From positions 1-64,000 of the forward strand of contig CAJXKL010000004.1 of assembly GCA_913055915.1 (NCBI GenBank): a stretch of DNA of 64,000 nucleotides. The letters run 5' to 3'. The stretch is from an uncultured Candidatus Nemicrothrix sp. (lineage in GTDB: Bacteria > Actinomycetota > Acidimicrobiia > Acidimicrobiales > MedAcidi-G1). Made by a program: the position numbers and the translations under genes. This document shows, one piece after another, positions 1 to 64,000 of the stretch. The notes under the pieces were generated by a model that was not told the DNA's origin, did no database searches, and saw nothing but the letters and a program-made list of their open reading frames with translations. How positions within the stretch are numbered: the stretch's first letter is position 1; each line of letters opens with the position of its first letter.

Positions 1-1412
1 CTGACGTGCGTTACGGCTCCAACTACAACCAGTCCACTGGTGAGAGTGCCGCTGACGTGTTGGCTGACTACAAGGCCGAGTTCGGTGAGGCGCCTGCTGC
101 ACCGTTCTGGGCGCATTCCTATGACGCTGCCGCACTGTTGCTTGATGCCATCGCCGCAGCTTCCTATGACGATGGCGGCACCCTGGTCATCGACAGGGCC
201 GGTGTACGCGAGCACCTCAACGGTGTCACGGGCTACTCGGGCCTGATTGGAACGATGGCATGTGACGCCTACGGCGATTGTTCTTCATCGAAGATCACCG
301 TCATCCAAAACATCGACGTTGCCGACTACGAGGCTTCAACAGCCAACGTCGTCTACGAATACGCACCCCTGGGCTCCACCCAGGTCGGCGACATCGCAGC
401 AGGTGCTGCGCTGCCGGGTACCGGTGTGGAGTTGACGATGTGTCGTGCGAACTGGGCTTCTGGTTACATCCAGTCTGAGATCGTGCGTCAGATCCTCCAG
501 CAGGCTGGTTACTCGGTTTCTGATCCTTCTGTGATCGAGTTGGGTCCGTCCAACGCCTACACGGCGATGGCCGAGGGCACTTGTGATCTGTGGACCAACA
601 GCTGGTACCCGGGTCACTTCTCGTGGTACGAGAACGAGTTGTCCGACGGTTCGATCGTTGGTGATCACGTAGAGGCCGTGCCCGGCCTGTTCCAGGACTC
701 TGGTGTGCAGGGCTTCCTGATCACCAAGAGCTGGGCTGAGGCCAACAACATCTCAACCATTGATCAGATCAACCGTGATCCGGATCTGTACCTGCAGCTC
801 GACACCGATGGCGACGGCAAGGGCGAGATCCTTGGTTGCCCGGAGTCGTGGACCTGTGACGACATCATCGAGAACCAGATCGCTTTCGGTAACGGCACTG
901 AGCCGTGGGACAACCTGGTGGAAACCAAGGCTGACTACGACGCAATGTTCGCTGAGATGGTGAACCGCGTAAACAATGGTGACCCGGGGATTATCTACAC
1001 CTGGTCGCCGGCGTCGTATCTGACGATTCTGGTGCCTGGAGACAACGTTCTCTGGGTGTCCGTTGAAGCGGTGCTTGATGATTCGAACCCGTTGGGCAAG
1101 GAAGGTGGCGAGAACCACCAGCAGGAAGATGGCTTCACTGCCTTCGGTGCGGACATGTGCACGCAGCCATGTCAGCTGGGCTGGTCGGCTGCAGACATTC
1201 AGGTATCGGCGAACACGTCGATGCTGGATGCCAATCCGTATTTGCGGAAGTTGCTGCCATTGGTCAAGCCGTCCATTCTGGACCTTTCGTTCCTGCAGGT
1301 CGACCAGACCGATGGTGACGGTTCAGAAGCACACGTCGTCGAGTTGGCTACCGGTTGGATGGCCGACAACGCCGACAGTGTCGCAGCGTGGATCGCCGAG
1401 GCGGCTGGTTGA
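1..1412 (+). CDS. Glycine betaine-type substrate-binding protein fused to a LIV-type binding domain (5' partial)
   Basis: The reading frame is open to the left edge, so the N-terminus is missing. Counting from the GTG at 6, about residues 1-125 resemble the C-terminal part of a type I periplasmic binding protein for branched-chain amino acids (a [16 protein letters not shown] segment, then a [15 protein letters not shown] segment). Residues ~135-465 form an OpuAC/ProX-type domain that would capture glycine betaine or a related quaternary amine outside the membrane. It has aromatic stretches such as [10 protein letters not shown] and YTWSPASYL that could form the usual Trp/Tyr cage. The gene is followed by a matching ATPase and permease on the same strand. 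The fusion of two binding-protein folds is unusual; an assembly chimera is possible but no frame break is seen. Confidence 0.8.
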
Positions 1413-1430
1413 TTCAGCTGAATAGTTGAT

Positions 1431-1505
1431 CCGGTTCCCCGCCCCCTGATTTGGGGGGTGAAGAACCGGTACTGGTGCGGAGGCCGGGCCCACAGGGCCC
1501 GGCCT
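1431..1505 (+). terminator. Two strong hairpins between binding-protein and ATPase genes
   Basis: The first hairpin pairs CCGGTTC (1431-1437) with GAACCGG (1463-1469) and has C-rich and G-rich inner arms. The second is a perfect 11-bp stem, AGGCCGGGCCC (1481-1491) with GGGCCCGGCCT (1495-1505), and a 3-nt loop. No long T-run follows. Such structures between a binding-protein gene and its ATPase often limit read-through or stabilise the upstream mRNA, giving excess binding protein; that role is inferred here. Confidence 0.5.
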
Positions 1506-1649
1506 TCCACCGTGTTCAGGCCTTGGGCCATCGACTGAGACCTATGGAACGATCTAAGTCGGCGTGTTACCTTGGTTTTTTGCGACGGACATATCAGCTG
1601 GTAGCGATGATTGGCTGTAGGCGGGTACCACACCACCATGGGGGAACGG

Positions 1650-2870
1650 ATGCCGGGCGAAGAACCGATCATTGCACTGGAGAACGTCTACAAGATCTTC
1701 GGCCCGAACCCGCGGGGCCGGGCCTTTGACCTCTGTTCATCTGGAGTCGAAAAGGACGAGGTGCAGCGCCAGACCGGTCACGTGGTCGGCATGCGGGACA
1801 TCTCGTTCTCGGTCAACAGGGGTGAGATCTTCGTGGTCATGGGCCTGTCCGGTTCCGGTAAGTCCACAGCCATCCGGACTGTAAACAAGCTTCATGAAGC
1901 GACTCATGGCCGGGTCATTGTGGAGGGGATCGATGTTCAGCAACTGGGAGGGTCGGCCCTGCAGGCTTTCCGCCGTGAGAAATTGTCCATGGTGTTTCAG
2001 CACTTCGCCCTCTTCCCTCATCGCAACGTGATCGACAACACGGCATACGGTCTGAAGGTTCAGGGCATCGAGAAGGACGAGCGCCACGAGGCCGCCATTG
2101 AGGCGCTGGCCATGGTCGGTCTCGAGGCTTACGCCTTCAACTCCACCAGGGAACTCTCGGGCGGCATGCAACAGCGGGTCGGCCTCGCCAGGGCACTCTG
2201 TACCAACCCGGACATCCTTCTCATGGACGAGGCATTCAGCGCCCTCGATCCGCTCATCCGACGCCAGATGCAGGATGAACTGATGGCCATCCAGTCAAAG
2301 CTCCACAAGACGATTCTCTTCATCACACATGATCTCAACGAGGCGCTACGGCTCGGCAACCGGGTGTGCATCCTGCGCGACGGAAAGGTCATTCAGATCG
2401 GCACACCCGAGGAGATCCTCACCGAGCCAGCCGACGGTTACGTGGCGGAGTTCGTGCAGGATGTTGACCAGGGTCGCGTTATCGACGTTGGAAAGATCAT
2501 GCACCCGGCCGTCCTCCTCGACACGAGCCTGACTCTCGCCGAGTGCCTGGACACACTGGGAAAGCGTCGGGGTGGATTTGTATGTGACACCGACGGTCGA
2601 CCAACCGGAATGCTGACGAAGACCGATGCAGCAACGGCTCTCGCCAGCGGCACCACCGAACTGGCTTCGGTTCTCCGGACCGATTTCGACTCAACAACCG
2701 CTGCGGCGCGGTTCAACGACAATTACGCTGCGGCTGGGCGGGGTATCCCAATCGCGGTGGTGGATGATGCGGGATGTCTCGTGGGCGAGCTCGAGCCACA
2801 GGAGATCATGGAGGAGATGGGCCGCGTCGAGCAGTTGGTAGACGGCTTCGAGAGGGAGGTGTTCCTGTGA
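1650..2870 (+). CDS. proV: Glycine betaine/proline ABC transporter ATP-binding protein with CBS domains
   Basis: This is the cytoplasmic ATPase that drives quaternary-amine uptake with the adjacent permease. It shows Walker A (GLSGSGKST), a Q-loop (MVFQHFALFPHRNV), the ABC signature (LSGGMQQRV) and Walker B (ILLMDEAFSALD), followed by a C-terminal region of about 110 residues that looks like the CBS pair typical of OpuAA/ProV. At 406 aa the size is normal for this subfamily. The chosen ATG has a GGGGGA stretch just upstream; an in-frame ATG at 1638 and a TTG at 1611 are alternatives. An insert after the first strand (GPNPRGRAFDLCSSG) resembles other ProV proteins. The stop overlaps the permease start, so the two are translationally coupled. 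Confidence 0.93.
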   Translation: MPGEEPIIALENVYKIFGPNPRGRAFDLCSSGVEKDEVQRQTGHVVGMRDISFSVNRGEIFVVMGLSGSGKSTAIRTVNKLHEATHGRVIVEGIDVQQLGGSALQAFRREKLSMVFQHFALFPHRNVIDNTAYGLKVQGIEKDERHEAAIEALAMVGLEAYAFNSTRELSGGMQQRVGLARALCTNPDILLMDEAFSALDPLIRRQMQDELMAIQSKLHKTILFITHDLNEALRLGNRVCILRDGKVIQIGTPEEILTEPADGYVAEFVQDVDQGRVIDVGKIMHPAVLLDTSLTLAECLDTLGKRRGGFVCDTDGRPTGMLTKTDAATALASGTTELASVLRTDFDSTTAAARFNDNYAAAGRGIPIAVVDDAGCLVGELEPQEIMEEMGRVEQLVDGFEREVFL

Positions 2871-5662
2871 GCTTCACCAACTGGATCTTCGCTGCCGAGA
2901 CCGGCGATTGGACTGGCCGCAAGGAGGCCGTTGGTCTGGCCGAGACCGATGTCCTTGATCAGTTCCAACTGCCTGTCGGTTACTGGTTTGACCAGATGGT
3001 CGACTGGCTTGACCTCAATGCCCAGTGGCTTCTCGACGGTATCAAGTGGCCTTTCGACTTTCTGCTTGACAACATTGTCAACGACTTCCTGCTGGTCATT
3101 CCCTGGTATCTGGTGGTCATCTTCACGGTTGTTCTGGGTTCCCTAGTTCGCACACCCAAGGTCGGCCTCATGTCGGGAGCAGGTCTGGTCATGTGTGGCC
3201 TTCTCGGCTCCATGTACTGGCTGGAGACCATGCGCACCATTGGCATGGTGCTCGTAGCCGTTGGGCTCTGCGCTCTCATCGGGATACCGATAGGGGTCAT
3301 CTGCGCTCGGGTGGATTCGGCGTGGAATGTGATCAGACCGATTCTGGACGCCATGCAGACGGTGCACACCTTCGTCTACATGGTTCCGTTTGTGTTCTTC
3401 TTCAGCATCGGCGTTGTCCCGGCCACCATGGTGACCATGATCTATGCACTTCCGCCCCTGGTACGAATGGTGAATCTGGGAATCAGACATGTCCCCGAGG
3501 ATGTGGTGGAGGCCAGCAGGGCCTACGGGGCGACCGAGCTTCGCGTACTGACCGACGTTCAACTTCCGTTGGCCAAGCCGTCGATCATGGCTGGACTCAA
3601 CCAGACCCTCATGTTGGCGATCGCCATGGTTGGCATCGCTGCAATCATGGGAGCGTCGGGGCTTGGTCTTCTGGTGTTCCGGGCTGTTCAGAACCTCGAC
3701 GTGGGACTTGGAATTTCCTCTGGTCTCGCCCTGTGGACTGTTGCCGTTGTGCTTGACCGTCTTTCTCAGCCCGAGGAGGACGGCGCCAATCTCCTGACGC
3801 GGATCAGGGAGGCCATGAGTCAACGCCGTGATCCAGAGGCACTTCTCCGCAAGATCGAGGCGGCCGAGACCGAGGATCAAAAGGCCAGCAAGGCCATTCA
3901 CGTCGAGCATGAGGTCGTGTCGTCAGGGCGGGAACGCCTCGGTATGGCCATCGTAGGTTTGGGGGGCGTGGTTGCCGTCGTGTCCACCCTGATGACCTGG
4001 GGCAGCGATGCCGGCCTGCTCTCAAGCCACTCGCGGGCTGTTGATATCGACCTGGCTGGCCAGTCGTTCAACGGCTATCAGGCTTCTGGAGGCAGTTGGG
4101 CGGGCATTGTCGTGTTGTCCATGGGCTTCTTCGCGATCATGGCAGCAGGGTCATGCCTGTTCTGGACTGGCGGGATCGGGCGCCTTCGTGGGCTAGGCGG
4201 CCTGGCAGCAGCTGCCGTAGGAGCCTTCGCCACCATGATCGTGTTCCCGATCCTTGCTCAGTTCGATGGCTTCGTAACGCTTGCCAACCTAGCGGGAGCC
4301 GAGGCGCAGTCCGTTTGGGCAGTGGCAATAGAGTCGATTGCCATTCCAGCCGTCCTGGCCCTGATTCTTGGGCTGGCAAGGACGTCGGTACCGGTCCACT
4401 GGCGTACTGCCGGCGTCTGGGCCTTCACGGCCAGCGTCCTTGGCTACTGGTTTGAGACGCCTGTCGGGTTGGCGGCCGAGATCGTAGCGGTAGTCGTAGC
4501 GGTAATCGCCGCCGGTGCAATCGTCGCTCTTGATCGCTCCAACCTGCTTGATGCCACCAGGAACACCTGGAATGACCTGGGCGCCGGCCTGGCGATAGCG
4601 CTGGTTGGCCTGGTCGTGTCACCGTTCACAAGCCTGCTGGATGTCAGAGGCGTGGTCGCGCTGGCTGTCGCAGCGGTCGTCTACATACTCCTAGGTCAGC
4701 GGTTTGACCAGAAGATTTCCCTGACAACCGGGGTTCTGGCCGGGGCCCTCATGCGGTGGCTGATCCTGGGGAGTATTGGCGGCGGCGACTCCGCCGTCTT
4801 CCTGGACACGCAGATTCTTACCGCACTGGTTATTGGCGTAGTCGTGGCCGTTTCGATCCGGTCAGGTTCCCGCTGGTTCGCTGCCGATGCCATGGTGATT
4901 GCCTCGGCCTGCATGCTGGTCGCATCGATCACCTATTGGGTGGTTTCACCCCATCTGGCGGTTGAGGTCTATAGCCGCGGCTCCGGTGTGCTGGTGGCCA
5001 TATTGGCTAGTGCCGTCATGCTTATTGGCTCCCTGCTGGCCCTCCAGACAGCCCCCTACTCAGCGTTCCGTCCCCTTGATCGGATCGTGGGATGGGGCCG
5101 CATGGCCACTGGGATACTTGCCGTTGTTCTGGTAGTCGTCGGCGGTTACTCAGGCTGGACATTTGACGAGCGCGGTGGAACAGAACTCCCACCCGAGCTT
5201 CTGGAGCAGATGGAGATCCTCCGTGCCGAAGCCGAGGTGAACCCTGCGCTGGCGGCCACCAACACCAGCAAACTCACCTCAATCCGGAACAAGTTCCGCA
5301 AGTCAGCCAAGGTGACGACAGATGGCTTCAGCGAGGAGGGTGGCGGCCTGTCCAAACTGGCCATCGTGGTTTCGGTCATCGGTGCTGCCCTTACGGTGCC
5401 GGCATCCGGCCTGTTGGGTCTGGATGAGCAGCGTCGATGGAGGTGGAGCGCTGCTGTGGCCGGAGCAGGCGGTGGTCTGGCACTAATCGGCATCATCTGG
5501 ATTGCAAGCCTTGCCAGGGTCTCCGATTTGAACGTGGTTACCGGTGCCGGGGCCTTCTTGACGATGTTCGCCGGGGCCATCCTTATGGTGACCTCAAAGA
5601 AGATTCTTATCGAGTTTCGCCGGAATATGACCTACGACGATGTAGAGGTCGCAACAGTCTGA
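2867..5662 (+). CDS. proW: Glycine betaine/proline ABC transporter permease with long multi-span C-terminal extension
   Basis: The GTG start overlaps the ATPase stop in a GTGA arrangement. The first ~310 residues are a ProW/OpuAB-type permease: hydrophobic segments, then the EAA loop (ASRAYGATELRVL, then QLPLAKPS at about residue 215-235) that docks to the ATPase. After a charged linker rich in Glu, Arg and Lys (~residues 310-350) the protein continues for roughly 580 residues with many further hydrophobic segments and one soluble stretch near residues 780-840. Ordinary ProW proteins are about 280-350 aa, so this 931-aa form is about three times normal. I do not recognise the extension; it may be a fused integral-membrane partner or osmosensing module. 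No internal frame break is visible. Confidence 0.88.
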   Translation: MSFTNWIFAAETGDWTGRKEAVGLAETDVLDQFQLPVGYWFDQMVDWLDLNAQWLLDGIKWPFDFLLDNIVNDFLLVIPWYLVVIFTVVLGSLVRTPKVGLMSGAGLVMCGLLGSMYWLETMRTIGMVLVAVGLCALIGIPIGVICARVDSAWNVIRPILDAMQTVHTFVYMVPFVFFFSIGVVPATMVTMIYALPPLVRMVNLGIRHVPEDVVEASRAYGATELRVLTDVQLPLAKPSIMAGLNQTLMLAIAMVGIAAIMGASGLGLLVFRAVQNLDVGLGISSGLALWTVAVVLDRLSQPEEDGANLLTRIREAMSQRRDPEALLRKIEAAETEDQKASKAIHVEHEVVSSGRERLGMAIVGLGGVVAVVSTLMTWGSDAGLLSSHSRAVDIDLAGQSFNGYQASGGSWAGIVVLSMGFFAIMAAGSCLFWTGGIGRLRGLGGLAAAAVGAFATMIVFPILAQFDGFVTLANLAGAEAQSVWAVAIESIAIPAVLALILGLARTSVPVHWRTAGVWAFTASVLGYWFETPVGLAAEIVAVVVAVIAAGAIVALDRSNLLDATRNTWNDLGAGLAIALVGLVVSPFTSLLDVRGVVALAVAAVVYILLGQRFDQKISLTTGVLAGALMRWLILGSIGGGDSAVFLDTQILTALVIGVVVAVSIRSGSRWFAADAMVIASACMLVASITYWVVSPHLAVEVYSRGSGVLVAILASAVMLIGSLLALQTAPYSAFRPLDRIVGWGRMATGILAVVLVVVGGYSGWTFDERGGTELPPELLEQMEILRAEAEVNPALAATNTSKLTSIRNKFRKSAKVTTDGFSEEGGGLSKLAIVVSVIGAALTVPASGLLGLDEQRRWRWSAAVAGAGGGLALIGIIWIASLARVSDLNVVTGAGAFLTMFAGAILMVTSKKILIEFRRNMTYDDVEVATV

Positions 5663-5730
5663 CATTGTGCCTCCTGGCGACACTTCGGCCGCCTGCGGGT
5701 CGCTGCTCCAGTTGGGGCTAGGGTCCCGCC

Positions 5731-6528
5731 ATGATCGACGGTACCGACGATCTCAAGGTCGACAGGGACGGGGCCGTGGTAACGGTGACCATCAACCGGC
5801 CAGAGGTCATGAACGCCATGACCTCGCAGATGTTCGTGGACTTTGGTCGCATCTGTCGGTCGGTGAGCGAGGACGACGCCATCCGGGTGCTTGTGATCAC
5901 TGGTGCCGGTGGGAACTTCTGTTCCGGTGCCGACGTATCAGGACAGGTCGACCGGATCTCCGGTGAGACGCCCGCCGTTCCCCTGCGGAACATGCGCCAC
6001 ATCAAGGAGGCGGCAATGGCTCTGCACGATGTGCAGCACCCGGTCGTGGCCAAGGTGCGCGGCGTTGCAGCCGGCGCTGGCCTCAACGTCGCCCTCGGCT
6101 GTGATCTTGTCTACGCCGCAGATACTGCAAGGTTCTCGGAGATCTTCGCCCGGAGGGGGCTGTCTCTGGACTTCGGGGGCTCGTGGCTGCTGCCACGGTG
6201 GATCGGCCTGCACCGTGCCAAGGAACTTGCCCTGCTGGCCGAGGTCATCGATGCCACTGAGGCTGACCGGATCGGCCTGGTCAACCGTGTGCTTCCAGAA
6301 GGGGAACTGGACGCACATGTGGATGACGTCGTGTCACGAATCGCATCAGGCCCGCCTCTGGCGCTCTCGATGAGCAAGGCACTGCTGAACAGTGGCGCCG
6401 CGTCCTCGATGGGGCAGGCGTTGGAGGCCGAGGGCCTCGCTCAGAGCGTCAACTTCGCAACCAGCGACCTCCGCGAGGCCGGCCTGGCCTGGATCGAAAA
6501 GCGCGAAGCTGACTTCAAGGGCCACTGA
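5731..6528 (+). CDS. Enoyl-CoA hydratase/isomerase family protein
   Basis: This is a crotonase-fold enzyme of 265 aa, the usual size. The oxyanion-hole region reads GNFCSGADVSG and the second is GVAAGAGLNVALGCDL. The catalytic-loop region (RRGLSLDFGGSWLLPRWIG) has Asp where classical hydratases have a second Glu, as in PaaG-like isomerases, so the reaction could be hydration or double-bond isomerisation of an acyl-CoA. It stands alone on the plus strand between the betaine transporter and a convergent SDR gene. A role in acrylyl-CoA or other short acyl-CoA turnover next to the DddP-like gene is possible but unproven. Confidence 0.88.
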   Translation: MIDGTDDLKVDRDGAVVTVTINRPEVMNAMTSQMFVDFGRICRSVSEDDAIRVLVITGAGGNFCSGADVSGQVDRISGETPAVPLRNMRHIKEAAMALHDVQHPVVAKVRGVAAGAGLNVALGCDLVYAADTARFSEIFARRGLSLDFGGSWLLPRWIGLHRAKELALLAEVIDATEADRIGLVNRVLPEGELDAHVDDVVSRIASGPPLALSMSKALLNSGAASSMGQALEAEGLAQSVNFATSDLREAGLAWIEKREADFKGH

Positions 6529-6589
6529 CCCGCGAGCGCTACCCGGCGACGTCCGAAAACGTGAGCGAAACGGGTGAGGTCGGAGAGGG

Positions 6590-7525
6590 CTAGAGACCCT
6601 GAGAAGGAAAGCCAGGACCCTCATGGTCCCCGCCTGACATGTCGGCGTTTAGCCGCGCTGCCTTCATGAGGCCCTCCACGACCGATCCCAGCTCACCGGG
6701 CTCGTCGGGCTGCTCGGCTGTCGGTCCCAGGTGCCAGCCCTCGGCGATACCGAGGTGCTTGCCGCGGATGTCGAACACCCGGCCGGTGACGTTTTGAGCT
6801 TCTGTACTGCAAAGCCAGGTAGCGATCAGGGCGATCCACCGGGGAGACATTGCCTCCTTGGCCGAGTCGGAGATGTTCTCAGATCCACCCATGAGGGATT
6901 CGGTGAGCCTTGAGAGGGCGGTGGGTGCCAGGCAGTTGACGGTGACGCCGTAGCGCACCAGTTCCTGGGCTGCGATCACCGAGAAGGAGGCGATGCCGGC
7001 CTTCGCTGCTCCGTAGTTGGTCTGGCCCACGTTGCCGTAGATGCCCGACGGGGAAGCCGTGTTGATGATGCGGCCGAACGGTTCACCACCACCCTTGACA
7101 TGGTTGCGCCAGTAGGTGGCGGCATGGTGGGAGGGGGCGAACGTGCCCTTCAGGTGAACGGTGATCACCGAGTCCCAGTCGTCCTCGGACATGGAGAACA
7201 CCATCCGGTCCCGCAGGATGCCGGCGTTGTTGATGACTATGTCGAGGCGACCCCAGGTGTCGATGGCCTGTTGCACCATGTCGCCGGCAGCGGCGAAGTC
7301 GGCCACGTTGCAGCCGTTTACGACGGCCTCGCCACCCATTGTCTCGATGTCGTTCACGACCTCCTGGGCCGGGGTCAGGTCTTCACCACCGCCGGCCTCG
7401 TCGCCTCCGAGGTCGTTGACGACGACCTTGGCGCCCTGCTCAGCGAGCATCAGGGCGTGCTCCCTCCCTATGCCACGGCCTGCACCGGTGACGATGGCGA
7501 CGCGGCCTTCACACATCTTGCTCAT
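6590..7525 (-). CDS. SDR family oxidoreductase (3-hydroxyacyl-CoA dehydrogenase-like)
   Basis: A short-chain dehydrogenase with the NAD(P)-binding motif TGAGRGIGRE near the N-terminus, NNAGI, and a catalytic Ser-Tyr-Lys set in INTASPSG and NYGAAK. The NDLGGDEAGGG stretch is typical of the SDR group that resembles the dehydrogenase domain of peroxisomal multifunctional enzyme 2, acting on 3-hydroxyacyl-CoA thioesters. The start chosen here has GGAGAA five to six bases upstream; an earlier ATG at 7540 lacks such a site. It lies 73 bp downstream of the DddP-like gene on the same strand and may be the last gene of the osmolyte operon. It is convergent with the enoyl-CoA hydratase. Confidence 0.88.
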   Translation of the reverse strand: MSKMCEGRVAIVTGAGRGIGREHALMLAEQGAKVVVNDLGGDEAGGGEDLTPAQEVVNDIETMGGEAVVNGCNVADFAAAGDMVQQAIDTWGRLDIVINNAGILRDRMVFSMSEDDWDSVITVHLKGTFAPSHHAATYWRNHVKGGGEPFGRIINTASPSGIYGNVGQTNYGAAKAGIASFSVIAAQELVRYGVTVNCLAPTALSRLTESLMGGSENISDSAKEAMSPRWIALIATWLCSTEAQNVTGRVFDIRGKHLGIAEGWHLGPTAEQPDEPGELGSVVEGLMKAARLNADMSGGDHEGPGFPSQGL

Positions 7526-7598
7526 TGGGTTCTCCAGCATGGTTGAACGGACCGCACGAGGGTACCGGCAGGTATGTGGGGAACCAGAGTCGGCCGGG

Positions 7599-8912
7599 TC
7601 AGAGAATGTGGAACGAGTCCAGGTCCAGTGACCAGGGAGACAGGTTCTCGGGCCCGTTGTCGGTTACAAGCACCTGGTTCTCCAACTTGATCCCCTGTCC
7701 GCCGGCATAAGGCCCTACGTAGGACTCGACGGTTAAGACCATGCCGGCCTCGAGCACGCCGTCGTAGCCGCCAGCCTCCCAGTCCTCGGGGAACTTGATG
7801 TCAGGCCATTCGTCGCACTGGCCGACCCCGTGGTACAGACAGGAGTAGTGCCTGTACTCGTCGACAGGTGGCATCCAGGCCCCGTGTACCAGTTCATGGA
7901 AGGTGCGACCAGGTGTGAGGAGGCCGGTGTTGCGGGTGATCTGTTCGACGGCCAGTTCATGAACGTGTCGTTGTTGCGCGGTGGGGTCCGCATCACCACA
8001 GATCCAGGTACGCGAGATGTCGGTCATCATCCCGTAGGCGCCTATCAGATCGGTGTCGAAGGCCACGAAGTCGCCGTTCTCTATCACGCGGCTGCTGCAC
8101 TCCTGGAACCATGGGTTGGTTCGTGGCCCCGACACGAGCAGGCGGCACTCCATCCACTCGCCGCCCCGAGCCAGCATCTCCGCCCAGAGCACGGCCCAGA
8201 GTGCCTGTTCCGTCATGCCTGGTTCCATGGCCTCGAACATCCTCAGGCACGAGATCCGGGTGGCCTCCACCGAACAGCGCATGGCGGCGATCTCATCGGG
8301 GCCCTTGATGGCCCGTGCCCGCTCCATCACTGCCATTCCGTCGGTGAGCACCAGGCCCTCGGCGACCAGGGCCGAGGAGCCGGCTGGCGGGATCACGTCG
8401 ACCGCCAGCCGGTTGTTGCCGCCACCGTGGGTGCGGATCAGGTCGGCGATCTCGGCTGCGAACCTCGCAGCACGCTCGTCCACCCGGGTACCGGCCGGAA
8501 AGTAGGTGAAGGTGGTTGTCGGACGAACCTCATCGATCAACGGGTTGTGGGCTGACAGGAACTCGCATGCCTGGTAGTCGAACAGGATCAGCGGGCCATT
8601 CGTGGCAACGAATGCCCAGCGGGCATGGTTGTGGGTGAACCACATCTGCATGTTCGGCGAGTTGGTGGCATACATCTGGTTAAGCGGGTCAAACAGGAGC
8701 ACGCCGGCCACGTCCTCGACCGCCAGCCTCTCCTGGATACGAGCAAGGCGGTAGCGCTGCATCGCGTCCAGGTCCGGGAGTTCCAGCCCGACAACAGCCC
8801 ACTCGGAGACGGCCGGCTCGCCCGGCCCCATGACGTTGCGGTTGCCGATCGTCGCTGCACGCTGAACCAGGGGATCGTTGAGGTCCTCTGGCTTCGTTCC
8901 GGGTGCACCCAT
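7599..8912 (-). CDS. dddP: DddP-like M24-fold protein, candidate DMSP lyase
   Basis: A protein of 437 aa with the creatinase/aminopeptidase P (M24) fold. Over its whole length it recalls the DMSP lyase DddP: an EWAVVGLELPDL segment near the N-terminus, LLFDPLNQMYAT, then GGEWMECRLLVSGPRTNPWF, FDTDLIGAYG and MTDISRTW. The metal ligands expected in DddP are all visible: two Asp in FDTD, Asp in TDISR, His in LYHGVG, Glu in TVESY and Glu in KLENQ. DddP splits dimethylsulfoniopropionate into DMS and acrylate. The start chosen has AGGAAAGG upstream and avoids a 32-bp overlap with the upstream gene. Genes for betaine methyl-group removal lie directly upstream, which fits an osmolyte operon. A related M24 activity such as ectoine hydrolase or a peptidase cannot be excluded. 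Confidence 0.72.
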   Translation of the reverse strand: MGAPGTKPEDLNDPLVQRAATIGNRNVMGPGEPAVSEWAVVGLELPDLDAMQRYRLARIQERLAVEDVAGVLLFDPLNQMYATNSPNMQMWFTHNHARWAFVATNGPLILFDYQACEFLSAHNPLIDEVRPTTTFTYFPAGTRVDERAARFAAEIADLIRTHGGGNNRLAVDVIPPAGSSALVAEGLVLTDGMAVMERARAIKGPDEIAAMRCSVEATRISCLRMFEAMEPGMTEQALWAVLWAEMLARGGEWMECRLLVSGPRTNPWFQECSSRVIENGDFVAFDTDLIGAYGMMTDISRTWICGDADPTAQQRHVHELAVEQITRNTGLLTPGRTFHELVHGAWMPPVDEYRHYSCLYHGVGQCDEWPDIKFPEDWEAGGYDGVLEAGMVLTVESYVGPYAGGQGIKLENQVLVTDNGPENLSPWSLDLDSFHIL

Positions 8913-8928
8913 GGTGGTCTTCCTTTCC

Positions 8929-11376
8929 TCAGGAGCGCATCCGCGTTCCGGCCGGGTCAAACAGCGGTTCGCTCTGGCGGGTTGCCGTCATTCGGGTTCC
9001 GACAAGTTCGATCTCAAAGCCGGTGTCGGTGTCGGCGAGGTGGGCAGGTACGTAGCCGAGGGCGCAGGAGGCTCGCGACCAGTGTGCATAGCCACCGGAG
9101 GTGACCCAGCCAACGACCTCGCCGTCGTGCCAGATGGGTTCATTGCCGATCACGTCGGCGTCATCCACGTCGACTGTGAACGCGGTGAGCAGGCGGTCCG
9201 GACCGGCCCTGTGTGAGGAGGCGGCGGCTTCCCGACCTATGAAGTCGCCCTTGTCGAGCTTCACGAACCTGTCCATGCGGGCTTCCCAGGGTGTGTAGAT
9301 GGGTCGGTACTCGGTGGCCCAGCCACCGAAGTTCTTGTCGAAGCGCATGCTGTTGAGTGCGTTCAGGCCGAACAGGCGGAGGTCGTGTTCAGCGCCTGCT
9401 TCCATGAGCATGTCGAACAACCCGGCCTGCAGTGATGCCGGTACCCAGATCTCGTAGCCCAGGTCGGCGGTGAAGGTGATGCGGCCGACGAGTGCCTGGA
9501 TCATTCCGAGCGACATCGGACGGATGTCGAGGAACCTGAACGCATCGCCGGACACGTCCTGTTCGGCGACTGCTGCCAGAAGGTCGCGTGAGGCGGGCCC
9601 TGCAATGGAGAGGCCCGTCAGTTCGTGGCCCAGCGACCTGTAGATGGCACCGTCGCCGAAGTCGTCCAGGTTCTCCCTGAACCAACGCTCGTGGTACCCG
9701 TCGGCAATCCCCGAACCCAGTACCAGGAACCGCTCGTCGTCCCCGAGGGTGGTGGGAAGTGCTGCAACGGTAAAGTCGCCGATGAGCATTCCCTGGTGGT
9801 TCAACATCGGGGTCAGCGCCATGCGGCCCTCGGCGGGGATGCGGTTGGCCATCATCCGGTCCAGGAAGGCCCGTGCATCGGGGCCGGTGAACTCGTGCTT
9901 GGCGAAGCCGGTAGTCTCGATCATGCCGACGCCCTCGCGTACGGCCCTTACCTCGTCGGCGACCACGTCAAAGGCGTTGGAGCGTCGGAAGGTGACGTCC
10001 TCGACCGGTTCCTCTCCGGGCCTCTGGAACCACATGGCCGTTTCCAGGCCGTAGTAGGCGCCCCACACGGCGTTGGCGTCGGTGAGGCGACCGTGGATGG
10101 GGGAGGTGAACAGCGGGCGACCGGCGGGTAGTTCCTCGTTGGGGAAGGAGATGCGGAAGCGACGGCTGTAGTTCTCCTGAACCTTGGCACGCGTGTAGGC
10201 GGGTGTGGTCCAGTCGCCGTAGCGGGCCACGTCCATTCCCCAGACGTCGAAGCCCGGGTCGCCGGTTGTCATCCAGTTGGCCATCGCCAGGCCAACACCG
10301 CCGCCCTGGCTGAGCCCGGCCATGACGCCACAGGCCACCCAGTGGCCGCGCTGGCCACGTATCGGCCCTATCAGCGGGTTTCCGTCGGAGGCGAAAGTGA
10401 ACGGCCCGTTGATGACCTGCTTGATTCCGACCTCGTTGAAGATGGGGAAGTGGGCGAAGCCCACCTCTAGTGAGGGTGCGATCCGGTCAAGGTCGGGCGA
10501 GAGCAGTTGGGAGCCAAAGTCCCACGGGGTCTCCCTGGTCTGCCACGGCACACCTGCCTGTTCGTAGGTGCCCAGCAGGAGGCCGCCACCCTCGGCCCTG
10601 ATGTAGATCTCGCCACCGAAGTCGACGGCGCCCCGGCCGTGCCCGTCGGTCGCATCAAGCCACGGCCTCAACTCGGGGATCTCCTCGGTCAGCAGGTACT
10701 GGTGTTCCATTGCCAGAATCGGTAGTTCGATTCCGCACATGCGTCCGACCTCGCGGGCCCAGAGGCCTCCGCAGTTCACGATGTGTTCAGTGTTGATTGT
10801 TCCTTGCTCGGTGACGACCTCCCAGGTGCCATCGGCCCGCTGGACGATGTTCTCGGCCCATGTGTTGCGGTAGACCTCGGCACCGGCCATGCGCGCACAC
10901 GTCGCATATGCATGCGTCACTCCGGACGGGTCCACATGGCCGCCCACAGGGTCGAACATCGCTCCCACGAAGTGCTGTTCCTCCATGAATGGCACGTGTT
11001 CCTTGGCCTCGGCCACCGAGACCAACTCGGTGTCCATCCCCAGGTAGCGGCTGCGGGCGTGGACCATCTTGAGCCAGTCCATGCGCTCCTCGGTCTCGGC
11101 CAGCATCAACTCACCGGTCAGGTGGATTCCGCATGGTTGCCCTGAGGCCTCCTCGAGGTCCTTGTAGAGCTGGATCGTGTAGCGCTGTAGGGCCGCCACG
11201 TTGGGGTCGCCGTTGATTGTGTGCATGCCGCCGGCCGCATGCCAGGTCGACCCGGCGGTCAGTTCCTTGCGTTCCACGAGCACAACGTCGGTCCAGCCGG
11301 CCTTGGTCAGGTGGTAGAGCACGCTGCACCCGACGACCCCGCCACCGATTACCACCACCTGCGCCTGCTGCTTCAT
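8929..11376 (-). CDS. FAD-dependent oxidoreductase with GcvT domain (dimethylglycine/sarcosine dehydrogenase-like)
   Basis: An 815-aa two-part enzyme. The N-terminal half (about 1-430) is a DAO-type flavin domain with GGGVVGCSVLYHLTKAG, a VLVERKELTAGSTWHAAG segment whose His is the usual covalent FAD attachment site, and an FAO_M linker. The C-terminal half (about 440-810) is a GcvT/aminomethyltransferase domain that transfers the released C1 unit to tetrahydrofolate. The family oxidatively demethylates dimethylglycine or sarcosine. Sitting 29 bp after the MttB-type gene, it could take dimethylglycine produced from betaine on to sarcosine and glycine. The exact methylamine substrate cannot be read from sequence. 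Confidence 0.88.
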   Translation of the reverse strand: MKQQAQVVVIGGGVVGCSVLYHLTKAGWTDVVLVERKELTAGSTWHAAGGMHTINGDPNVAALQRYTIQLYKDLEEASGQPCGIHLTGELMLAETEERMDWLKMVHARSRYLGMDTELVSVAEAKEHVPFMEEQHFVGAMFDPVGGHVDPSGVTHAYATCARMAGAEVYRNTWAENIVQRADGTWEVVTEQGTINTEHIVNCGGLWAREVGRMCGIELPILAMEHQYLLTEEIPELRPWLDATDGHGRGAVDFGGEIYIRAEGGGLLLGTYEQAGVPWQTRETPWDFGSQLLSPDLDRIAPSLEVGFAHFPIFNEVGIKQVINGPFTFASDGNPLIGPIRGQRGHWVACGVMAGLSQGGGVGLAMANWMTTGDPGFDVWGMDVARYGDWTTPAYTRAKVQENYSRRFRISFPNEELPAGRPLFTSPIHGRLTDANAVWGAYYGLETAMWFQRPGEEPVEDVTFRRSNAFDVVADEVRAVREGVGMIETTGFAKHEFTGPDARAFLDRMMANRIPAEGRMALTPMLNHQGMLIGDFTVAALPTTLGDDERFLVLGSGIADGYHERWFRENLDDFGDGAIYRSLGHELTGLSIAGPASRDLLAAVAEQDVSGDAFRFLDIRPMSLGMIQALVGRITFTADLGYEIWVPASLQAGLFDMLMEAGAEHDLRLFGLNALNSMRFDKNFGGWATEYRPIYTPWEARMDRFVKLDKGDFIGREAAASSHRAGPDRLLTAFTVDVDDADVIGNEPIWHDGEVVGWVTSGGYAHWSRASCALGYVPAHLADTDTGFEIELVGTRMTATRQSEPLFDPAGTRMRS

Positions 11377-11405
11377 CTATCGGGCTCCTTGTGGATTCGT
11401 GTTGC

Positions 11406-12935
11406 TCAGTAGTCGGTCTCTATGCCGCCGTCGGCTATCCGCTGGGCGACAAACTCGTCGAGTTCAGCACGAACGGAGGCGTCCATGGGCGGCTCCTCGT
11501 GGGCGTCGAGGAGCTCCCGGGCCAGTATCTCTGCCCGCTGGTGGGCCTCGATGCGGCCGTTCTCTTCCCAGCTCTCGAAGTTGCGCCAGTCCGAGACCAT
11601 CGGAGCGAAGTGCTCGGTTGTGTAGCGCTCCCGGGTGTGAGAGGTGCCAAAGAAGTGTCCGGCCGGCCCAACCTCGGCGATCGCCTCGACAGCCAGCGAG
11701 GCGTCGTCAACGGTGATTGGCTTCAGCATGGTCGCCACCATGTTGAGGTTGTCGGCGTCGATGACCATCTTCTCGTAGGAGGTGAGCAGGCCGCCCTCCA
11801 GCCAGCCGGCCCCGTGGAGGAGCAGGTTGACGCCGCCCATGACCGCACCCCACAGGGAGAACACGCTCTCGTAGGCCGCCTGGGCGTCGACGCTGTTCGA
11901 GGCGTTCACGTTCGATGACCGGTAGGGCAGCCCGTAGCGTCGGGCCAGCTGACCACCGATAAGGCATGCCTGCCAGTACTCGGGGGTACCGAATGCCGGG
12001 GCACCTGAGCGCATGTCTACGTTGGAGGTGAAGCCTCCGTAGATCACCGGGGTCCCCGGCCTGACGACCTGCGTGTAGGCGATGCCGGCGAGGGCCTCGG
12101 CGTTCTGGAGCACCAGTGCACCGGCAACGGTTATCGGCGCCATTGCACCGGCCAGGGTGAACGGTGTTATCACGATCACCTGGTTCCTGGCCGACATCTC
12201 CTGGATGCCGTGGAGCATGACCGTGTCGTAGCGCAGCGGTGTGCTGGCGTTGATCACCGAGATGATCGATGCCTGCTCGTCGATGGTGGCCTCGTCGATT
12301 CCCCGTGCGATGCGGGTCATCTCAATGGCATCGAGGTTTCGCTGCCTGCTGAGGCTGTAGACAAACGGTGGTTTGTCGGAGAGCGTCAACATGTCGTGTG
12401 TGGCGTGCAGGTGGCGCACCGAGGGGTGCAGGTCCATCGGTTCCACCGGGTAGCCGGCCGAGGTGTGGATGATGTTGAGTACCTGCCCCAGTTTGATCAG
12501 GTTGCGGTAGTCATCGCGGTTCCCGTCGCGCCGGTCGCGGCCCAGACCGGTCACGAACGGTGGGCTGGCCACAGAGGTGTTGGTGATGAAGTTCCCGCCC
12601 ATGGTCAGGTTCCGCTCGGGGCGCAGCCCGTGGAGCGTGAACTCTGCTGGAGCTGTGTCGATCAGGCTGAGGATCAGGTCGGGATCGAAGCGGACCCTGT
12701 CCCCGTCAACCTCGGCACCTGTTTCGGAGAGCTGGTGTCTGGCTGTCTCGTCAAGGAAGTCGATGCCGGTCTCGGACAGAACCCGCAGGGACGCCTGGTG
12801 GATCGACTCCAACTCGTCGTCGGAAACGGCCCTTATCGGGTCGAGCCGCATCCTCGGCTGTTCGAATGGTGGCTGGTCGGCGGCCACGTTTCGGGTTCGG
12901 GGCCGGTTGCTCAGGCGGCCCCTTTGCTCGCTCAT
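11406..12935 (-). CDS. Trimethylamine methyltransferase (MttB/MtgB) family protein, non-pyrrolysine
   Basis: A 509-aa TIM-barrel protein of the MttB superfamily, seen in features such as VLSETGIDFLDE near the N-terminus, the FITNTSVASPP region and the long C-terminal region ending RAELDEFVAQRIADGG. Members move a methyl group from a quaternary amine to a corrinoid protein. There is no in-frame TAG, so it belongs to the non-pyrrolysine branch that includes glycine betaine methyltransferase MtgB. The ATG overlaps the stop of the enolase-superfamily gene (ATGA). No corrinoid-binding partner gene is present in the window, so the methyl acceptor must be encoded elsewhere. Confidence 0.87.
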   Translation of the reverse strand: MSEQRGRLSNRPRTRNVAADQPPFEQPRMRLDPIRAVSDDELESIHQASLRVLSETGIDFLDETARHQLSETGAEVDGDRVRFDPDLILSLIDTAPAEFTLHGLRPERNLTMGGNFITNTSVASPPFVTGLGRDRRDGNRDDYRNLIKLGQVLNIIHTSAGYPVEPMDLHPSVRHLHATHDMLTLSDKPPFVYSLSRQRNLDAIEMTRIARGIDEATIDEQASIISVINASTPLRYDTVMLHGIQEMSARNQVIVITPFTLAGAMAPITVAGALVLQNAEALAGIAYTQVVRPGTPVIYGGFTSNVDMRSGAPAFGTPEYWQACLIGGQLARRYGLPYRSSNVNASNSVDAQAAYESVFSLWGAVMGGVNLLLHGAGWLEGGLLTSYEKMVIDADNLNMVATMLKPITVDDASLAVEAIAEVGPAGHFFGTSHTRERYTTEHFAPMVSDWRNFESWEENGRIEAHQRAEILARELLDAHEEPPMDASVRAELDEFVAQRIADGGIETDY

Positions 12936-14158
12936 GAGGGTAGGTCCTCTGAGGTCGGCTGAGGGTCAAGGGCCGGGGTCAGGTGCAGCTCGTCACCCTC
13001 GTAGGGGTGGGCCCGGGCGACGTCCTCGTTCAGCACCACGCCCAACCCGGGGTCGCCGGACGGGATGACCATTCCGTCCTCCCACCTGATCGGCGTCTCC
13101 AGCAGGTCGGCGTGGAAGCCACCCCAGTCGTCGATTGACTCCAGGATCAGGAAATTGGGTGAACAGGCTGCCAGTGCGATGTTCGCTGCCGCTACGACGG
13201 GTCCGCAGTAGCAGTGGGGAGCGAGCAGGGCCTGGTGCACCTCGGCCATCGAGGCGATCTTCTTGCCCTGGAGGATGCCGCCGCTCCTACCCAGGTTGGG
13301 TTGGAGGATCGATGCCGCCCCGGCCCGGAGGACGGCTGCGAACTCGCCTGCGGTCGTGAGCCGTTCACCAGTGGCGACGGGGATCGTGGTTCCGGATGCC
13401 ACCCTCGCCATGCCGTCGACGTCATCGGGTGGGACGGGTTCCTCGAACCAGAGTGGGTCATAGGCCTCGAGACGCCGGGCCATGCGCAGCGCACCTGACG
13501 GGGTGAACTGTCCGTGGGTGCCGAACAGCAGGTCGGCCCTGTCCCCGACGGCATCCCTGATGGCCGCCGTGTAGCGCTCTGACAGGTTGAGGCGCTCGAG
13601 GGAGGGCTGGCGGCCGTCGAACACCGTGTAGGGCCCCGCCGGATCGAACTTCACGGCTGTGAAGCCCCGCTCCACTTCTCGAACAGCCTGCTCTGCCGCC
13701 AGTACGGGATCGGTGTAGACGTTGGGCCCGTCCCTGGGTGCGTAGGCATCGGCATCCTGCGGGTACAGGTAGGTGTAGGAGCGGAGGCCCTCATGAACCC
13801 GCCCACCCAGGAGGTCATAGACCGGCCGGCTGGTCTCCTTGCCGATGATGTCCCAACAGGCCATCTCGAGAGCGCTGATCACCCCGCACAACGTCGGATC
13901 AGGTCGTAGCGAGTAGCCGCTTCCGATCGCCCGACGCCAGAAGGACTCCACGTTGAACGGGGTTTCACCCACCAGGTGACGCTGGGCGACGTCCTCGATC
14001 ATCTCAGCGACGATGTGGGGAGCGACCGTAGCCACGTACGCCTCGCCGACACCCTTGACGCCACCGTCGGTGGTGAGCGTCACAAAGATGAAGTAACGGC
14101 CACCATGATGTGGCGGTGGGTTGCCGACAACGAAGGTCTCCACGTCGACGACCTTCAT
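12932..14158 (-). CDS. Enolase-superfamily (mandelate racemase/galactonate dehydratase-like) protein
   Basis: A protein of 408 aa with an N-terminal capping domain and a C-terminal barrel. The C-terminal half follows galactonate dehydratase: LWFEEPVPPDD, ATGERLTTAGEF, ILQPNLGRSGGI and LAPHCYCGPV, giving two acidic metal ligands (Glu in FEEP, Glu in GER) and the barrel His. The first ligand position, Asp-x-His in galactonate dehydratase, reads FGTHGQF here, with Gly in place of Asp and the His kept. The enzyme probably handles a sugar acid or other carboxylate by proton abstraction. It overlaps both neighbours by 4 bp, inside the MttB/DddP-like operon, so its substrate may be tied to osmolyte catabolism. 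Confidence 0.85.
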   Translation of the reverse strand: MKVVDVETFVVGNPPPHHGGRYFIFVTLTTDGGVKGVGEAYVATVAPHIVAEMIEDVAQRHLVGETPFNVESFWRRAIGSGYSLRPDPTLCGVISALEMACWDIIGKETSRPVYDLLGGRVHEGLRSYTYLYPQDADAYAPRDGPNVYTDPVLAAEQAVREVERGFTAVKFDPAGPYTVFDGRQPSLERLNLSERYTAAIRDAVGDRADLLFGTHGQFTPSGALRMARRLEAYDPLWFEEPVPPDDVDGMARVASGTTIPVATGERLTTAGEFAAVLRAGAASILQPNLGRSGGILQGKKIASMAEVHQALLAPHCYCGPVVAAANIALAACSPNFLILESIDDWGGFHADLLETPIRWEDGMVIPSGDPGLGVVLNEDVARAHPYEGDELHLTPALDPQPTSEDLPS

Positions 14159-15285
14159 CCGGTGGCCTCCTCCAAGCGGTCGGTGTGGTCAAAGACGACG
14201 ACCGTTCGGATTACCTCGCCGCTACGCGCTTCGGCGAATGCTGTGTCGATGTCGTTGAGGGGGTGTGTCGAGGTGACCATGCCGTCCAGGTCCAGGCGGC
14301 CGGCCAGGTACTGGTCGACCAGGCGGGGAACGTCCTCAGCCAGGCGGGCGGTGCCCATCTTGGAACCCAGGATCTTCTGGTTTGAAATGGCCAGAACACC
14401 CGGGTCAATGTCGACGGTCACCCCCTCGGCTGGAATTCCCACGAGCACCAGGGACCCCATCCGGTCGAGCAGGCTGGCTGCACCGGTGAAGGCCCCTGGT
14501 GCAGCCGTTGTCACGAACACATGGTCTGCCAGGCGACCACCGGTCGCCTCGGCCAGAAGGTCGGCGATCCCGTCAGGCTCCGTGGCATGCGTGGCACCGA
14601 ACCTCAGGGCCGCCTCCTGCTTGGCCACCAGGGGGTCGACGGCGATGATCGGATCGGCGCCGGCGAGCCGGGACCCCTGAACAACGCTCAGGCCGACTCC
14701 TCCGCATCCGATGACGACGACAGCGTCCTCACTACCGACCTGGGCCGTGTTCGTGACAGCCCCGACCCCTGTGAGGACCCCACAACCCAGGAGGGCTGCC
14801 ACCTCGGCTGGGACACTGTGTTCGAACGTCACCACCTGGGAACGGTGGACGACCACCTGTTCGGCAAACGCTGCAGTGCCCAGGCCCTGGGCAACCGGTT
14901 CACCATTAAGGTCCGACAGCGGACTCCGATGTCGGAGGGCAAGGTCACCGGTGCAGGCGACATCGTGGCCGCGTCGGCATGCCCGGCAGTCGCCGCATGC
15001 ACGGATCAGCGAGACGACAACCCGGTCACCGACAGCGACGTTGTCGACGCCCTCGCCAAGTTCCACGACGCGGCCGGTTGCCTCGTGGCCAAGAACCACG
15101 GGAAAGTCGATCGACCAACCACCGTCAAGGAACATGAGGTCCGAGTGGCATACGGCGCAGGCGTCGATGGCGACACGCACCTCGTCGGTACCGGGTGCAG
15201 CCAGGAGGAGTTCCTCGATTGACGTGGCCATGCCGACGCCACGGCTCACTGCTGCACGAACCGTTACGCCACCGTTCCCTGACAT
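14155..15285 (-). CDS. Zinc-dependent alcohol dehydrogenase (MDR family)
   Basis: A medium-chain dehydrogenase of about 376 aa. Catalytic zinc residues are visible in CAVCHSDLMF and GHEATG, and the structural zinc site in CGDCRACRRGHDVAC (Cys-X2-Cys-X2-Cys-X7-Cys). The nucleotide fold shows GCGGVGLSVVQG. The overall look is of the class III/NDMA-type alcohol dehydrogenases, which oxidise alcohols or S-hydroxymethyl thiols, so detoxification of formaldehyde released by demethylation in this operon is one possibility. An ATG start is used here; a TTG at 15303 extends the frame. The stop overlaps the next gene (ATGA). Confidence 0.88.
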   Translation of the reverse strand: MSGNGGVTVRAAVSRGVGMATSIEELLLAAPGTDEVRVAIDACAVCHSDLMFLDGGWSIDFPVVLGHEATGRVVELGEGVDNVAVGDRVVVSLIRACGDCRACRRGHDVACTGDLALRHRSPLSDLNGEPVAQGLGTAAFAEQVVVHRSQVVTFEHSVPAEVAALLGCGVLTGVGAVTNTAQVGSEDAVVVIGCGGVGLSVVQGSRLAGADPIIAVDPLVAKQEAALRFGATHATEPDGIADLLAEATGGRLADHVFVTTAAPGAFTGAASLLDRMGSLVLVGIPAEGVTVDIDPGVLAISNQKILGSKMGTARLAEDVPRLVDQYLAGRLDLDGMVTSTHPLNDIDTAFAEARSGEVIRTVVVFDHTDRLEEATG

Positions 15286-15333
15286 GGCGCGCACGCTAGT
15301 CAACGGTGGGTCATCCGGATGGCGGTAACGGGC

Positions 15334-16344
15334 TCAGCCAAGCGCGATCTCGGCTACCTGACGAAGGTCGTCGGGGCTGCGGGTGGAGACGTTGAGCATC
15401 GTGACAGGGCTGTCCTCCCACGCCTGCATGCGGTCACGGATCCGCTCAGATGGCCCGACAAGGCTGATTTCGTCGGCGAACTCGGTGGGAACCGCCGCGA
15501 CAGCCTCGTCACGTTTCCCCGCCAGGAACAGGTCCTGGATGCGGAGGGCCTCCTCTTCGAAGCCCATTCTTGCCATCAGTCGTGTGTGGTAGTTCTGGCC
15601 CTTGGCCCCCATGCCGCCTATGTACAAAGCGATGTTGGTCTTCACCGGGATGAGCCCTGCCTCGACGTCATCGGTCACCTGGAGAACTACGTAGACAGCG
15701 ATCTCAAAACCCTCGGGACGACCGGCGATGTCGTCGGCGTATACCTCGGGCCGGTACGGCGAGTAGTAGAGCGGCAGCCAGCCATCGGCGATTTCGCAGG
15801 TCTGGGTCACGTTCTTCGGGCCCTCTGCACCTATGAAGATCGGGATGTCAGAGCGCAGCGGATGCGTCATCACCTTCAGCGGCTTGCCCAGGCCCTGGGA
15901 ACCCTCGCCCGAGTAGGGGTGCTGGTAGAACTCTCCGTCATAGGAGAGGTGGCCCTCGCGGGCGAATACCGACCGGAGTACCTCGACGTACTCCCGGGTA
16001 CGGGCCAGGGGTCGCCTGGATGATTGTCCATACCAGCCCTCCACGACCTGTGGTCCCGAAACACCCAGTCCCAGGATCAGCCTTCCGTTGGAGAGGTGGT
16101 CGAGCGTGACGGCGTGCATGGCCGTGGCGGTGGGCGTACGTGCAGCCAATTGGACGATGCCGGTTCCGAGCCTTATCCGCTCGGTGTGGGCGGCCAGGTA
16201 GACGAGCGGCGAGAAGGCATCCGAGCCCCACGACTCGGCACTCCACACAGTGTCGAAGCCGAGCCGCTCCGCCTCCTGGGTCAGCGAAACCAGGTCAGAT
16301 GGTGGCCTCGCACCCCAGTAACCCCAGACAAGACCGAGTTGCAT
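15334..16344 (-). CDS. LLM-class flavin/F420-dependent oxidoreductase
   Basis: A luciferase-like TIM-barrel oxidoreductase of 336 aa. The N-terminus (MQLGLVWGYWG), the AERLGFDTVWSAE helix, RIRLGTGIVQLAARTPT and the LSNGRLILGLGVSGPQ segment are characteristic of the F420/FMN-dependent LLM group. The start is placed at the Met opening the first beta strand; the frame runs open 69 bp further upstream without family-like sequence. It is the first gene of a minus-strand series leading into the alcohol dehydrogenase (48 bp gap) and is divergent from the tryptophanase-family gene (86 bp). Substrate unknown. Confidence 0.87.
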   Translation of the reverse strand: MQLGLVWGYWGARPPSDLVSLTQEAERLGFDTVWSAESWGSDAFSPLVYLAAHTERIRLGTGIVQLAARTPTATAMHAVTLDHLSNGRLILGLGVSGPQVVEGWYGQSSRRPLARTREYVEVLRSVFAREGHLSYDGEFYQHPYSGEGSQGLGKPLKVMTHPLRSDIPIFIGAEGPKNVTQTCEIADGWLPLYYSPYRPEVYADDIAGRPEGFEIAVYVVLQVTDDVEAGLIPVKTNIALYIGGMGAKGQNYHTRLMARMGFEEEALRIQDLFLAGKRDEAVAAVPTEFADEISLVGPSERIRDRMQAWEDSPVTMLNVSTRSPDDLRQVAEIALG

Positions 16345-16430
16345 GCCCGGATTCTGGTGCACGCCGCATTCCGGATTCAACCCGGCCCTGTACCGTTCGC
16401 CATGGTGGGGCATTACCGGGGAGAACAGCA

Positions 16431-17822
16431 GTGGGCAAGCGACCGATCATTGAGCCGTTCCGGGTTCACACTGTCCAGGCAATCTCGATGCCCTCCAGGG
16501 AAGTGCGCGAGGAGGCGCTCAGGCGCGCCGAGTACAACCTGTTCAGTCTGAGGGCCGACGAGGTCACCATTGACCTGCTGACCGACTCGGGTACCGGCGC
16601 CATGTCCACGATGCAGTGGGCCGGGATGATGCTCGGCGACGAGTCCTACGCAGGAAGCAGTTCCTTCTTCCGCTTCGAGGAGGTGGTGCGCGACCTCACC
16701 GGGTTCAACGAGGTGATACCGACCCACCAGGGCCGGGCCGCTGAGAAGATCCTCTTCACCACGCTCGTTGATGACGGCCAGGTCGTTGTCAACAACAACC
16801 ACTTCGACACAACCAGGGCCAACGTGGAGTACAGGGGAGCCGAAGCCAGGGACCTGGTTGCCGCCGAGGGGAGCGATCCGGCTCTTGTGGCACCGTTCAA
16901 GGGAAACATGGACATCGATGCGCTCCGCTCGTCGCTGGAGGTCGACGGTGACCGGATTCCGCTGGTGATGGTGACGGTCACCAACAACGCCGGAGGAGGC
17001 CAGCCAGTCTCAATGGCGAACCTGAGGGCCGTGCGCGCGGTCTGTGATGAGTACGGGGTTCCTCTGTTCCTGGATGCCTGTCGCTTTGCTGAGAACGCCT
17101 GGTTCATCAAGGTTCGTGAGGACGGTTACGCCGACAGGACGCCGAAGGAGATAGCACAGGAGATGTTCTCCCTGGCCGACGGCTGCACCATGTCGGCCAA
17201 GAAGGACGGCCTGGCCAACATCGGGGGATTCCTGGCCCTCAACGACGAGCGGGTGGCGTCGGGGTGTCGCAACCTGTTGATCCTCACTGAGGGCTTCCCC
17301 ACCTACGGGGGCCTTGCCGGTTACGACCTCGAGGCCATCGCACAGGGCCTCGTCGAGGTGCTCGACGAGGACTACCTGCGGTACCGCACCAGGTCGGTGG
17401 AGTACCTCGCAGAGAAGGTGGCTGCCGGCGGCGTTCCGATCGTGCAGCCACCCGGTGGTCACGCAGTATTCGTTGACGCACGCACGCTGCTGCCGCACAT
17501 CCCGCCGCACGAGTATCCGGCTCATTCGTTGGCTGTCGAGTTCTACCGTGAGGGCGGGGTCCGTGGAGTCGAGCTGGGGTCGCTGGCGTTCGGCGTTCCA
17601 CAGGAAGATGGCACCGAGGTACCGGCGGCCATGGAACTGGTACGCCTGGCCATTCCGCGGCGGGTGTACACCCAGAGCCACATCGACTACGTGGCCGAGG
17701 TGGTGCTCGACGTGGCGGCCAGGGCAGGATCGATCGGTGGATACCGCATCGTCGAGCAGGCACCCTGGTTGAGGCACTTCACGGCAAGGCTGGAACCGGT
17801 GGCAGCAGGTCCAGGTGGGTGA
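16431..17822 (+). CDS. Tryptophanase / tyrosine phenol-lyase family beta-eliminating lyase
   Basis: A PLP enzyme of 463 aa. Family marks are IPTHQGRAAEK, NNHFDTTRANVE, the cofactor-binding Asp in FLDACRFAENAWF and the Schiff-base lysine region MSAKKDGLANIGG (Lys257/Lys258). It would split an aromatic amino acid into the aromatic (indole or phenol), pyruvate and ammonia. The KDGLANIGG stretch is closer to my memory of tyrosine phenol-lyase (NIGG) than of tryptophanase, but the two cannot be separated safely. The GTG start has GGGGAG seven bases upstream. It overlaps the following peptidase gene by 8 bp, so peptide breakdown and amino acid lysis may be coupled. Confidence 0.88.
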   Translation: MGKRPIIEPFRVHTVQAISMPSREVREEALRRAEYNLFSLRADEVTIDLLTDSGTGAMSTMQWAGMMLGDESYAGSSSFFRFEEVVRDLTGFNEVIPTHQGRAAEKILFTTLVDDGQVVVNNNHFDTTRANVEYRGAEARDLVAAEGSDPALVAPFKGNMDIDALRSSLEVDGDRIPLVMVTVTNNAGGGQPVSMANLRAVRAVCDEYGVPLFLDACRFAENAWFIKVREDGYADRTPKEIAQEMFSLADGCTMSAKKDGLANIGGFLALNDERVASGCRNLLILTEGFPTYGGLAGYDLEAIAQGLVEVLDEDYLRYRTRSVEYLAEKVAAGGVPIVQPPGGHAVFVDARTLLPHIPPHEYPAHSLAVEFYREGGVRGVELGSLAFGVPQEDGTEVPAAMELVRLAIPRRVYTQSHIDYVAEVVLDVAARAGSIGGYRIVEQAPWLRHFTARLEPVAAGPGG

Positions 17823-19872
17823 CACCTTTCCTAGGCAGTCGGCGCGCACGCGTCGGTTCACCTGCGGGCAGCCGCGCAGTGTCTCGGTCTCCGAGGACGG
17901 CAACCGCGTTCTGTTCCTCCGCTCGGGTGGTGGCGATGACCCCGTCAACTGCCTCTGGTCGTTGGATCCGGCCACCGGTGGCGACCGCCTGGTCGCCGAC
18001 CCGGCGGTCCTCCTGTCAGAGGAGCAGGGTGTTGTCCCATCTGCTGAACGGGAGCGTAGGGAGCGGGCACGTGAGACCGGCTCGGGGATCGTCGCCTATG
18101 ACGCACTTACCGATCTTTCCCGTGCCTGTTTTGCCCTGGATGGACGGGTATTCCTCGTAGACCTGGCCGGAGACGGCCGCGTGGTGGAGATGTCGTCCTC
18201 GGGTGACGCCGTCGACCCCCGGATCTCACCTGACGGCATGTCAGTGGCCTATGTCTCAGGTCGGGGAGTCCGGACAACGGGACCGGCCGGGGACCACCAC
18301 CTCATCGGGGGGGCAACCGACACGGTCTCGTGGGGTTCAGCCGAGTTCGTTGCCGCCGAGGAGATGGGCCGCATCCGGGGTTACTGGTGGTCGCCCGATG
18401 GTGAACAGGTCCTGGCGACACGCGTCGACGTCGGCGGGGTCGAGGAGTGGTGGATCTCGTCGCCGGTGGAGCCCGGCTCGACGCCACGGTCCGTCCGCTA
18501 TCCCGCGGCCGGGACCGCGAACGCCGAGGTGGGCCTGGCCCTGGTCGCTCTGGACGGGAGCACCACCGGTGTCGACTGGGGCGGTGGTCCCGACGGCGAG
18601 TTCGAGTACCTGGCAGGTGTTCGCTGGGCTGCCGGCGAACCCCTGATCCTCACAGTGCAGACCCGTGACCAGCGGACGTTGGCTGTCCTGACCGTCGACT
18701 CCGATCTCGGTGACGCGACGGAGCACTACCGGATCACCGATGACCACTGGGTCGAGTTGGTTCCCGGGGCTCCCCGGTGGTGGGAGGGCTCTCTCCTGAC
18801 CGTCGAGGATCGCGGCGAAAGCCGGCGTCTGGTCCTTGACGGCGAGGCCCTGTCACCCGATGGGCTCCAGGTTCGATCAATTCTAGGTGTTACCACCAGC
18901 GGCGTGCTTGTGCAGGCATCGACGGACCCGTTGGACGTCGACGTCGTGAGGGTGGGGCGTGACGGCTCTGTCGAATCGGTGTCTGCAGGTGGCGGAGTGC
19001 GTTCGGCTGTTCCAGGAGGTGGGCTGGTTGCCGTGTCGCGATCGGACCTGGATGGGACGTCGCTGGAGGTCTCGGGTCACCTTGTGGCCTCGCTGGCCGA
19101 GGAGCCACTCGTGGCACCGACCCCCGACTTCCACGTGGTCGGCGAGCGTGACATCAGGTCGGCGGTGCTCTTCCCGGCCGGCCACGACGGTTCGCCCCTA
19201 CCGGTACTCGTCGATCCCTACGGCGGGCCACACGCCCAACGGGTGCAGCGGACCCGTGCCCAGTTCCTGACCTCGCAGTGGTTCGCAGACAGGGGCTTCG
19301 CCGTCGTGGTGGCTGATGGACGGGGAACGCCGGGGCGCGGCCCGGCGTGGGAGCGGGCCGTGGCCGGTGACCTTGCAGGGCCGGTGCTCGACGATCAGGT
19401 GGATGCCCTGGAGGCCATCGCAGCCGACGATGACCGTCTCGACCTGTCCAGGGTTGCGATCAGGGGGTGGTCGTTCGGCGGCTACCTGGCCGCACTAGCC
19501 GTGCTCAGGCGTCCCGATGTGTTCCATGCCGCGGTGGCTGGAGCACCCGTCACGGACTGGCGCCTCTACGACACGCACTACACCGAGCGCTACCTGGGTA
19601 ATCCTGAGGTCAATCCCGAGGTCTACAAGCGGGCCGACCTGTGTGCGGAGTCGGCGTCGCTGACGGGGCCCCTGTTGCTCATCCACGGCCTCGCCGACGA
19701 CAACGTGATCGCTGCCCACACGCTTGCCCTGTCCCGCGCCCTGCTGGAGGCCGGAAGGCCACACAGCGTGCTGCCTCTCTCGGGGGTGACCCACATGACG
19801 CCCCAGGAGGAGGTGGCCGAGAACCTCCTGCTCGTCCAGCTGGCCTTCCTGAAGAACGCGCTGGGGCTCTAG
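17815..19872 (+). CDS. S9 family prolyl oligopeptidase (DPP-IV-like)
   Basis: A 685-aa serine peptidase: beta-propeller domain in roughly the first 430 residues, then an alpha/beta-hydrolase domain. The nucleophile motif is GWSFGGYLA (Phe instead of the commoner Tyr), the Asp lies in HGLADDNV and the His in GVTHMTP. DPYGGPHAQRVQ is typical of the DPP-IV branch. There is no obvious signal peptide, so cytoplasmic action on oligopeptides is likely. The GTG start lies within the end of the tryptophanase-family gene, indicating translational coupling. Confidence 0.9.
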   Translation: MGDTFPRQSARTRRFTCGQPRSVSVSEDGNRVLFLRSGGGDDPVNCLWSLDPATGGDRLVADPAVLLSEEQGVVPSAERERRERARETGSGIVAYDALTDLSRACFALDGRVFLVDLAGDGRVVEMSSSGDAVDPRISPDGMSVAYVSGRGVRTTGPAGDHHLIGGATDTVSWGSAEFVAAEEMGRIRGYWWSPDGEQVLATRVDVGGVEEWWISSPVEPGSTPRSVRYPAAGTANAEVGLALVALDGSTTGVDWGGGPDGEFEYLAGVRWAAGEPLILTVQTRDQRTLAVLTVDSDLGDATEHYRITDDHWVELVPGAPRWWEGSLLTVEDRGESRRLVLDGEALSPDGLQVRSILGVTTSGVLVQASTDPLDVDVVRVGRDGSVESVSAGGGVRSAVPGGGLVAVSRSDLDGTSLEVSGHLVASLAEEPLVAPTPDFHVVGERDIRSAVLFPAGHDGSPLPVLVDPYGGPHAQRVQRTRAQFLTSQWFADRGFAVVVADGRGTPGRGPAWERAVAGDLAGPVLDDQVDALEAIAADDDRLDLSRVAIRGWSFGGYLAALAVLRRPDVFHAAVAGAPVTDWRLYDTHYTERYLGNPEVNPEVYKRADLCAESASLTGPLLLIHGLADDNVIAAHTLALSRALLEAGRPHSVLPLSGVTHMTPQEEVAENLLLVQLAFLKNALGL

Positions 19873-20133
19873 CCGGTTCTTCACAGGACCTGTTCCACGA
19901 CCGTGGTCCGTCGCCGGGCACCCGAGCGCTCGCAACATGCTCGCTTACCGGCTACCCGACACCGGCCCACTTCAATCACCAGTACACATTTCCAGCCAGA
20001 CGACAATGGGCAACCTGAACACCTGGGAAAGAGGAGCCTCTCTCTGAGGGCCAAGAGCGCGCAGACGGTATTCGGTGCTCGAACCCCCGGCGATGGCCTC
20101 TAAGGGTGCAGTCGAGGAGGGGAAGACAAACAA

Positions 20134-20922
20134 CTACACGGCCGTCCAACCCCCGTCGACCAGGAGTATGTGGCCGGTCATGTAGGAGCCTGCGTCGGAG
20201 GCCAGCAGCAGCAGCGCACCGTCCAACTCGTGGGCCATGCCGCCCCGGCCCATCGGGGTTCCGGACTCCACATAGGCGATGCCCGAGTCGTCCTGGAACA
20301 TGGTGTCGCTGGTCATCTCTGTCTCGAACCATGCCGGTGCCAGGGCGTTGACCCTGATGTCCTTTCGTGCCCACTGGACAGCCAACTCGCGAGTGAGGTT
20401 GTGGAGGCCTCCCTTGGCGGCTGCATATCCGGGTAGGCGCAACCGACCACCGGATCCCTCACCCAGTGCCGATCCCAGGTTCACGACCACCCCGGGGTGG
20501 TCGTTGGCTATCCACCAGCGTGCAGCCCGGCGGGCCAGTTCATAGGGGGCAACCAGGTCCACCTCTAGTTCGTGGCGAAAGCCGTCGATGTCGTCATCGA
20601 CTGCGGGAAGCACGCGTGAGATGCCGGCGTTGTTGACAAGCACGTCAAGTCGGCCGTAGTTGTCGATTGTCATGTCGATGAGGTGTTGGGGCCCATCGGG
20701 GTCGGCCACGTCGACCGTCACGACGAGCGCATCCGGAAGGTCGGCTGCGAGGGCCTCCAGGCGGTCGGCCCGACGTGCAGCCAGGACGACTCTTGCACCG
20801 ACTCCGGTCAGAACCCTCGCGAAGCGTTCTCCCAGGCCTGAGCTGGCACCGGTGACGATTACGACCCTGTCGTCGAGTCGGAATCGTCCAAGGGCGGTGT
20901 CTGGAGTGGGGTCGTCTGCCAT
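20134..20922 (-). CDS. SDR family oxidoreductase
   Basis: A classical short-chain dehydrogenase of 262 aa with TGASSGLGERFA (cofactor glycine motif), LVNNAGIS, the catalytic Tyr and Lys in YAAAKGG and a C-terminal HILLVDGGWT. FabG-like oxidoreductase on an unknown alcohol or ketone. The ATG lies a few bases beyond the stop of the ModC-type gene on the same strand, so it may be co-transcribed with the molybdate operon without sharing its function. The 261-bp stretch between its end and the S9 peptidase gene holds no gene that I can support, only a short CCACG/CGTGG hairpin near 19895. Confidence 0.88.
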   Translation of the reverse strand: MADDPTPDTALGRFRLDDRVVIVTGASSGLGERFARVLTGVGARVVLAARRADRLEALAADLPDALVVTVDVADPDGPQHLIDMTIDNYGRLDVLVNNAGISRVLPAVDDDIDGFRHELEVDLVAPYELARRAARWWIANDHPGVVVNLGSALGEGSGGRLRLPGYAAAKGGLHNLTRELAVQWARKDIRVNALAPAWFETEMTSDTMFQDDSGIAYVESGTPMGRGGMAHELDGALLLLASDAGSYMTGHILLVDGGWTAV

Positions 20923-20933
20923 GGACTCTGGGA

Positions 20934-21959
20934 CTACGCCGGATGGACGGTTATCTCGGTGGCCTTGACAGCAGCCCACACCCTGGTGCCGGGAACCAGG
21001 CCCAGCACCTCGACGGCTGCGGGGGTTACCTCGGCCACGATTGGGAGGGGGCCGTCGAGCACGACGCGTACCCGGTCGAAGGCAGGCTGGAGCTCGGCGA
21101 CTGTCGCCTCCCAGACGTTTCGGGGGCTGCCGCCGGGGGCGGTGCGGTGGAGGGCGACGGCCACGGGTGGCACGACCAGGTGGACCGGCCCGCTGGCCGG
21201 CTCACCGAGAACCACGACGACACCGTCTTCTGTCGTGGCCGTGCTTCCTGTGGCTACAGCGGCAATCGTGTTCAACCCGGCCAGGGATGCCGCATAGCGC
21301 GTGCGGGGTCTCGTACGTACCTCCACGGGGCTGCCCACATGCGTTACGTAGCCGTTCTCGAGTATGACGATCCGGTCGGCGGTGGTTGCGGCTTCCACCG
21401 GATCATGGGTTACCAGGAGGGTGGCCCGGTCGCCCCGGTCCTCCAGGAGGTTGTCGATCAGGTGCCTCGAGTCGATGTCGAGGGCGGCTGATGGCTCGTC
21501 GAGCAGCAGAACCTCCGGTTCGGTGGCAACAGCCCGCGCCAAGGCCACCCGCTGGGCCTGGCCTCCAGAGCACGAGCTTGGCCTTCGGTCGGCCAGTTCG
21601 GCGATGTCCAGCACCTCGAGTAGTTGGTCAACACGCTCCGGCCTCGCCCGGGGGCTGAAGCCCACGTTCTGTTTCACGGTGAGGTGTGGGAACAGCAGCC
21701 GGTCCTGGGGCACCCAGCCGATGGGTCGCTTGTGGGGTTCCACGAACACACCTGCGTCAGGTACGTCTGCTGCGTGGTCGGACAGGTCAAGGTGTCCTCT
21801 GGTCAGCGGTAACAGGCCCGTGAGTATGCGTAGCAGGCTGGTCTTGCCTGCGCCGTTGGGGCCGAGCAGGGCGACCGTCTCACCGGGTTCGACACTCAGG
21901 TCCACCTCGAGTTCCAGATGGCCTGCCTGTGCCGTGCCAGCCAGGTGGATGGCGCTCAC
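20934..21959 (-). CDS. modC: Molybdate ABC transporter ATP-binding protein with TOBE domain
   Basis: A 341-aa ATPase: Walker A GPNGAGKTS, the signature CSGGQAQRVALARA (Cys replaces the first Leu/Ser), Walker B LLLDEPSAALD and a switch His in THDPVEA. The C-terminal ~110 residues look like a molybdate-sensing TOBE/Mop region (LVPGTRVWAAVKATEITV). The GTG start forms a GTGA overlap with the permease stop. With ModB and ModA encoded upstream it forms a complete molybdate uptake system. Confidence 0.9.
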   Translation of the reverse strand: MSAIHLAGTAQAGHLELEVDLSVEPGETVALLGPNGAGKTSLLRILTGLLPLTRGHLDLSDHAADVPDAGVFVEPHKRPIGWVPQDRLLFPHLTVKQNVGFSPRARPERVDQLLEVLDIAELADRRPSSCSGGQAQRVALARAVATEPEVLLLDEPSAALDIDSRHLIDNLLEDRGDRATLLVTHDPVEAATTADRIVILENGYVTHVGSPVEVRTRPRTRYAASLAGLNTIAAVATGSTATTEDGVVVVLGEPASGPVHLVVPPVAVALHRTAPGGSPRNVWEATVAELQPAFDRVRVVLDGPLPIVAEVTPAAVEVLGLVPGTRVWAAVKATEITVHPA

Positions 21960-22744
21960 TGGTCTGGCCTCCGACCGGGAAGCCACCGGTCACGCATCGG
22001 GATGAGTACCGCCAGCGACACGATCAGCATTACGAGGCTGAGGGCCAGGGCCTCTTCGGTGTCTGACTCGAGGGCCAGGAAGGTGGCGAGGGGGAGTGTC
22101 TGGGTGCGTCCCGGCAGGTTGCCGGCGAAGGTGATGGTGGCACCGAACTCTCCGAGTGCCCGGGCCCAGGCCAGGGCCACTCCGGCTCCCATGGCTGGAA
22201 GGAGTCGCGGAAGCGTGATCCGGTGCAGGACCCTCATGGGCTCGGCTCCCAGGGTGCCGGCCATCTGTTCCAACTCGTCTGAGCCCGACTCGAGGGCCCC
22301 CTCGACGGCGATCACGTAGAACGGCAGCGCCACGAACACGGCTGCCACGACTGCCCCGAGGGTCGTGAACGGAAGGGTCAGGCCGAACCACCGGTCCAGC
22401 CACTGGCCGATCAGGCCTCGTCTACCCAGGGCGAACAGCAGGGCTGTTCCGCCCACGACCGGTGGAAGGACCATTGGCAGGAGTACCAGTGCCCTGACGA
22501 TGCGACGGCCCGGCAGGTCGACCCGGGCCATGGTCCAGGCCAGCGGTGTTCCGATTACGACGACAACCAGTGCGGCGATGACGCTCACCAGGAGCGAGAG
22601 CAGCAGAGGTTGGATGACGCTTTCGCGGCTGAGCAGTTCGTCCAGCGATGACCACGGCGTGCGTTGGAGCAGTCCGACCACCGGGAGTGAGATGAAGATG
22701 ACAGCGACCGATGCAGCGGCCAGGATCGGGCGTGGGGCGCGCAT
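21956..22744 (-). CDS. modB: Molybdate ABC transporter permease
   Basis: A 262-aa inner-membrane protein with five or six hydrophobic spans. The EAA loop reads AGTLGAEPMRVLHRITLP and the conserved ARALGEFGAT follows, as in ModB/CysT permeases. Its start codon overlaps the ModA stop (TGATG) and its stop overlaps the ModC start, so the three are coupled. Confidence 0.92.
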   Translation of the reverse strand: MRAPRPILAAASVAVIFISLPVVGLLQRTPWSSLDELLSRESVIQPLLLSLLVSVIAALVVVVIGTPLAWTMARVDLPGRRIVRALVLLPMVLPPVVGGTALLFALGRRGLIGQWLDRWFGLTLPFTTLGAVVAAVFVALPFYVIAVEGALESGSDELEQMAGTLGAEPMRVLHRITLPRLLPAMGAGVALAWARALGEFGATITFAGNLPGRTQTLPLATFLALESDTEEALALSLVMLIVSLAVLIPMRDRWLPGRRPDQ

Positions 22745-23442
22745 CAGTCGAGTTCTCCGGTGGCGAAGCCGTGCCTGACGAGGATCTCCTGGGCAGCAGG
22801 AGAGGCCAGGAACGCCAGGAACGGCAACGCCCAGTAGGTCCTGGCGCCCGCTGTGTAGGTCACGCAGGGGCAGGCTTCCGGTTGGGGCCAGGCGGGTTGG
22901 GCACCCGGTTCTGAAGCCACATCGGTGGCGTAGACGATTCCAACGTCGGCTTCACCCAGGGAGAGCCTGGAGAGCACGGCCCGGACGCTTATCTCATGTG
23001 AGTCAGCGTCGATCGTCGTGTTCATCTCTGAGGTGGCGGCGCCACAGGGAACGGTCTCAGCGCAGACGACCACCCGCAGGTCGCTCCGGGCCAGGTCGGC
23101 GAGGCTGGAAACCCCGGCCGGATTGCCCGTAGGCACGGCCACAACGAGCCGGTTGGCGGCGAATCTGACTAGTCGCTCCCTTGTTGCCACCTGCTCGAGC
23201 AGTCGGGCATCGGCCGTGAGGAATGCGTCTGCCGGAGCGCCGTCGCGGAGTTGGGCAGCCAGGTGGTTCGAGCCGCCGAACACTGTTGTGATGGTGGTTC
23301 CGGTCTGGTTCTCGTACTCCGCTGCCAGGTCGGGGAGCACGTCGGTCAGCGACGAGGCGGCGAAGACCGTGAGATCGTCGATGTCGGATCCGCTGCAGGC
23401 GACCGTCGAGGCAAGGAGGGCAGCCACCAGGAGGCCCCTCAC
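22744..23442 (-). CDS. modA: Molybdate-binding lipoprotein
   Basis: A 232-aa binding protein with a short signal peptide ending in a lipobox (STVAC, lipidated Cys16), followed by DDLTVFAASSLTDVLP, the hallmark N-terminus of ModA. The residues FAASSL and TVFGGSNHLAAQ form the oxyanion pocket. It would deliver molybdate to ModBC. Translation begins at a GTG overlapping the regulator stop (GTGA). Sulfate or tungstate cannot be excluded as ligands, but the ModABC context favours molybdate or tungstate. Confidence 0.92.
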   Translation of the reverse strand: MRGLLVAALLASTVACSGSDIDDLTVFAASSLTDVLPDLAAEYENQTGTTITTVFGGSNHLAAQLRDGAPADAFLTADARLLEQVATRERLVRFAANRLVVAVPTGNPAGVSSLADLARSDLRVVVCAETVPCGAATSEMNTTIDADSHEISVRAVLSRLSLGEADVGIVYATDVASEPGAQPAWPQPEACPCVTYTAGARTYWALPFLAFLASPAAQEILVRHGFATGELD

Positions 23443-23831
23443 CGGGGACGTTCCACGACCACGTTGGTGGCTTTTACGACGGCGACGGTCAGCACGCCGG
23501 GTTCAAGGCCGAGGTCGTCGACGGCCTCGGCCGAGATGAGCGACACGACGCGGTGTGGACCAGCCTGGATCTCGACCTGTGCCATGACACCGTCCTTGAG
23601 GACCCTCGTGACAAGGCCGGTGAACCGGTTTCGTGCGGAGACGGCCCTTCCGTCGTTGTCGGGTTCGTCGGCCAGTTCCTGTGCCAGGCGGGCCAAGTCG
23701 GGGCCATCCACCAGGCGGTGGCCGCCATCGGTCCGGGTTGCGGTCAGGCGCCCGGCGTCAACCCAGCGCCTGATGGTGTCGGGGCTCACACCCAGCAGAT
23801 GCGCTGCTTCTCCCATCTTGAACGTGTGCAT
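23439..23831 (-). CDS. Small HTH (excisionase/MerR-type) plus Mop/TOBE regulator
   Basis: A 130-aa fusion: residues 1-50 are an excisionase-type winged helix (MGEAAHLLGVSPDTIRRWVDAGRL, with the GGHR wing), and residues 62-130 are one Mop/TOBE domain (NRFTGLVTRVL to VVKATNVVVE), which binds molybdate. It is probably the molybdate-responsive repressor of the downstream modABC genes, a compact counterpart of ModE. The palindrome two bases upstream of its ATG supports autoregulation. Its stop overlaps the modA start. Confidence 0.85.
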   Translation of the reverse strand: MHTFKMGEAAHLLGVSPDTIRRWVDAGRLTATRTDGGHRLVDGPDLARLAQELADEPDNDGRAVSARNRFTGLVTRVLKDGVMAQVEIQAGPHRVVSLISAEAVDDLGLEPGVLTVAVVKATNVVVERPR

Positions 23832-23833
23832 GC

Positions 23834-23848
23834 CAGATAAGTTATCTG
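23834..23848. promoter_or_regulatory. Palindromic operator candidate for the molybdate operon
   Basis: CAGATAA-G-TTATCTG is a perfect 7-bp inverted repeat around one central base, placed 2 bp before the ATG of the HTH-Mop regulator. The regulator message may therefore be leaderless or nearly so. The arrangement suits binding by a dimeric regulator that blocks transcription start when molybdate is plentiful. Confidence 0.6.
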
Positions 23849-23916
23849 AATATCTTGTATTTTGCCCAACCGTGTCTACTCCTCGCTGGGTACCGGTCTG
23901 CGGTTAGGGTTCGGTC

Positions 23917-24261
23917 ATGAGCCACCCTGTCAACACCGAAGAACTCACCGAGCGACTCGCCGAGTACGGCAACGCAGCCTTCGTGGTCACCGTGGCCGTT
24001 GGTGGTGCACCCAAGGTCGTCCATGTGCCCGTCATCTGGGACGGTGAGGTGATCCGCTGCACACCAGGCGGAGGAACCCTGGCCAACCTGGCCACATCTG
24101 CTCCCGTCACCCTGGTGTTCCCTCCTCCTGGGCCGGGTGCCTTCAGCATGCTCCTTGACGGTGACGGCCTCGCCGACGGCGAGGTGGCGGTGATTACCCT
24201 CACCGGCGCCGTGCTGCACCGCCCCGCTCCCGAGCAGCCGGGCGACGAGATCAACTGCTGA
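23917..24261 (+). CDS. Pyridoxamine 5'-phosphate oxidase-like (split-barrel) protein
   Basis: A small protein of 114 aa with the layout of FMN- or F420-binding split barrels: LAEYGNAAFVVTV, PKVVHVPVIWDGEVIRC and NLATSAPVTLVFPP. Likely a flavin- or F420-associated protein of unknown substrate. It is divergent from the mod operon regulator (85 bp) and convergent with the amidohydrolase gene. Confidence 0.7.
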   Translation: MSHPVNTEELTERLAEYGNAAFVVTVAVGGAPKVVHVPVIWDGEVIRCTPGGGTLANLATSAPVTLVFPPPGPGAFSMLLDGDGLADGEVAVITLTGAVLHRPAPEQPGDEINC

Positions 24262-24278
24262 CAGGTGCCCGCCAGCGG

Positions 24279-25868
24279 TTAGGCCTCATGCTCGATGGCA
24301 CCGCCGACCACGGTCGCCAGGACGTCGATGTCCCTGATGGCGTCCGGCTCCACCTCGAAAGGGTCCTCTCCCAGTACCACAAGGTCAGCCAACTTGCCGA
24401 CCTCGAGCGTGCCCTTGTCGTGTTCCTCCATGTTCAGGTAGGCGGCTGAGCTGGTGTAGCCCGCCACGGCCGCCTCAACGCCGGCGCGCTGCTCCGGGCC
24501 CAGCACCTCGCCGTCGCGTGTCACGCGGTTGACGGCCGTCCAGATCGTGAACAGCGGATCTATCGGTGTGACCGGGGCGTCGCAGTGCAGTGCATGGGGT
24601 ATGCCGTGTTCAGCGAAGCTGGCCAATGGGTCTATGCGCTCGGCCCGCTCTTGCCCCAGGAAGCGGTCGCGGTGGCGGTCGCCCCAGTACCAGACATGGT
24701 TGGCGAAGACCGATGCCAGCACACCCAGCCCGGCCATGCGCTCAAGCTGGTCCTCTCGGGCCATCTGTACATGTTCCAGGCGGTGGCGGTGGTCTGGTCT
24801 GGGCGTGTCGTCAAGCGCCGCCTCGATGGCGTCAAGGGCGTTGTCGATCGCCTGGTCACCGTTGGTGTGGATGGCGACCTGCCATCCCTTCCTGTTGGCG
24901 TCCGTGACGAGGTCGATCAACTCGGAGGCGGAGATGACCTCGGTCCCCATGACGTCGGGACGGTCGTAGTACCCCTTGCAGAGACAGGCCGTGTACCCCT
25001 GGATGGATCCGTCGCTGATGAACTTCATCGCCCCCAGGGAGAGCCGGTCGCCGCCGAGGCCGGTACGGAACGGGATGTGGTCGGCTGTACTCCACATCGG
25101 GAACAGGCGTGCCCTGATGCGGAGGTCTCCCGACTCGACCGCCTGCTGGTACGCGCTGTACATGGTGGGGTGCATGACTGCAGCGTCCGTCGTGCTGGTG
25201 ACGCCACGCTCCAGGCATCGGTCTGAGATGGCCCTCGCCCCGGCAATCAACTCGTCAACGGTGGCCGGCGGGATCGAGGACGCCACGTTGAAGTTGGCCG
25301 TCTCGTGCATCTCGCCGGTGAGGCGACCCTCTGCATCGCGGATGAATGCCCCACCGGGCGGATTCTCGACAGAGTCATCCACCCCGGCCCTGGCCAGCAT
25401 CGCCGAGTTGGCGTACGAGAGGTGCCCAGAGATGTGTCGTATCAGTACAGGGTGGCTCGTGGTTGCCTCGTCCAGGTCGTGGAGGGTCAGGTGGCGGTTG
25501 TCGTCGATCAGGCTGTCGTCAAAGCCCCATGCCTGGATCACCTCGCCGGGCGGTGTCGTCACAGCCCATGCCTGCAGGGTGGCGACAACCTCGGCGACCG
25601 ATCGGCACGGCGGCGTGCCGATCTGGGGGGCCGTCATCTGCACTCCGGCAAGGAGAGGGTGCATGTGGGTCTCGATGAAGCCGGGCAGCACGGTCGCCCC
25701 ACCCAGGTCGACGGTCTCTGTGGCCGATCCGGAGTGGGCCTCGACATCGTGCTGGTCGCCGACGGCCAGGATGCGACCCTGCCAGGATGCGAGCGCCTCA
25801 GCGGTCGGGTTTGCCGGGTCAAGGGTGTTGAAACCGGCGTTTACGAAGACGCGGTCGGCAATGGTCAT
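24279..25868 (-). CDS. Amidohydrolase family protein (YtcJ-like)
   Basis: A 529-aa metal-dependent amidohydrolase. The metal site HxH appears in FIETHMHPLL after VDLGGATVLPG; further ligands fall in the HRLEHVQM and HCDAPVTPIDP regions. The C-terminal part (GTLEVGKLADLVVLGEDPF) completes the composite beta-sandwich. YtcJ-like enzymes cleave N-substituted formamides or other amides; the substrate here is unknown. It follows the enoyl-CoA hydratase gene on the same strand by 17 bp. Confidence 0.88.
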   Translation of the reverse strand: MTIADRVFVNAGFNTLDPANPTAEALASWQGRILAVGDQHDVEAHSGSATETVDLGGATVLPGFIETHMHPLLAGVQMTAPQIGTPPCRSVAEVVATLQAWAVTTPPGEVIQAWGFDDSLIDDNRHLTLHDLDEATTSHPVLIRHISGHLSYANSAMLARAGVDDSVENPPGGAFIRDAEGRLTGEMHETANFNVASSIPPATVDELIAGARAISDRCLERGVTSTTDAAVMHPTMYSAYQQAVESGDLRIRARLFPMWSTADHIPFRTGLGGDRLSLGAMKFISDGSIQGYTACLCKGYYDRPDVMGTEVISASELIDLVTDANRKGWQVAIHTNGDQAIDNALDAIEAALDDTPRPDHRHRLEHVQMAREDQLERMAGLGVLASVFANHVWYWGDRHRDRFLGQERAERIDPLASFAEHGIPHALHCDAPVTPIDPLFTIWTAVNRVTRDGEVLGPEQRAGVEAAVAGYTSSAAYLNMEEHDKGTLEVGKLADLVVLGEDPFEVEPDAIRDIDVLATVVGGAIEHEA

Positions 25869-25885
25869 GGTCCGTTTCCCGTCCT

Positions 25886-26683
25886 CTACGAGCGCCTTGC
25901 GCTCTGCATCTTCTCCAGGTAGTCGGCCTGAGCGGCGCGTGCCTCTGGATCGTGCAACGCAGCACCGAGGCCGTCACCGTCAGACCACGCCCTGCCTGTT
26001 CCTACCATCTGGCTGGTTACGGCATTCACGTGGGCCTTGGTGGCCAGGACCGCGAGGCGTGGCCGTGAGGCAACCTCCTCAGCCAGGTCCTCGACCGCGG
26101 AATCCAGGTCTGCTGCAGGAACCACCCGGTTCACGAAGCCCGCCGCCTTTGCCTCGGCAGCGTCGAACGACCGGCAGGTCATCACGAGTTCCTTCGTGAG
26201 GGCCGGACCGATCTCACGGACCAGACGGGGAATGCCTCCCCACGCCAGTGGGATGCCAAGGTCCACCTCGGGAATGAAGAAGTTGACGTCGTCGGTGGCA
26301 ACGCGGAGGTCACATGCGGCTGCCAGCACCAGGCCACCACCCACCACGTGGCCATGGAGCCTGGCGATGAGTACCGGAGCCATGCGTTCCAGGGCATCGG
26401 CCATGAGGCGACCCGTGTCGGCTGGTATTCGCCCACCTGCCGGAGACTGTGGCATGTCGGCCCTGAACTCGTTCACGTTGAAGCCGGCGCAGAAGGCACG
26501 TCCTGCACCCTCCACCACGACCACGCGCAGGTCCGGTTGGTGGTCGAGCCAGTCGGCTGCGGCGATGATCTCGGCCATCACCTCGTTGGTGAGGGAGTTG
26601 AGGCTGTCGGCACGGTTCAGGGTGAGCGCGGCTCGCCTGCCGTCACAGGCGATCAGCAGATGTTCGAATGCGGGAGTGTCCAT
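25886..26683 (-). CDS. Enoyl-CoA hydratase/isomerase family protein
   Basis: A crotonase-fold enzyme of 265 aa. Oxyanion-hole segments are GRAFCAGFNVNEF and GHVVGGGLVLAAACDL; a catalytic-loop acid is present in FIPEVDLGIPLAWGGIPRL. The start is set at the Met opening MDTPAFEH; the longer open frame upstream overlaps valS and is not family-like. It lies between valS and the amidohydrolase gene on the same strand. Substrate unassigned. Confidence 0.87.
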   Translation of the reverse strand: MDTPAFEHLLIACDGRRAALTLNRADSLNSLTNEVMAEIIAAADWLDHQPDLRVVVVEGAGRAFCAGFNVNEFRADMPQSPAGGRIPADTGRLMADALERMAPVLIARLHGHVVGGGLVLAAACDLRVATDDVNFFIPEVDLGIPLAWGGIPRLVREIGPALTKELVMTCRSFDAAEAKAAGFVNRVVPAADLDSAVEDLAEEVASRPRLAVLATKAHVNAVTSQMVGTGRAWSDGDGLGAALHDPEARAAQADYLEKMQSARRS

Positions 26684-26717
26684 TGGTGCAGTCTGCCAGC
26701 GAGCCACTGGCCCCGGG

Positions 26718-29321
26718 CTACTCGGGCGCTGCCTCCAACTCGACCTGGGCTGACAGGGAATCGCCTTCACACAGGTCGATGTGTTTGGCACGTGCGGCCG
26801 CGGCCACGTCCGTGAGAGCCCTGCGGAGCAGGTCGAGCCTGTCGGCTGTGTCAGTGATTGTGGCGGCTACAACCGGGGTGACGAGGGATCGCTTTGCGTT
26901 GGTCTTGTGCCTGCGAAGTTCTGCGAGGGCAGCGGCCGCCACCTCGGCTACTGCCGGATCACCGTTGCCCGCGGCGGCACGGATCTCGTCGGCATCGGGC
27001 CATGCCTGTCGGTGTATGGAGCCTTCCTGCCACCAGAACCAGACCTCTTCGGTCACGAACGGCAGGATCGGTGCGAACAGTCGAAGCACCGTGGAGAGGG
27101 CCATCCGCAGAGAGTTCCGGGCAGATGCCGCACCGGCCTCATCACCCTCGTAGGCACGGCTCTTGACCAACTCCACGTAGTCGTCGGTGAAGGACCAGAA
27201 GAAGGTCTCGGTGCGCTCGAGGGACCGGGCGTAGTCGAAGCCCTCGAAGGCAGCGGTTGCCTCGTCGACCAGGTTGGCGAGGCTGGCAAGCATCGCCTGG
27301 TCGAGTGGGTTGGTTACCGCTGAGGCGTCGATGCTGCCGGCCTGGTCTGAATCGGAACCGAAGCCCAGCACGAACCGACTGGCGTTGAGGATCTTTATTG
27401 CCAGACGCCGCCCGATCTTCATCTTCCCGTCATCGAAGGCGGTGTCGGTACCGGGGCGACCGCTGGCTGCCCAGTAGCGCACCGCGTCGGAGCCGTACTG
27501 CTCGAGCAGGCCCATAGGTGTCACCACGTTGCCCTTGGACTTGGACATCTTCTTGCGGTCCGGGTCGAGCACCCAGCCGCTCAGGGCGCAGTGGCGCCAC
27601 GGGGCCGCATCCTCCTCGAGGTGGGACCGAACGGCGGTCGAGAACAGCCAGGTCCTGATGATGTCATGGGCCTGGGGTCGCATGTCCATCGGGTAGGTGC
27701 GTGAGAAGAGGTCGTCGTCGCCGTCCCAGCCGCAGGCGATCTGGGGAGAGAGCGACGAGGTGGCCCAGGTGTCCATGACGTCGGGGTCGCCCATGAAGCC
27801 GTTGGGTTGACCTCGCTGGTCCTCGGTGTAGCCAGGGGCGGTGTCGCTGGCCGGGTCGATGGGGAGGTCGGCCGGATCGGGGGTGATCGGCTCGTCGTAG
27901 ACTGGTTCACCAGCGTCGTCGAGTGCGTACCAGAGCGGCAGCGGCACCCCGAAGAAGCGCTGCCTGCTGATGAGCCAGTCGCCGTTGAGGCCCTCGATCC
28001 AGTTGGTGTAGCGGGCCTGCATGTACGGCGGGTGCCAGGCCATCTCGTCGCCGCGGGCGATAAGCGCACCCTGCAGGTCGGGGTTGCGGCCGCCGTTGGT
28101 GATGTACCACTGGCGGCTGGTCACGATCTCGAGCGGCTTGTCTCCCTTTTCGAAGAACTTGACCGGGTGGGTGATCGGCTCAGGGTCACCGACGACCTCG
28201 CCGGTCTCGTTCAGGATGGCGGCCATCTCCTCCTGGGCCGAGAAGACAGTCTTGCCTGCCAGGCGTTCGTATGCGGCCAGGCCCGCCTCGGTTTCGACAA
28301 AGGCCGGAGCCTCACGCGCGAAGCGCCCTGACCTGTCGATGACCGCTCTCACCGGCAGGTCCAGCTCACGCCACCAGGTCACGTCAGTGGTGTCACCGAA
28401 CGTGCAGATCATGGCGATGCCGGTTCCCTTTTCGGGATCGGCCAGTTCGTGGGCGAGTACCGGTACCTCTACGCCGAACACAGGTGTTGTCACACAATGG
28501 CCGAACATCGGCCTGTAGCGCTCGTCGTCGGGGTGGGCGACAAGGGCCACACAGGACACGAGCAGTTCAGGACGTGTAGTGGCGATCTGCACGTCTGAGC
28601 CGTCGGCGGCGTGGAAGATCAGCTTGTGGTAGGTGCCGGGCCGGTCGCGGTCCTCAAGTTCGGCCTGGGCCACTGCCGTACGGAAGGTGACGTCCCAGAG
28701 TGACGGTGCCTCCATCTGGTAGGCCTCGCCGCGGGCCAGGTTCCCGAGGAAGGCCCGCTGTGCCAGGCGCTGGCTGCGCTCGTCGATCGTGGCATATGTC
28801 TGGGACCAGTCCACCGAGAGGCCCAGGTGGCGCCAGAGGGCCTCGAAGGCCTTTTCGTCCTCGGCCGTGAGGCGGTGGCAGAGGTCCACGAAGTTGCGGC
28901 GACTGATATTGATCTCGCGGCGTTTCTTGATCGCCTGCGGATCGCCGGCATCTGCTGGTGCCTCAAAGGTCGGGTCATGGGGGAGCGACGGGTCGCAGCG
29001 GACCCCGTAGTAGTTCTGGACCCGACGCTCGGTCGGGAGGCCGTTGTCGTCCCAGCCCATCGGGTAGAAGACCTCACTGCCCCGCATACGCTGGTAGCGG
29101 GCGACCGTGTCGGTGTGCGTGTAGGAGAACACGTGGCCCACGTGGAGGGAACCGCTGACCGTGGGTGGCGGTGTGTCTATGGAAAAGACCTCGTCGCGGG
29201 TCTTCGTCCGGTCGAACCGGTAGGTGCCGTGTTCCTCCCAGGCCGCGTCCCAGCGCCCCTCCAGACCCTCGAGGGTGGGCTTGTCGGGGATGGTTGTCTT
29301 TCCGGCGGCTTGGTCACTCAT
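26718..29321 (-). CDS. valS: Valyl-tRNA synthetase
   Basis: An 867-aa class I aminoacyl-tRNA synthetase that charges tRNA-Val. The HIGH motif appears as GSLHVGH and the KMSKS motif as KKMSKSKGN; an editing domain and a C-terminal anticodon domain fill the rest. It is shorter than the ~950-aa proteobacterial form and carries the VQNYYGVRCDPSLPHD stretch that I associate with the archaeal-like ValS of some actinobacteria, one of the clues to the host lineage. It is divergent from the MFS gene. Confidence 0.96.
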   Translation of the reverse strand: MSDQAAGKTTIPDKPTLEGLEGRWDAAWEEHGTYRFDRTKTRDEVFSIDTPPPTVSGSLHVGHVFSYTHTDTVARYQRMRGSEVFYPMGWDDNGLPTERRVQNYYGVRCDPSLPHDPTFEAPADAGDPQAIKKRREINISRRNFVDLCHRLTAEDEKAFEALWRHLGLSVDWSQTYATIDERSQRLAQRAFLGNLARGEAYQMEAPSLWDVTFRTAVAQAELEDRDRPGTYHKLIFHAADGSDVQIATTRPELLVSCVALVAHPDDERYRPMFGHCVTTPVFGVEVPVLAHELADPEKGTGIAMICTFGDTTDVTWWRELDLPVRAVIDRSGRFAREAPAFVETEAGLAAYERLAGKTVFSAQEEMAAILNETGEVVGDPEPITHPVKFFEKGDKPLEIVTSRQWYITNGGRNPDLQGALIARGDEMAWHPPYMQARYTNWIEGLNGDWLISRQRFFGVPLPLWYALDDAGEPVYDEPITPDPADLPIDPASDTAPGYTEDQRGQPNGFMGDPDVMDTWATSSLSPQIACGWDGDDDLFSRTYPMDMRPQAHDIIRTWLFSTAVRSHLEEDAAPWRHCALSGWVLDPDRKKMSKSKGNVVTPMGLLEQYGSDAVRYWAASGRPGTDTAFDDGKMKIGRRLAIKILNASRFVLGFGSDSDQAGSIDASAVTNPLDQAMLASLANLVDEATAAFEGFDYARSLERTETFFWSFTDDYVELVKSRAYEGDEAGAASARNSLRMALSTVLRLFAPILPFVTEEVWFWWQEGSIHRQAWPDADEIRAAAGNGDPAVAEVAAAALAELRRHKTNAKRSLVTPVVAATITDTADRLDLLRRALTDVAAAARAKHIDLCEGDSLSAQVELEAAPE

Positions 29322-29415
29322 GGCGGTCCGAGGCTAGCGGTGTACCCCGGTGCTCCTGCAGATCGCATGTAGCACCCACCGGTGGTTGGGCGGTTGGCCG
29401 GTAGCCTGCGCCGCC

Positions 29416-30615
29416 GTGGGAACACACCCCGACCGTCGACGGCGGCGGCCGCCGGGATTCTGGGTCGTCTGGACCACGGTCGCCATGGACCTGGTCGGCT
29501 TCGGCATCATCATCCCGATCCTTCCGCTCTACGCCGAGGACTTCGGGGCCACGCCGGCTGTGGCCACCGCCGTCGTCGCCGCGTTTTCCGCTGCCCAGAT
29601 GCTGGCCGCCCCACTGTGGGGTCGTCTCTCCGATCGAATCGGACGCAAGCCGGTGCTCATCGCCTCCCTCATCGGATCGGCGGCAGGCAGCCTTGTGACC
29701 GGCCTGGCTGGAGCGCTGTGGGTCCTGTTCCTGGGTAGGGCACTGGATGGGGCATCGGGCTCGTCGTACGCGGTCGGCCAGGCCGCTGTGGCCGACCTCG
29801 TCGAACCGGCCGACCGTCCGCGCTTGCTCGGGCTGCTGGCGGCTGCCTTCGGGCTGGGGTTCGTCGCAGGGCCCCTCATCGGTTCGGTGGCCGCCCTGGG
29901 AAGCAGGGAGTTGCCGTTCTATGTGGCTGCGGGACTTGCTGGCGTCAACGCGCTGGTGGCGCTTGTCCGCCTGCCGTCCGGGCAGCGGGTGGCCGAACCC
30001 TCTGACCGTCGCCGTTCGGGTCCGCTGGCCTCCCTGGGCAGTGCCGGTCTCGCAATGAGGCGCCTGGCACTCCTGGCATTCATCGGGATGGCAGGTTTCG
30101 CTGGGTTCGAGTCGACGTTCGCCATGTTGATCAACCGCCGCTTCCCGCAGTTGGACGACCCGTCCATCTACGGCCTGTTCGCCTCGGTCGGCCTCGTGAT
30201 GGTGTTCGTACATACGAGGATCGTTGGTCCTGCCAACGATCGCCTGGGTACCCGGGGTGCACTGCGGGCGTCGCTCTTCTTCGTCGCCGTCGGGATGCTC
30301 GTTCTGGCACTCGGTGGGGCCTGGGTCGGCCTGGCTGTCGCCCTGTTGTTGCTTGTCCTGGGTCAGGGGCTGTTCGGTCCAACGCTCTCGGCAGCCACGG
30401 TCGAAACCGTCGGGGCAGATGCCAGGGGAGCCGCCCTGGGAGTCCAGCAGAGTGCCGGAGCCATGGGTCGGATCATCGGACCCCTCGTGGCCGGGGTCCT
30501 GTTCGGCCGGGTGGCGACGGGGGCTCCCTACCTGGTCGGTGCCCTCCTGGCCGCATCGGCCATCTTGTTGGTGGAACGGGGAGCCGGTGAGGAAGCGCCG
30601 GTTACCGGTCAGTAG
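29416..30615 (+). CDS. MFS transporter (TetA-like drug efflux family)
   Basis: A 399-aa membrane protein with about 12 hydrophobic spans. Motif A is present as PLWGRLSDRIGRKPVL after the second span, and the N-terminal VWTTVAMDLVGFGIIIPILP is typical of the DHA1/TetA-like group. It would export an unknown compound by proton antiport. The GTG start precedes a basic N-terminal stretch (HPDRRRRRPP); the frame is open further upstream but without family-like sequence. Confidence 0.88.
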   Translation: MGTHPDRRRRRPPGFWVVWTTVAMDLVGFGIIIPILPLYAEDFGATPAVATAVVAAFSAAQMLAAPLWGRLSDRIGRKPVLIASLIGSAAGSLVTGLAGALWVLFLGRALDGASGSSYAVGQAAVADLVEPADRPRLLGLLAAAFGLGFVAGPLIGSVAALGSRELPFYVAAGLAGVNALVALVRLPSGQRVAEPSDRRRSGPLASLGSAGLAMRRLALLAFIGMAGFAGFESTFAMLINRRFPQLDDPSIYGLFASVGLVMVFVHTRIVGPANDRLGTRGALRASLFFVAVGMLVLALGGAWVGLAVALLLLVLGQGLFGPTLSAATVETVGADARGAALGVQQSAGAMGRIIGPLVAGVLFGRVATGAPYLVGALLAASAILLVERGAGEEAPVTGQ

Positions 30616-30656
30616 CATCAAAGAACAGGCAATCTCCTACCTGCGAGGATTCCGGA

Positions 30657-31871
30657 ATGGCCGACTTTTCCCTTGAACTGAACGACGACCAGGTTCAACT
30701 GCGTGACTGGGTGCATGAGTTCGCCGTTGACGTGATCCGTCCGGCCGCCGAGGAGTGGGACCGCCGCGAGGAGGTCCCATGGCCGATAATCCAGGAGGCA
30801 GCCGGGATCGGCCTCTACGGCTGGGAGTTTCTGGCCGACGGCATGTACAACGATGACACTGGCCTGAACCTGATCGTGGCCATCGAGGAGCTCTTCTGGG
30901 GTGACGCCGGATTAGGCATGGCCATCATGGGTTCGGGTCTGGCCGCCGCCGGAATCGCCGCCGCCGGAACCCAGGAACAGGTTATGGAGTGGGTACCGCA
31001 GTGCTACGGCAACGCTGACGACGTCAAGCTGGGTGCGTTCGCCGCTTCAGAGCCGGACGCCGGGTCGGACGTGTCTGCCATACGCACCCGGGCCGTGTAC
31101 GACGAGGCCAGCGACGAATGGGTGCTCAACGGGGTCAAGACCTGGATCACCAACGGTGGAATCGCTGATGTACACGTGGTGATAGCGGTGGTCGATCCGG
31201 AACTGAAGAGCCGTGGTCACGCATCCTTCGTCGTGCCTCCCGGAACACGGGGGCTTTCCCAGGGCCAGAAGTTCTCCAAGCACGGCATCAGGGCCAGCCA
31301 CACTGCCGAGGTCGTCCTCGACGATGTGAGGGTGCCCGGAAGCTGCCTCCTGGGCGGCAAGGAGAAGCTGGATGGCCGTCTGGCCCGGGTCAGGGAGGGA
31401 AAGCCCGGCAACTCACAGGCTGCCATGCAGACCTTCGAGTCCACGAGGCCGTCTGTCGGCGCTCAGGCCGTCGGCGTGGCACGGGCGGCATTCGAGTATT
31501 CGCGTGACTACGCCAAGGAGCGGGTGCAGTTCGGTCGGCCCATCATTCAGAATCAGGCCATTGCATTCATGCTGGCCGACATGGCAACCGAGATCGACGC
31601 GGCCCGCCTGCTCGTCTGGCGGGCAGCCTGGCTGGGCAGGCAGGGCGGCTTTGTCGAGGCCGAGGGATCCAAGGCCAAGTTGAAGGCAGGCCGGGTTGCG
31701 GTCTGGACAACCGAGCGGGCAATGCAGATACTGGGTGGTGCGGGTTATGTGACCGACCACCCCGTCGAGCGCTGGCACCGGGATTCCAAGATCTACGACA
31801 TCTTCGAGGGCACCGAGCAGATCCAGCAACTGGTGATAGCCCGTGCCCTGTCAGGTATGCGTATCGAGTAG
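30657..31871 (+). CDS. Acyl-CoA dehydrogenase
   Basis: A 404-aa flavoenzyme introducing a 2,3-double bond into acyl-CoA. It shows AASEPDAGSDVSAIRT and WITNGGIAD (FAD binding), an RVQFGRPI segment and the catalytic Glu in IFEGTEQIQ near the C-terminus. GAGGATT precedes the ATG. The last 150 bp of the gene are nearly duplicated at 34867, after a 3-kb island. A perfect 10-bp hairpin follows the stop. Confidence 0.95.
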   Translation: MADFSLELNDDQVQLRDWVHEFAVDVIRPAAEEWDRREEVPWPIIQEAAGIGLYGWEFLADGMYNDDTGLNLIVAIEELFWGDAGLGMAIMGSGLAAAGIAAAGTQEQVMEWVPQCYGNADDVKLGAFAASEPDAGSDVSAIRTRAVYDEASDEWVLNGVKTWITNGGIADVHVVIAVVDPELKSRGHASFVVPPGTRGLSQGQKFSKHGIRASHTAEVVLDDVRVPGSCLLGGKEKLDGRLARVREGKPGNSQAAMQTFESTRPSVGAQAVGVARAAFEYSRDYAKERVQFGRPIIQNQAIAFMLADMATEIDAARLLVWRAAWLGRQGGFVEAEGSKAKLKAGRVAVWTTERAMQILGGAGYVTDHPVERWHRDSKIYDIFEGTEQIQQLVIARALSGMRIE

Positions 31872-31876
31872 CTGGG
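31722..31876 (+). repeat. Direct repeat copy 1 (3' end of acyl-CoA dehydrogenase gene)
   Basis: These 155 bp match 34867-35021 with four mismatches. Three of the four are synonymous in the reading frame and one changes Gln to Arg, so the second copy looks like the end of another functional allele rather than a decayed duplicate. The match ends five bases after the stop codon. Confidence 0.93.
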
Positions 31877-31879
31877 CCT

Positions 31880-31901
31880 GTCCCGGTGCTGGCACCGGGA
31901 C
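31880..31901 (+). terminator. Hairpin after the acyl-CoA dehydrogenase gene
   Basis: GTCCCGGTGC and GCACCGGGAC form a perfect 10-bp stem around TG, starting 9 bp past the stop codon. No T-run follows. Confidence 0.6.
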
Positions 31902-31904
31902 GCA

Positions 31905-32126
31905 ATGATCTACGCCTGCAACCACGGCTTCGAGGGTACTGAGAAGATCGAGCACCTGGCCCAACGGACCCTCAAAGGAACTTGGGGAGACGCCAAGCAG
32001 GTTGCAGTTGCAGTGCACTTTCTTATCGAATCCGATTTTGTGACCGGAGAATGCGTCACGATCGATGGTGGTGAGAGATGGACTCACGTGCGCAGCCGCT
32101 TCTTCACGGACGAGGGCGGGGAATAA
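31905..32126 (+). pseudogene. C-terminal remnant of an SDR oxidoreductase
   Basis: About 73 codons remain. The segment KIEHLAQRTLKGTWGDAKQV, then a stretch ending FVTGECVTIDGGERW, matches the C-terminus of pteridine-reductase-like SDRs, but the cofactor fold and the catalytic Tyr-Lys part are absent, so it cannot be a working enzyme. It begins just inside the left end of the island, as expected if the element was cut there. The leading FEGTEKIEHL recalls the [10 protein letters not shown] of the neighbouring dehydrogenase and might mark a chimeric junction. Confidence 0.6.
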
Positions 32127-32242
32127 CTCGAGACATCGCTCATCTATTGGTGAGTATCGCTACATGACTGGTTTCAGCCCTTGGAGTCATGTGCTGTTCT
32201 TCCTAGAAGCCGACCACCTCGGCACGGAAGCTGTTGAGGCGG

Positions 32243-32992
32243 TCATTCTTTCTGGCCCACCTCCACGTATATCTCGTCGAGTGATTTCCGCCTCAGGTCG
32301 GGCACCTTGACGCCTTCCAGTGGGTAGCCAATGGGAAACATGGCAAAGGGGCGCTCGTTCTCGGGGCGCCCGAGGAGTGGCCGAAGGAATGCCATCGGTG
32401 ACGGAGTATGAGCCAAAGTGACCAGACCCATGTTCTGGAGAGCGGCAACAAACAGTCCAGCAGCCATGCCGACACTTTCCTTCACGTAGTAGTTCTTCCT
32501 GGTTGAGCCGTCCTGTCGGCGTTCGTAACGGTGTTCGAAGAGCACTACCACCCAGGGAGCGACTTCTAGGTACTCCTTGTGGTGGTCCGTACCCATTGGC
32601 GCTACTGCCTCGATCCACTCGGCGTTCATGCGATTTAGGAGGTAGTTGGCTTGCTCTTCCTTTTCAGCGGCGACCCGCAGAATCGATTTCACTTCGGGAT
32701 CTTGGGTTGCAGCGAAGGTCCACGGCTGCTTGTGGGCACCTGACGGAGCGGTCGATGCTGACCGCACGGCCAACTCAATCAGTTCCCGGGGCACCGGGTC
32801 AGAGCTGAACATGCGGATGCTGCGGCGTTTTTCGGCTTGAGCGTGAAAGGCCTGGGCTCGCTCCAACATCTCGGCTTTGGGCCGCCGTTGGAACTGATAC
32901 GAAATGAAGGGGAATCTTGCCTCCAGGTCTGGAGACGGATAAGGATTCTCGTAGGTGTTGCTCACGGTGCCCGTTGTAACAGATTTCGGCAC
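32243..32992 (-). CDS. Nitroreductase-fold flavoprotein, iodotyrosine deiodinase-like
   Basis: A 249-aa FMN enzyme. EKRRSIRMFSSDPVP and SGAHKQPWTF are FMN-binding segments. It follows vertebrate iodotyrosine deiodinase closely: EVAPWVVVLF, YYVKESVGMAAGLFVAALQN, GLVTLAHTPSP, LLGRPENERP and a terminal VPDLRRKSLDEI. The substrate-grasping trio of that family appears to be kept: Glu and Tyr in EEQANY and Lys in HHKEY. It may remove halogen reductively from halotyrosines or related halophenols. It lies in the island, divergent from the carbonic-anhydrase-like gene. A GTG start is used; a second GTG at 32965 is possible. Confidence 0.82.
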   Translation of the reverse strand: MPKSVTTGTVSNTYENPYPSPDLEARFPFISYQFQRRPKAEMLERAQAFHAQAEKRRSIRMFSSDPVPRELIELAVRSASTAPSGAHKQPWTFAATQDPEVKSILRVAAEKEEQANYLLNRMNAEWIEAVAPMGTDHHKEYLEVAPWVVVLFEHRYERRQDGSTRKNYYVKESVGMAAGLFVAALQNMGLVTLAHTPSPMAFLRPLLGRPENERPFAMFPIGYPLEGVKVPDLRRKSLDEIYVEVGQKE

Positions 32993-33216
32993 GGCCCGGT
33001 TCCTTCCACGTTCTAGTAGGTGGTCTTTCCTATGAAATCGCTATGAGAGAAACACTTGCCATTGTGGTCCGACGAAGAACACCTGGAGGCTCCGGTGTCA
33101 CCCACCCCCCTAAGAAAGAAGTGACAAACTGGGAATGTGAACAGAGGGCATGCCTTAGGCCTATTACACGCTCGGAACCAACAAACCTGCCGACACCCCA
33201 CCAACTCGAAGAGACA

Positions 33217-33591
33217 ATGAGATTCTGCACAGCCATCAACTGCATGGACGGACGAGTCCAACTACCAGTCATCCAATATCTGCAGAAACGGTTCAACGTC
33301 GACTTCGTGGACTCGGTTACCGAAGCCGGGCCCAACCTGATCCTCTCTGAAGCAAGAAACAATAACTCGATTCAATCGATCCTTAGCCGAGTGAACATCT
33401 CAGTCGAACACCATGGCTCCGTGGGGATTGCCGTAGTCGGCCACCACAGCTGTGCTGGCAACCCGGCATCCCGGGACGAACAAGGCGCCCACACCCTGAA
33501 CGCAGTTCAGCTACTCCGGCAGCAGTACGAGAACGTGGAAGTAACCGGATTATGGGTTGACAGCCATTGGGACGTGCACGAGGTGAACTGA
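33217..33591 (+). CDS. Mini beta-carbonic-anhydrase-like protein
   Basis: A 124-aa protein with the zinc-site pattern of beta-carbonic anhydrases: Cys9-x-Asp11-x-Arg13 (NCMDGR) and His76-x-x-Cys79 (GHHSCAG). Classical enzymes are about 200 aa, so this is a reduced form and may bind zinc without hydrating CO2. GAAGAG precedes the ATG at the usual distance; the frame is open 174 bp further upstream but the extra residues look non-coding. AT-richer than the flanking operons, within the island. Confidence 0.72.
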   Translation: MRFCTAINCMDGRVQLPVIQYLQKRFNVDFVDSVTEAGPNLILSEARNNNSIQSILSRVNISVEHHGSVGIAVVGHHSCAGNPASRDEQGAHTLNAVQLLRQQYENVEVTGLWVDSHWDVHEVN

Positions 33592-33832
33592 GGTACCGCT
33601 GCCTCCACGTGGGGCCAATGCGGGCCCCGGAACTGCCCACCGGTGGTCATCGATTGACCGAATATTTGACCCCGCTAGGTCCAGGACCTCGGGAAATAAG
33701 GACTGTCACACCCCCTTCGTATTGTTGGGGTTGTTGAGAGATAGGACCAGGCCACGGGGCTCCCCGACGGATAGCCGCTGCTACCAACCAGCCCGAAGGT
33801 CAGGTCCGTATGTACATCAGCGAAGCCGATAC

Positions 33833-33844
33833 ACGGGTACCCGT
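33833..33844. promoter_or_regulatory. 12-bp palindrome before the VWA gene
   Basis: ACGGGTACCCGT is a perfect palindrome about 35 bp upstream of the VWA start codons and could be an operator. The 287-bp gap in which it lies has no gene that I can support. Confidence 0.35.
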
Positions 33845-33878
33845 ATGTGCTGGGTGCCCTTTATGAGAGGAGATGCAC

Positions 33879-34568
33879 GTGGAAAAGAAAATTGAGGACC
33901 GGGCAAAGATCTGGTTCCTGCTGGACCGTTCAGGATCGATGGGTTCGGTTGCTGAGGACGTCATCGGGGGTTTCAACTATTTCCTCGCCGACCAGGCCAC
34001 TCAGGCCGGCGAATGCCGGATGACAGTCGTTCAGTTCGACAGCGAAGACCCTTTCGAACTGATCGCTGACGGGAAGAAACCCGATGATGTCCCCGAGTTG
34101 AACGACTCCGTGTACCAGCCCCGGGGCCTAACCCCGTTGTATGACGCCATGGGCGAATTGATCAAGCGTGCCGACAAACGGATCGCTAAGCGGGCCAAGG
34201 CCGAAAAGTCGGCCGAGGACCAGCTGGTGGTCGTGTTCACTGACGGGTTGGAGAACGACAGCCACCGCTACGACCGGCCCAAGGTGTTCGAACTGGTCAA
34301 GAAACGCCAGGACGACGGCTGGGCGTTCGTGTTCATGGGCGCCAACCAGGACTCGTATGCCGAGGGCGACAAGATCGGTCTCGACGACGGGAACGTTCAG
34401 AACTACGCCTCTGACAGTGCCAACATCGCCATGGCCTACCAGTCAATGAACCGGGCTACGAGCGAGTTCCGTGGCAAGTCAAGCCAGCAGCGGGTCGCTG
34501 ACAAGGCCGACTTCTTCGGCGGACTCAAGGAAGCCGAACTGGAGATGAGGCGCCGCAAGAATCGGTGA
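33879..34568 (+). CDS. VWA domain-containing protein
   Basis: A 229-aa single von Willebrand factor A domain. The metal-ion-dependent adhesion site is complete: DRSGSMG near the N-terminus, a Thr in GLTPLYDAMG and an Asp in VFTDGLEND. There is no signal peptide, so it is probably cytoplasmic, as in VWA proteins of stress or phage-associated clusters. The GTG is preferred because GGAG sits six bases upstream; the ATG at 33873 directly abuts that site. The C-terminus is charged (ELEMRRRKNR). The partner is unknown; a strong terminator follows. Confidence 0.82.
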   Translation: MEKKIEDRAKIWFLLDRSGSMGSVAEDVIGGFNYFLADQATQAGECRMTVVQFDSEDPFELIADGKKPDDVPELNDSVYQPRGLTPLYDAMGELIKRADKRIAKRAKAEKSAEDQLVVVFTDGLENDSHRYDRPKVFELVKKRQDDGWAFVFMGANQDSYAEGDKIGLDDGNVQNYASDSANIAMAYQSMNRATSEFRGKSSQQRVADKADFFGGLKEAELEMRRRKNR

Positions 34569-34571
34569 ACC

Positions 34572-34617
34572 ACGCCTCAACCGGGGCCAGCAATCTCGCT
34601 GGCCCCGGTTGAGGCGT
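34572..34617 (+). terminator. Strong terminator after the VWA gene
   Basis: A perfect 20-bp stem (ACGCCTCAACCGGGGCCAGC and its complement) with a 6-nt loop starts 4 bp past the VWA stop. Short T/C-containing sequence follows rather than a clean T-run. Confidence 0.75.
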
Positions 34618-34755
34618 CGTCAAGAGAGGCCTAAGAGACACGGCTCTGTGAAGGCCCGCCAACTGGCCCAACCCTGGGTGCGGTGGCCCCGCCGTGATCG
34701 ACGACCCGGAGCCGTAGAGCGGCCGCCACGGGGCCCCTTGCTCTTGTCACAAGCT

Positions 34756-34805
34756 GGTCGGACCCTCAGGGTCCGACCTTACGTTGTCAGTGCAACAACG
34801 TAAGG
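34756..34805. repeat. Two adjacent hairpins near the right end of the island
   Basis: GGTCGGACCC/GGGTCCGACC (34756-34778, loop TCA) is followed at once by CCTTACGTTGT/ACAACGTAAGG (34777-34805, 7-nt loop). They share two bases. They lie about 60 bp before the right direct repeat and could be a recombination or transposition end, or a bidirectional terminator. The 298-bp stretch 34569-34866 contains only these hairpins and the preceding terminator. Confidence 0.6.
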
Positions 34806-34866
34806 TGTGGGGCTGACAACTGAATAAGTCTGGTTCCTCACCGGCGGGTGAGACCTCCAGTCGTTG

Positions 34867-35016
34867 ATGCAGATACTGGGTGGTGCGGGTTATGTGACCG
34901 ACCACCCCGTCGAGCGCTGGCACCGGGATTCCAAGATCTACGACATCTTCGAAGGCACCGAGCAGATCCAGCGACTGGTGATAGCCCGTGCCCTCTCAGG
35001 TATGCGCATCGAGTAG
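34867..35016 (+). pseudogene. Duplicate 3' fragment of acyl-CoA dehydrogenase gene
   Basis: It encodes the last ~49 residues of the dehydrogenase, including the catalytic-Glu segment IFEGTEQIQ, but lacks everything upstream. Differences from the intact gene are one Gln-to-Arg change and three silent changes. Confidence 0.9.
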
Positions 35017-35021
35017 CTGGG
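34867..35021 (+). repeat. Direct repeat copy 2 (right end of island)
   Basis: Partner of the repeat at 31722-31876, 155 bp with four mismatches, same orientation, 3145 bp apart. Confidence 0.93.
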
Positions 35022-35043
35022 TTGCTCCAGCTGACAGGTGGGC

Positions 35044-35712
35044 CTAGTCCCGGCGAAGGGCCAGGGCCACGGCCTCGGTCCGGCTGTGTACACCCAGACG
35101 GCTGAGGATGTGTTGGATGTGGTTCCTGACGGTCGCCGGCGAGAGGACCAGTCGTTCGGCGATGGCTGACCCGTCGAGTCCCTCGGTGAGAAGTTGCAAT
35201 ACCTCTCGTTCACGGTTGGTGAGCACGTCCAGGCGCCCGTCTTCAACACCTGTTGCGGGGCTCCAATCCCTCAGCCTCTCAACGATCACGCGTTCCAACT
35301 CGAGGGGAACCGCCACCTCCCTCACCAGGTGAACCAGGCGGCACTGCTCCCGCAGTTCGGCTGGTGGAGTGATCGTCGAGGCGCTCAGCCACAGGGTTCT
35401 GCCGCCAGCAGAATGACCCAGTACCTCTCTCGTCTCGATCACCTCGTCTGGTTCACCGATGTTCGCCGCCGGGCAGAGGCCGTCACAGACCACATCGCCG
35501 CAGCGGTCCCTCCAGCAGAGGACCTCGTGGCAGGACCTCCCCAGTGCCTCATCCGGGGAGTAGCCGAGCAACTCGGTAGCCGCCTCGTTCCAGGCGATGA
35601 TTCTGAACTCAGCGTCGATGGCGAGCATCGCATCAGAGGTTCGGCCGAGCACGTCAAGCAGGTCCGCAAGCAGGCCACCAACTTGAGGCTCGATGGCAGT
35701 CACGCTGGTCAT
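35044..35712 (-). CDS. PAS-LuxR family transcriptional regulator
   Basis: A 222-aa regulator: a PAS domain (about 15-125, with AIDAEFRIIAWNEAATELLG) and a C-terminal LuxR HTH (LTNREREVLQLLTEGLDGSAIA, then RNHIQHILSRLGVHSRTEA). The PAS loop is Cys-rich (CHEVLCWRDRCGDVVCDGLC), suggesting a metal, redox or cofactor sensor. ATG at 35712 is used; a GTG at 35745 is in frame. It is the last gene on the minus strand after leuD (55 bp gap) and borders the island. Confidence 0.85.
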   Translation of the reverse strand: MTSVTAIEPQVGGLLADLLDVLGRTSDAMLAIDAEFRIIAWNEAATELLGYSPDEALGRSCHEVLCWRDRCGDVVCDGLCPAANIGEPDEVIETREVLGHSAGGRTLWLSASTITPPAELREQCRLVHLVREVAVPLELERVIVERLRDWSPATGVEDGRLDVLTNREREVLQLLTEGLDGSAIAERLVLSPATVRNHIQHILSRLGVHSRTEAVALALRRD

Positions 35713-35767
35713 GGGTGGGACCGAATGTAGGTTGTGACCCGACACCAGTCAACGCGGGGCGGCTGTG

Positions 35768-36268
35768 TCAGGCAACACTCCGACCCTTGAGCAGGGCTAG
35801 GATCCCACCGGAAGCGAGGATCCTGCGCATCTCCTCCGGTAGCGGATCGGCCCTTAGTTCGACAAGGCTGGCGACGTTGGTGACCACGCCGGTGACGAGG
35901 TCGACCTGGATGTCGTCACCATCCGCGAAAGCAGCGTGGATTCCGGTGCAGATCAGTGCCGGCAGCCCAACTGCGATGGCGTTGCGCATGAACAGCCGCG
36001 ACAGGGACTCGGTGACCACACAGGCCACCCCGAGGGCCTTCAGGTTCTCAGCAGCAGTCTCCCTGCTGGACCCACAACCGAAGTTGCGGCCCGCAACGAT
36101 GATGTCGCCGGCCACCACCTCGTTGGCGAACTCCGGGATGACGGACTCCAGCACATGGAGCTTCCTCACCTCGACCGGGTCGACGGCATACGCACCGGGT
36201 GACAGCACATCGGTGCTGATGTCGTGGTCGAGCCTCCAGGCTCTACCACGGAGTATGTCGTCAGCCAT
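35768..36268 (-). CDS. leuD: 3-isopropylmalate dehydratase-like small subunit
   Basis: A 166-aa swivelling-domain subunit of the short (archaeal-type) isopropylmalate/homoaconitate isomerase class. It starts ILRGRAWRLDHDISTD and has the conserved GRNFGCGSSRE. It pairs with the LeuC-like protein encoded immediately upstream, with an 8-bp overlap. The substrate could be isopropylmalate, homoaconitate or a methylated malate. Confidence 0.88.
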   Translation of the reverse strand: MADDILRGRAWRLDHDISTDVLSPGAYAVDPVEVRKLHVLESVIPEFANEVVAGDIIVAGRNFGCGSSRETAAENLKALGVACVVTESLSRLFMRNAIAVGLPALICTGIHAAFADGDDIQVDLVTGVVTNVASLVELRADPLPEEMRRILASGGILALLKGRSVA

Positions 36269-37532
36269 CGGATGCCCCCAGTTTTCTTGGATCGGCGATG
36301 TGCCCGGCGAGGGCCGACGCCGCCACGGTTGCGGGGGAGGCCAAGAATATCTCAGCCTCGGAACTCCCCATGCGCCCGATGAAGTTGCGGTTGTGGGTAC
36401 CGATACAGCGCTCACCGGGTGCCAACAACCCTCCATGGCCACCGAAGCAGGGACCGCAACCCGGGGCGAGGATCGAGGCGCCGGCCTCAACGAGCGTCGC
36501 CGCCACCCCGGTCTCCAGGGCCTCACCGAGGACGGCTCGTGACGCTGGAGCAACGAGGAGCCTCATACCCGGAGCAATGTGGTGTCCGGCCAGGACCTCG
36601 GCTGCCGCCCGCAGGTCCTCGATTCGTCCGTTCGTACAGGAACCGATGAATGCCTGGTTGAGGCTGATGCCCTCCACTTCTGTGACCGGACTGACCTGGT
36701 CGACCTCGTGGGGAAGTGCAACCTGTGGTTCGAGGTTCGAGAGCGCAATCTCGTGGACGGCCTCGTAGGTGGCATCGGCATCTGGTTCGAACGGTTCGGT
36801 GCCAGCACCCCCGTGGCTCCGCAGGTAGGTGTCCGTGACCCCGTCGGCTGCGAACAGTCCGAACTTGGCGCCCATTTCAAGGGCCATGTTGCAGACCGTG
36901 AGCCGACTGGACATGTCTGCCCCGGCCACAGCGGGTCCGGCGAATTCAATCGCCCGGTACTGGGCACCATCGGCGCCGAAGCGGCCGGCGAGGTGCAGGA
37001 TCACGTCCTTCCATGAGACCCCGGCCATCAGATCGCCGGTCATCTCGAAGCGGATGGTCTCGGGAACGCGGAACCAGAGTTGTCCGGTAGCCAGGGCGTA
37101 GACCATGTCGGAGGTGCCGATGCCCGTTCCACCGGCGCCGAGGGCCCCATAGGTGGTGGTGTGGGAATCGGTGCCTACGACGAGGTCACCCGGGCGGATG
37201 TGGCCATGCTCGGGCAGAAGTTGGTGGCAGATCCCCCGGCCGGCGTCGTAGAAGGCGGTGATGCCGAGTCTCGAGATGTGTTCCCGGATGCTCTGGTGGA
37301 TGGCCGCCGCCGCCTCCGAGGGGGCCGGCACCAGATGGTCGATGACGACCACGATCCGGTCCGGATCAAAAACCTGATCCAGGCCCGTGTCACGGAGCAG
37401 GTTGAACACCTGGGCGGCGAAGATGTCGTGCAGCAGGGCCAGGTCGATCTCGGCCATGACGAACTCCCCGGCGGCCACCTGGTCCCGTCCGGCAGAGCGG
37501 GCCAGAATGCGTTCCGCGAGGTTCATCCCCAT
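36261..37532 (-). CDS. leuC: 3-isopropylmalate dehydratase-like large subunit
   Basis: A 423-aa aconitase-family protein of the short, archaeal-type class. Substrate and cluster residues appear in VGTDSHTTTYGALG, GSCTNGR and CGPCFGG, giving the three Cys of a [4Fe-4S] cluster. Start chosen because GGAGG lies seven bases upstream. It lies in an operon with an isopropylmalate-synthase-like enzyme and 2-oxoacid oxidoreductases but no LeuB-like dehydrogenase. Leucine synthesis, homocitrate-type chain elongation and dimethylmalate metabolism are all possible. Confidence 0.9.
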   Translation of the reverse strand: MGMNLAERILARSAGRDQVAAGEFVMAEIDLALLHDIFAAQVFNLLRDTGLDQVFDPDRIVVVIDHLVPAPSEAAAAIHQSIREHISRLGITAFYDAGRGICHQLLPEHGHIRPGDLVVGTDSHTTTYGALGAGGTGIGTSDMVYALATGQLWFRVPETIRFEMTGDLMAGVSWKDVILHLAGRFGADGAQYRAIEFAGPAVAGADMSSRLTVCNMALEMGAKFGLFAADGVTDTYLRSHGGAGTEPFEPDADATYEAVHEIALSNLEPQVALPHEVDQVSPVTEVEGISLNQAFIGSCTNGRIEDLRAAAEVLAGHHIAPGMRLLVAPASRAVLGEALETGVAATLVEAGASILAPGCGPCFGGHGGLLAPGERCIGTHNRNFIGRMGSSEAEIFLASPATVAASALAGHIADPRKLGASDG

Positions 37533-37548
37533 GGTGTGGCCTCCACCC

Positions 37549-38295
37549 TCAACCTGCCCCCAGGCTACGACCACCACAGACGTAGAGCGTCTGTCCGGTC
37601 ACGTACGAGGACTCGTCCGAGGCCAGGAACAGCGCAGCGTTGCCGATGTCCTCAGGTGTCCCGATTCGGCGGGCCGGGATGGTCTTGATGAGACGTTCCT
37701 GCACCTCGTCCTTGAGTCCCCGAAAGAGTGGGGTGTCGACGAGGGCCGGGGCTATGCAGTTGGCGGTCACCCCATAGCGGGCCATTTCCAGTGCCAGCGA
37801 GCGGGTCAGGCTCACAACTGCCCCCTTGGAGGCTGCGTAGTTGGTCTGCCCCGCTCCCCCCAACCACGCACGTGAGGTGATGTTGACGATCCGACCGGAC
37901 TCCTGTTCCATCATGTGGGGCACAACTGTCCGGCAGCAGAGGAACTGTGACCTCAGGTTGACGTCGATGACGACGTCCCAGTCCTCGTCGCTCATCTTTG
38001 CCAGCCAGCCGTCCCGGGCGATGCCCACGTTGTTCACGATGATGTCGACTCTGCCGTAGGCATCCAGTGCTGCCGCCACGAGGCTCTCTGCTCCTTCGGC
38101 GGTTGCCACGTTGGCGGCATGGCCCGTTGCCTCGAGGCCGTCGGTAGCGAAGCCTGAGACCACAGCGTCGACCTTCTCGGTAATCAGGTCGTTCAGCACG
38201 ACCTTCGCCCCAGCTGTGGCAAGGACTCTGGCAATGCCCTTGCCTATGCCCTGACCTGAACCGGTGACGATTGCCACCCTGTCCGTCACACCCAT
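37549..38295 (-). CDS. SDR oxidoreductase (FabG/3-hydroxyacyl-CoA dehydrogenase-like)
   Basis: A 248-aa classical SDR: TGSGQGIGKGIA, IVNNVGIARDG, NITSRAWLGGAGQTNYAASKG with the Ser-Tyr-Lys triad. AGGAGG lies seven bases before the ATG. In an acyl-CoA operon with an enoyl-CoA hydratase and a CoA transferase it probably oxidises a 3-hydroxyacyl-CoA. Confidence 0.9.
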   Translation of the reverse strand: MGVTDRVAIVTGSGQGIGKGIARVLATAGAKVVLNDLITEKVDAVVSGFATDGLEATGHAANVATAEGAESLVAAALDAYGRVDIIVNNVGIARDGWLAKMSDEDWDVVIDVNLRSQFLCCRTVVPHMMEQESGRIVNITSRAWLGGAGQTNYAASKGAVVSLTRSLALEMARYGVTANCIAPALVDTPLFRGLKDEVQERLIKTIPARRIGTPEDIGNAALFLASDESSYVTGQTLYVCGGRSLGAG

Positions 38296-38317
38296 GTCTG
38301 TTACCTCCTGGTCTGTC

Positions 38318-39130
38318 TCAACGTCCCTTGAACTCTGGTTGTCGCTTCTCGATGAAGGCCTGGATCCCCTCGTTCCGGTCCTCACTGGCCCGTAGCACGG
38401 CGTGGCTCGTAGCCTCCAGTTCCAGTCCGCTCTCAAGGTCTGTCTCGGTCGCCCGGTTGACCAGCGCCTTCACCCGATCGTGGGAGAGCGGGGCGCGACC
38501 GGCGATCCGCATGGCCAGCGCCATCACCTCTTCCATGAGACCGTCATCTGGAACCACCCGGTTCACGAGTCCCATGCGAAGTGCGTCAGCGGCGCTGACG
38601 TGGTCGGCTGTGAACATGAGTTCCTTGGTGTACGCGGGCCCAATCAGTCGGGTGGCCCGTTGTGTCCCGCCGGCGCCGGGCAGGCTCCCCACCTTGGCTT
38701 CCGGGAAGCCCAGGCGGGCTCCCTCGGCTGCCACCCGGACATCGCCGGCGAGGGCCAACTCAAGGCCTCCCCCGAGCGCGTAGCCACGGATCGCGATGAT
38801 GACCGGCAGGTGGAGGCCCTCCAGTCGACCGAACACATCGCGTACGAGGATCCCGAGTGGATCGTGGATGAGGCCGGCCTCGAACTCGGGGCCCCTGCTC
38901 TTGAGGTCGGCACCGACGCAGAATGCCTTCTCCCCGGACCCGGTCACCACGAGGACCCGTGTTTCGGGGTCAGACTCGACGTCGTCGAGGATGCCGGACA
39001 TCGTCTCCAGCATCGCAACGGTCATCGAGTTGAGCGCTTCTGGGCGGTTGAGGGTGAGCACCCCCACGGCGCCGTCCTTCTCATAGAGCACGGGTCCATC
39101 CACGTTGGCACCTGGCTTGTCGTCTGTCAC
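38318..39130 (-). CDS. Enoyl-CoA hydratase
   Basis: A 270-aa crotonase with a textbook oxyanion hole ([32 protein letters not shown]) and [18 protein letters not shown], which has the catalytic Glu. GGAGAGGAG precedes the GTG start. Paired with the SDR downstream it could carry two successive beta-oxidation steps in aromatic ring catabolism. Confidence 0.92.
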
Positions 39131-39153
39131 TGCTGTCTCCTCTCCTCGCCCGG

Positions 39154-40359
39154 CTATCTGTGCCCGGCACCGCCCACCACCCCGGTCTGGAGCAGTTCGC
39201 GGATCTCATCGTCTTCGAAGCCCTTCTCGGCCAGGATCACCTCGGTGTGCTCGCCGGGAATGGGTGGCGGTGGGCCGGTGAAGTCACATGGTGTTCCCGA
39301 CAGGCGGCCCGGGAATGGCGGTGCCGTAACTTCACCCACAGCGGGGTGTCGGACCGTGACCAGGGAGTCTCCCCGGGACACATGTTCCTCGGCCACGAGT
39401 TCCGGGTAGGTGAGAAGTGGGCCACAGATGACATCGACCTCGTCCAGCAGGGTGATCCACTCAGCGGTGGTCCTCTCGGCGAACAGCGGTTCCAGTACCT
39501 CGCGTAGTTCCGGCCTGACCCTGACGCGCTTCTCGTTGGTGTCAAAACGCGGATCTGCCGCAAGTCCCGGCTGTCCGAGCGCTCCACAGAGTGCGGGCCA
39601 CCGTGCCGGCGTGTAGGCGGCGACCATCACCTGGCCATCCCTGGTGGCGAACGCCTCGTTCGGTGCCGCATAGGGGGCGGCGCTTCCGAGCCGCGTCGGA
39701 GGCTGTCCGCTGGCGAGGAACATCGAGAGCGGGATGAGCTGGTAGGCGAGGAGGGAATCCAGGAGGGACACGTCGATCCGCTGTCCCTGACCGGTCCGCT
39801 CACGCACGAGGAGCGCAGCCAGGATGGACTGTGATGCGTAGACGCCCCCTGCCATGTCGGCAGCCGGTACGCCTACCTTCACCGGTGGGCCGTCGGCGGT
39901 TCCGGTGACGCTCATGATCCCGCCCATCGCCTGGGCGACGCCGTCGACACCGGGCCGGTCACGCCACGGTCCATCCTGGCCGAATGCTGAGATGGCGGTA
40001 TAGACGAGCCGCGGGTTGCGTGCAGCCATCGCCTCGTAGCCGGTGCCGAGGCGGTCCGCTACCCCGGGTCGGAAGCTCTCCAGGGCCACGTCGCAGCGTT
40101 CAGCCAGCCTCAGGACGACCTCCGATCCCCCTGGTTCCTTGAGGTCGACGACGATGCTGCGCTTGTTGCGGTTCATTCCCAGGAAGGCGGCGGCAACACC
40201 TTCAACGAACGGCGGGCCCAGCCCCCTTCCCCATTCGCCTCCGGGAGGTTCGACCTTGATCACCTCGGCACCCAGATCGCCCAGGTACATCGAACAGGTT
40301 GGCCCGGCCGCGCCCTGGGAGAGGTCCAGAACGGTGATTCCATCGAGGGGCCCGCTCAT
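39154..40359 (-). CDS. CaiB/BaiF family (class III) CoA transferase
   Basis: A 401-aa family III CoA transferase: [38 protein letters not shown] and the catalytic Asp in [13 protein letters not shown]. It would activate an acid by moving CoA from another thioester, such as succinyl-CoA. The ATG overlaps the stop of the TetR gene. The acid substrate is not evident; an aromatic or dicarboxylic acid is plausible in this setting. Confidence 0.9.
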
Positions 40360-40967
40360 CGTTCGCCCACATTGTCGGGTATCGCACTCCTCTCCATGGC
40401 AACGCCATGGACGGCCAGGTCAGCGAACTGGCTGGCGATCTCCTCGGGGGCGAGGCCACCACCGGGCTGGTACCAGCGCACCGCTGAGTTGCACATGCCC
40501 AGAACGGCCCTAACGGTGAGGTCGATGTCCTGGTCCACGAACGCGGCCGATGCGATGCCCTCTTCGATGATGTTCCTGAAGATGAACTCGTAGCGGTCAC
40601 GCTTTGCCACGTGGGCCGTCATGAACTCCGAGGAGAGGTACCGACCCTCCTCGATGAAGCAGGCCTGGGCATCACGGTCGTGTATTCCCTCGACGGTGTG
40701 GAGGTAGACGGCCCGGTGCAGCCGCTCCGTGACCGGAAGGTCCAATTCGGCCACCTCCCGTAGGAGCGGGGTTACCCGGTTCACCGTCAGGTCGATGATC
40801 TCCGCCAGAAGGGCCTGCTTACTGGGGAAGTGGTGGTAGAGGCTGGACTTGGTGATTCCCACTTCGGCTGCAAGGTCGGCCATGCTGGTCCCGTTGAACC
40901 CCCTCTCGCTGAAGAGGGTCGCAGCGACCAGGCGGATGCGGTTCCCGGTGGTCGGTGCGTCGGTCAT
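40356..40967 (-). CDS. TetR family transcriptional regulator (inside operon)
   Basis: A 203-aa repressor-type protein. The HTH is RIRLVAATLFSERGFNGTSM, then LAAEVGITKSSLYHHFPSK. Four-base overlaps on both sides place it in the middle of the catabolic operon, an unusual site for a regulator, and suggest feedback control through the palindrome upstream of the operon. Confidence 0.9.
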   Translation of the reverse strand: MTDAPTTGNRIRLVAATLFSERGFNGTSMADLAAEVGITKSSLYHHFPSKQALLAEIIDLTVNRVTPLLREVAELDLPVTERLHRAVYLHTVEGIHDRDAQACFIEEGRYLSSEFMTAHVAKRDRYEFIFRNIIEEGIASAAFVDQDIDLTVRAVLGMCNSAVRWYQPGGGLAPEEIASQFADLAVHGVAMERSAIPDNVGER

Positions 40968-41500
40968 CGTTCATCGCCAGCGACGAGTCGCATGCCGGCC
41001 TCCAGGGCCTCCAGGTTCATCTCGCAGTGCCTGGTCGGGACCCTGTCAGCGACCGCCCTGCACAGCGTTGCCGCTTCGACGACTCCGGTCAGGGCCTGCA
41101 GGACACCGAGGGCCACCACCCCGCTGACGAGTTGGCCTCCGCTGACCGAGCGGGCGGTGTCGACGATCGGATACGGGCGGTCACTGGTCCTGAGGTCGGT
41201 GGGGACACAACGGCTGTCGACAACCAGGCGGCTCCGGTCTGCGAGTTCAGGGTGGTACCTGGAGCAGGCTTCACCACTCAGGGCGACGAGGAGGTCGATC
41301 TCCTCGGCTAGCGGGTAGCCGATCCGCTCGGTTGCGATCACCACGTCCGAGCGGCTGGCCCCTCCACGCGACTGGGGCCCGTAGACCTGGTTGTGGATGG
41401 CCTCCGCTCCCGACAGGATCGCCGCCTCCGCGAGAATCCGACCGGCCGTGACCACCCCCTGGCCGCCGGCGCCTGCTATCCGGTATTCGCTACGGTCCAT
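40964..41500 (-). CDS. korC: 2-oxoacid:ferredoxin oxidoreductase gamma subunit
   Basis: A 178-aa gamma domain: RIAGAGGQGVVTAGRILAEAA, then NQVYGPQSRGGASRSDVV, the signature of the 2-oxoacid:acceptor oxidoreductase gamma chain. With the alpha and beta chains encoded immediately upstream it completes a heterotrimeric enzyme that decarboxylates a 2-oxoacid to acyl-CoA and reduces ferredoxin. It overlaps the beta gene by 11 bp. Confidence 0.87.
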   Translation of the reverse strand: MDRSEYRIAGAGGQGVVTAGRILAEAAILSGAEAIHNQVYGPQSRGGASRSDVVIATERIGYPLAEEIDLLVALSGEACSRYHPELADRSRLVVDSRCVPTDLRTSDRPYPIVDTARSVSGGQLVSGVVALGVLQALTGVVEAATLCRAVADRVPTRHCEMNLEALEAGMRLVAGDER

Positions 41501-42314
41501 GGCTGCCTTCCCCGTGGACACCGGTGAACACGGGCCTTTCCTCGCGCTGGATGATTCCGGTAGCCATTCCCGGCGGTGCGGTCGAGGAGGGTACGTGGTT
41601 GACGAACCGTTTGGAGGACAGCGGGCCGGTCACGCCTACTTCACGTCCGGCCATCCATGTGAGCATGTCCGCACCACCCCCCATCCCGTTGTAGCGGCCG
41701 TAGTACTCGGGGCAGTCGCTGACCACCTCGATGAACGAGAAGCCACTGTGTGTCATGCCCTCGACCATGACCCTGGTCATCTCGATCGGATTGGCTGCGA
41801 GAACGCGTGCCACAAAGGATGCTCCAGCGCCGATCAGCAGCTTGCAGGCATCGAAGTTGGGTTCGGTGTTCCCCCCCGGTGTGGTCGATGCCACTGCACC
41901 GGTAGGAGTTGTCGGGGCGGCCTGGCCTCCGGTCATTCCGTAGATCGAGTTGTTTAGGAGGAGGACCGTAATGTCAATGTTCCTGCGTGCGGCATGGATC
42001 AGGTGGTTGGCACCGATGGCGAGGCCGTCTCCGTCGCCGGTGACAACCACGACGTGGAGTTCCGGGCGTGCCATCTTCAGCCCGGTGGCGAAGGCAGGCG
42101 CTCGGCCGTGGGTTCCGTGCAGCGTGCAGAAGTCCACATAGCCGACAAGGCGGCTGCTGCAGCCGATGCCGGCCACCATCGCAAGCCTGTTCCTGTCTAT
42201 CTCCTGTTCGTCGACAGCTTCTAGAAATGACCGGAGCACGATGCCGTGGGCGCAACCGGGGCACAGGACGTGTGGCATCGCCCACTCGCGGAGGTGATCC
42301 CGGACATCGGTCAT
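41490..42314 (-). CDS. korB: 2-oxoacid:ferredoxin oxidoreductase beta subunit
   Basis: A 274-aa thiamine diphosphate subunit. Cluster Cys are in VLCPGCAHG, GIGCSSR and SDCPEYYGR, and the ThDP-binding motif is GDGDGLAIGANHLIHAARRN. Homologous to KorB of 2-oxoglutarate:ferredoxin oxidoreductase. ATGA overlap with the alpha gene. Confidence 0.92.
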   Translation of the reverse strand: MTDVRDHLREWAMPHVLCPGCAHGIVLRSFLEAVDEQEIDRNRLAMVAGIGCSSRLVGYVDFCTLHGTHGRAPAFATGLKMARPELHVVVVTGDGDGLAIGANHLIHAARRNIDITVLLLNNSIYGMTGGQAAPTTPTGAVASTTPGGNTEPNFDACKLLIGAGASFVARVLAANPIEMTRVMVEGMTHSGFSFIEVVSDCPEYYGRYNGMGGGADMLTWMAGREVGVTGPLSSKRFVNHVPSSTAPPGMATGIIQREERPVFTGVHGEGSHGP

Positions 42315-43447
42315 GTCCTCACCGCCCCGGCGCCCGAGATGGCAGCCACGAGGTCGGTCGGCGTGATCGGTTCGCCGTCGGCGCGCAGGTGGCCCACTAT
42401 CTCGCTTCTACCGGCCGCTGCCCGTTCGACCTCGCCGATGAGTTGTCCGAGGTTCATCTCTGCGACGAGGAGTGTGTCGACCTGTGCGGCCACCTCGCCG
42501 ACCTGGTGGTAGGGGAAGGGCCACAGCGTGAGTGGCCGGATCATTCCGACCCTGATACCGGCTTCGCGGGCCCGGAGGACAGCCTCGTGGGCGGATCTGC
42601 CCACGATCCCGTAGGCGAAGATGGCGATCTCAGCATCGTCCAACATGAGGGTCTCGATCTCGGTGATCTCCTCCTGGTGGTTGGTGACCTTGTCGTGGAT
42701 TCGGGTGATGAGTGCCCCAGCCTGCCCCGGGTCGGTGGTGGGGAAGCCACGCTCATCGTGTGTCAGCCCCGTCACATGGAACCGGTAGCCGTCGCCGAAT
42801 GCGGGCATCGGGGGGACGCCGTCAGGGGGTGCCGCCTTGGGTAGGAAGGTGGACGGGTCTCCGTTCGGCCGTGGCCGGCTGATGACGTCGACCGAGTCCG
42901 GGAACACGACGCTCTCTCGGGTGTGGCCGATGATCTCGTCGTAGATGAGGGTCACCGGGGTGCGGAACCGTTCGGCCAGGTTGAAGGCCTTCACGGTGAG
43001 GTTGAAGACCTCACCTACCGACGAGGGAGCCAGAACGATGGATGGATGGTCACCGTGGGTGCCCCAGCGGGCCTGCATCACATCGCCCTGGGACGGCGAT
43101 GTCGGGAGGCCTGTACTGGGGCCGCCCCTCATGACGTTGACGACCACGCACGGGACCTCGGCCATCGTGGCGAACCCGATGTGTTCCTGCATCAGGGAGA
43201 AGCCGGGCCCGCTGGTGGCGGTCATCGCCCTCGACCCGGCGAGGGATGCCCCGATGACGGTTGCAAGCGACGCGATCTCGTCCTCCATCTGCACGAACAC
43301 GCCGCCGGCGTCGGGTAGGAACCTGACCATCAGTTCGGCAATCTCAGACGAAGGCGTTATCGGGTAGCCGGCGTAGAAGTTGCATCCGGCCGCAAGCGCC
43401 CCCCGGACGCAGGCCTCGTTTCCCTGGACGAGCTTCGCCCCGCTCAC
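42311..43447 (-). CDS. korA: 2-oxoacid:ferredoxin oxidoreductase alpha subunit
   Basis: A 378-aa KorA-type chain without a fused gamma domain. Characteristic stretches are GNEACVRGALAAGCNFYAGYP, TPSSEIAE and SGPGFSLMQEHIG, and the HGDHPSIVLAPS loop. The GTG start overlaps the IorB stop (GTGA). 2-Oxoglutarate is a likely substrate by analogy with Thauera, where this enzyme regenerates reduced ferredoxin for benzoyl-CoA reductase. Confidence 0.92.
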   Translation of the reverse strand: MSGAKLVQGNEACVRGALAAGCNFYAGYPITPSSEIAELMVRFLPDAGGVFVQMEDEIASLATVIGASLAGSRAMTATSGPGFSLMQEHIGFATMAEVPCVVVNVMRGGPSTGLPTSPSQGDVMQARWGTHGDHPSIVLAPSSVGEVFNLTVKAFNLAERFRTPVTLIYDEIIGHTRESVVFPDSVDVISRPRPNGDPSTFLPKAAPPDGVPPMPAFGDGYRFHVTGLTHDERGFPTTDPGQAGALITRIHDKVTNHQEEITEIETLMLDDAEIAIFAYGIVGRSAHEAVLRAREAGIRVGMIRPLTLWPFPYHQVGEVAAQVDTLLVAEMNLGQLIGEVERAAAGRSEIVGHLRADGEPITPTDLVAAISGAGAVRT

Positions 43448-44322
43448 GGTGGATCACCGGCTGATGCGACCAACTCCCCCCGGGAGACATTTTCGGTGGG
43501 AGGGCTGACGGCTATGGCGAAGTCGGGACAGAGCAGCTCACACAACCTGCAACCGGTGCAGGCTTCGGCATCGACGAGGGCCAGTTCCCCGTCGATGCCA
43601 ACTTCCAGGCAGTACTCGGGGCACACCCGCGAACAGATGTCACAGCCCTTGCACCATTCGTGCCTGATGTCGATCTCGTGGGGTCCCGGGAAGCCATCGG
43701 GGTCAGCCGGTCTCGGTGGAATCGATGCCTCGACCACCTCGCATCCAGCCCTGAATGAAGTCAGGTTCACCGCCTCGGTTCCGGCGGGCACCAGCCGCTC
43801 GATGGCGGCCTCCCAGTGGACGTGTTCGATGTCCAAGAATGCGGCCACCGAACCCAGTATCACGCTGTTGGCCGCCCTGATGTTGCCGAGTTCGGCAGCG
43901 GTCGATGAAGCATCGACGATTCGGGTCTTGAGGGTGCGACGGCCCAAGAGGTCGGGATCGATGTCGGGGTAGCGGATCGACCACGATCGCCTGTCGGTGC
44001 AGGAGCCTGGTGGAACGATCGTTCGAAGGTCGGCGACCACGGCTCCACCCTCGCGGACGTACTCGACCCATCGCAGGGCCTCGGCCCACTCGAAGGCAGC
44101 GAGCACCTCAGCACTTCCCAGCGGTACGAGGGGGCTGTCGACGCTTGATCCCCAGCGGATGTGGCTGAACACGGAACCACCCCGCTGGGCCATTCCGTGC
44201 ACCTCGCTCTGCTTGACGTCGTGGCCTGCCCGGACCAGCGCGTCGGCCACGATCATTCCCGCCAGGATCACGCCCTGACCGCCGACCCCGGCCAACAGGA
44301 GCCCACTTGAGTCGTCAGACAC
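43444..44322 (-). CDS. iorB: Indolepyruvate:ferredoxin oxidoreductase beta subunit fused to a 2[4Fe-4S] ferredoxin
   Basis: A 292-aa fusion. The first ~200 residues are an IorB/gamma-type domain (LLLAGVGGQGVILAGMIVA, then HGMAQRGGSVFSHIRWG). The last ~70 residues are a ferredoxin with two Cys-X2-Cys-X2-Cys-X3-Cys sets (CKGCDICSRVCP and CTGCRLCELLCP). A normal IorB is about 200 aa without clusters. The GTG start overlaps the iorA stop by 8 bp. Confidence 0.88.
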   Translation of the reverse strand: MSDDSSGLLLAGVGGQGVILAGMIVADALVRAGHDVKQSEVHGMAQRGGSVFSHIRWGSSVDSPLVPLGSAEVLAAFEWAEALRWVEYVREGGAVVADLRTIVPPGSCTDRRSWSIRYPDIDPDLLGRRTLKTRIVDASSTAAELGNIRAANSVILGSVAAFLDIEHVHWEAAIERLVPAGTEAVNLTSFRAGCEVVEASIPPRPADPDGFPGPHEIDIRHEWCKGCDICSRVCPEYCLEVGIDGELALVDAEACTGCRLCELLCPDFAIAVSPPTENVSRGELVASAGDPP

Positions 44323-46159
44323 CGGTACGTACCTCGATCTCGCTCGAGGGGGTCGGCAGGATTGCCAGCGGTGGACAGAGTTGTGCGCACAGCGTGCACC
44401 CGGTGCACGTGATCGGGTCGATAGACACCTTGCGTCTACCCTCAAATGTTTCATCGGACCAGACGATCGATGGGCAACCGGCGGTCATACAGGCCTGGCA
44501 CGCTGTACACGCATCGGCGATCACCTCGTAGGGCCTGTCGCGGACCTTGGTGGGCGCCTCGACGCAGGGCCGGTTGGTGATCACGACCGAGGGGCCGGGG
44601 CTTGCGATGGCGGCCTCGAGTGCGCCGTAGGTGGCTCCCAGGTCGTACGGGTCGACAACCCTCACGTCGTCGACACCCAGCGCCCTGCACAGGGCCAGCA
44701 GGTCGACCGGGGTCGTCTCTGACTCCTGCAACGTGATACCGGTGCCGGGGTGTTCCTGGCCTCCGGTCATGGCGACCGTGCCGTTGTCGAGGATCAGGAC
44801 GGTTATGTCGGCCTGGTTGTAGACGGCATCCACGAGGCCGGGGATGCCACCGTGGAGGAAGGTGGAGTCGCCGATGGTTGCCACTACCGGTCCCTGGGCT
44901 CCTCCGGATGCAGCCATCCCTGCGGCCATGCCGATGCTGCTTCCCATGGCGACACATGTGTCCATTGCGGACAGCGGAGCGAGGGCCGCCAGCGTGTAGC
45001 AGCCGATGTCACCGGTCACCACGGCACCGAGTCGTCGTAGGGCGAGGAACGGCGGCGTATGTGGACACCCGGGGCACATCAGTGGCGGTCGGGCGACCGT
45101 TGGTGGAGCTGGCTCGATCGTGGGTCCATCCGGCAGGGCTAGCGCAGTGGCGAAACCCCGTCGAACGGCGTCGGGGCCGAGCTCTCCGGCCTGGGAGAAG
45201 AAGGCCTTTCCCTCCACGGCGATGCCGGCGGCAAGGATGTCGTTCTCAAGGTACGGGTCGAGTTCCTCGACTACCAGCAGGCGGTCCACCGACTCGGCGA
45301 AGGCACGAATGGCCTTGATCGGTACCGGGTAGCTCATGCCCAGCTTGAGAATCTTCGCGTCGGGCAGGGCCTCCCTGACGTAGTTGTGGGCGATACCGGA
45401 TGTCACCACCCCGATGTCAGAACTGCGCCCGGATTCGACCGTCAGCGGGCTGGCTTCGACGTACCCGGTAAGCCTTTCGAGCCGCTTCAGCATCTCGGGC
45501 CGGCGAAGTCGGGCGTGGCTGGGGATCATCACGTATTTTCTCGGGTCCCGTGTGAAGCCCGTTGTCGGGTGTTCGATCCTGGGGCCCAGCCTGACGAGAC
45601 CCCGGTTGTGGGACACCCGGGTTGTCGTGCGGACCAGGACGGGGGTGTCGAACTCCTCGGAGATGGCGAAGGCGATCGTCGTGTATTCCCTGGCTTCAGA
45701 ACTGTCAGCGGGTTCGAGAAGTGGGACGCCAGCCATGCGCGCAAACCCCCGGTTGTCCTGCTCGTTCTGCGAACTGTGCATGCCGGGATCGTCGGCTGTG
45801 ACGATTACGAGTCCGGCACCTACCCCGGTGTAGGCAGTGGTCATGAAGGTGTCGGACGCGACGTTGAGGCCGACGTGTTTCATCGTCGCCAGTGCCCTGA
45901 CCCCACCCAGCGACGCACCCAGGGCCACGTCAAGGGCCACCTTCTCGTTGGTTGCCCAGCGCACGTCGATGTCATCGCGGTCGGCGATTGACTCGAGGAT
46001 CTCAGTGCTCGGCGTTCCCGGATAGCCGGTGGCGACCAGCACCCCGGCCTCGACCGCACCGCGGGCAACTGCCTCGTTGCCTGAGAGGAGTACGCGTGAC
46101 CCGATCCCGGTGTCAGCGTCGCCTTCTACCTCGGAATCGGCGATCGTGTCGACGGTCAT
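44315..46159 (-). CDS. iorA: Indolepyruvate:ferredoxin oxidoreductase alpha subunit
   Basis: A 614-aa chain combining the pyrimidine-binding and ThDP domains (GNEAVARGAVEAGVLVATGY; GDSTFLHGGIPGLVDAVYNQ) with a C-terminal 2[4Fe-4S] ferredoxin (CTACQACMTAGCP and CTGCTLCAQLCPP). Indolepyruvate-type enzymes convert aryl pyruvates to aryl-acetyl-CoA and reduce ferredoxin. The start forms an ATGA overlap with the isopropylmalate-synthase-like gene. Confidence 0.92.
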   Translation of the reverse strand: MTVDTIADSEVEGDADTGIGSRVLLSGNEAVARGAVEAGVLVATGYPGTPSTEILESIADRDDIDVRWATNEKVALDVALGASLGGVRALATMKHVGLNVASDTFMTTAYTGVGAGLVIVTADDPGMHSSQNEQDNRGFARMAGVPLLEPADSSEAREYTTIAFAISEEFDTPVLVRTTTRVSHNRGLVRLGPRIEHPTTGFTRDPRKYVMIPSHARLRRPEMLKRLERLTGYVEASPLTVESGRSSDIGVVTSGIAHNYVREALPDAKILKLGMSYPVPIKAIRAFAESVDRLLVVEELDPYLENDILAAGIAVEGKAFFSQAGELGPDAVRRGFATALALPDGPTIEPAPPTVARPPLMCPGCPHTPPFLALRRLGAVVTGDIGCYTLAALAPLSAMDTCVAMGSSIGMAAGMAASGGAQGPVVATIGDSTFLHGGIPGLVDAVYNQADITVLILDNGTVAMTGGQEHPGTGITLQESETTPVDLLALCRALGVDDVRVVDPYDLGATYGALEAAIASPGPSVVITNRPCVEAPTKVRDRPYEVIADACTACQACMTAGCPSIVWSDETFEGRRKVSIDPITCTGCTLCAQLCPPLAILPTPSSEIEVRTGV

Positions 46160-47412
46160 GTCGTATTGACCTCGCTCAACAGCCCCAGGATCTCGGTTTC
46201 GCTCAGTACGTGGTCTGAGCTCTTTGCGGCGGCCAACACCTTCTCGACGGTTGGATCGTCGAATGTGTGCCCGTGGCTGCTCAGCCATGCGACGGCGTTG
46301 GCCCTTCCGCTCATCGGGCCCACGCTGATCTCCTGTTCGCGCCCGAGCACATCGGCGGGGACACCGCTGTAGATGCGGTTGGCCAGCCATGTGTCACCGG
46401 TCCGCATGGCCTTGAGCACGGCGGCGGCATGGACGCCTGTACTGGTTTCAAAGGCGTTATTCCCTATTGCGGGGTAGTTGCTTGGAATCGGCGTGTCCGT
46501 CGCCTTCGAGATGGTTTCGCAGTACGAGGGCAGGGAATGGAGATCGTTGTCCAGCCAGCCCAGTAGCTTGAGGTTCACCATGAGCGTGTCGGTCGGAGTG
46601 TTGCCGACCCGCTCGCCGATGCCGAGGCCACAGGTGTGGACCCGGTCTGCGCCAGCTGAGAGGGCGGCAATTGAGTTGATTACCGAGAGGCCCCGGTCGC
46701 TGTGCCCGTGCCAGTCGATCTTCACGTCCTCGCCACTGTCGGCGACGATCTCCTGGGCGAATTCAACGAGGGCCCGCACCCCCCAGGGCGTGGAATGGCC
46801 GACGGTGTCAGCTAGGCAGATCCGGTAGGCACCCGCCTCGATGGCTGCGGTGTAAACGGTCCGCAGGGCCTCGGGCCGCGCCCTTGTGGTGTCCTCGGTG
46901 ACGTACATGACCTCAAGGCCCTCATTGCGGGCGAGGGCCACTCCCTCCTCCGTCGTGCGGACCAGGAAGTCCAGGTCCCAGCCCTCCACGTACTGACGGA
47001 TCGGGCTGGAACCGAGAAACAGGGCAGCTTCGATGGCCACTCCTGAGCGCTGCTGGGCTTCGCTGATCGGCAGGATGTCGGCGGCATGGGTTCGGCCGGC
47101 GCAGTTGGGCTGAATAGACAGGTCCGGGCCACCAGCGGCCTCGGCGAGCGCCGTCACGTGGTCGAGCATCGTGGTGCCTGCACCCGGGTAGCCGATATCG
47201 GCGGCTTGGATGCCCAGTTCTCCCATCAGGTGAAGCATCTCCAGTTTCTCACCCAGGCGCGGCTGTCGTACCGACGGGCTCTGCAGGCCGTCGCGGAGGG
47301 TCTCGTCGTTGATTTCCACGGTGCTGGGTCGTCGGAGCTCGTCTTCTCCGACCAGGTTCCAGTCGTGGAGGTACTGCTCTTCCCTGCTGTGACCCCGTTC
47401 TTCCTGTTCCAT
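46156..47412 (-). CDS. Isopropylmalate-synthase/HMG-CoA-lyase-like protein
   Basis: A 418-aa HMGL-family TIM barrel, first gene of the operon. Metal and acid/base residues appear in INDETLRDGLQSPSV, DWHGHSDRGLSV (HxH) and CGLGIGERVGNTP, followed by SNYPAIGNNAFETSTGVHAAAVL. It lacks the long LeuA regulatory domain. The chemistry would be an acetyl- or acyl-CoA plus 2-oxoacid condensation (isopropylmalate, homocitrate or citramalate type) or the reverse lyase. AAGGA lies seven bases before the ATG; an ATG at 47418 is also possible. Confidence 0.82.
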   Translation of the reverse strand: MEQEERGHSREEQYLHDWNLVGEDELRRPSTVEINDETLRDGLQSPSVRQPRLGEKLEMLHLMGELGIQAADIGYPGAGTTMLDHVTALAEAAGGPDLSIQPNCAGRTHAADILPISEAQQRSGVAIEAALFLGSSPIRQYVEGWDLDFLVRTTEEGVALARNEGLEVMYVTEDTTRARPEALRTVYTAAIEAGAYRICLADTVGHSTPWGVRALVEFAQEIVADSGEDVKIDWHGHSDRGLSVINSIAALSAGADRVHTCGLGIGERVGNTPTDTLMVNLKLLGWLDNDLHSLPSYCETISKATDTPIPSNYPAIGNNAFETSTGVHAAAVLKAMRTGDTWLANRIYSGVPADVLGREQEISVGPMSGRANAVAWLSSHGHTFDDPTVEKVLAAAKSSDHVLSETEILGLLSEVNTT

Positions 47413-47748
47413 GTGCATCCTTGGGTAACTTGCCCGTCCGACCGGTCGGACGCCACCCCTAGAGGGTCCCAGTGAGGGGCCCTGCTGACAATCCTGTTGT
47501 TGCTTCATTTTTTTGATGCGAACACATCATTCGTCCGGATGGAGCGTGTTTCAGGGCGCCGTTTCACCTGGTCCGGCTCAATTGTGAATGGGGCCGATGG
47601 ACTAGATAATTGAGGCTGTTACCTCATTGACTGGACTGGGAATGGGGGATGACACTCGGGGGGTGAACCTGGTCGACCGAACGGCCGGACGGTTATGGTC
47701 GAGTGAAGTAATCCGCCGGACCGCAGCAGACCTGAGCATGGAGGAGAG
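47413..47748. promoter_or_regulatory. Divergent control region of the two catabolic operons
   Basis: No gene is supported here. The region separates the 12-gene minus-strand operon from the hcr/had/oah/dch operon and must hold both promoters. Visible elements: a perfect 18-bp palindrome (47435-47452), a small inverted repeat TGATG/CATCA near 47510-47526, and an imperfect 18-bp palindrome ACCGAACGGCCGGACGGT (47676-47693, two mismatched pairs), 55 bp before the plus-strand start. Confidence 0.65.
47435..47452. promoter_or_regulatory. Perfect 18-bp palindrome, candidate TetR operator
   Basis: CGTCCGACCGGTCGGACG lies 22 bp upstream of the isopropylmalate-synthase-like start. Its core GACCGGTCGG recurs before the bzd regulator gene at a nearly identical distance. 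Confidence 0.7.
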
Positions 47749-48180
47749 TTGTTGGAAGTCGAGACGGCGGTTTCCTTTCGCCCCGGTGAGTTGGAGGTTG
47801 ACTCCAGCGGGGCTGGCCACCTGCTCGGCAGCCGGTGTGCCTCGTGTGGCGCACACTTCTTCCCCGTTCGCCAAGCCTGCGCCGGTTGCCTCGGCACCGA
47901 CCTGGAGGCGGTCAGGCTTTCTACGACCGGGACGCTCTACACCTTCTCGATAGTCAGGCAGTCGACGCCCGAGTTCGAGGTTCCGTACGCCCTCGGCTAC
48001 GTCGACTTCAGCGAGGGCGTCCGCATAATGGGCCAGATCAGCGGATGCGACCTCGAAGACATCTGGATCGGAATGCAGCTGAGCCTCTCCGTCGAACCCT
48101 TCGGCGAGGACGAGGATGGGAATCAGCTCAGCGGCTACCGGTTCCGGCCGACCGAGGCGGGAAGTGGAGGTGGGTCATGA
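47749..48180 (+). CDS. Zn-ribbon/OB-fold (DUF35) acyl-CoA-associated protein
   Basis: A 143-aa DUF35 protein: a rubredoxin-like zinc ribbon (CASC and CAGC) followed by an OB-fold domain (STTGTLYTFSIVRQSTPEF). Such proteins partner with thiolases, and a thiolase gene follows with an ATGA overlap. GAGGAGAG precedes the TTG start. It opens the plus-strand aromatic operon. Confidence 0.82.
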   Translation: MLEVETAVSFRPGELEVDSSGAGHLLGSRCASCGAHFFPVRQACAGCLGTDLEAVRLSTTGTLYTFSIVRQSTPEFEVPYALGYVDFSEGVRIMGQISGCDLEDIWIGMQLSLSVEPFGEDEDGNQLSGYRFRPTEAGSGGGS

Positions 48181-49319
48181 CCGACGTCCACATTCTCGGG
48201 GTCGGGATGACCCGATTCGGAAGGCACCCCGACAGTGATGCTTCCGACCTGGGAGCCGAGGCCCTACTCGAAGCAATAGCCGACGCCGAAATCGACGCCC
48301 GGGCCGTTGAAGCCGCCTACTGCGGACACGTGTTCCAGGGAATGGTCACCGGCCAACGGATCCTCGCACAGGTTGGCCTGGCGGGCCTGCCACTCACCAA
48401 TGTCGAGAACGCCTGCAGCAGTGGAGCAACCGCAATCAGGGAGGCGTCTCTCGCCATCCGGGCTGGCGAGCACGACGTCGTCGTTGCAATCGGCACCGAG
48501 CACCTCACCTCCCGGTTCCGGGGAGCGCTGACCCCTGACCCGAGTGACCCTGAGGCGGCCGTCGGAGCGACCATGCCCGGCGTATATGCGATGAGGGCGA
48601 GGCGCTACATGGAGGAGTTCGGGATGACCCGGGAACAGCTCGCGCTGATCCCCGTCAAGAACAAGGGCAACGCTGCTCGCAACCCCCTGGCACACTTCAG
48701 GACGCCGATCACCGTCGAGGAGGTGTTGGAGTCGCGCCCGATCGCCGATCCGCTCAACCTCCACGACTGCTCACCCGTAACCGACGGGGCCGCAGCGGTG
48801 GTTGTCATGAGTGACAGGGCAGCAGGGAGGTTCGCCAACGGTCGTACCGTCCGCCTGGCCGCGTCGGCACTGCGGTCCGGCTCAGTCGACGTGGAACCCA
48901 CCTCGATGACGTTCGAACCGCTCACCTGGGCTACGGCCCGAGATGCCTACGAGAAGGCCGGTATAGGCCCTGACGATATCGACCTGGCTGAGGTTCACGA
49001 CTGTTTCAGCATCGCCGAGGTCTTACGGGTCGAGGGTCTCGGGTTGTTTGAACAGGGCAGTTATCCGACAGCCGTGGAGCGCGGCGAGGCCGACATCGGT
49101 GGCAGGCTGCCAATCAACCCGAGCGGTGGGCTGATCGGCAAGGGTCACCCCCTCGGGGGAACCGGTGTGGCCCAGGTGGTCGAGGTTGTGCGGCAGTTGC
49201 GCGGCGAGGTCGGTGACCGCCAGGTCGAAGGCGCCAAGGTGGGTGTGGCACACTGCCGGGGGGGCAAGGCCGTCGGAATCGAGGGCGCGGCGTGCACAGT
49301 TCAGGTACTGGTTCGCTGA
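48177..49319 (+). CDS. Thiolase family protein (SCP-x-like acetyl-CoA acetyltransferase)
   Basis: A 380-aa non-decarboxylating thiolase of the lipid-transfer/SCP-x type. The nucleophile is in NACSSGATAI, then VHDCFSIAE and SGGLIGKGHPLGGTG. The final site reads AHCRGGKAVG. With the DUF35 partner it would cleave or form 3-oxoacyl-CoA, plausibly in the steps after ring opening. Confidence 0.9.
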   Translation: MTDVHILGVGMTRFGRHPDSDASDLGAEALLEAIADAEIDARAVEAAYCGHVFQGMVTGQRILAQVGLAGLPLTNVENACSSGATAIREASLAIRAGEHDVVVAIGTEHLTSRFRGALTPDPSDPEAAVGATMPGVYAMRARRYMEEFGMTREQLALIPVKNKGNAARNPLAHFRTPITVEEVLESRPIADPLNLHDCSPVTDGAAAVVVMSDRAAGRFANGRTVRLAASALRSGSVDVEPTSMTFEPLTWATARDAYEKAGIGPDDIDLAEVHDCFSIAEVLRVEGLGLFEQGSYPTAVERGEADIGGRLPINPSGGLIGKGHPLGGTGVAQVVEVVRQLRGEVGDRQVEGAKVGVAHCRGGKAVGIEGAACTVQVLVR

Positions 49320-50470
49320 CCACCGAACCAGGGGAGCAGATCCGACTGCCGTTCGTCCTCATGCGGGGTGGAACGAGCAGGGCGGTGTTCCTCCGCGGGG
49401 GTGATCTGCCCGACGACACCGGGTACCGCGACGCCACGATACTGTCGCTCTTCGGCAGCCCGGACCCGCGTCAGGTTGACGGCCTCGGGGGCGCCGACCT
49501 GCTGACCAGCAAGCTTGCCGTCATCGACCCCCCGAGCCGACCCGATGCCGACATCAACTACACCTTCGCCCAGGTGAGCATCACTGAACCCGTCGTCGAC
49601 TACGACATCAACTGCGGCAACATCTCCGCAGCGGTCGGGGCCTACGCCGTCGATGAAGGTCTGGTGGACCCGGTGGAGCCCGTCACCACCGTGCGTATCC
49701 ACAACACCAACACCGGACGGATGCTCACAGCGGAGGTACCGGTTGTTGATGGTGCCGCAGCTGTCGAAGGCACCTGTGCTGTCCACGGCGTGCCCGGAAC
49801 CGGTGCTCCGATAGCACTCGACTTCGGTGAAACCGCCGGAGGCACCACGGGGGCACTGTTTCCCACCGGCAATCAGGTTGATGTGCTCGATACCTCCGTC
49901 GGACCCGTTCGGGCCACCATTGTCGACCTTGCCAACCTCACTGTGTTCCTACCGGCAGGGGATGTCGGGATGGTCGGGACCGAAGGACCCGAGGAGTTCA
50001 GCGAGGAGCAGATTGGCGCAATCACCGCAGCAAAGGAGGCGGCTGCCCGTCTCCTCGGGATGGCACCCGATGGCCTGACCCCTGTCCCTGCGATCGTCTC
50101 CCCGTCGGCCGGCTACGTGGACTACTCAACGGGTGGTTCCGTTGTTCCAGACGAGATCGACCTCGTCGCAAGGGTGGTTGGTGGTCGCCCGGCAGTTCCC
50201 CACAAGGCCTACCCCGGGACCCTGGCTGCCTGCACGGGGGTGATGGCATGCATCCCCGGGACGACGGTCAACGAGGTCGCCGGCCAGGGGTGTGAAGGTG
50301 AGATTCGAATCGGTCATCCGTGTGGTGTGATGCCGGTCCAGGTTCGTGTCGGCCGTGACGCAGGTGGCTGGAGGATCGACCGGGCCGTCTTCCACCGCAC
50401 GGCCCGTCGGCTTGCCGAGGGCACGGCGTTCATCCGGCGATCTTCAATCTCCGGGGTCAAGGGCAACTGA
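49292..50470 (+). CDS. PrpF-family isomerase (methylaconitate/oxalomesaconate isomerase-like)
   Basis: A 392-aa diaminopimelate-epimerase-fold protein. It shows MRGGTSRAVFL near the N-terminus, DINCGNISAAVGAYA with the first catalytic Cys, and GHPCGVMPVQV with a second. PrpF-type enzymes shift the double bond of methylaconitate or oxalomesaconate. A tricarboxylate isomerase inside a 4-hydroxybenzoyl-CoA reductase operon is unexpected; it may act on a ring-cleavage product. The GTG start lies inside the end of the thiolase gene; TGATG overlap with hcrC. Confidence 0.82.
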   Translation: MHSSGTGSLTTEPGEQIRLPFVLMRGGTSRAVFLRGGDLPDDTGYRDATILSLFGSPDPRQVDGLGGADLLTSKLAVIDPPSRPDADINYTFAQVSITEPVVDYDINCGNISAAVGAYAVDEGLVDPVEPVTTVRIHNTNTGRMLTAEVPVVDGAAAVEGTCAVHGVPGTGAPIALDFGETAGGTTGALFPTGNQVDVLDTSVGPVRATIVDLANLTVFLPAGDVGMVGTEGPEEFSEEQIGAITAAKEAAARLLGMAPDGLTPVPAIVSPSAGYVDYSTGGSVVPDEIDLVARVVGGRPAVPHKAYPGTLAACTGVMACIPGTTVNEVAGQGCEGEIRIGHPCGVMPVQVRVGRDAGGWRIDRAVFHRTARRLAEGTAFIRRSSISGVKGN

Positions 50471-50940
50471 TGGCGGAACAGGTCATTTCCCTTCAGGTCA
50501 ACGGCGCGGAACACAGGATCCTGACTGCTGACCACCGCACCCTCCTCGAGGTGCTGCGCGAGGACATGGCGATGGTCGGAACCAAGCATGGCTGTGACCT
50601 GGGTGAATGTGGAGCCTGCACCGTGTTGTTGGATGGTCGGCCCGTGCTGGCCTGTCTGGTGCTGGCCGTACAGGTTGATGGACGAACCATCACGACCATT
50701 GAGGGCATGGCAGAGGACGGGACCCCCCACCCCCTCCAGACGGCGTTTTCAGAAAAGGGTGCAGCGCAGTGCGGCTACTGCACACCCGCCATGCTGCTCA
50801 CGGCGCGGGCTCTCCTCGACGAGGTTCAGGCCCCGGACCCGGACGACATCAGACAGGCCCTCGCTGGCAACCTCTGCCGCTGCACCGGCTACAACAAGAT
50901 CATCGAGGCCGTTGAGGCAGTCGCTGGGGCTCAGGACTGA
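50470..50940 (+). CDS. hcrC: 4-hydroxybenzoyl-CoA reductase-like [2Fe-2S] subunit
   Basis: A 156-aa subunit of the xanthine oxidase family. The plant-type cluster is CDLGECGACTVLLDGRPVLAC and the second cluster CGYCTPAMLLTARALL with CRCTGY. Coupled by overlaps to PrpF upstream and hcrA downstream. It passes electrons from the FAD subunit to the molybdenum centre. Confidence 0.87.
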   Translation: MAEQVISLQVNGAEHRILTADHRTLLEVLREDMAMVGTKHGCDLGECGACTVLLDGRPVLACLVLAVQVDGRTITTIEGMAEDGTPHPLQTAFSEKGAAQCGYCTPAMLLTARALLDEVQAPDPDDIRQALAGNLCRCTGYNKIIEAVEAVAGAQD

Positions 50941-53315
50941 TGGGAACCGGCCACAACGTCCTGGGGCGTGCCCTTCCCCGCGTCGACTCCATGGAGCAGG
51001 TGACGGGAGCGACCCGCTTTGCAGACGACCTGACCCTGCCCGGAACGCTGGTCGGACGACAGCTGCTCAGCACCCACCCACATGCCGTCATTGCCGGTAT
51101 CGACACCAGCCGGGCCGAGGCCCTCGACGGCGTGAGGGCGGTCATTACCGGCTCGGACCTGCCCATCACCTACGGCATCCTCCCAGTTAGCCAGGACGAG
51201 AACACCCTGGCAATAGACCGGGTGCGCTACGTGGGAGAGCCCGTGGCCGCCGTGGCCGCAGACGACGCCGAAATCGCCGAGAGGGCGCTCTCGCTGATCA
51301 AGGTGGACTACGAGCCCCTTGAAGAGGTGGTGGACCTGGAACAGGGCCTGTCAGAGGACCGCCCGCTCATCCACGGTGAGGGAACCGGCCGGAACGTCCA
51401 CAGGTCGGTGGCGCTCGAGTTCGGTGATGTCGATGAGGGATTCGGTGTCGCCGACCACATACGTGAGGACGTGTTCCACTACAGCGGGAATACCCACGCA
51501 GCACTGGAGACCCACTGCGCCCTGGCCTCGTACGACGCTGTCGGGAAACTCACGCTGTGGTCGTCCACCCAGGTACCCCACTACCTGCACCGCTCCCTCG
51601 AGAGGGTGCTGGAACTCCCCGCCGGTCGTATCAGGGTCGTGGCGACACCGAACGGTGGCGGGTTCGGTGGAAAGACCGAACCGTTCTCCCACGAGTTCGC
51701 CGCAGCCAAGCTGTCGATGCTCACCGGGCGACCTGTCCGCATCAACCTCAGCAGGGAGGAGGTCTTCTACGCCCACAGGGGACGCCACCCGGTGCTCATG
51801 TGGGTGAGAACGGGCTTTGCAGCCGACGGTCGCATCACCGCCATGCACTTCAGGTCATTTCTCGACGGGGGTGCCTACAGCAGCTACGGGATCGTCTCCA
51901 TGTACTACACCGGTGCCCTCCAGACCGCCACCTACCAGATCCCCAACTACCGCTTTGAGGGCGTACGGGTCTTCACCAACAAGCCTGCGTGCGGGCCCAA
52001 GAGGGGCCACGGCACACCTCAGCCCAGGTTCGCCCTCGAGTGCCAGTTGGACAGGGCCGCGGCGGACCTGGGCATGGAGCCTGTCGGAATACGACTCGTG
52101 AACGCCGTGGAGCCTGACTCGTTGACCGTTAATCACCTGCGTATCACCAGCTGCGGCCTCAGCGAGTGCATTGTCGAGGTGGCTGGGGCATCTGACTTCA
52201 CAGCGAGGCACGGTCGGCTTCCACACGGCCATGGCATGGGCCTCGCGGTCGGTGCCTACATGTCGGGAGCGGGCCTGCCCATCTACTGGAACGACATGCC
52301 CCAGTCCGAGGTCCAGGTGAAGGTGGACAGGGGAGGCGGCGTGACGGTCTACTCAATGGCCACAGATGTCGGTCAGGGGTCGACGACGATGTTGGCGACC
52401 GTGGTGGCTGAGTTGCTCGGTCTCCAGCCATCGGACCTGGCAATGGTGACCGCCGACACCGATCTGACCCCGGTAGACCTCGGGAGCTATTCCAGCCGGG
52501 TGACCTTCATGGCTGGGAATGCCGCGGTGGAAGCGACCGGGAAGGTCCGGGACCGAGTGGTCCGGGCCGTAGCCGAGAAGCTTGAGGCCAACCCGGCGGA
52601 CCTTGTCCTCGCCGACGGACGGGTGTCAGTGGCCGGAGACCCAGCCACCGGTTCCGATTGGGCCGAGGCGGTTCGTATGGCTATAGCCACCGAAGGCCCC
52701 CTGATCGAGTCCGGCAGCTACCGGGCACCCGAACTGGCCGGTCCCTACAAGGGATCGGGCGTCGGCATCTCTCCCGCCTACAGCTACTCGGCGTGTGTGG
52801 TCCTGGTGGAGTGTGATGCCCAGACCGGCATGGTGGCAGTGGAACGTGTCTGGCTGGCTCACGACGTGGGCAGGTCGATCAACAGCCTGCTGGTCGAAGG
52901 CCAGATCGAGGGCGGTGTCTACATGGGCCTGGGGGAGGCACTGTTCGAGGAGCAGGCCTTCCGGGGTGGCCTTCACAGGGGGCCCAGCCTGCTCGACTAC
53001 AAGATCCCCACCATCCTCGAGATGCCACCGGTTGAGTTCATCATCGTCGAGTCGATCGACCCTGGGGGCCCGTTCGGTGCAAAGGAGGTCGGACAGGGCC
53101 CACTTCTACCGGTGGTGCCTGCCATCGCCAACGCTGTCCACGATGCCCTTGGCGTCTACGTCGATGAGGTTCCGATCACCCCGGACAGGGTCGTGGCGGC
53201 CCTACGCGACCTTGCACGTGGTGGGAGTGGCAGGTTCGGTCCGGAATCAGTACCGGACTTCGACTTTGGAACACCAGTGCGGGTCGAACCACCTGAGGGG
53301 TTCGTGGCCCCATGA
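50940..53315 (+). CDS. hcrA: 4-hydroxybenzoyl-CoA reductase-like molybdenum subunit
   Basis: A 791-aa molybdopterin cytosine dinucleotide subunit. Mo-site segments are TPNGGGFGGKTEPF, GPKRGHGTPQPRF and the catalytic-Glu region GAKEVGQGP. YGILPVSQDEN in the N-terminal part is typical of HcrA. It removes the para-hydroxyl of 4-hydroxybenzoyl-CoA reductively to give benzoyl-CoA. TGATG overlap with hcrC. The family also includes CO dehydrogenase and xanthine dehydrogenase; the accompanying FAD subunit decides for Hcr. Confidence 0.85.
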   Translation: MGTGHNVLGRALPRVDSMEQVTGATRFADDLTLPGTLVGRQLLSTHPHAVIAGIDTSRAEALDGVRAVITGSDLPITYGILPVSQDENTLAIDRVRYVGEPVAAVAADDAEIAERALSLIKVDYEPLEEVVDLEQGLSEDRPLIHGEGTGRNVHRSVALEFGDVDEGFGVADHIREDVFHYSGNTHAALETHCALASYDAVGKLTLWSSTQVPHYLHRSLERVLELPAGRIRVVATPNGGGFGGKTEPFSHEFAAAKLSMLTGRPVRINLSREEVFYAHRGRHPVLMWVRTGFAADGRITAMHFRSFLDGGAYSSYGIVSMYYTGALQTATYQIPNYRFEGVRVFTNKPACGPKRGHGTPQPRFALECQLDRAAADLGMEPVGIRLVNAVEPDSLTVNHLRITSCGLSECIVEVAGASDFTARHGRLPHGHGMGLAVGAYMSGAGLPIYWNDMPQSEVQVKVDRGGGVTVYSMATDVGQGSTTMLATVVAELLGLQPSDLAMVTADTDLTPVDLGSYSSRVTFMAGNAAVEATGKVRDRVVRAVAEKLEANPADLVLADGRVSVAGDPATGSDWAEAVRMAIATEGPLIESGSYRAPELAGPYKGSGVGISPAYSYSACVVLVECDAQTGMVAVERVWLAHDVGRSINSLLVEGQIEGGVYMGLGEALFEEQAFRGGLHRGPSLLDYKIPTILEMPPVEFIIVESIDPGGPFGAKEVGQGPLLPVVPAIANAVHDALGVYVDEVPITPDRVVAALRDLARGGSGRFGPESVPDFDFGTPVRVEPPEGFVAP

Positions 53316-54295
53316 CCATGCGGCTCCCGAACTTCGAATATGTCGCCCCGGCAACGGTCGATGAGGCGGCCCGGCTGCTCTCCGACCCCGGGCGGTCGTC
53401 GTTGATCGTAGGTGGCGGTACCGACCTCTTTCCCAAGATTAAGCGCCGGCAGGCCGCTCCAACCACGCTCGTCTCACTGTCCGGGGTCGACGAAATGAGA
53501 GGCGTTCGCTTCGATTCAGCGGGCAACTGTGTCATCGGTGCTTCGACGCTTCTGGCTGACCTGGCGGTATCGCACCAGGTCCCTCCGGTGATGGCGATCG
53601 CCGCCGCGAGCATCGCCTCACCACAGATTCGCAATACAGCGACGGTTGGCGGGAACCTCTGCCTCGATACCCGATGCAACTACATCGACATGCCGGAGAC
53701 CTGGAGAGAGGCAAGCGGCCACTGCCTGAAGGACGGTGGCGAGGTCTGTTGGGTGGCCCCACGAGGTAATCGGTGCTGGGCAATCAACTCATCCGACCTG
53801 GCACCGGTGGCCGTCGCCCTCGAGGGGTCGGTGCGGCTCACGAGCGTGCATGGAGAAAGGCTCATTCCGGTCGAGGACCTGTACCACGACGACGGGATCG
53901 CCTGTCACACCAAGTCTTTCGAGGAGATCCTCGTTGAACTCCTTCTACCGTCGGGTGGCACACGGGCCACGTACAGGAAGCTACGGAGACGGGGATCGAT
54001 CGACTTTCCCCTCCTGGGGGTGGCCGCTTCGGCCCGGTTCGACGAAGCCGGCACGTGTGTTTCTGCTCGCATGGTCATAGGGGCAGCCGCGCCCGCCCCC
54101 GTGCGTGCCACAGAGGCCGAGGAGTTCCTCATCGGCCGACAGTTCACTGACGAGGTCATCGGAGAGGCAGCTGGAATCGCATCCGGTCCGGTGCGTCCCC
54201 AGGACAACACAGACACCGGTTCGCGCTACCGGAAGTGGATGGTTCCGGTCCTTGTAGGGCGGGCTCTGAGCGACCTGGTGGCTGACGATGGGTAG
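53312..54295 (+). CDS. hcrB: 4-hydroxybenzoyl-CoA reductase-like FAD/[4Fe-4S] subunit
   Basis: A 327-aa FAD subunit (IVGGGTDLFPKIK; TVGGNLCLDTRC). A loop not found in ordinary xanthine-oxidase FAD subunits carries Cys122, Cys138, Cys146 and Cys155, the same positions that bind the extra [4Fe-4S] cluster in Thauera HcrB (positions recalled from memory). This cluster reverses electron flow towards the substrate, so it strongly supports a reductive dehydroxylase. ATGA overlap with hcrA. Confidence 0.9.
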   Translation: MTMRLPNFEYVAPATVDEAARLLSDPGRSSLIVGGGTDLFPKIKRRQAAPTTLVSLSGVDEMRGVRFDSAGNCVIGASTLLADLAVSHQVPPVMAIAAASIASPQIRNTATVGGNLCLDTRCNYIDMPETWREASGHCLKDGGEVCWVAPRGNRCWAINSSDLAPVAVALEGSVRLTSVHGERLIPVEDLYHDDGIACHTKSFEEILVELLLPSGGTRATYRKLRRRGSIDFPLLGVAASARFDEAGTCVSARMVIGAAAPAPVRATEAEEFLIGRQFTDEVIGEAAGIASGPVRPQDNTDTGSRYRKWMVPVLVGRALSDLVADDG

Positions 54296-54316
54296 TGGAA
54301 CCGGGAAGGAAGGCTG

Positions 54317-55381
54317 ATGGAGGCGAGCAACGACCGGTTCTCATGGCGGATGGTGGAGGCAGGGCTGCCACCTGAGCGGTTTGATGGTGCTGCCAGGAAA
54401 CCGGGGGCAGGTGAGGTCCTGATCCGGGTAGCCGGGTGTGGCGTGTGCCATACCGACCTGGGTTTCCTGGACGGTTTGGTCAGGACACGTTCCGACCTGC
54501 CACTCGTGCTGGGCCATGAGATCAGCGGTCAGGTCATTGAGGCAGGTGAGGGTGCCCGTGAATGGATCGGTAGCGACGTCCTGGTGGCCGCTGTCATTCC
54601 CTGTGGGTCCTGTGACATGTGCTCAGCCGGTCGGGGCAACGTCTGCGGCGACCAGAAGATGCCCGGCAACGACATGGACGGTGGCTTCGCCACACATGTG
54701 ACCGTGCCGGCCACGGGAATCTTCGCTTGTGGAGACCTGCCTGACGGATACGAGCTGGCCGACCTCTCCGTGGTGGCCGATGCAGTGACGACACCGCTGC
54801 AGGCGGCCCGTCGCGCTGGGGTCGCCGGAGGTGACTTCGTTGTCGTGGTCGGAACAGGTGGTGTCGGTACGTATGCAGTTCAGATCGCAGCGGCATCTGG
54901 CGCAACGGTTGTGGCTGTGGACATAGAGGATGCCCATCTTGAACCCCTGCTCGCCCACGGGGCGGCTGCAACGGTCAACGCGCGGAGTCTCTCACCACGG
55001 GAGGTACGCGACAGGGTTCGGGAGCATGCGAGGTCGTCCGGTGTGGCGCCCATCGGCTGGAAGGTCTTTGAGTGCTCCGGTACACCTGCCGGACAGGAGA
55101 CGGCCTTTGGCATGCTTGGCCCGGCCGCCACGCTCGCAGTGGTTGGTTTCACGCGCGAGAAGGTGTCCGTCAGGTTGTCGAACCTGATGGCATTCGACGC
55201 CACGGCATTCGGCAGTTGGGGTTGCCCACCAGAGCGCTACCCCGAGGCCATCGAGCTGGTCACGTCCGGCAGGGTGGAACTACTGCCCTTCACCCGGAAG
55301 GTGCCGATGAGCGACATCGAATCTGTGTTGGCTGGTGCGCACGGCCGGAGCGACTCTCGGCGGACGATCCTCGTCCCATGA
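54317..55381 (+). CDS. had: 6-hydroxycyclohex-1-ene-1-carbonyl-CoA dehydrogenase
   Basis: A 354-aa zinc-dependent dehydrogenase. Catalytic zinc residues are in GCGVCHTDLG and GHEISG; structural zinc Cys in CGSCDMCSAGRGNVC; cofactor motif GTGGVG. The group is defined by position: it is followed by oah and dch, exactly the Had-Oah-Dch trio of benzoyl-CoA catabolism. It oxidises the hydroxyl made by Dch to the ketone used by Oah. AAGGAAGG precedes the ATG. Confidence 0.87.
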   Translation: MEASNDRFSWRMVEAGLPPERFDGAARKPGAGEVLIRVAGCGVCHTDLGFLDGLVRTRSDLPLVLGHEISGQVIEAGEGAREWIGSDVLVAAVIPCGSCDMCSAGRGNVCGDQKMPGNDMDGGFATHVTVPATGIFACGDLPDGYELADLSVVADAVTTPLQAARRAGVAGGDFVVVVGTGGVGTYAVQIAAASGATVVAVDIEDAHLEPLLAHGAAATVNARSLSPREVRDRVREHARSSGVAPIGWKVFECSGTPAGQETAFGMLGPAATLAVVGFTREKVSVRLSNLMAFDATAFGSWGCPPERYPEAIELVTSGRVELLPFTRKVPMSDIESVLAGAHGRSDSRRTILVP

Positions 55382-55415
55382 GAAACGATCCCCACACAAT
55401 GAAAGGTGCATTGCA

Positions 55416-56516
55416 ATGGACTTTGTAAGCCACGACCTGGATCCCGATCGGGAGTTCACCGAGATCCTCTACGAGGAACGACCGGTGCTCGACAACGCCG
55501 GGTCGGTCGTCGAAGGCCTCCACACCGTCTGGATTACCCTCGACAACCCTGAGCAACTCAACTCCTATACAACCGAATCGGTTAAGGACCTAATCTTGGC
55601 CTTCCGGCGGGCTTCGGTGGATCGAGCAGCGGTCGCGGTGGTCTTCACCGGGGTCGGCGACAGGGCCTTCTGTACCGGTGGGAACACCGAGGAGTACTCC
55701 GAGTACTACGCGGGCCAGCCGAACGAGTACCGCCAGTACATGCGTCTCTTCAACGACATGGTCTCGGCGATCCTGGCCTGTGACAAGCCGGTAATCAACC
55801 GCGTGAACGGCATGCGGATTGGAGGCGGGCAGGAGATAGGCATGGCCTGTGACTTCACCCTGGCCGCTGACCTTGCGCGGTTCGGCCAGGCCGGGCCAAA
55901 GCACGGATCGGCCCCAGACGGGGGTTCCACCGACTTCCTGCACCTGTACGTGGGCTGGAGTGAGGCGGTGGCCAGCTGCGTTCTGTGTGAGCCGTGGAGC
56001 GCCCACCAGGCGCTGCGCCTCGGCCTGGTGAACGATGTGTTCCCGGTGCTCAGGGTGGAGGGCGAGTTCGTTCCCAACCCGCTCGTCGTGACCGACCGCT
56101 TTCTCGACCAGTGGGGGAGGATCGTGCACGGTGAGTCGAAGAGCGGTGAGGACCTTGAGGCGGGCAAGGCGTTGTTGAAGTCCGGGACAGTCGACTTCGA
56201 ACTTCTCGACCAGGGCATCGACGCCGTCGTCACCAAGCTCCTCTACACGATGCCCGACTGCACGCTCAAGACGCTTGAGTCGCTCAGGAAGAAGAAGCTC
56301 GAGCACTGGGACCAGAACCGTGAGACCAACCGCGCCTGGTTGTCGCTGAACATGATGACCGAGGCACGAGCTGGGTTTCAGGCGTTCCACCGTGGGTCGC
56401 GTGAGGTCGGCCGGGAGGTCGACTTCGTCGATCTGCGTTGTCGCCTTGCCGGTGGGGAGCAGTGGGGCGACGACCTCGTCAGGGCTGTCTCGCCACAATT
56501 CAAGACGGGGTCATGA
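55416..56516 (+). CDS. bamA: 6-oxocyclohex-1-ene-1-carbonyl-CoA hydrolase (ring-opening)
   Basis: A 366-aa crotonase-fold hydrolase, also called Oah. Diagnostic stretches are NTEEYSEYYAGQPNEYRQYM, RLFNDMVSAILACDKPVI, NGMRIGGGQEIGMACDFT and RFGQAGPKHGSAPDGGSTDF, near-identical to the BamA/Oah signatures used as markers of anaerobic aromatic degradation. It adds water and opens the alicyclic ring to 3-hydroxypimelyl-CoA. AAAGG lies upstream of the ATG; ATGA overlap with dch. Confidence 0.95.
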   Translation: MDFVSHDLDPDREFTEILYEERPVLDNAGSVVEGLHTVWITLDNPEQLNSYTTESVKDLILAFRRASVDRAAVAVVFTGVGDRAFCTGGNTEEYSEYYAGQPNEYRQYMRLFNDMVSAILACDKPVINRVNGMRIGGGQEIGMACDFTLAADLARFGQAGPKHGSAPDGGSTDFLHLYVGWSEAVASCVLCEPWSAHQALRLGLVNDVFPVLRVEGEFVPNPLVVTDRFLDQWGRIVHGESKSGEDLEAGKALLKSGTVDFELLDQGIDAVVTKLLYTMPDCTLKTLESLRKKKLEHWDQNRETNRAWLSLNMMTEARAGFQAFHRGSREVGREVDFVDLRCRLAGGEQWGDDLVRAVSPQFKTGS

Positions 56517-57277
56517 ACGACACCTGGGTCAACCACGACATCTCGGCCGACGGGGCGGTCCACACGATCACCATCGACAGACCTCCCGGAAACGTGATTG
56601 ACATTGCGCTCTGTGGACAGCTCCGCCCTGCAATCCAGAAGGCAGCGGCGTCCGCAGACGGCAAGGTCCTGGTGCTTCGTGGAGCCGGCAGGCACTTCTG
56701 CTTTGGGGCGAGCGTTGAGGAGCACCTCCCCGAAACGGCGGCGGAAATGTTGGCCGCCTTTGGAGCTGTCATCCGGGACCTGGTGGGCTTTCCCTACCCG
56801 ACAGTCGCAGCGGTGCAGGGAAGGTGCCTCGGAGGCGGCCTGGAACTGGCGTTGGCCTGCGGGATCCTAATTGCCGAGGAGGGTGCCGTCCTGGCCAGCC
56901 CTGAGATCAGGCTCGGGGTGCTGGCCCCCGCCGCCGCGGCGCTGCTCCCGCGCAGGGCCACCGAGGAGGTCCTCCTGACAGGCCGTGACCTGACGGCGGT
57001 TGAGGCCCTGAGCCTCGGCATTCTCAACTCGGTGGTTCCGGACGGGAGACTCGACAACGCCGTCGACGGGTACGTCGACGAGCACTTCGTGCCCAGGTCG
57101 ACCAGTTCGCTGCGCCTGGCAACCGGCCTTGTGAGGAGGCTGAACGGACGCCGTGTCGGGGAGCGGCTGGCCGAGGCCGAGCGCACCTACGTGGAGGACC
57201 TGCTGTCCACCCACGACGGGGTGGAGGGCATCAGAGCCTTCATGGAGAAGCGCCCGCCGCAGTGGCGGAACTGCTGA
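56513..57277 (+). CDS. dch: Cyclohexa-1,5-diene-1-carbonyl-CoA hydratase
   Basis: A 254-aa crotonase. [31 protein letters not shown] and FMEKRPPQW near the C-terminus follow the Dch family. It hydrates the dienoyl-CoA formed by benzoyl-CoA reductase. Last gene of the plus-strand operon, convergent with the bzd operon; a weak hairpin around 57288-57304 lies between. Confidence 0.9.
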   Translation: MNDTWVNHDISADGAVHTITIDRPPGNVIDIALCGQLRPAIQKAAASADGKVLVLRGAGRHFCFGASVEEHLPETAAEMLAAFGAVIRDLVGFPYPTVAAVQGRCLGGGLELALACGILIAEEGAVLASPEIRLGVLAPAAAALLPRRATEEVLLTGRDLTAVEALSLGILNSVVPDGRLDNAVDGYVDEHFVPRSTSSLRLATGLVRRLNGRRVGERLAEAERTYVEDLLSTHDGVEGIRAFMEKRPPQWRNC

Positions 57278-57305
57278 AGTTCCCTTCCCGGGCCCTCAGG
57301 GCGGG

Positions 57306-57566
57306 TCAGCCGTCGCCTTTCACGGCTCGGGTGAACAGCGCCACGTACTCTGTGCAGGCTGAGACGGCGCAGGTGGTGCAGGCCTCACCGAAGGTGGACG
57401 GGTCCAGGTCGGTGGTGGCTGTCTCGAACCCCAGGGCCGAGTAGAGACCTCGGAGTTCCTCGATCCGTGTGCGGTCACCGACCGTTCGTTGCTCCCAGCC
57501 GTCGGCCCTGAGGTCACCGGCCCGGAGCACCCTTATCCCCTCCGAGCAGTAGATCGCCTCAGACAC
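57306..57566 (-). CDS. Small Cys-containing protein of unknown function after bzdQ
   Basis: A protein of 86 aa that I do not recognise. It has a Cys near the N-terminus (AIYCSEG), then ELRGLYSALGFETATTDLDP, then ACTTCAVSAC and YVALFTRA. The layout (a short alpha/beta part, a Cys-X2-Cys, then a final strand) suggests a metal-binding accessory protein. GGAGAAGAG lies before the GTG start; a GTG at 57581 is also in frame. It begins 20 bp after bzdQ, so it is the last gene of the reductase operon. Confidence 0.62.
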   Translation of the reverse strand: MSEAIYCSEGIRVLRAGDLRADGWEQRTVGDRTRIEELRGLYSALGFETATTDLDPSTFGEACTTCAVSACTEYVALFTRAVKGDG

Positions 57567-57586
57567 CTCTTCTCCACCCACCGGTG

Positions 57587-58411
57587 CTACCGAACTGGCG
57601 CCGATGCGTCGGCTTCGGTACGGATCTTTTCGAGCCGCCGATGCCCGAGGATGGCACAGCCAAGTGCCTGGACGTGCTGGACCATGTCGGTGTCAGGAAT
57701 GTTCACGTCGGACTCGAGGATCTCGCTCACCAACTGGCCCATTGTCTGGAATCGGAGGATCCCACCGATGAGGGTGAACTCGGGTTCGGCACGTACGCGC
57801 TTCATCAGCTGGACCGAGCGGCTGGTCAGGGATTCGATAGCACCCTGCATGATGTCGGCTGGCGCCGTTCCAAGGGACAGGTGGTTGATCACCTCGGACT
57901 CGGCGAACACTGCGCAGACCCCCGAGATCGGGACCGACCCCTTCGAGGTTGTCATCAGGGCTCCGATCTCCTCGGTCCGGTAGCCCATGTAGCGCGCGGT
58001 CTTTTCCAGGAAGGCGCCGGTACCTGCTGCACACTTGTCGTTGAGGCGGAACGAGAGCACCTTGGCAGCCTCGTCCACCCGGCTTGCCTTCATCGTCTGT
58101 CCACCCACATCCAGGATCGTGCGGGTACCTGGAAAGAGGAAGTTCGCACCGCGGGCACATGCGGTCAGGTCGGTCACGTGCAGGTCCTTGAAGTCGACCT
58201 GGTGGCGTCCGGCTCCGGTGGCGATCACATAGGAGATATCGCCTTCGCCGAGGGAAGCGTCGTCCAGCGCCATCCCGTAGACGGTGCGGGCAAGTTGTTG
58301 GAGCTTGAAGCCCGTGGGCCCCATTGCCCTCCCGAGGATCGTGCCGTCGCGGGCCTGGATGATCGCCTTGGTGTAGGTGGAACCGACGTCGATTCCCGCC
58401 GTGATGGTCAT
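57587..58411 (-). CDS. bzdQ: Benzoyl-CoA reductase ATPase subunit (BzdQ/BcrD type)
   Basis: A 274-aa ASKHA-fold ATPase. [13 protein letters not shown] is the phosphate-binding loop; Cys127 ([11 protein letters not shown]) and Cys166 ([11 protein letters not shown]) are the bridging [4Fe-4S] ligands shared with hydroxyglutaryl-CoA dehydratase activators. With BzdP it hydrolyses ATP to push electrons onto the ring-reducing module. ATGA overlap with bzdP. Confidence 0.92.
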
Positions 58412-59229
58412 GATGTCGCCCCTACGTTGTCTGCCACGGGGGCTCTCCCTGTCATGACGTTGTCCAGGGCGAAGAGGGCGGCACCCAGGGCTCCCATGTA
58501 GTGGCAGTCGTCGCTGATGTTGAGGGGCTTCTCAAGCCTGTCGCTGAGGGCCTTGACCATTCCACCGTTGCGGGACACGCCACCGGTAAAGGTGATCTCG
58601 TCGTGGATTCCGACACGACGCATCAGGGCAACTGAGCGGGAAGCTATGGATGTGTGGACTCCCCAGAGGATGTCCTCGATCTTCTTTCCCTTGCCGATCC
58701 ATGCAAGTACCTCGGATTCGGCAAAGACCGTGCAGGTGGTGCTTATCTTGGTCGCCTTCGTGCTCTGAAGGGACACGGGCCCGAGATCATCGAGGGGAAT
58801 GTCGAGGGCTTCGGCTGCAGCGCCCAGGAATCTGCCCGTTCCCGCGGCGCACTTGTCATTCATGCAGAAGTCGGTGATCTCACCGTCGGCACTGACCGAG
58901 ATCGCCTTGGTGTCCTGGCCACCCATGTCGACAACAGTCCTCGTGTCGGGAAACAGGTGGACGGCACCACGACCGTGGCAGCTGATCTCGGTTACCTGGC
59001 TGTTGCCGAACGTGACCCTGAAGCGGCCATAGCCGGTCCCGACCACGTAACCGACCTCCTCTTCGTCGATGTTGCCCTGCCTGAGGGCATCCACGTAGGA
59101 GGACTCTGCCGCCTGGATCACGTTGGCACCGGTGTCGATCAGCGACCGTCCGACGATTCGGCGGTCCTCGTCGATGACGATGGCCTTTGTCTGGGTTGAG
59201 CCGACGTCGACACCGGCTGCGTATGTCAT
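58408..59229 (-). CDS. bzdP: Benzoyl-CoA reductase ATPase subunit (BzdP/BcrA type)
   Basis: A 273-aa ATPase paralogous to Bzd[24 protein letters not shown], Cys127 ([11 protein letters not shown]) and Cys166 ([11 protein letters not shown]). At this length it fits the Azoarcus-type BzdP rather than the ~440-aa Thauera BcrA, so the enzyme is a Bzd-type class I reductase. GAGGTAG precedes the ATG. Confidence 0.92.
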
Positions 59230-59239
59230 GGCAACTACC

Positions 59240-60544
59240 TCATTTCGTGGCGCCGGCAAGTTCCTGCCTGCGTCTTGACTCAAGGCCCTCGAAGAAGGCG
59301 TCGATCCGGTTCTTCATCTGTGCCTCGGAAATGACCCGCCGGTCCATCATGTCGGACTCGATGAACAGGCTCGGTATTCCGGTCATCTCGGTCAGGTGGC
59401 GGCGGCCGTCGGCAAGGCCTGTGGAAACGGTCCGGCAGCTCTTGATCGGGTGGTAGATGACCCCGTCGGCACTGAAGTCCGTGATCATCTCCTGGAGTAC
59501 GTCGCTCTGGTGGAACATGGAGTCCATTGCATCGCGGACTGATACCAGCATCCCCTCGGCGAGGCTTGCCAACGGATCGTCAAGGTCGTACTCAAAGCCG
59601 CGGTTCGTGCCGCCGGAGGCGAACCAGAGGTAGGTGGAGTTGACGAAGGTGGCATCCCAGTCGCTGAACAACTCGTTGAACTTGCGGAAGATCGGGTAGC
59701 AGGGGACTCCCACGAACAACAGCCTGTACTTCTCTTCGGTTGTCTGGCCGATCCCGTGCTCTGCCTTGTGCTCCATCTCCTCGACGAGACGTTCAAAGTA
59801 CCGGGCACCCTCCTCGGTGCCCCGGAATCCGTTGGCCACTCCGAGGAAGATCGTTCCGTCGGTGACCGCATTGAATAGTGACGGCCTGGCACAGTTCAAC
59901 TCAAGTACCCGGTTCCAGCAGCGGCTCATGGTGTTGGCGTAGCCCAGGACCTCACGGAAGCGATCGATGTCGAACTTCCGGCCGGTCACCTCCTCGCAAA
60001 GGTCTATCAACTCCCTCAGCTGAACCTCGACGTAGTGGCGATCGGCTTCGAAGTCACGGTCGCCTCTCCATGTCAGCTTGCCGGCCTGGCGGGTTCCGGG
60101 AACGTCGATGGTGAAGGTGGGTGTGCCGTACATCCGTTCCCAGATCTCAGCCCACTTGATGTAGGTATTGCATGCGTTGGTGAGAACCGTGATTGTCGGA
60201 CCGGGTATACGACCCATTGGATGATCGCCCTTGCGCAACTGCACGGCCACATCGGCCTTGACGTACCCGCAGATGTCGGGTGAGTACCCGTAGTCCTCCG
60301 CCTCCTCGAGGTACTCGTGGGCAACTCGGCGAACCGCGGTCTGAAGCGAGTTGATCTCGGGGAACACCACGGGAAGGTCGAAGGTCTTGAGAATCTCGTT
60401 GGTGCTACCCATTACGAACACGTAGGCGCACTGGCCACCGGTCTCGGCCACCCGACCAAGGTCCGTGAACCAGTCCCTGAACATGGCTGCACCCTCGTTG
60501 TTGCCGCGTCCTACCAGTTCCTGTGGGCCTGCCTCTGTAGTCAT
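59240..60544 (-). CDS. bzdO: Benzoyl-CoA reductase subunit (BzdO/BcrB type)
   Basis: A 434-aa member of the 2-hydroxyacyl-CoA dehydratase subunit family. Its conserved Cys-rich and substrate-side segments include [27 protein letters not shown] and [20 protein letters not shown]. With BzdN it forms the module that holds clusters and reduces the aromatic ring. It lies between bzdN and bzdP on the minus strand. Confidence 0.9.
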
Positions 60545-60620
60545 GTTGGCCTTCCGGGGGTTGTGTGCCCTGTTGTGTGCTGGTCTCGCCGGTCGGTGGA
60601 CCGGTCGTGTGGCGAACTCC

Positions 60621-61796
60621 TCATGCGAAGAGGAGGTGTTCGACGAAGGTCTCCAGTTGAAGTTCCAGTTGGCTGAAGGAACTCATGTTCTCCTCGAATT
60701 CGCTCACGAAGTAGGCGATGTTCTCGTCGTCGAGGGCGTGTGTATAGGCGACCTGCTCCTCCAGTCCGGGTTCGCACATCTTGGCGGCGGCGAGGATTGC
60801 GGCCTCGGCCCGGGCCTCGTTGATGCGGCTGATGAGCATCTTCTCCTTGGGCTTGCGGAGGTCGTGTTGCACCGGGCTGTAGGAGGAGCGTTCGATGTAG
60901 GCCTCGGCCAGGTTTCGGAGTGGGTCGCCCTCTGTGGGAACGTCGTCGGTGATCCAGCGGAATCCGATCAGGAAGTCGTCGTCGACGACATAGGAGGTGC
61001 GTCCGAGCATCCTGATCAGGTCGAATGGCGGTTGCTCACAGAATCCTCCCTCGAACACGATGCGGATCCTGTCCTCAGGCCTGGTTGTACGCTGACGGAT
61101 CTCCGGTAGGAGCGTTGTGAGGAGTTCGTTGTGTTCCTCGCGTGGGATCATCCCGGCCAGGGCCAACATGGCGTAGGCGTCCTCGGCGGCGATCAGCCAC
61201 GGGGTGTCCCGTTTGATCTCGTAGAGCTCTCGGAGGAGCCGCCTGTTCTCGTTGAACACCTTGATTGAGTTGCGGAGGTCATCGTCTGTGATCTCAGTGC
61301 CGGCAACCTCCTCGACGATCCTGCGCATCCGGTCGTACTCGTGCTGCAGGTAGTCGAGGCTTCCGGACGAGTTGGGGTTTTGTGGCAGGTAGAGGATCTG
61401 GCAGGGGTAGTCGAAGTTGCGCCCCCAGATGGCAGCCAGGTTGCGTGCCGCGTCGCAGATCGGGTGGGAGACGAACATGTCCAGGCGGACCTGGCCTCTC
61501 AACGCCAGTTCAAGAGAGGTCTTGAGGATCGAGCAGAGGTACGAGCCAAAGTGCGAGTCGGCCAGGTTCGGCTCAACCGGTGCACCCCTGACCTTGAACG
61601 GGAGCATCCCGGCTGCGTGGACGATTTCTTCAGGGAAGACCACCTGGAAGTGTCCGGCGACCATGCCTCCGGCTTCGCGCCAGCGACCAACCGTGTCGAA
61701 GTCGGGAGACTCGACCATGTCGCGACACTCGAGGAGGGCTTCGTCGAGGGGCTTGTCGCGCCATTCGTGGAAGACCGGTGCAGTCATCGGGTTCAT
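60621..61796 (-). CDS. bzdN: Benzoyl-CoA reductase subunit (BzdN/BcrC type)
   Basis: A 391-aa partner of BzdO in the same dehydratase-like family: AGHFQVVFPEEIVHAAGMLP, SHFGSYLCSILKTSLELAL, SHPICDAARNLA and FEGGFCEQPPFDLIRMLG, with Cys residues suitable for cluster binding. First structural gene of the reductase operon; it overlaps the TetR gene stop by 4 bp. Confidence 0.9.
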   Translation of the reverse strand: MNPMTAPVFHEWRDKPLDEALLECRDMVESPDFDTVGRWREAGGMVAGHFQVVFPEEIVHAAGMLPFKVRGAPVEPNLADSHFGSYLCSILKTSLELALRGQVRLDMFVSHPICDAARNLAAIWGRNFDYPCQILYLPQNPNSSGSLDYLQHEYDRMRRIVEEVAGTEITDDDLRNSIKVFNENRRLLRELYEIKRDTPWLIAAEDAYAMLALAGMIPREEHNELLTTLLPEIRQRTTRPEDRIRIVFEGGFCEQPPFDLIRMLGRTSYVVDDDFLIGFRWITDDVPTEGDPLRNLAEAYIERSSYSPVQHDLRKPKEKMLISRINEARAEAAILAAAKMCEPGLEEQVAYTHALDDENIAYFVSEFEENMSSFSQLELQLETFVEHLLFA

Positions 61797-62404
61797 GTCG
61801 TCCGTCCCGCCGTCTCTGTTGAGATTCCATCGAAGAAGAGGTTCAGTACATGGTCGAGTTGGGCGCCTGTGCTTCCGAGTTCCTTCTCGGCGTACTTCCC
61901 GATGACGACCTCGACCAGGGCAACGAAGGACCAGGCCAGGATCCGTGCATTGCCGGCGGCCAACTCGCCGTCCCTGATCCCATCGCTGATGATGGTTTCG
62001 ATCTGCCTGGGAAGGGCCCTCTGATAGGCGTTGATCAGGCGGCTCCGTTCCCTGCCAGAGAAGGTGTTGATGTCGCGTCGCACGAGGTGTGTCAGATCGC
62101 GGTCCTGGCTGGGGAGTTCGAGGTAGTCGCTGGTGAGTCGGGCTAGGCGGTCCCGACAGGTGCCCGGCGAAGCCACCGACTGTCCGAAGAGGCGACGCTT
62201 TTCATCGAAGTCACCCAGCATCATCGCCACGTAGAGGTCTTCTTTGCTGGCGAAGTGGTGGTACAGGCCACCCTTGGTGATCTTGGCCGCCCTCGCGATC
62301 ATGTCGGTAGTGACGTCGGAGTAGTTGCCTGCCACGAACAGGCCCTTGGCGACAGCGATGATCCGGGCAGCGGTGGCCTCCGACCTGGTGGGGTTGTCGA
62401 GCAT
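61793..62404 (-). CDS. TetR family regulator of the benzoyl-CoA reductase operon
   Basis: A 203-aa TetR protein: RIIAVAKGLFVAGNYSDVTT, then ARAAKITKGGLYHHFASKEDLY. GGAG lies six bases before the ATG; the frame is open further up but without family sequence. It heads the bzdNOPQ operon, with a palindrome 24 bp upstream. It probably senses an aromatic acyl-CoA, as do other regulators of such operons. Confidence 0.92.
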   Translation of the reverse strand: MLDNPTRSEATAARIIAVAKGLFVAGNYSDVTTDMIARAAKITKGGLYHHFASKEDLYVAMMLGDFDEKRRLFGQSVASPGTCRDRLARLTSDYLELPSQDRDLTHLVRRDINTFSGRERSRLINAYQRALPRQIETIISDGIRDGELAAGNARILAWSFVALVEVVIGKYAEKELGSTGAQLDHVLNLFFDGISTETAGRTT

Positions 62405-62428
62405 TTCAGACTCCGTCAACGTTACCAA

Positions 62429-62448
62429 CCGACCGACTGACCGGTCGG
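62429..62448. promoter_or_regulatory. Candidate TetR operator before the bzd operon
   Basis: CCGACCG and CGGTCGG form a 7-bp inverted repeat with a 6-bp spacer, overlapping the sequence GACCGGTCGG that recurs in the palindrome of the divergent aromatic-operon control region. It also lies in the gap shared with the divergent hemerythrin gene. Confidence 0.65.
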
Positions 62449-62569
62449 CATAACTGTAGGAGTACGCCCCTGCCTTGTCAAGGGATCCGGTCGCCACCCG
62501 GGAGGTTCGAAAAGACTACGTGTCGACAAGGTTGTCGTCCCGTTTGTGTCGGGTCTAGGTTGCCCCGGC

Positions 62570-63136
62570 ATGCCTTCCGACCGATCCTCTTCGCCGACCG
62601 CCCTGCTACGTGAGGAGCACCAACTCATCCTGTCAGTGGCAGATGCCCTGAGCAGGGTGCTCGCCGTCGACTCGCCCGGTGGGCCACCCGCGGTTGACAC
62701 CGTGGAGAGGTGCACCACCTTCTTTCGACTCTTTGCCGATACCTGTCACCACTCCAAGGAGGAATACCTTCTCTTCCCCGCGCTCGAGGCCTGCGGCATG
62801 CAGCGGGACGCGGGACCGATTGCGGTGATGCTCTACGAACACGAGCAGGGCCGTGCGCTGGTTCGGGCAATGGTGGAACTGCTGGTACAGGTGCGGGCAG
62901 GCATTCGTGAGGCGGAATCGGATCTCAGGACGGCATCCGCCAACTTCGTCAACCTGATCACATCCCATATTGCAAAGGAAGATGGGATCCTCTTCGAGAT
63001 GGCCGACCAGGTGATCGAGGGACCCACCTGCGATGCCCTCTGTGCCGCCTACGCCGAACTCGACGACGAGCGGTATGAGGGTCATTCGAAACAGGACCTT
63101 GTGGATCTCGCCGGTGGGATACTGGAAGCCGGTTAG
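62570..63136 (+). CDS. Hemerythrin-domain (HHE) protein
   Basis: A 188-aa four-helix di-iron protein. Iron-binding His/Glu/Asp sets are visible in REEHQLIL, CHHSKEEYLLFPAL, YEHEQGRALVRAM and SHIAKEDGILFEMAD. It may bind O2, nitric oxide or iron. Divergent from the bzd regulator and sharing its control region, which hints at oxygen handling near an oxygen-sensitive reductase. Confidence 0.87.
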   Translation: MPSDRSSSPTALLREEHQLILSVADALSRVLAVDSPGGPPAVDTVERCTTFFRLFADTCHHSKEEYLLFPALEACGMQRDAGPIAVMLYEHEQGRALVRAMVELLVQVRAGIREAESDLRTASANFVNLITSHIAKEDGILFEMADQVIEGPTCDALCAAYAELDDERYEGHSKQDLVDLAGGILEAG

Positions 63137-63213
63137 GCGACGTATCCTCGATCACAGCAACTTCCCTTGGACCTGGTGCTCTAGCGCCATCTACACGACA
63201 GGAGTTAGCAGCG

Positions 63214-63729
63214 ATGACCGACTTCAACCCCGTCCCGCCTCCCACATCAGGTGCCGAACCGGGGCTCCTTGTCCCCGCCGGGTGGTGGCGCCGCGCAAAG
63301 GCGATGATCGTCGACATCCTCATCTTCATGTTGGCGGCGCTGATCCCGACCGTGATGGTCGTTGTGGGTCTGGTGACTGTGGTCGACGAGGAGACCGATT
63401 ACGACACAGCCTGGGTGGGCTGGATTCTCTTTGCGATCGGTCTGGTTCTCTGGTTGGTCGTAATGGTCTGGGCCGGGTGGAAGTTCGGTTGGCGCCAGGG
63501 CGTCACCGGGGTCACCCCCGGCAAGCGCAGGCTCGGCATCAGGCTCGTTGACGTTGGAACTGGCGAGGCCCCCGGCGGAGCCAGGGGTCTGGGCCGATGG
63601 CTCGTGCCGGGCCTGATCAACAGCGTGGTGAACGTCTTCTCGCTGATCGACTACCTGTGGCCGCTCTGGGACGACGAGAACCAGCGGGTCACCGACAAGA
63701 TGTTCAAGACCCGGGTGGTAGAGGCCTGA
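63214..63729 (+). CDS. RDD family membrane protein
   Basis: A 171-aa integral membrane protein with three or four hydrophobic spans. The Arg/Asp pattern of RDD proteins appears in WRRAKAMIVDILIF and GKRRLGIRLVDVGTGE. AGGAG lies upstream of the ATG. Function unknown; convergent with clpB. Confidence 0.8.
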   Translation: MTDFNPVPPPTSGAEPGLLVPAGWWRRAKAMIVDILIFMLAALIPTVMVVVGLVTVVDEETDYDTAWVGWILFAIGLVLWLVVMVWAGWKFGWRQGVTGVTPGKRRLGIRLVDVGTGEAPGGARGLGRWLVPGLINSVVNVFSLIDYLWPLWDDENQRVTDKMFKTRVVEA

Positions 63730-63754
63730 GCCCTGCCGGTGGTGCCCCGGTTGC

Positions 63755-64000
63755 TCAGTTGAGCACCAGGTCGTCCTCTGACACGCCAACCGAGACCGTG
63801 TCACCCTCGTCGTAGCCGCCGTTGAGCAGGCGCATCGCCAGCGGGTCGGCGACCCGGCGCTGGATGACCCGGCGCAGGGGCCGGGCTCCGAATGCAGGGT
63901 CAAAGCCCTCCTCTGCCAGGAGGTCCCTTGCATCTGCGTCCACAGCCAGGGTGATGCGCTGCTCGGCAAGCCGCTCGGCCAGGATGTCCAACTGTCGGTC
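63755..64000 (-). CDS. clpB: ATP-dependent chaperone ClpB, C-terminal part (window-edge partial)
   Basis: The frame is open to the right edge. The last ~80 residues match the Clp C-terminal (D2-small) domain: ILAERLAEQRITLAVDADAR, GFDPAFGARPLRRVIQRRV and DPLAMRLLNGG. ClpC or a related Clp ATPase is a less likely alternative. Confidence 0.85.
   Translation of the reverse strand, partial: DRQLDILAERLAEQRITLAVDADARDLLAEEGFDPAFGARPLRRVIQRRVADPLAMRLLNGGYDEGDTVSVGVSEDDLVLN

Follow-up and report, generated by a model that had tools for sequence, protein, structure and literature searches.

Both 4-hydroxybenzoyl-CoA reductase (Hcr) and benzoyl-CoA reductase (Bcr) require low-potential ferredoxin. 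The known anaerobic entry of phenylacetate-type compounds into benzoyl-CoA metabolism is an alpha-oxidation route. Nicotinate fermentation features a dimethylmaleate hydratase and a methylitaconate delta-isomerase (Mii), the latter being the protein that we take to be represented by the structure 3g7k. Among the oxidoreductases of 2-oxoacids, the indolepyruvate:ferredoxin oxidoreductase (IorAB) normally carries a C-terminal ferredoxin domain on its IorA chain. In Thauera, as a prior sequence-only reading of the present locus had stated and the literature bears out, a 2-oxoglutarate oxidoreductase supplies the low-potential ferredoxin, and KorAB is encoded beside benzoate genes in some Rhodopseudomonas strains (PMC9973337).

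We analyzed a stretch of 64,000 nucleotides (the window) that codes for two such oxidoreductases along with Hcr, Bcr and the lower benzoyl-CoA pathway (Table 1). The sequence-only reading had placed iorA, iorB, korA, korB and korC in tandem opposite the hcr/oah genes, as five coupled genes with 2[4Fe-4S] domains on both Ior chains. All of this holds: the genes run head-to-tail (46159-40964, minus strand), facing a thiolase-prpF-hcr-had-oah-dch array on the other strand; their junctions overlap by 4-11 bases or more, indicating translational coupling; and a Fer4 pair is present on IorA and two C-terminal 4Fe-4S motifs on IorB. The operon itself exceeds these five genes, with ior/kor lying inside a 12-gene run that extends from an HMGL-type Claisen synthase to an aconitase-type hacAB pair, and the ATG of iorA at 46159 overlapping the HMGL stop by 4 bases. 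The ring reductase had been named as Bzd, and here the model scores speak otherwise: all four subunits match the Bcr models, albeit under the equivalog cut-offs, and B and C score well above the Bzd models with them. By these scores it is a diverged class I enzyme closer to the Bcr type. From the gene content, operon structure, fusion, conservation and family closeness laid out below, we give about even chances to ior/kor being a coupled pair, joined via a delta domain on IorB, inside a conserved anaerobic module that would turn arylacetates and/or arylpyruvates into (4-hydroxy)benzoyl-CoA. The unit is thus probably a part of this route and not just a power supply for ring reduction.

Table 1. 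Features of the window, with predicted roles and the basis for each assignment.
Feature	Coordinates	Strand	Basis
hacB, aconitase-type small subunit, ATG 36268	35768..36268	-	Aconitase_C
hacA, aconitase/IPM-dehydratase-type large subunit, start ATG 37532 or 37526	36261..37532	-	family match
SDR dehydrogenase, predicted BbsD role	37549..38295	-	nearest BbsD; ATG 38295
enoyl-CoA hydratase family (ECH), predicted BbsH role	38318..39130	-	family match
class III CoA-transferase (CaiB), predicted succinyl-CoA:arylitaconate CoA-transferase	39154..40359	-	family match
TetR-type regulator within operon	40356..40967	-	family match
korC, gamma chain, start GTG 41521 or ATG 41500	40964..41521	-	NF006323 135 bits
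korB, beta chain, TPP site + [4Fe-4S] cysteines	41490..42314	-	OorB/KorB families, sequence
korA, 2-oxoacid:acceptor oxidoreductase alpha chain	42311..43447	-	NF006412
iorB::korD, IorB gamma domain + OorD-like 2[4Fe-4S] delta domain, 292 aa	43444..44322	-	POR domain, Fer4
iorA, putative arylpyruvate:ferredoxin oxidoreductase alpha chain, 614 aa	44315..46159	-	TIGR03336, C-terminal Fer4 pair, ATG 46159
HMGL/LeuA-type Claisen synthase, predicted 2-benzylmalate synthase	46156..47508	-	family, pocket, structure model
DUF35 protein, BbsA-like	47749..48180	+	matches 6esq_E and BbsA 7pxp_A
thiolase, BbsB-like	48177..49319	+	nearest benzoylsuccinyl-CoA thiolase 7pxp_C
prpF family, predicted methylitaconate-type delta-isomerase	49292..50470	+	nearest 3g7k
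hcrC-hcrA-hcrB, 4-hydroxybenzoyl-CoA reductase	50470..54295	+	TIGR03193/03194/03195
had, oah, dch, lower benzoyl-CoA pathway	54317..57277	+	TIGR03201, TIGR03200 above cut-off; TIGR03189 below
bcrD, bcrA, bcrB, bcrC, class I benzoyl-CoA reductase, nearest Bcr-type	57587..61796	-	model scores

The key to the coupling is the second chain of Ior. IorA passes the curated cut-off of the IOR_alpha model TIGR03336 (669.3 vs 650.9 bits), and its C-terminal ferredoxin domain is the ordinary one. IorB, the only chain with an unusual ferredoxin domain, falls under the cut-off of the IOR beta model TIGR03334 (139.8 vs 205.8 bits) and of the best-scoring beta model (187 vs 237); in terms of these scores, it is a diverged, fused IOR beta homologue. 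The top PDB match of its extra domain is OorD of the Helicobacter pylori 2-oxoglutarate oxidoreductase (8ys5_D, 2e-10), and its top ferredoxin-type models are likewise OorD/OGOR delta. A free korD/OorD gene was not found in the window, and no other gene of the operon codes for a delta subunit of KorABC. All 21 IorBs with korA downstream bear the domain, as against none of the three without kor. With one ordinary domain on IorA and one OorD-like delta fused to IorB, the fused ferredoxins seem to wire the two oxidoreductases to each other internally. The IorB model is also similar to oxalate oxidoreductase, in its gamma-delta subunit, and to PFOR, in domains III-V; since the former too has a gamma-delta fusion, the delta domain might serve IorAB alone, with Ior and Kor acting as independent enzymes encoded in one operon. 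We regard this as quite unlikely, given that the domain is confined to loci in which korABC follows, is nearest to OorD, and would join an IorA that already possesses a dicluster domain of its own.

KorABC, the presumptive partner in this wiring, has its alpha, beta and gamma chains with the TPP and [4Fe-4S] site all present. KorA scores 561 bits against NF006412 (cut-off 411), with PDB matches to the Pyrococcus furiosus-type 2-ketoacid:ferredoxin oxidoreductase alpha chain (1yd7) and H. pylori OorA; KorB and KorC match their respective families below the curated cut-offs. On family resemblance alone, KorABC is predicted to act on 2-oxoglutarate.

The enzymes flanking ior/kor point to a beta-oxidation-like sequence. 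The best PDB match of the thiolase is the benzoylsuccinyl-CoA thiolase (7pxp_C, 1.3e-83), BbsD (7pcs_B) ranks first among 224 PDB SDR sequences for the dehydrogenase, and PrpF recovers 3-methylitaconate isomerase (3g7k) with 370 bits, followed by a runner-up at 226 bits. The ECH and HacAB proteins are assigned at the family level only, and the CoA-transferase lies closer to the succinate-HMG enzyme than to its benzylsuccinate counterpart, which counts against the predicted role. A thiolase ORF listed at 47835 with a fused N-terminal domain proved to be an out-of-frame read of two genes, DUF35 and thiolase.

The structure model of the HMGL protein matches Claisen synthases with Z of 32-42 and HMG-CoA lyases with Z of 26-28. 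In homocitrate synthase, an Arg and a His hold the distal carboxylate of 2-oxoglutarate; Met201 of the HMGL protein aligns with this Arg and Ala137 with this His (Leu in IPMS), and both are invariant across 16 homologues, which suggests a roomier, hydrophobic pocket. Its specificity is not readable from the family alone, since homologues with 50-58% identity are widespread where the module is missing, in Acidobacteria and other groups, and two of these that we aligned (L088 and L102) have identical pocket residues. We rejected a housekeeping leucine synthase: the genome has another HMGL-family gene (a 578-aa frame, G000:C21), and among genomes of the class the window gene occurs in 11 of 12 with bcr and is missing from all 136 bcr-negative relatives. 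A homocitrate/Re-citrate synthase forming a local half-TCA cycle with aconitase and Kor was likewise set aside, as the pocket residues speak against it and it leaves PrpF, CaiB, SDR and thiolase unexplained.

The above observations can be assembled into a candidate route, in which all substrates, the direction of Ior and the contact between Ior and Kor are predictions. First, a PaaK-type aryl ligase would generate arylacetyl-CoA, which IorAB would interconvert, with CO2, with arylpyruvate. Second, HMGL would condense the arylpyruvate with acetyl-CoA to 2-benzylmalate, HacAB would dehydrate it, and PrpF would shift the double bond to yield phenylitaconate. Third, CaiB would transfer CoA from succinyl-CoA onto phenylitaconate, followed by hydration by ECH, oxidation by the SDR, and release of aroyl-CoA and succinyl-CoA by the DUF35-thiolase pair. 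Hcr would then remove a para-hydroxyl group and Bcr would reduce the ring. KorABC would oxidize 2-oxoglutarate and pass electrons via the fused delta domain to IorA for making arylpyruvate; these might also, or alternatively, feed the ferredoxin pool used by Hcr and Bcr. In its strongest form, which we consider rather unlikely, a single two-headed IorAB-KorABC complex would convert arylacetyl-CoA and 2-oxoglutarate to arylpyruvate and succinyl-CoA, with electrons and CO2 passed internally via delta, thereby opening an oxygen-independent, undescribed path from phenylacetate through phenylpyruvate, benzylmalate and phenylitaconate to benzoyl-CoA. A literature search of incomplete coverage returned nothing on phenylitaconate with phenylpyruvate, benzylmalate with benzoyl-CoA, or any two or more of phenylitaconyl-CoA, aminobenzylsuccinyl and indoleacetate.

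The phyletic patterns bear on whether the unit serves this route or simply drives ring reduction. At least 21 loci preserve the unit, nearly always alongside class I bcr in the same genome, and it accompanies the HMGL/Bbs-like module in Actinomycetota, Bacillota (Sulfobacillus) and Armatimonadota. Among 148 genomes of the class, full-length relatives of the IorB-ferredoxin fusion occur in nine, all bcr-positive, and in 0 of the 136 bcr-negative ones. This co-occurrence with bcr and hcr, the Thauera and Rhodopseudomonas precedents, and the need for two ferredoxin-dependent reductions with 4-hydroxylated substrates all favor the alternative that Ior and Kor only oxidize 2-oxoacids (2-oxoglutarate and Tyr/Phe-derived arylpyruvates) and deliver the electrons, by ferredoxin or directly, to Bcr and Hcr. 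However, the unit tracks the HMGL module rather than bcr: the actinomycete MAG YP2.bin54 has a bcr-hcr contig without ior/kor, which lies beside HMGL on another contig; in a thermoleophile the five genes stay together outside the module; and no IorB match was found in two further bcr-carrying genomes (G155 and G156). Moreover, arylpyruvate oxidation would compete with HMGL for their predicted shared substrate, and the linkage to PaaK-type ligases would be left unexplained. In Sulfobacillus such a ligase is encoded between hacB and HMGL, in G022 it adjoins korC, and an acidobacterium has it as a fusion with iorB, next to HMGL; the window has no PaaK gene and the copy in its own genome is among aerobic paa-like genes. 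It has been argued in print that AMP-forming arylacetate ligases beside IOR point to arylpyruvate formation (PMC13285125).

Hence, we hold a purely electron-supplying unit to be doubtful, if still a serious contender. The dedicated supply to the reductase proposed in the sequence-only reading is partly supported by co-occurrence, but its exclusivity to Bcr is not: the synteny in YP2.bin54 and the thermoleophile weakens it, and the genome codes for a separate housekeeping KorAB with a 620-aa fused gamma-alpha chain (G000:C6). The claim that a stand-alone ferredoxin gene is lacking stands for the window, where no further ORF has a CxxCxxCxxxC motif, but not clearly for the genome, which encodes a 159-aa protein whose N-terminal region is of the 2[4Fe-4S] type (G000:C10). 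The observation that had been named as telling against dedicated supply, a ferredoxin with another oxidoreductase elsewhere, was thus made in part, with the second KorAB and this other [4Fe-4S] protein.

Returning to the arylacetate/arylpyruvate route, its Bbs-like enzymes invite comparison with anaerobic toluene degradation, which has been proposed for UBA5794 actinobacteria with bbsA and bcrBC (PMC12008989). The thiolase, DUF35 and SDR proteins are indeed nearest or near to Bbs enzymes. Nevertheless, a PFL-like glycyl radical enzyme (PF02901) was found in 0 of 7 module genomes, in searches whose controls worked, which argues that toluene is not the entry; further, with the HMGL, HacAB and PrpF of the operon, the unsaturated acid would be formed with no need for BbsG. 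Toluene degradation is therefore largely refuted as an account of these genes, and we deem it extremely improbable.

If the proposed route is correct, it would give compounds of the phenylacetate, phenylpyruvate or tyrosine type a new anaerobic path to benzoyl-CoA in uncultured actinobacteria and Sulfobacillus, with two ferredoxin oxidoreductases wired together through gene fusion, and would correct toluene-degradation annotations based on bbsA and bcrBC in such genomes. It also bears on the electron source of class I benzoyl-CoA reductases outside Proteobacteria. With respect to known systems, the locus resembles IorAB in its IorA, but its IorB bears the fused delta domain and lies below the IOR_beta cut-offs. 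It shares with H. pylori-type OorDABC the affinities of KorA and the gene order delta-alpha-beta-gamma, although its delta is the C-terminus of IorB and not a free subunit. As in Thauera aromatica, with its KorAB-ferredoxin supply, a 2-oxoacid oxidoreductase is encoded in the bcr region, but here there are two, without a free ferredoxin in the window and within a synthesis/beta-oxidation module. Like benzylsuccinate beta-oxidation, it combines BbsA/B/D-like enzymes with a CoA-transferase and a hydratase, but without the glycyl radical synthase, the predicted entry being arylpyruvate and acetyl-CoA via HMGL, HacAB and PrpF. Finally, it parallels nicotinate fermentation in that a dehydratase of the aconitase type occurs together with a Mii-like PrpF protein, but here with predicted aryl substrates and an upstream Claisen synthase.

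The five genes iorA, iorB, korA, korB and korC, which the sequence-only reading took to suggest a dedicated electron supply to benzoyl-CoA reductase whose fused ferredoxins might donate directly, were recovered in place, with profile and domain matches. They lie inside a run of 12 genes in the order HMGL-iorA-iorB-korA-korB-korC-tetR-caiB-ech-sdr-hacA-hacB, where HMGL denotes an HMGL/LeuA-type Claisen synthase. Overlaps measure 8 bases for iorA/iorB, 4 each for iorB/korA, korA/korB and korC/tetR, and at least 11 for korB/korC. The opposite strand carries the DUF35, thiolase and PrpF-family genes, followed by hcrCAB-had-oah-dch. We read the Ior–Kor unit as part of this predicted arylacetate/arylpyruvate module. 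The reductase itself, previously called Bzd, resembles Bcr (class I) more closely, its gene products being closer to the Bcr than to the Bzd models, though under the curated cut-offs.

Features of the module and its surroundings in the window
Feature	Position	Strand	Remark
12-gene run	47508-35768	-	
iorA-iorB-korA-korB-korC	46159-40964	-	iorA start ATG 46159; first 4 bases overlap the stop of the upstream HMGL-type gene
DUF35 gene	47749-48180	+	
Thiolase gene	48177-49319	+	
bcrC-B-A-D	61796-57587	-	benzoyl-CoA reductase genes
Small protein, 91 aa, with cysteines	57306-57581	-	after bcrD; 52-68% identity to proteins beside bcrD in six relatives; no match in Pfam search
PAS-LuxR regulator	35044-35745	-	adjoins hacB; homologues in clusters of class relatives, a weaker one at module start in Sulfobacillus
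Putative carbonic anhydrase (Pro_CA_2)	33043-33591	+	close to module
modA-modB-modC and HTH-Mop protein	20934-23831	-	possibly for the molybdenum enzyme Hcr
Valyl-tRNA synthetase, alternative type (alt_ValS)	26718-29321	-	

The phyletic pattern shows a strong association with ring reduction. Of 148 genomes of the class, 12 carry bcrC; the HMGL gene is present in 11 of these and absent from all 136 remaining genomes, and full-length relatives of the ferredoxin-bearing IorB are present in 9, with the contig ending near HMGL in two of the three lacking it. As the genomes are not independent, we attach no formal probability to this co-occurrence. An HMGL-profile scan of GTDB genomes recovered the module in other Actinomycetota, one armatimonadete, and Sulfobacillus and its relatives (Bacillota). 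The Sulfobacillus order is hcrCAB-hacAB-PaaK-HMGL-iorA-iorB-korABC-CaiB-ECH-SDR-DUF35-thiolase-prpF, with bcrCBAD about 10 kb away on the same contig. Many Acidobacteria and others have only an HMGL homologue (50-58% identity) and no module; hence, HMGL alone is no marker of the pathway. At another locus (L083 7993-9816), a 607-aa PEP-utiliser mobile-domain protein, possibly phenylphosphate-synthase-like, is coded directly upstream of HMGL.

Several module enzymes resemble proteins of the Bbs system: among all PDB chains, the closest to the thiolase is BbsB, the benzoylsuccinyl-CoA thiolase; the SDR is closest to BbsD among 224 matching PDB sequences; and the DUF35 protein matches an archaeal thiolase partner and BbsA. 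For PrpF, the top PDB match is 3-methylitaconate delta-isomerase, well ahead of the next (370 vs 226 bits); for the CoA-transferase it is succinate-hydroxymethylglutarate CoA-transferase, with benzylsuccinate CoA-transferase ranking lower. The HMGL protein aligns better with Claisen synthases (Z 41.6 for homocitrate synthase, 40.5 for methylthioalkylmalate synthase and about 34-36 for IPMS) than with HMG-CoA lyases (Z 26-28). The Arg and His by which homocitrate synthases hold the distal carboxylate align with its Met201 and Ala137, and neither residue varies across 16 homologues.

Taken in order, these enzymes would constitute a complete, if hypothetical, route: arylpyruvate and acetyl-CoA would yield 2-benzylmalate, converted via benzylmaleate to phenylitaconate and then phenylitaconyl-CoA, which would pass through hydroxybenzylsuccinyl-CoA to benzoylsuccinyl-CoA, to be cleaved into benzoyl-CoA and succinyl-CoA. 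Carbon is balanced over the whole route (C9 + C2 = C7 + C4). 4-Hydroxyphenyl substrates would give 4-hydroxybenzoyl-CoA, which would explain the placement of hcrCAB after prpF. We found no description of an arylpyruvate-to-benzoyl-CoA route in the literature searched. UBA5794 actinobacteria with bbsA and bcrBC have been read as toluene degraders (PMC12008989), a reading countered by the absence of a PFL-like glycyl radical enzyme from the seven module genomes searched, including the window's own, in a search that detected its controls.

PaaK-type ligases (TIGR02155 461-480 bits, under the 646 cut-off) lie between hacB and HMGL in Sulfobacillus and adjoin korC or dch in two other genomes (G022 and G062, respectively). 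In an acidobacterial MAG (L096 2294-8244), a fusion of IorB with a PaaK-type arylacetate-CoA ligase is encoded immediately before HMGL, and the gene after HMGL codes for the alpha subunit of a quinohemoprotein amine dehydrogenase. AMP-forming arylacetate ligases adjoining IOR have been argued to favour arylpyruvate formation (2026 study, PMC13285125). On this linkage and argument, we therefore tentatively prefer to simple oxidation, with rather low confidence, a reading in which IorAB would make arylpyruvate from arylacetyl-CoA, with KorABC as the electron source. The PaaK homologue of the window's own genome has PaaC-like and PaaZ-like genes around it, as would be expected of a phenylacetate ligase; this gene group (contig C3, 104000-123900, L183) suggests an additional aerobic phenylacetate route.

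Hcr (4-hydroxybenzoyl-CoA reductase) and Bcr both require low-potential electrons. As KorAB provides these in Thauera (PMC9973337), electron supply to ring reduction by Ior/Kor is plausible and partly supported. Against this, the unit goes with the predicted module, the extra ferredoxin domain on IorB appears to wire Kor to Ior, and the genome has other ferredoxin-reducing enzymes. Contig C6 codes for a KorAB of the housekeeping kind, one chain of which is a 620-aa fusion, and C25 for a 1178-aa chain resembling a fused aerobic-type indolepyruvate oxidoreductase. The claimed lack of a stand-alone ferredoxin gene holds within the window, where no further ORF has a CxxCxxCxxxC [4Fe-4S] motif, but less clearly for the genome, which offers candidates such as a 159-aa 2[4Fe-4S] protein on contig C10.

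The ferredoxin domain of IorA, a full TIGR03336 member, is standard for that family. IorB combines a POR gamma domain with two additional [4Fe-4S] motifs at its C-terminus, and its structure model (mean pLDDT 82.8) shows a gamma and a ferredoxin domain. This second ferredoxin domain looks like Kor–Ior wiring: iorA, iorB and korA are adjacent in 21 of 22 loci examined, the C-terminal dicluster domain is on IorB in all 21, and it is absent from three IorBs without a neighbouring kor. In a thermoleophile, the five genes stay together, apart from both module and bcr. Taken alone, the dicluster (delta) domain has its closest counterpart in OorD, from the OorDABC complex of H. pylori, and also matches OorD/OGOR-delta models; being fused to the preceding IorB, it keeps the canonical delta-alpha-beta-gamma order. 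Alternatively, the delta domain may serve Ior alone, as the IorB model is also similar in overall layout to the gamma-delta chain found in oxalate oxidoreductase.
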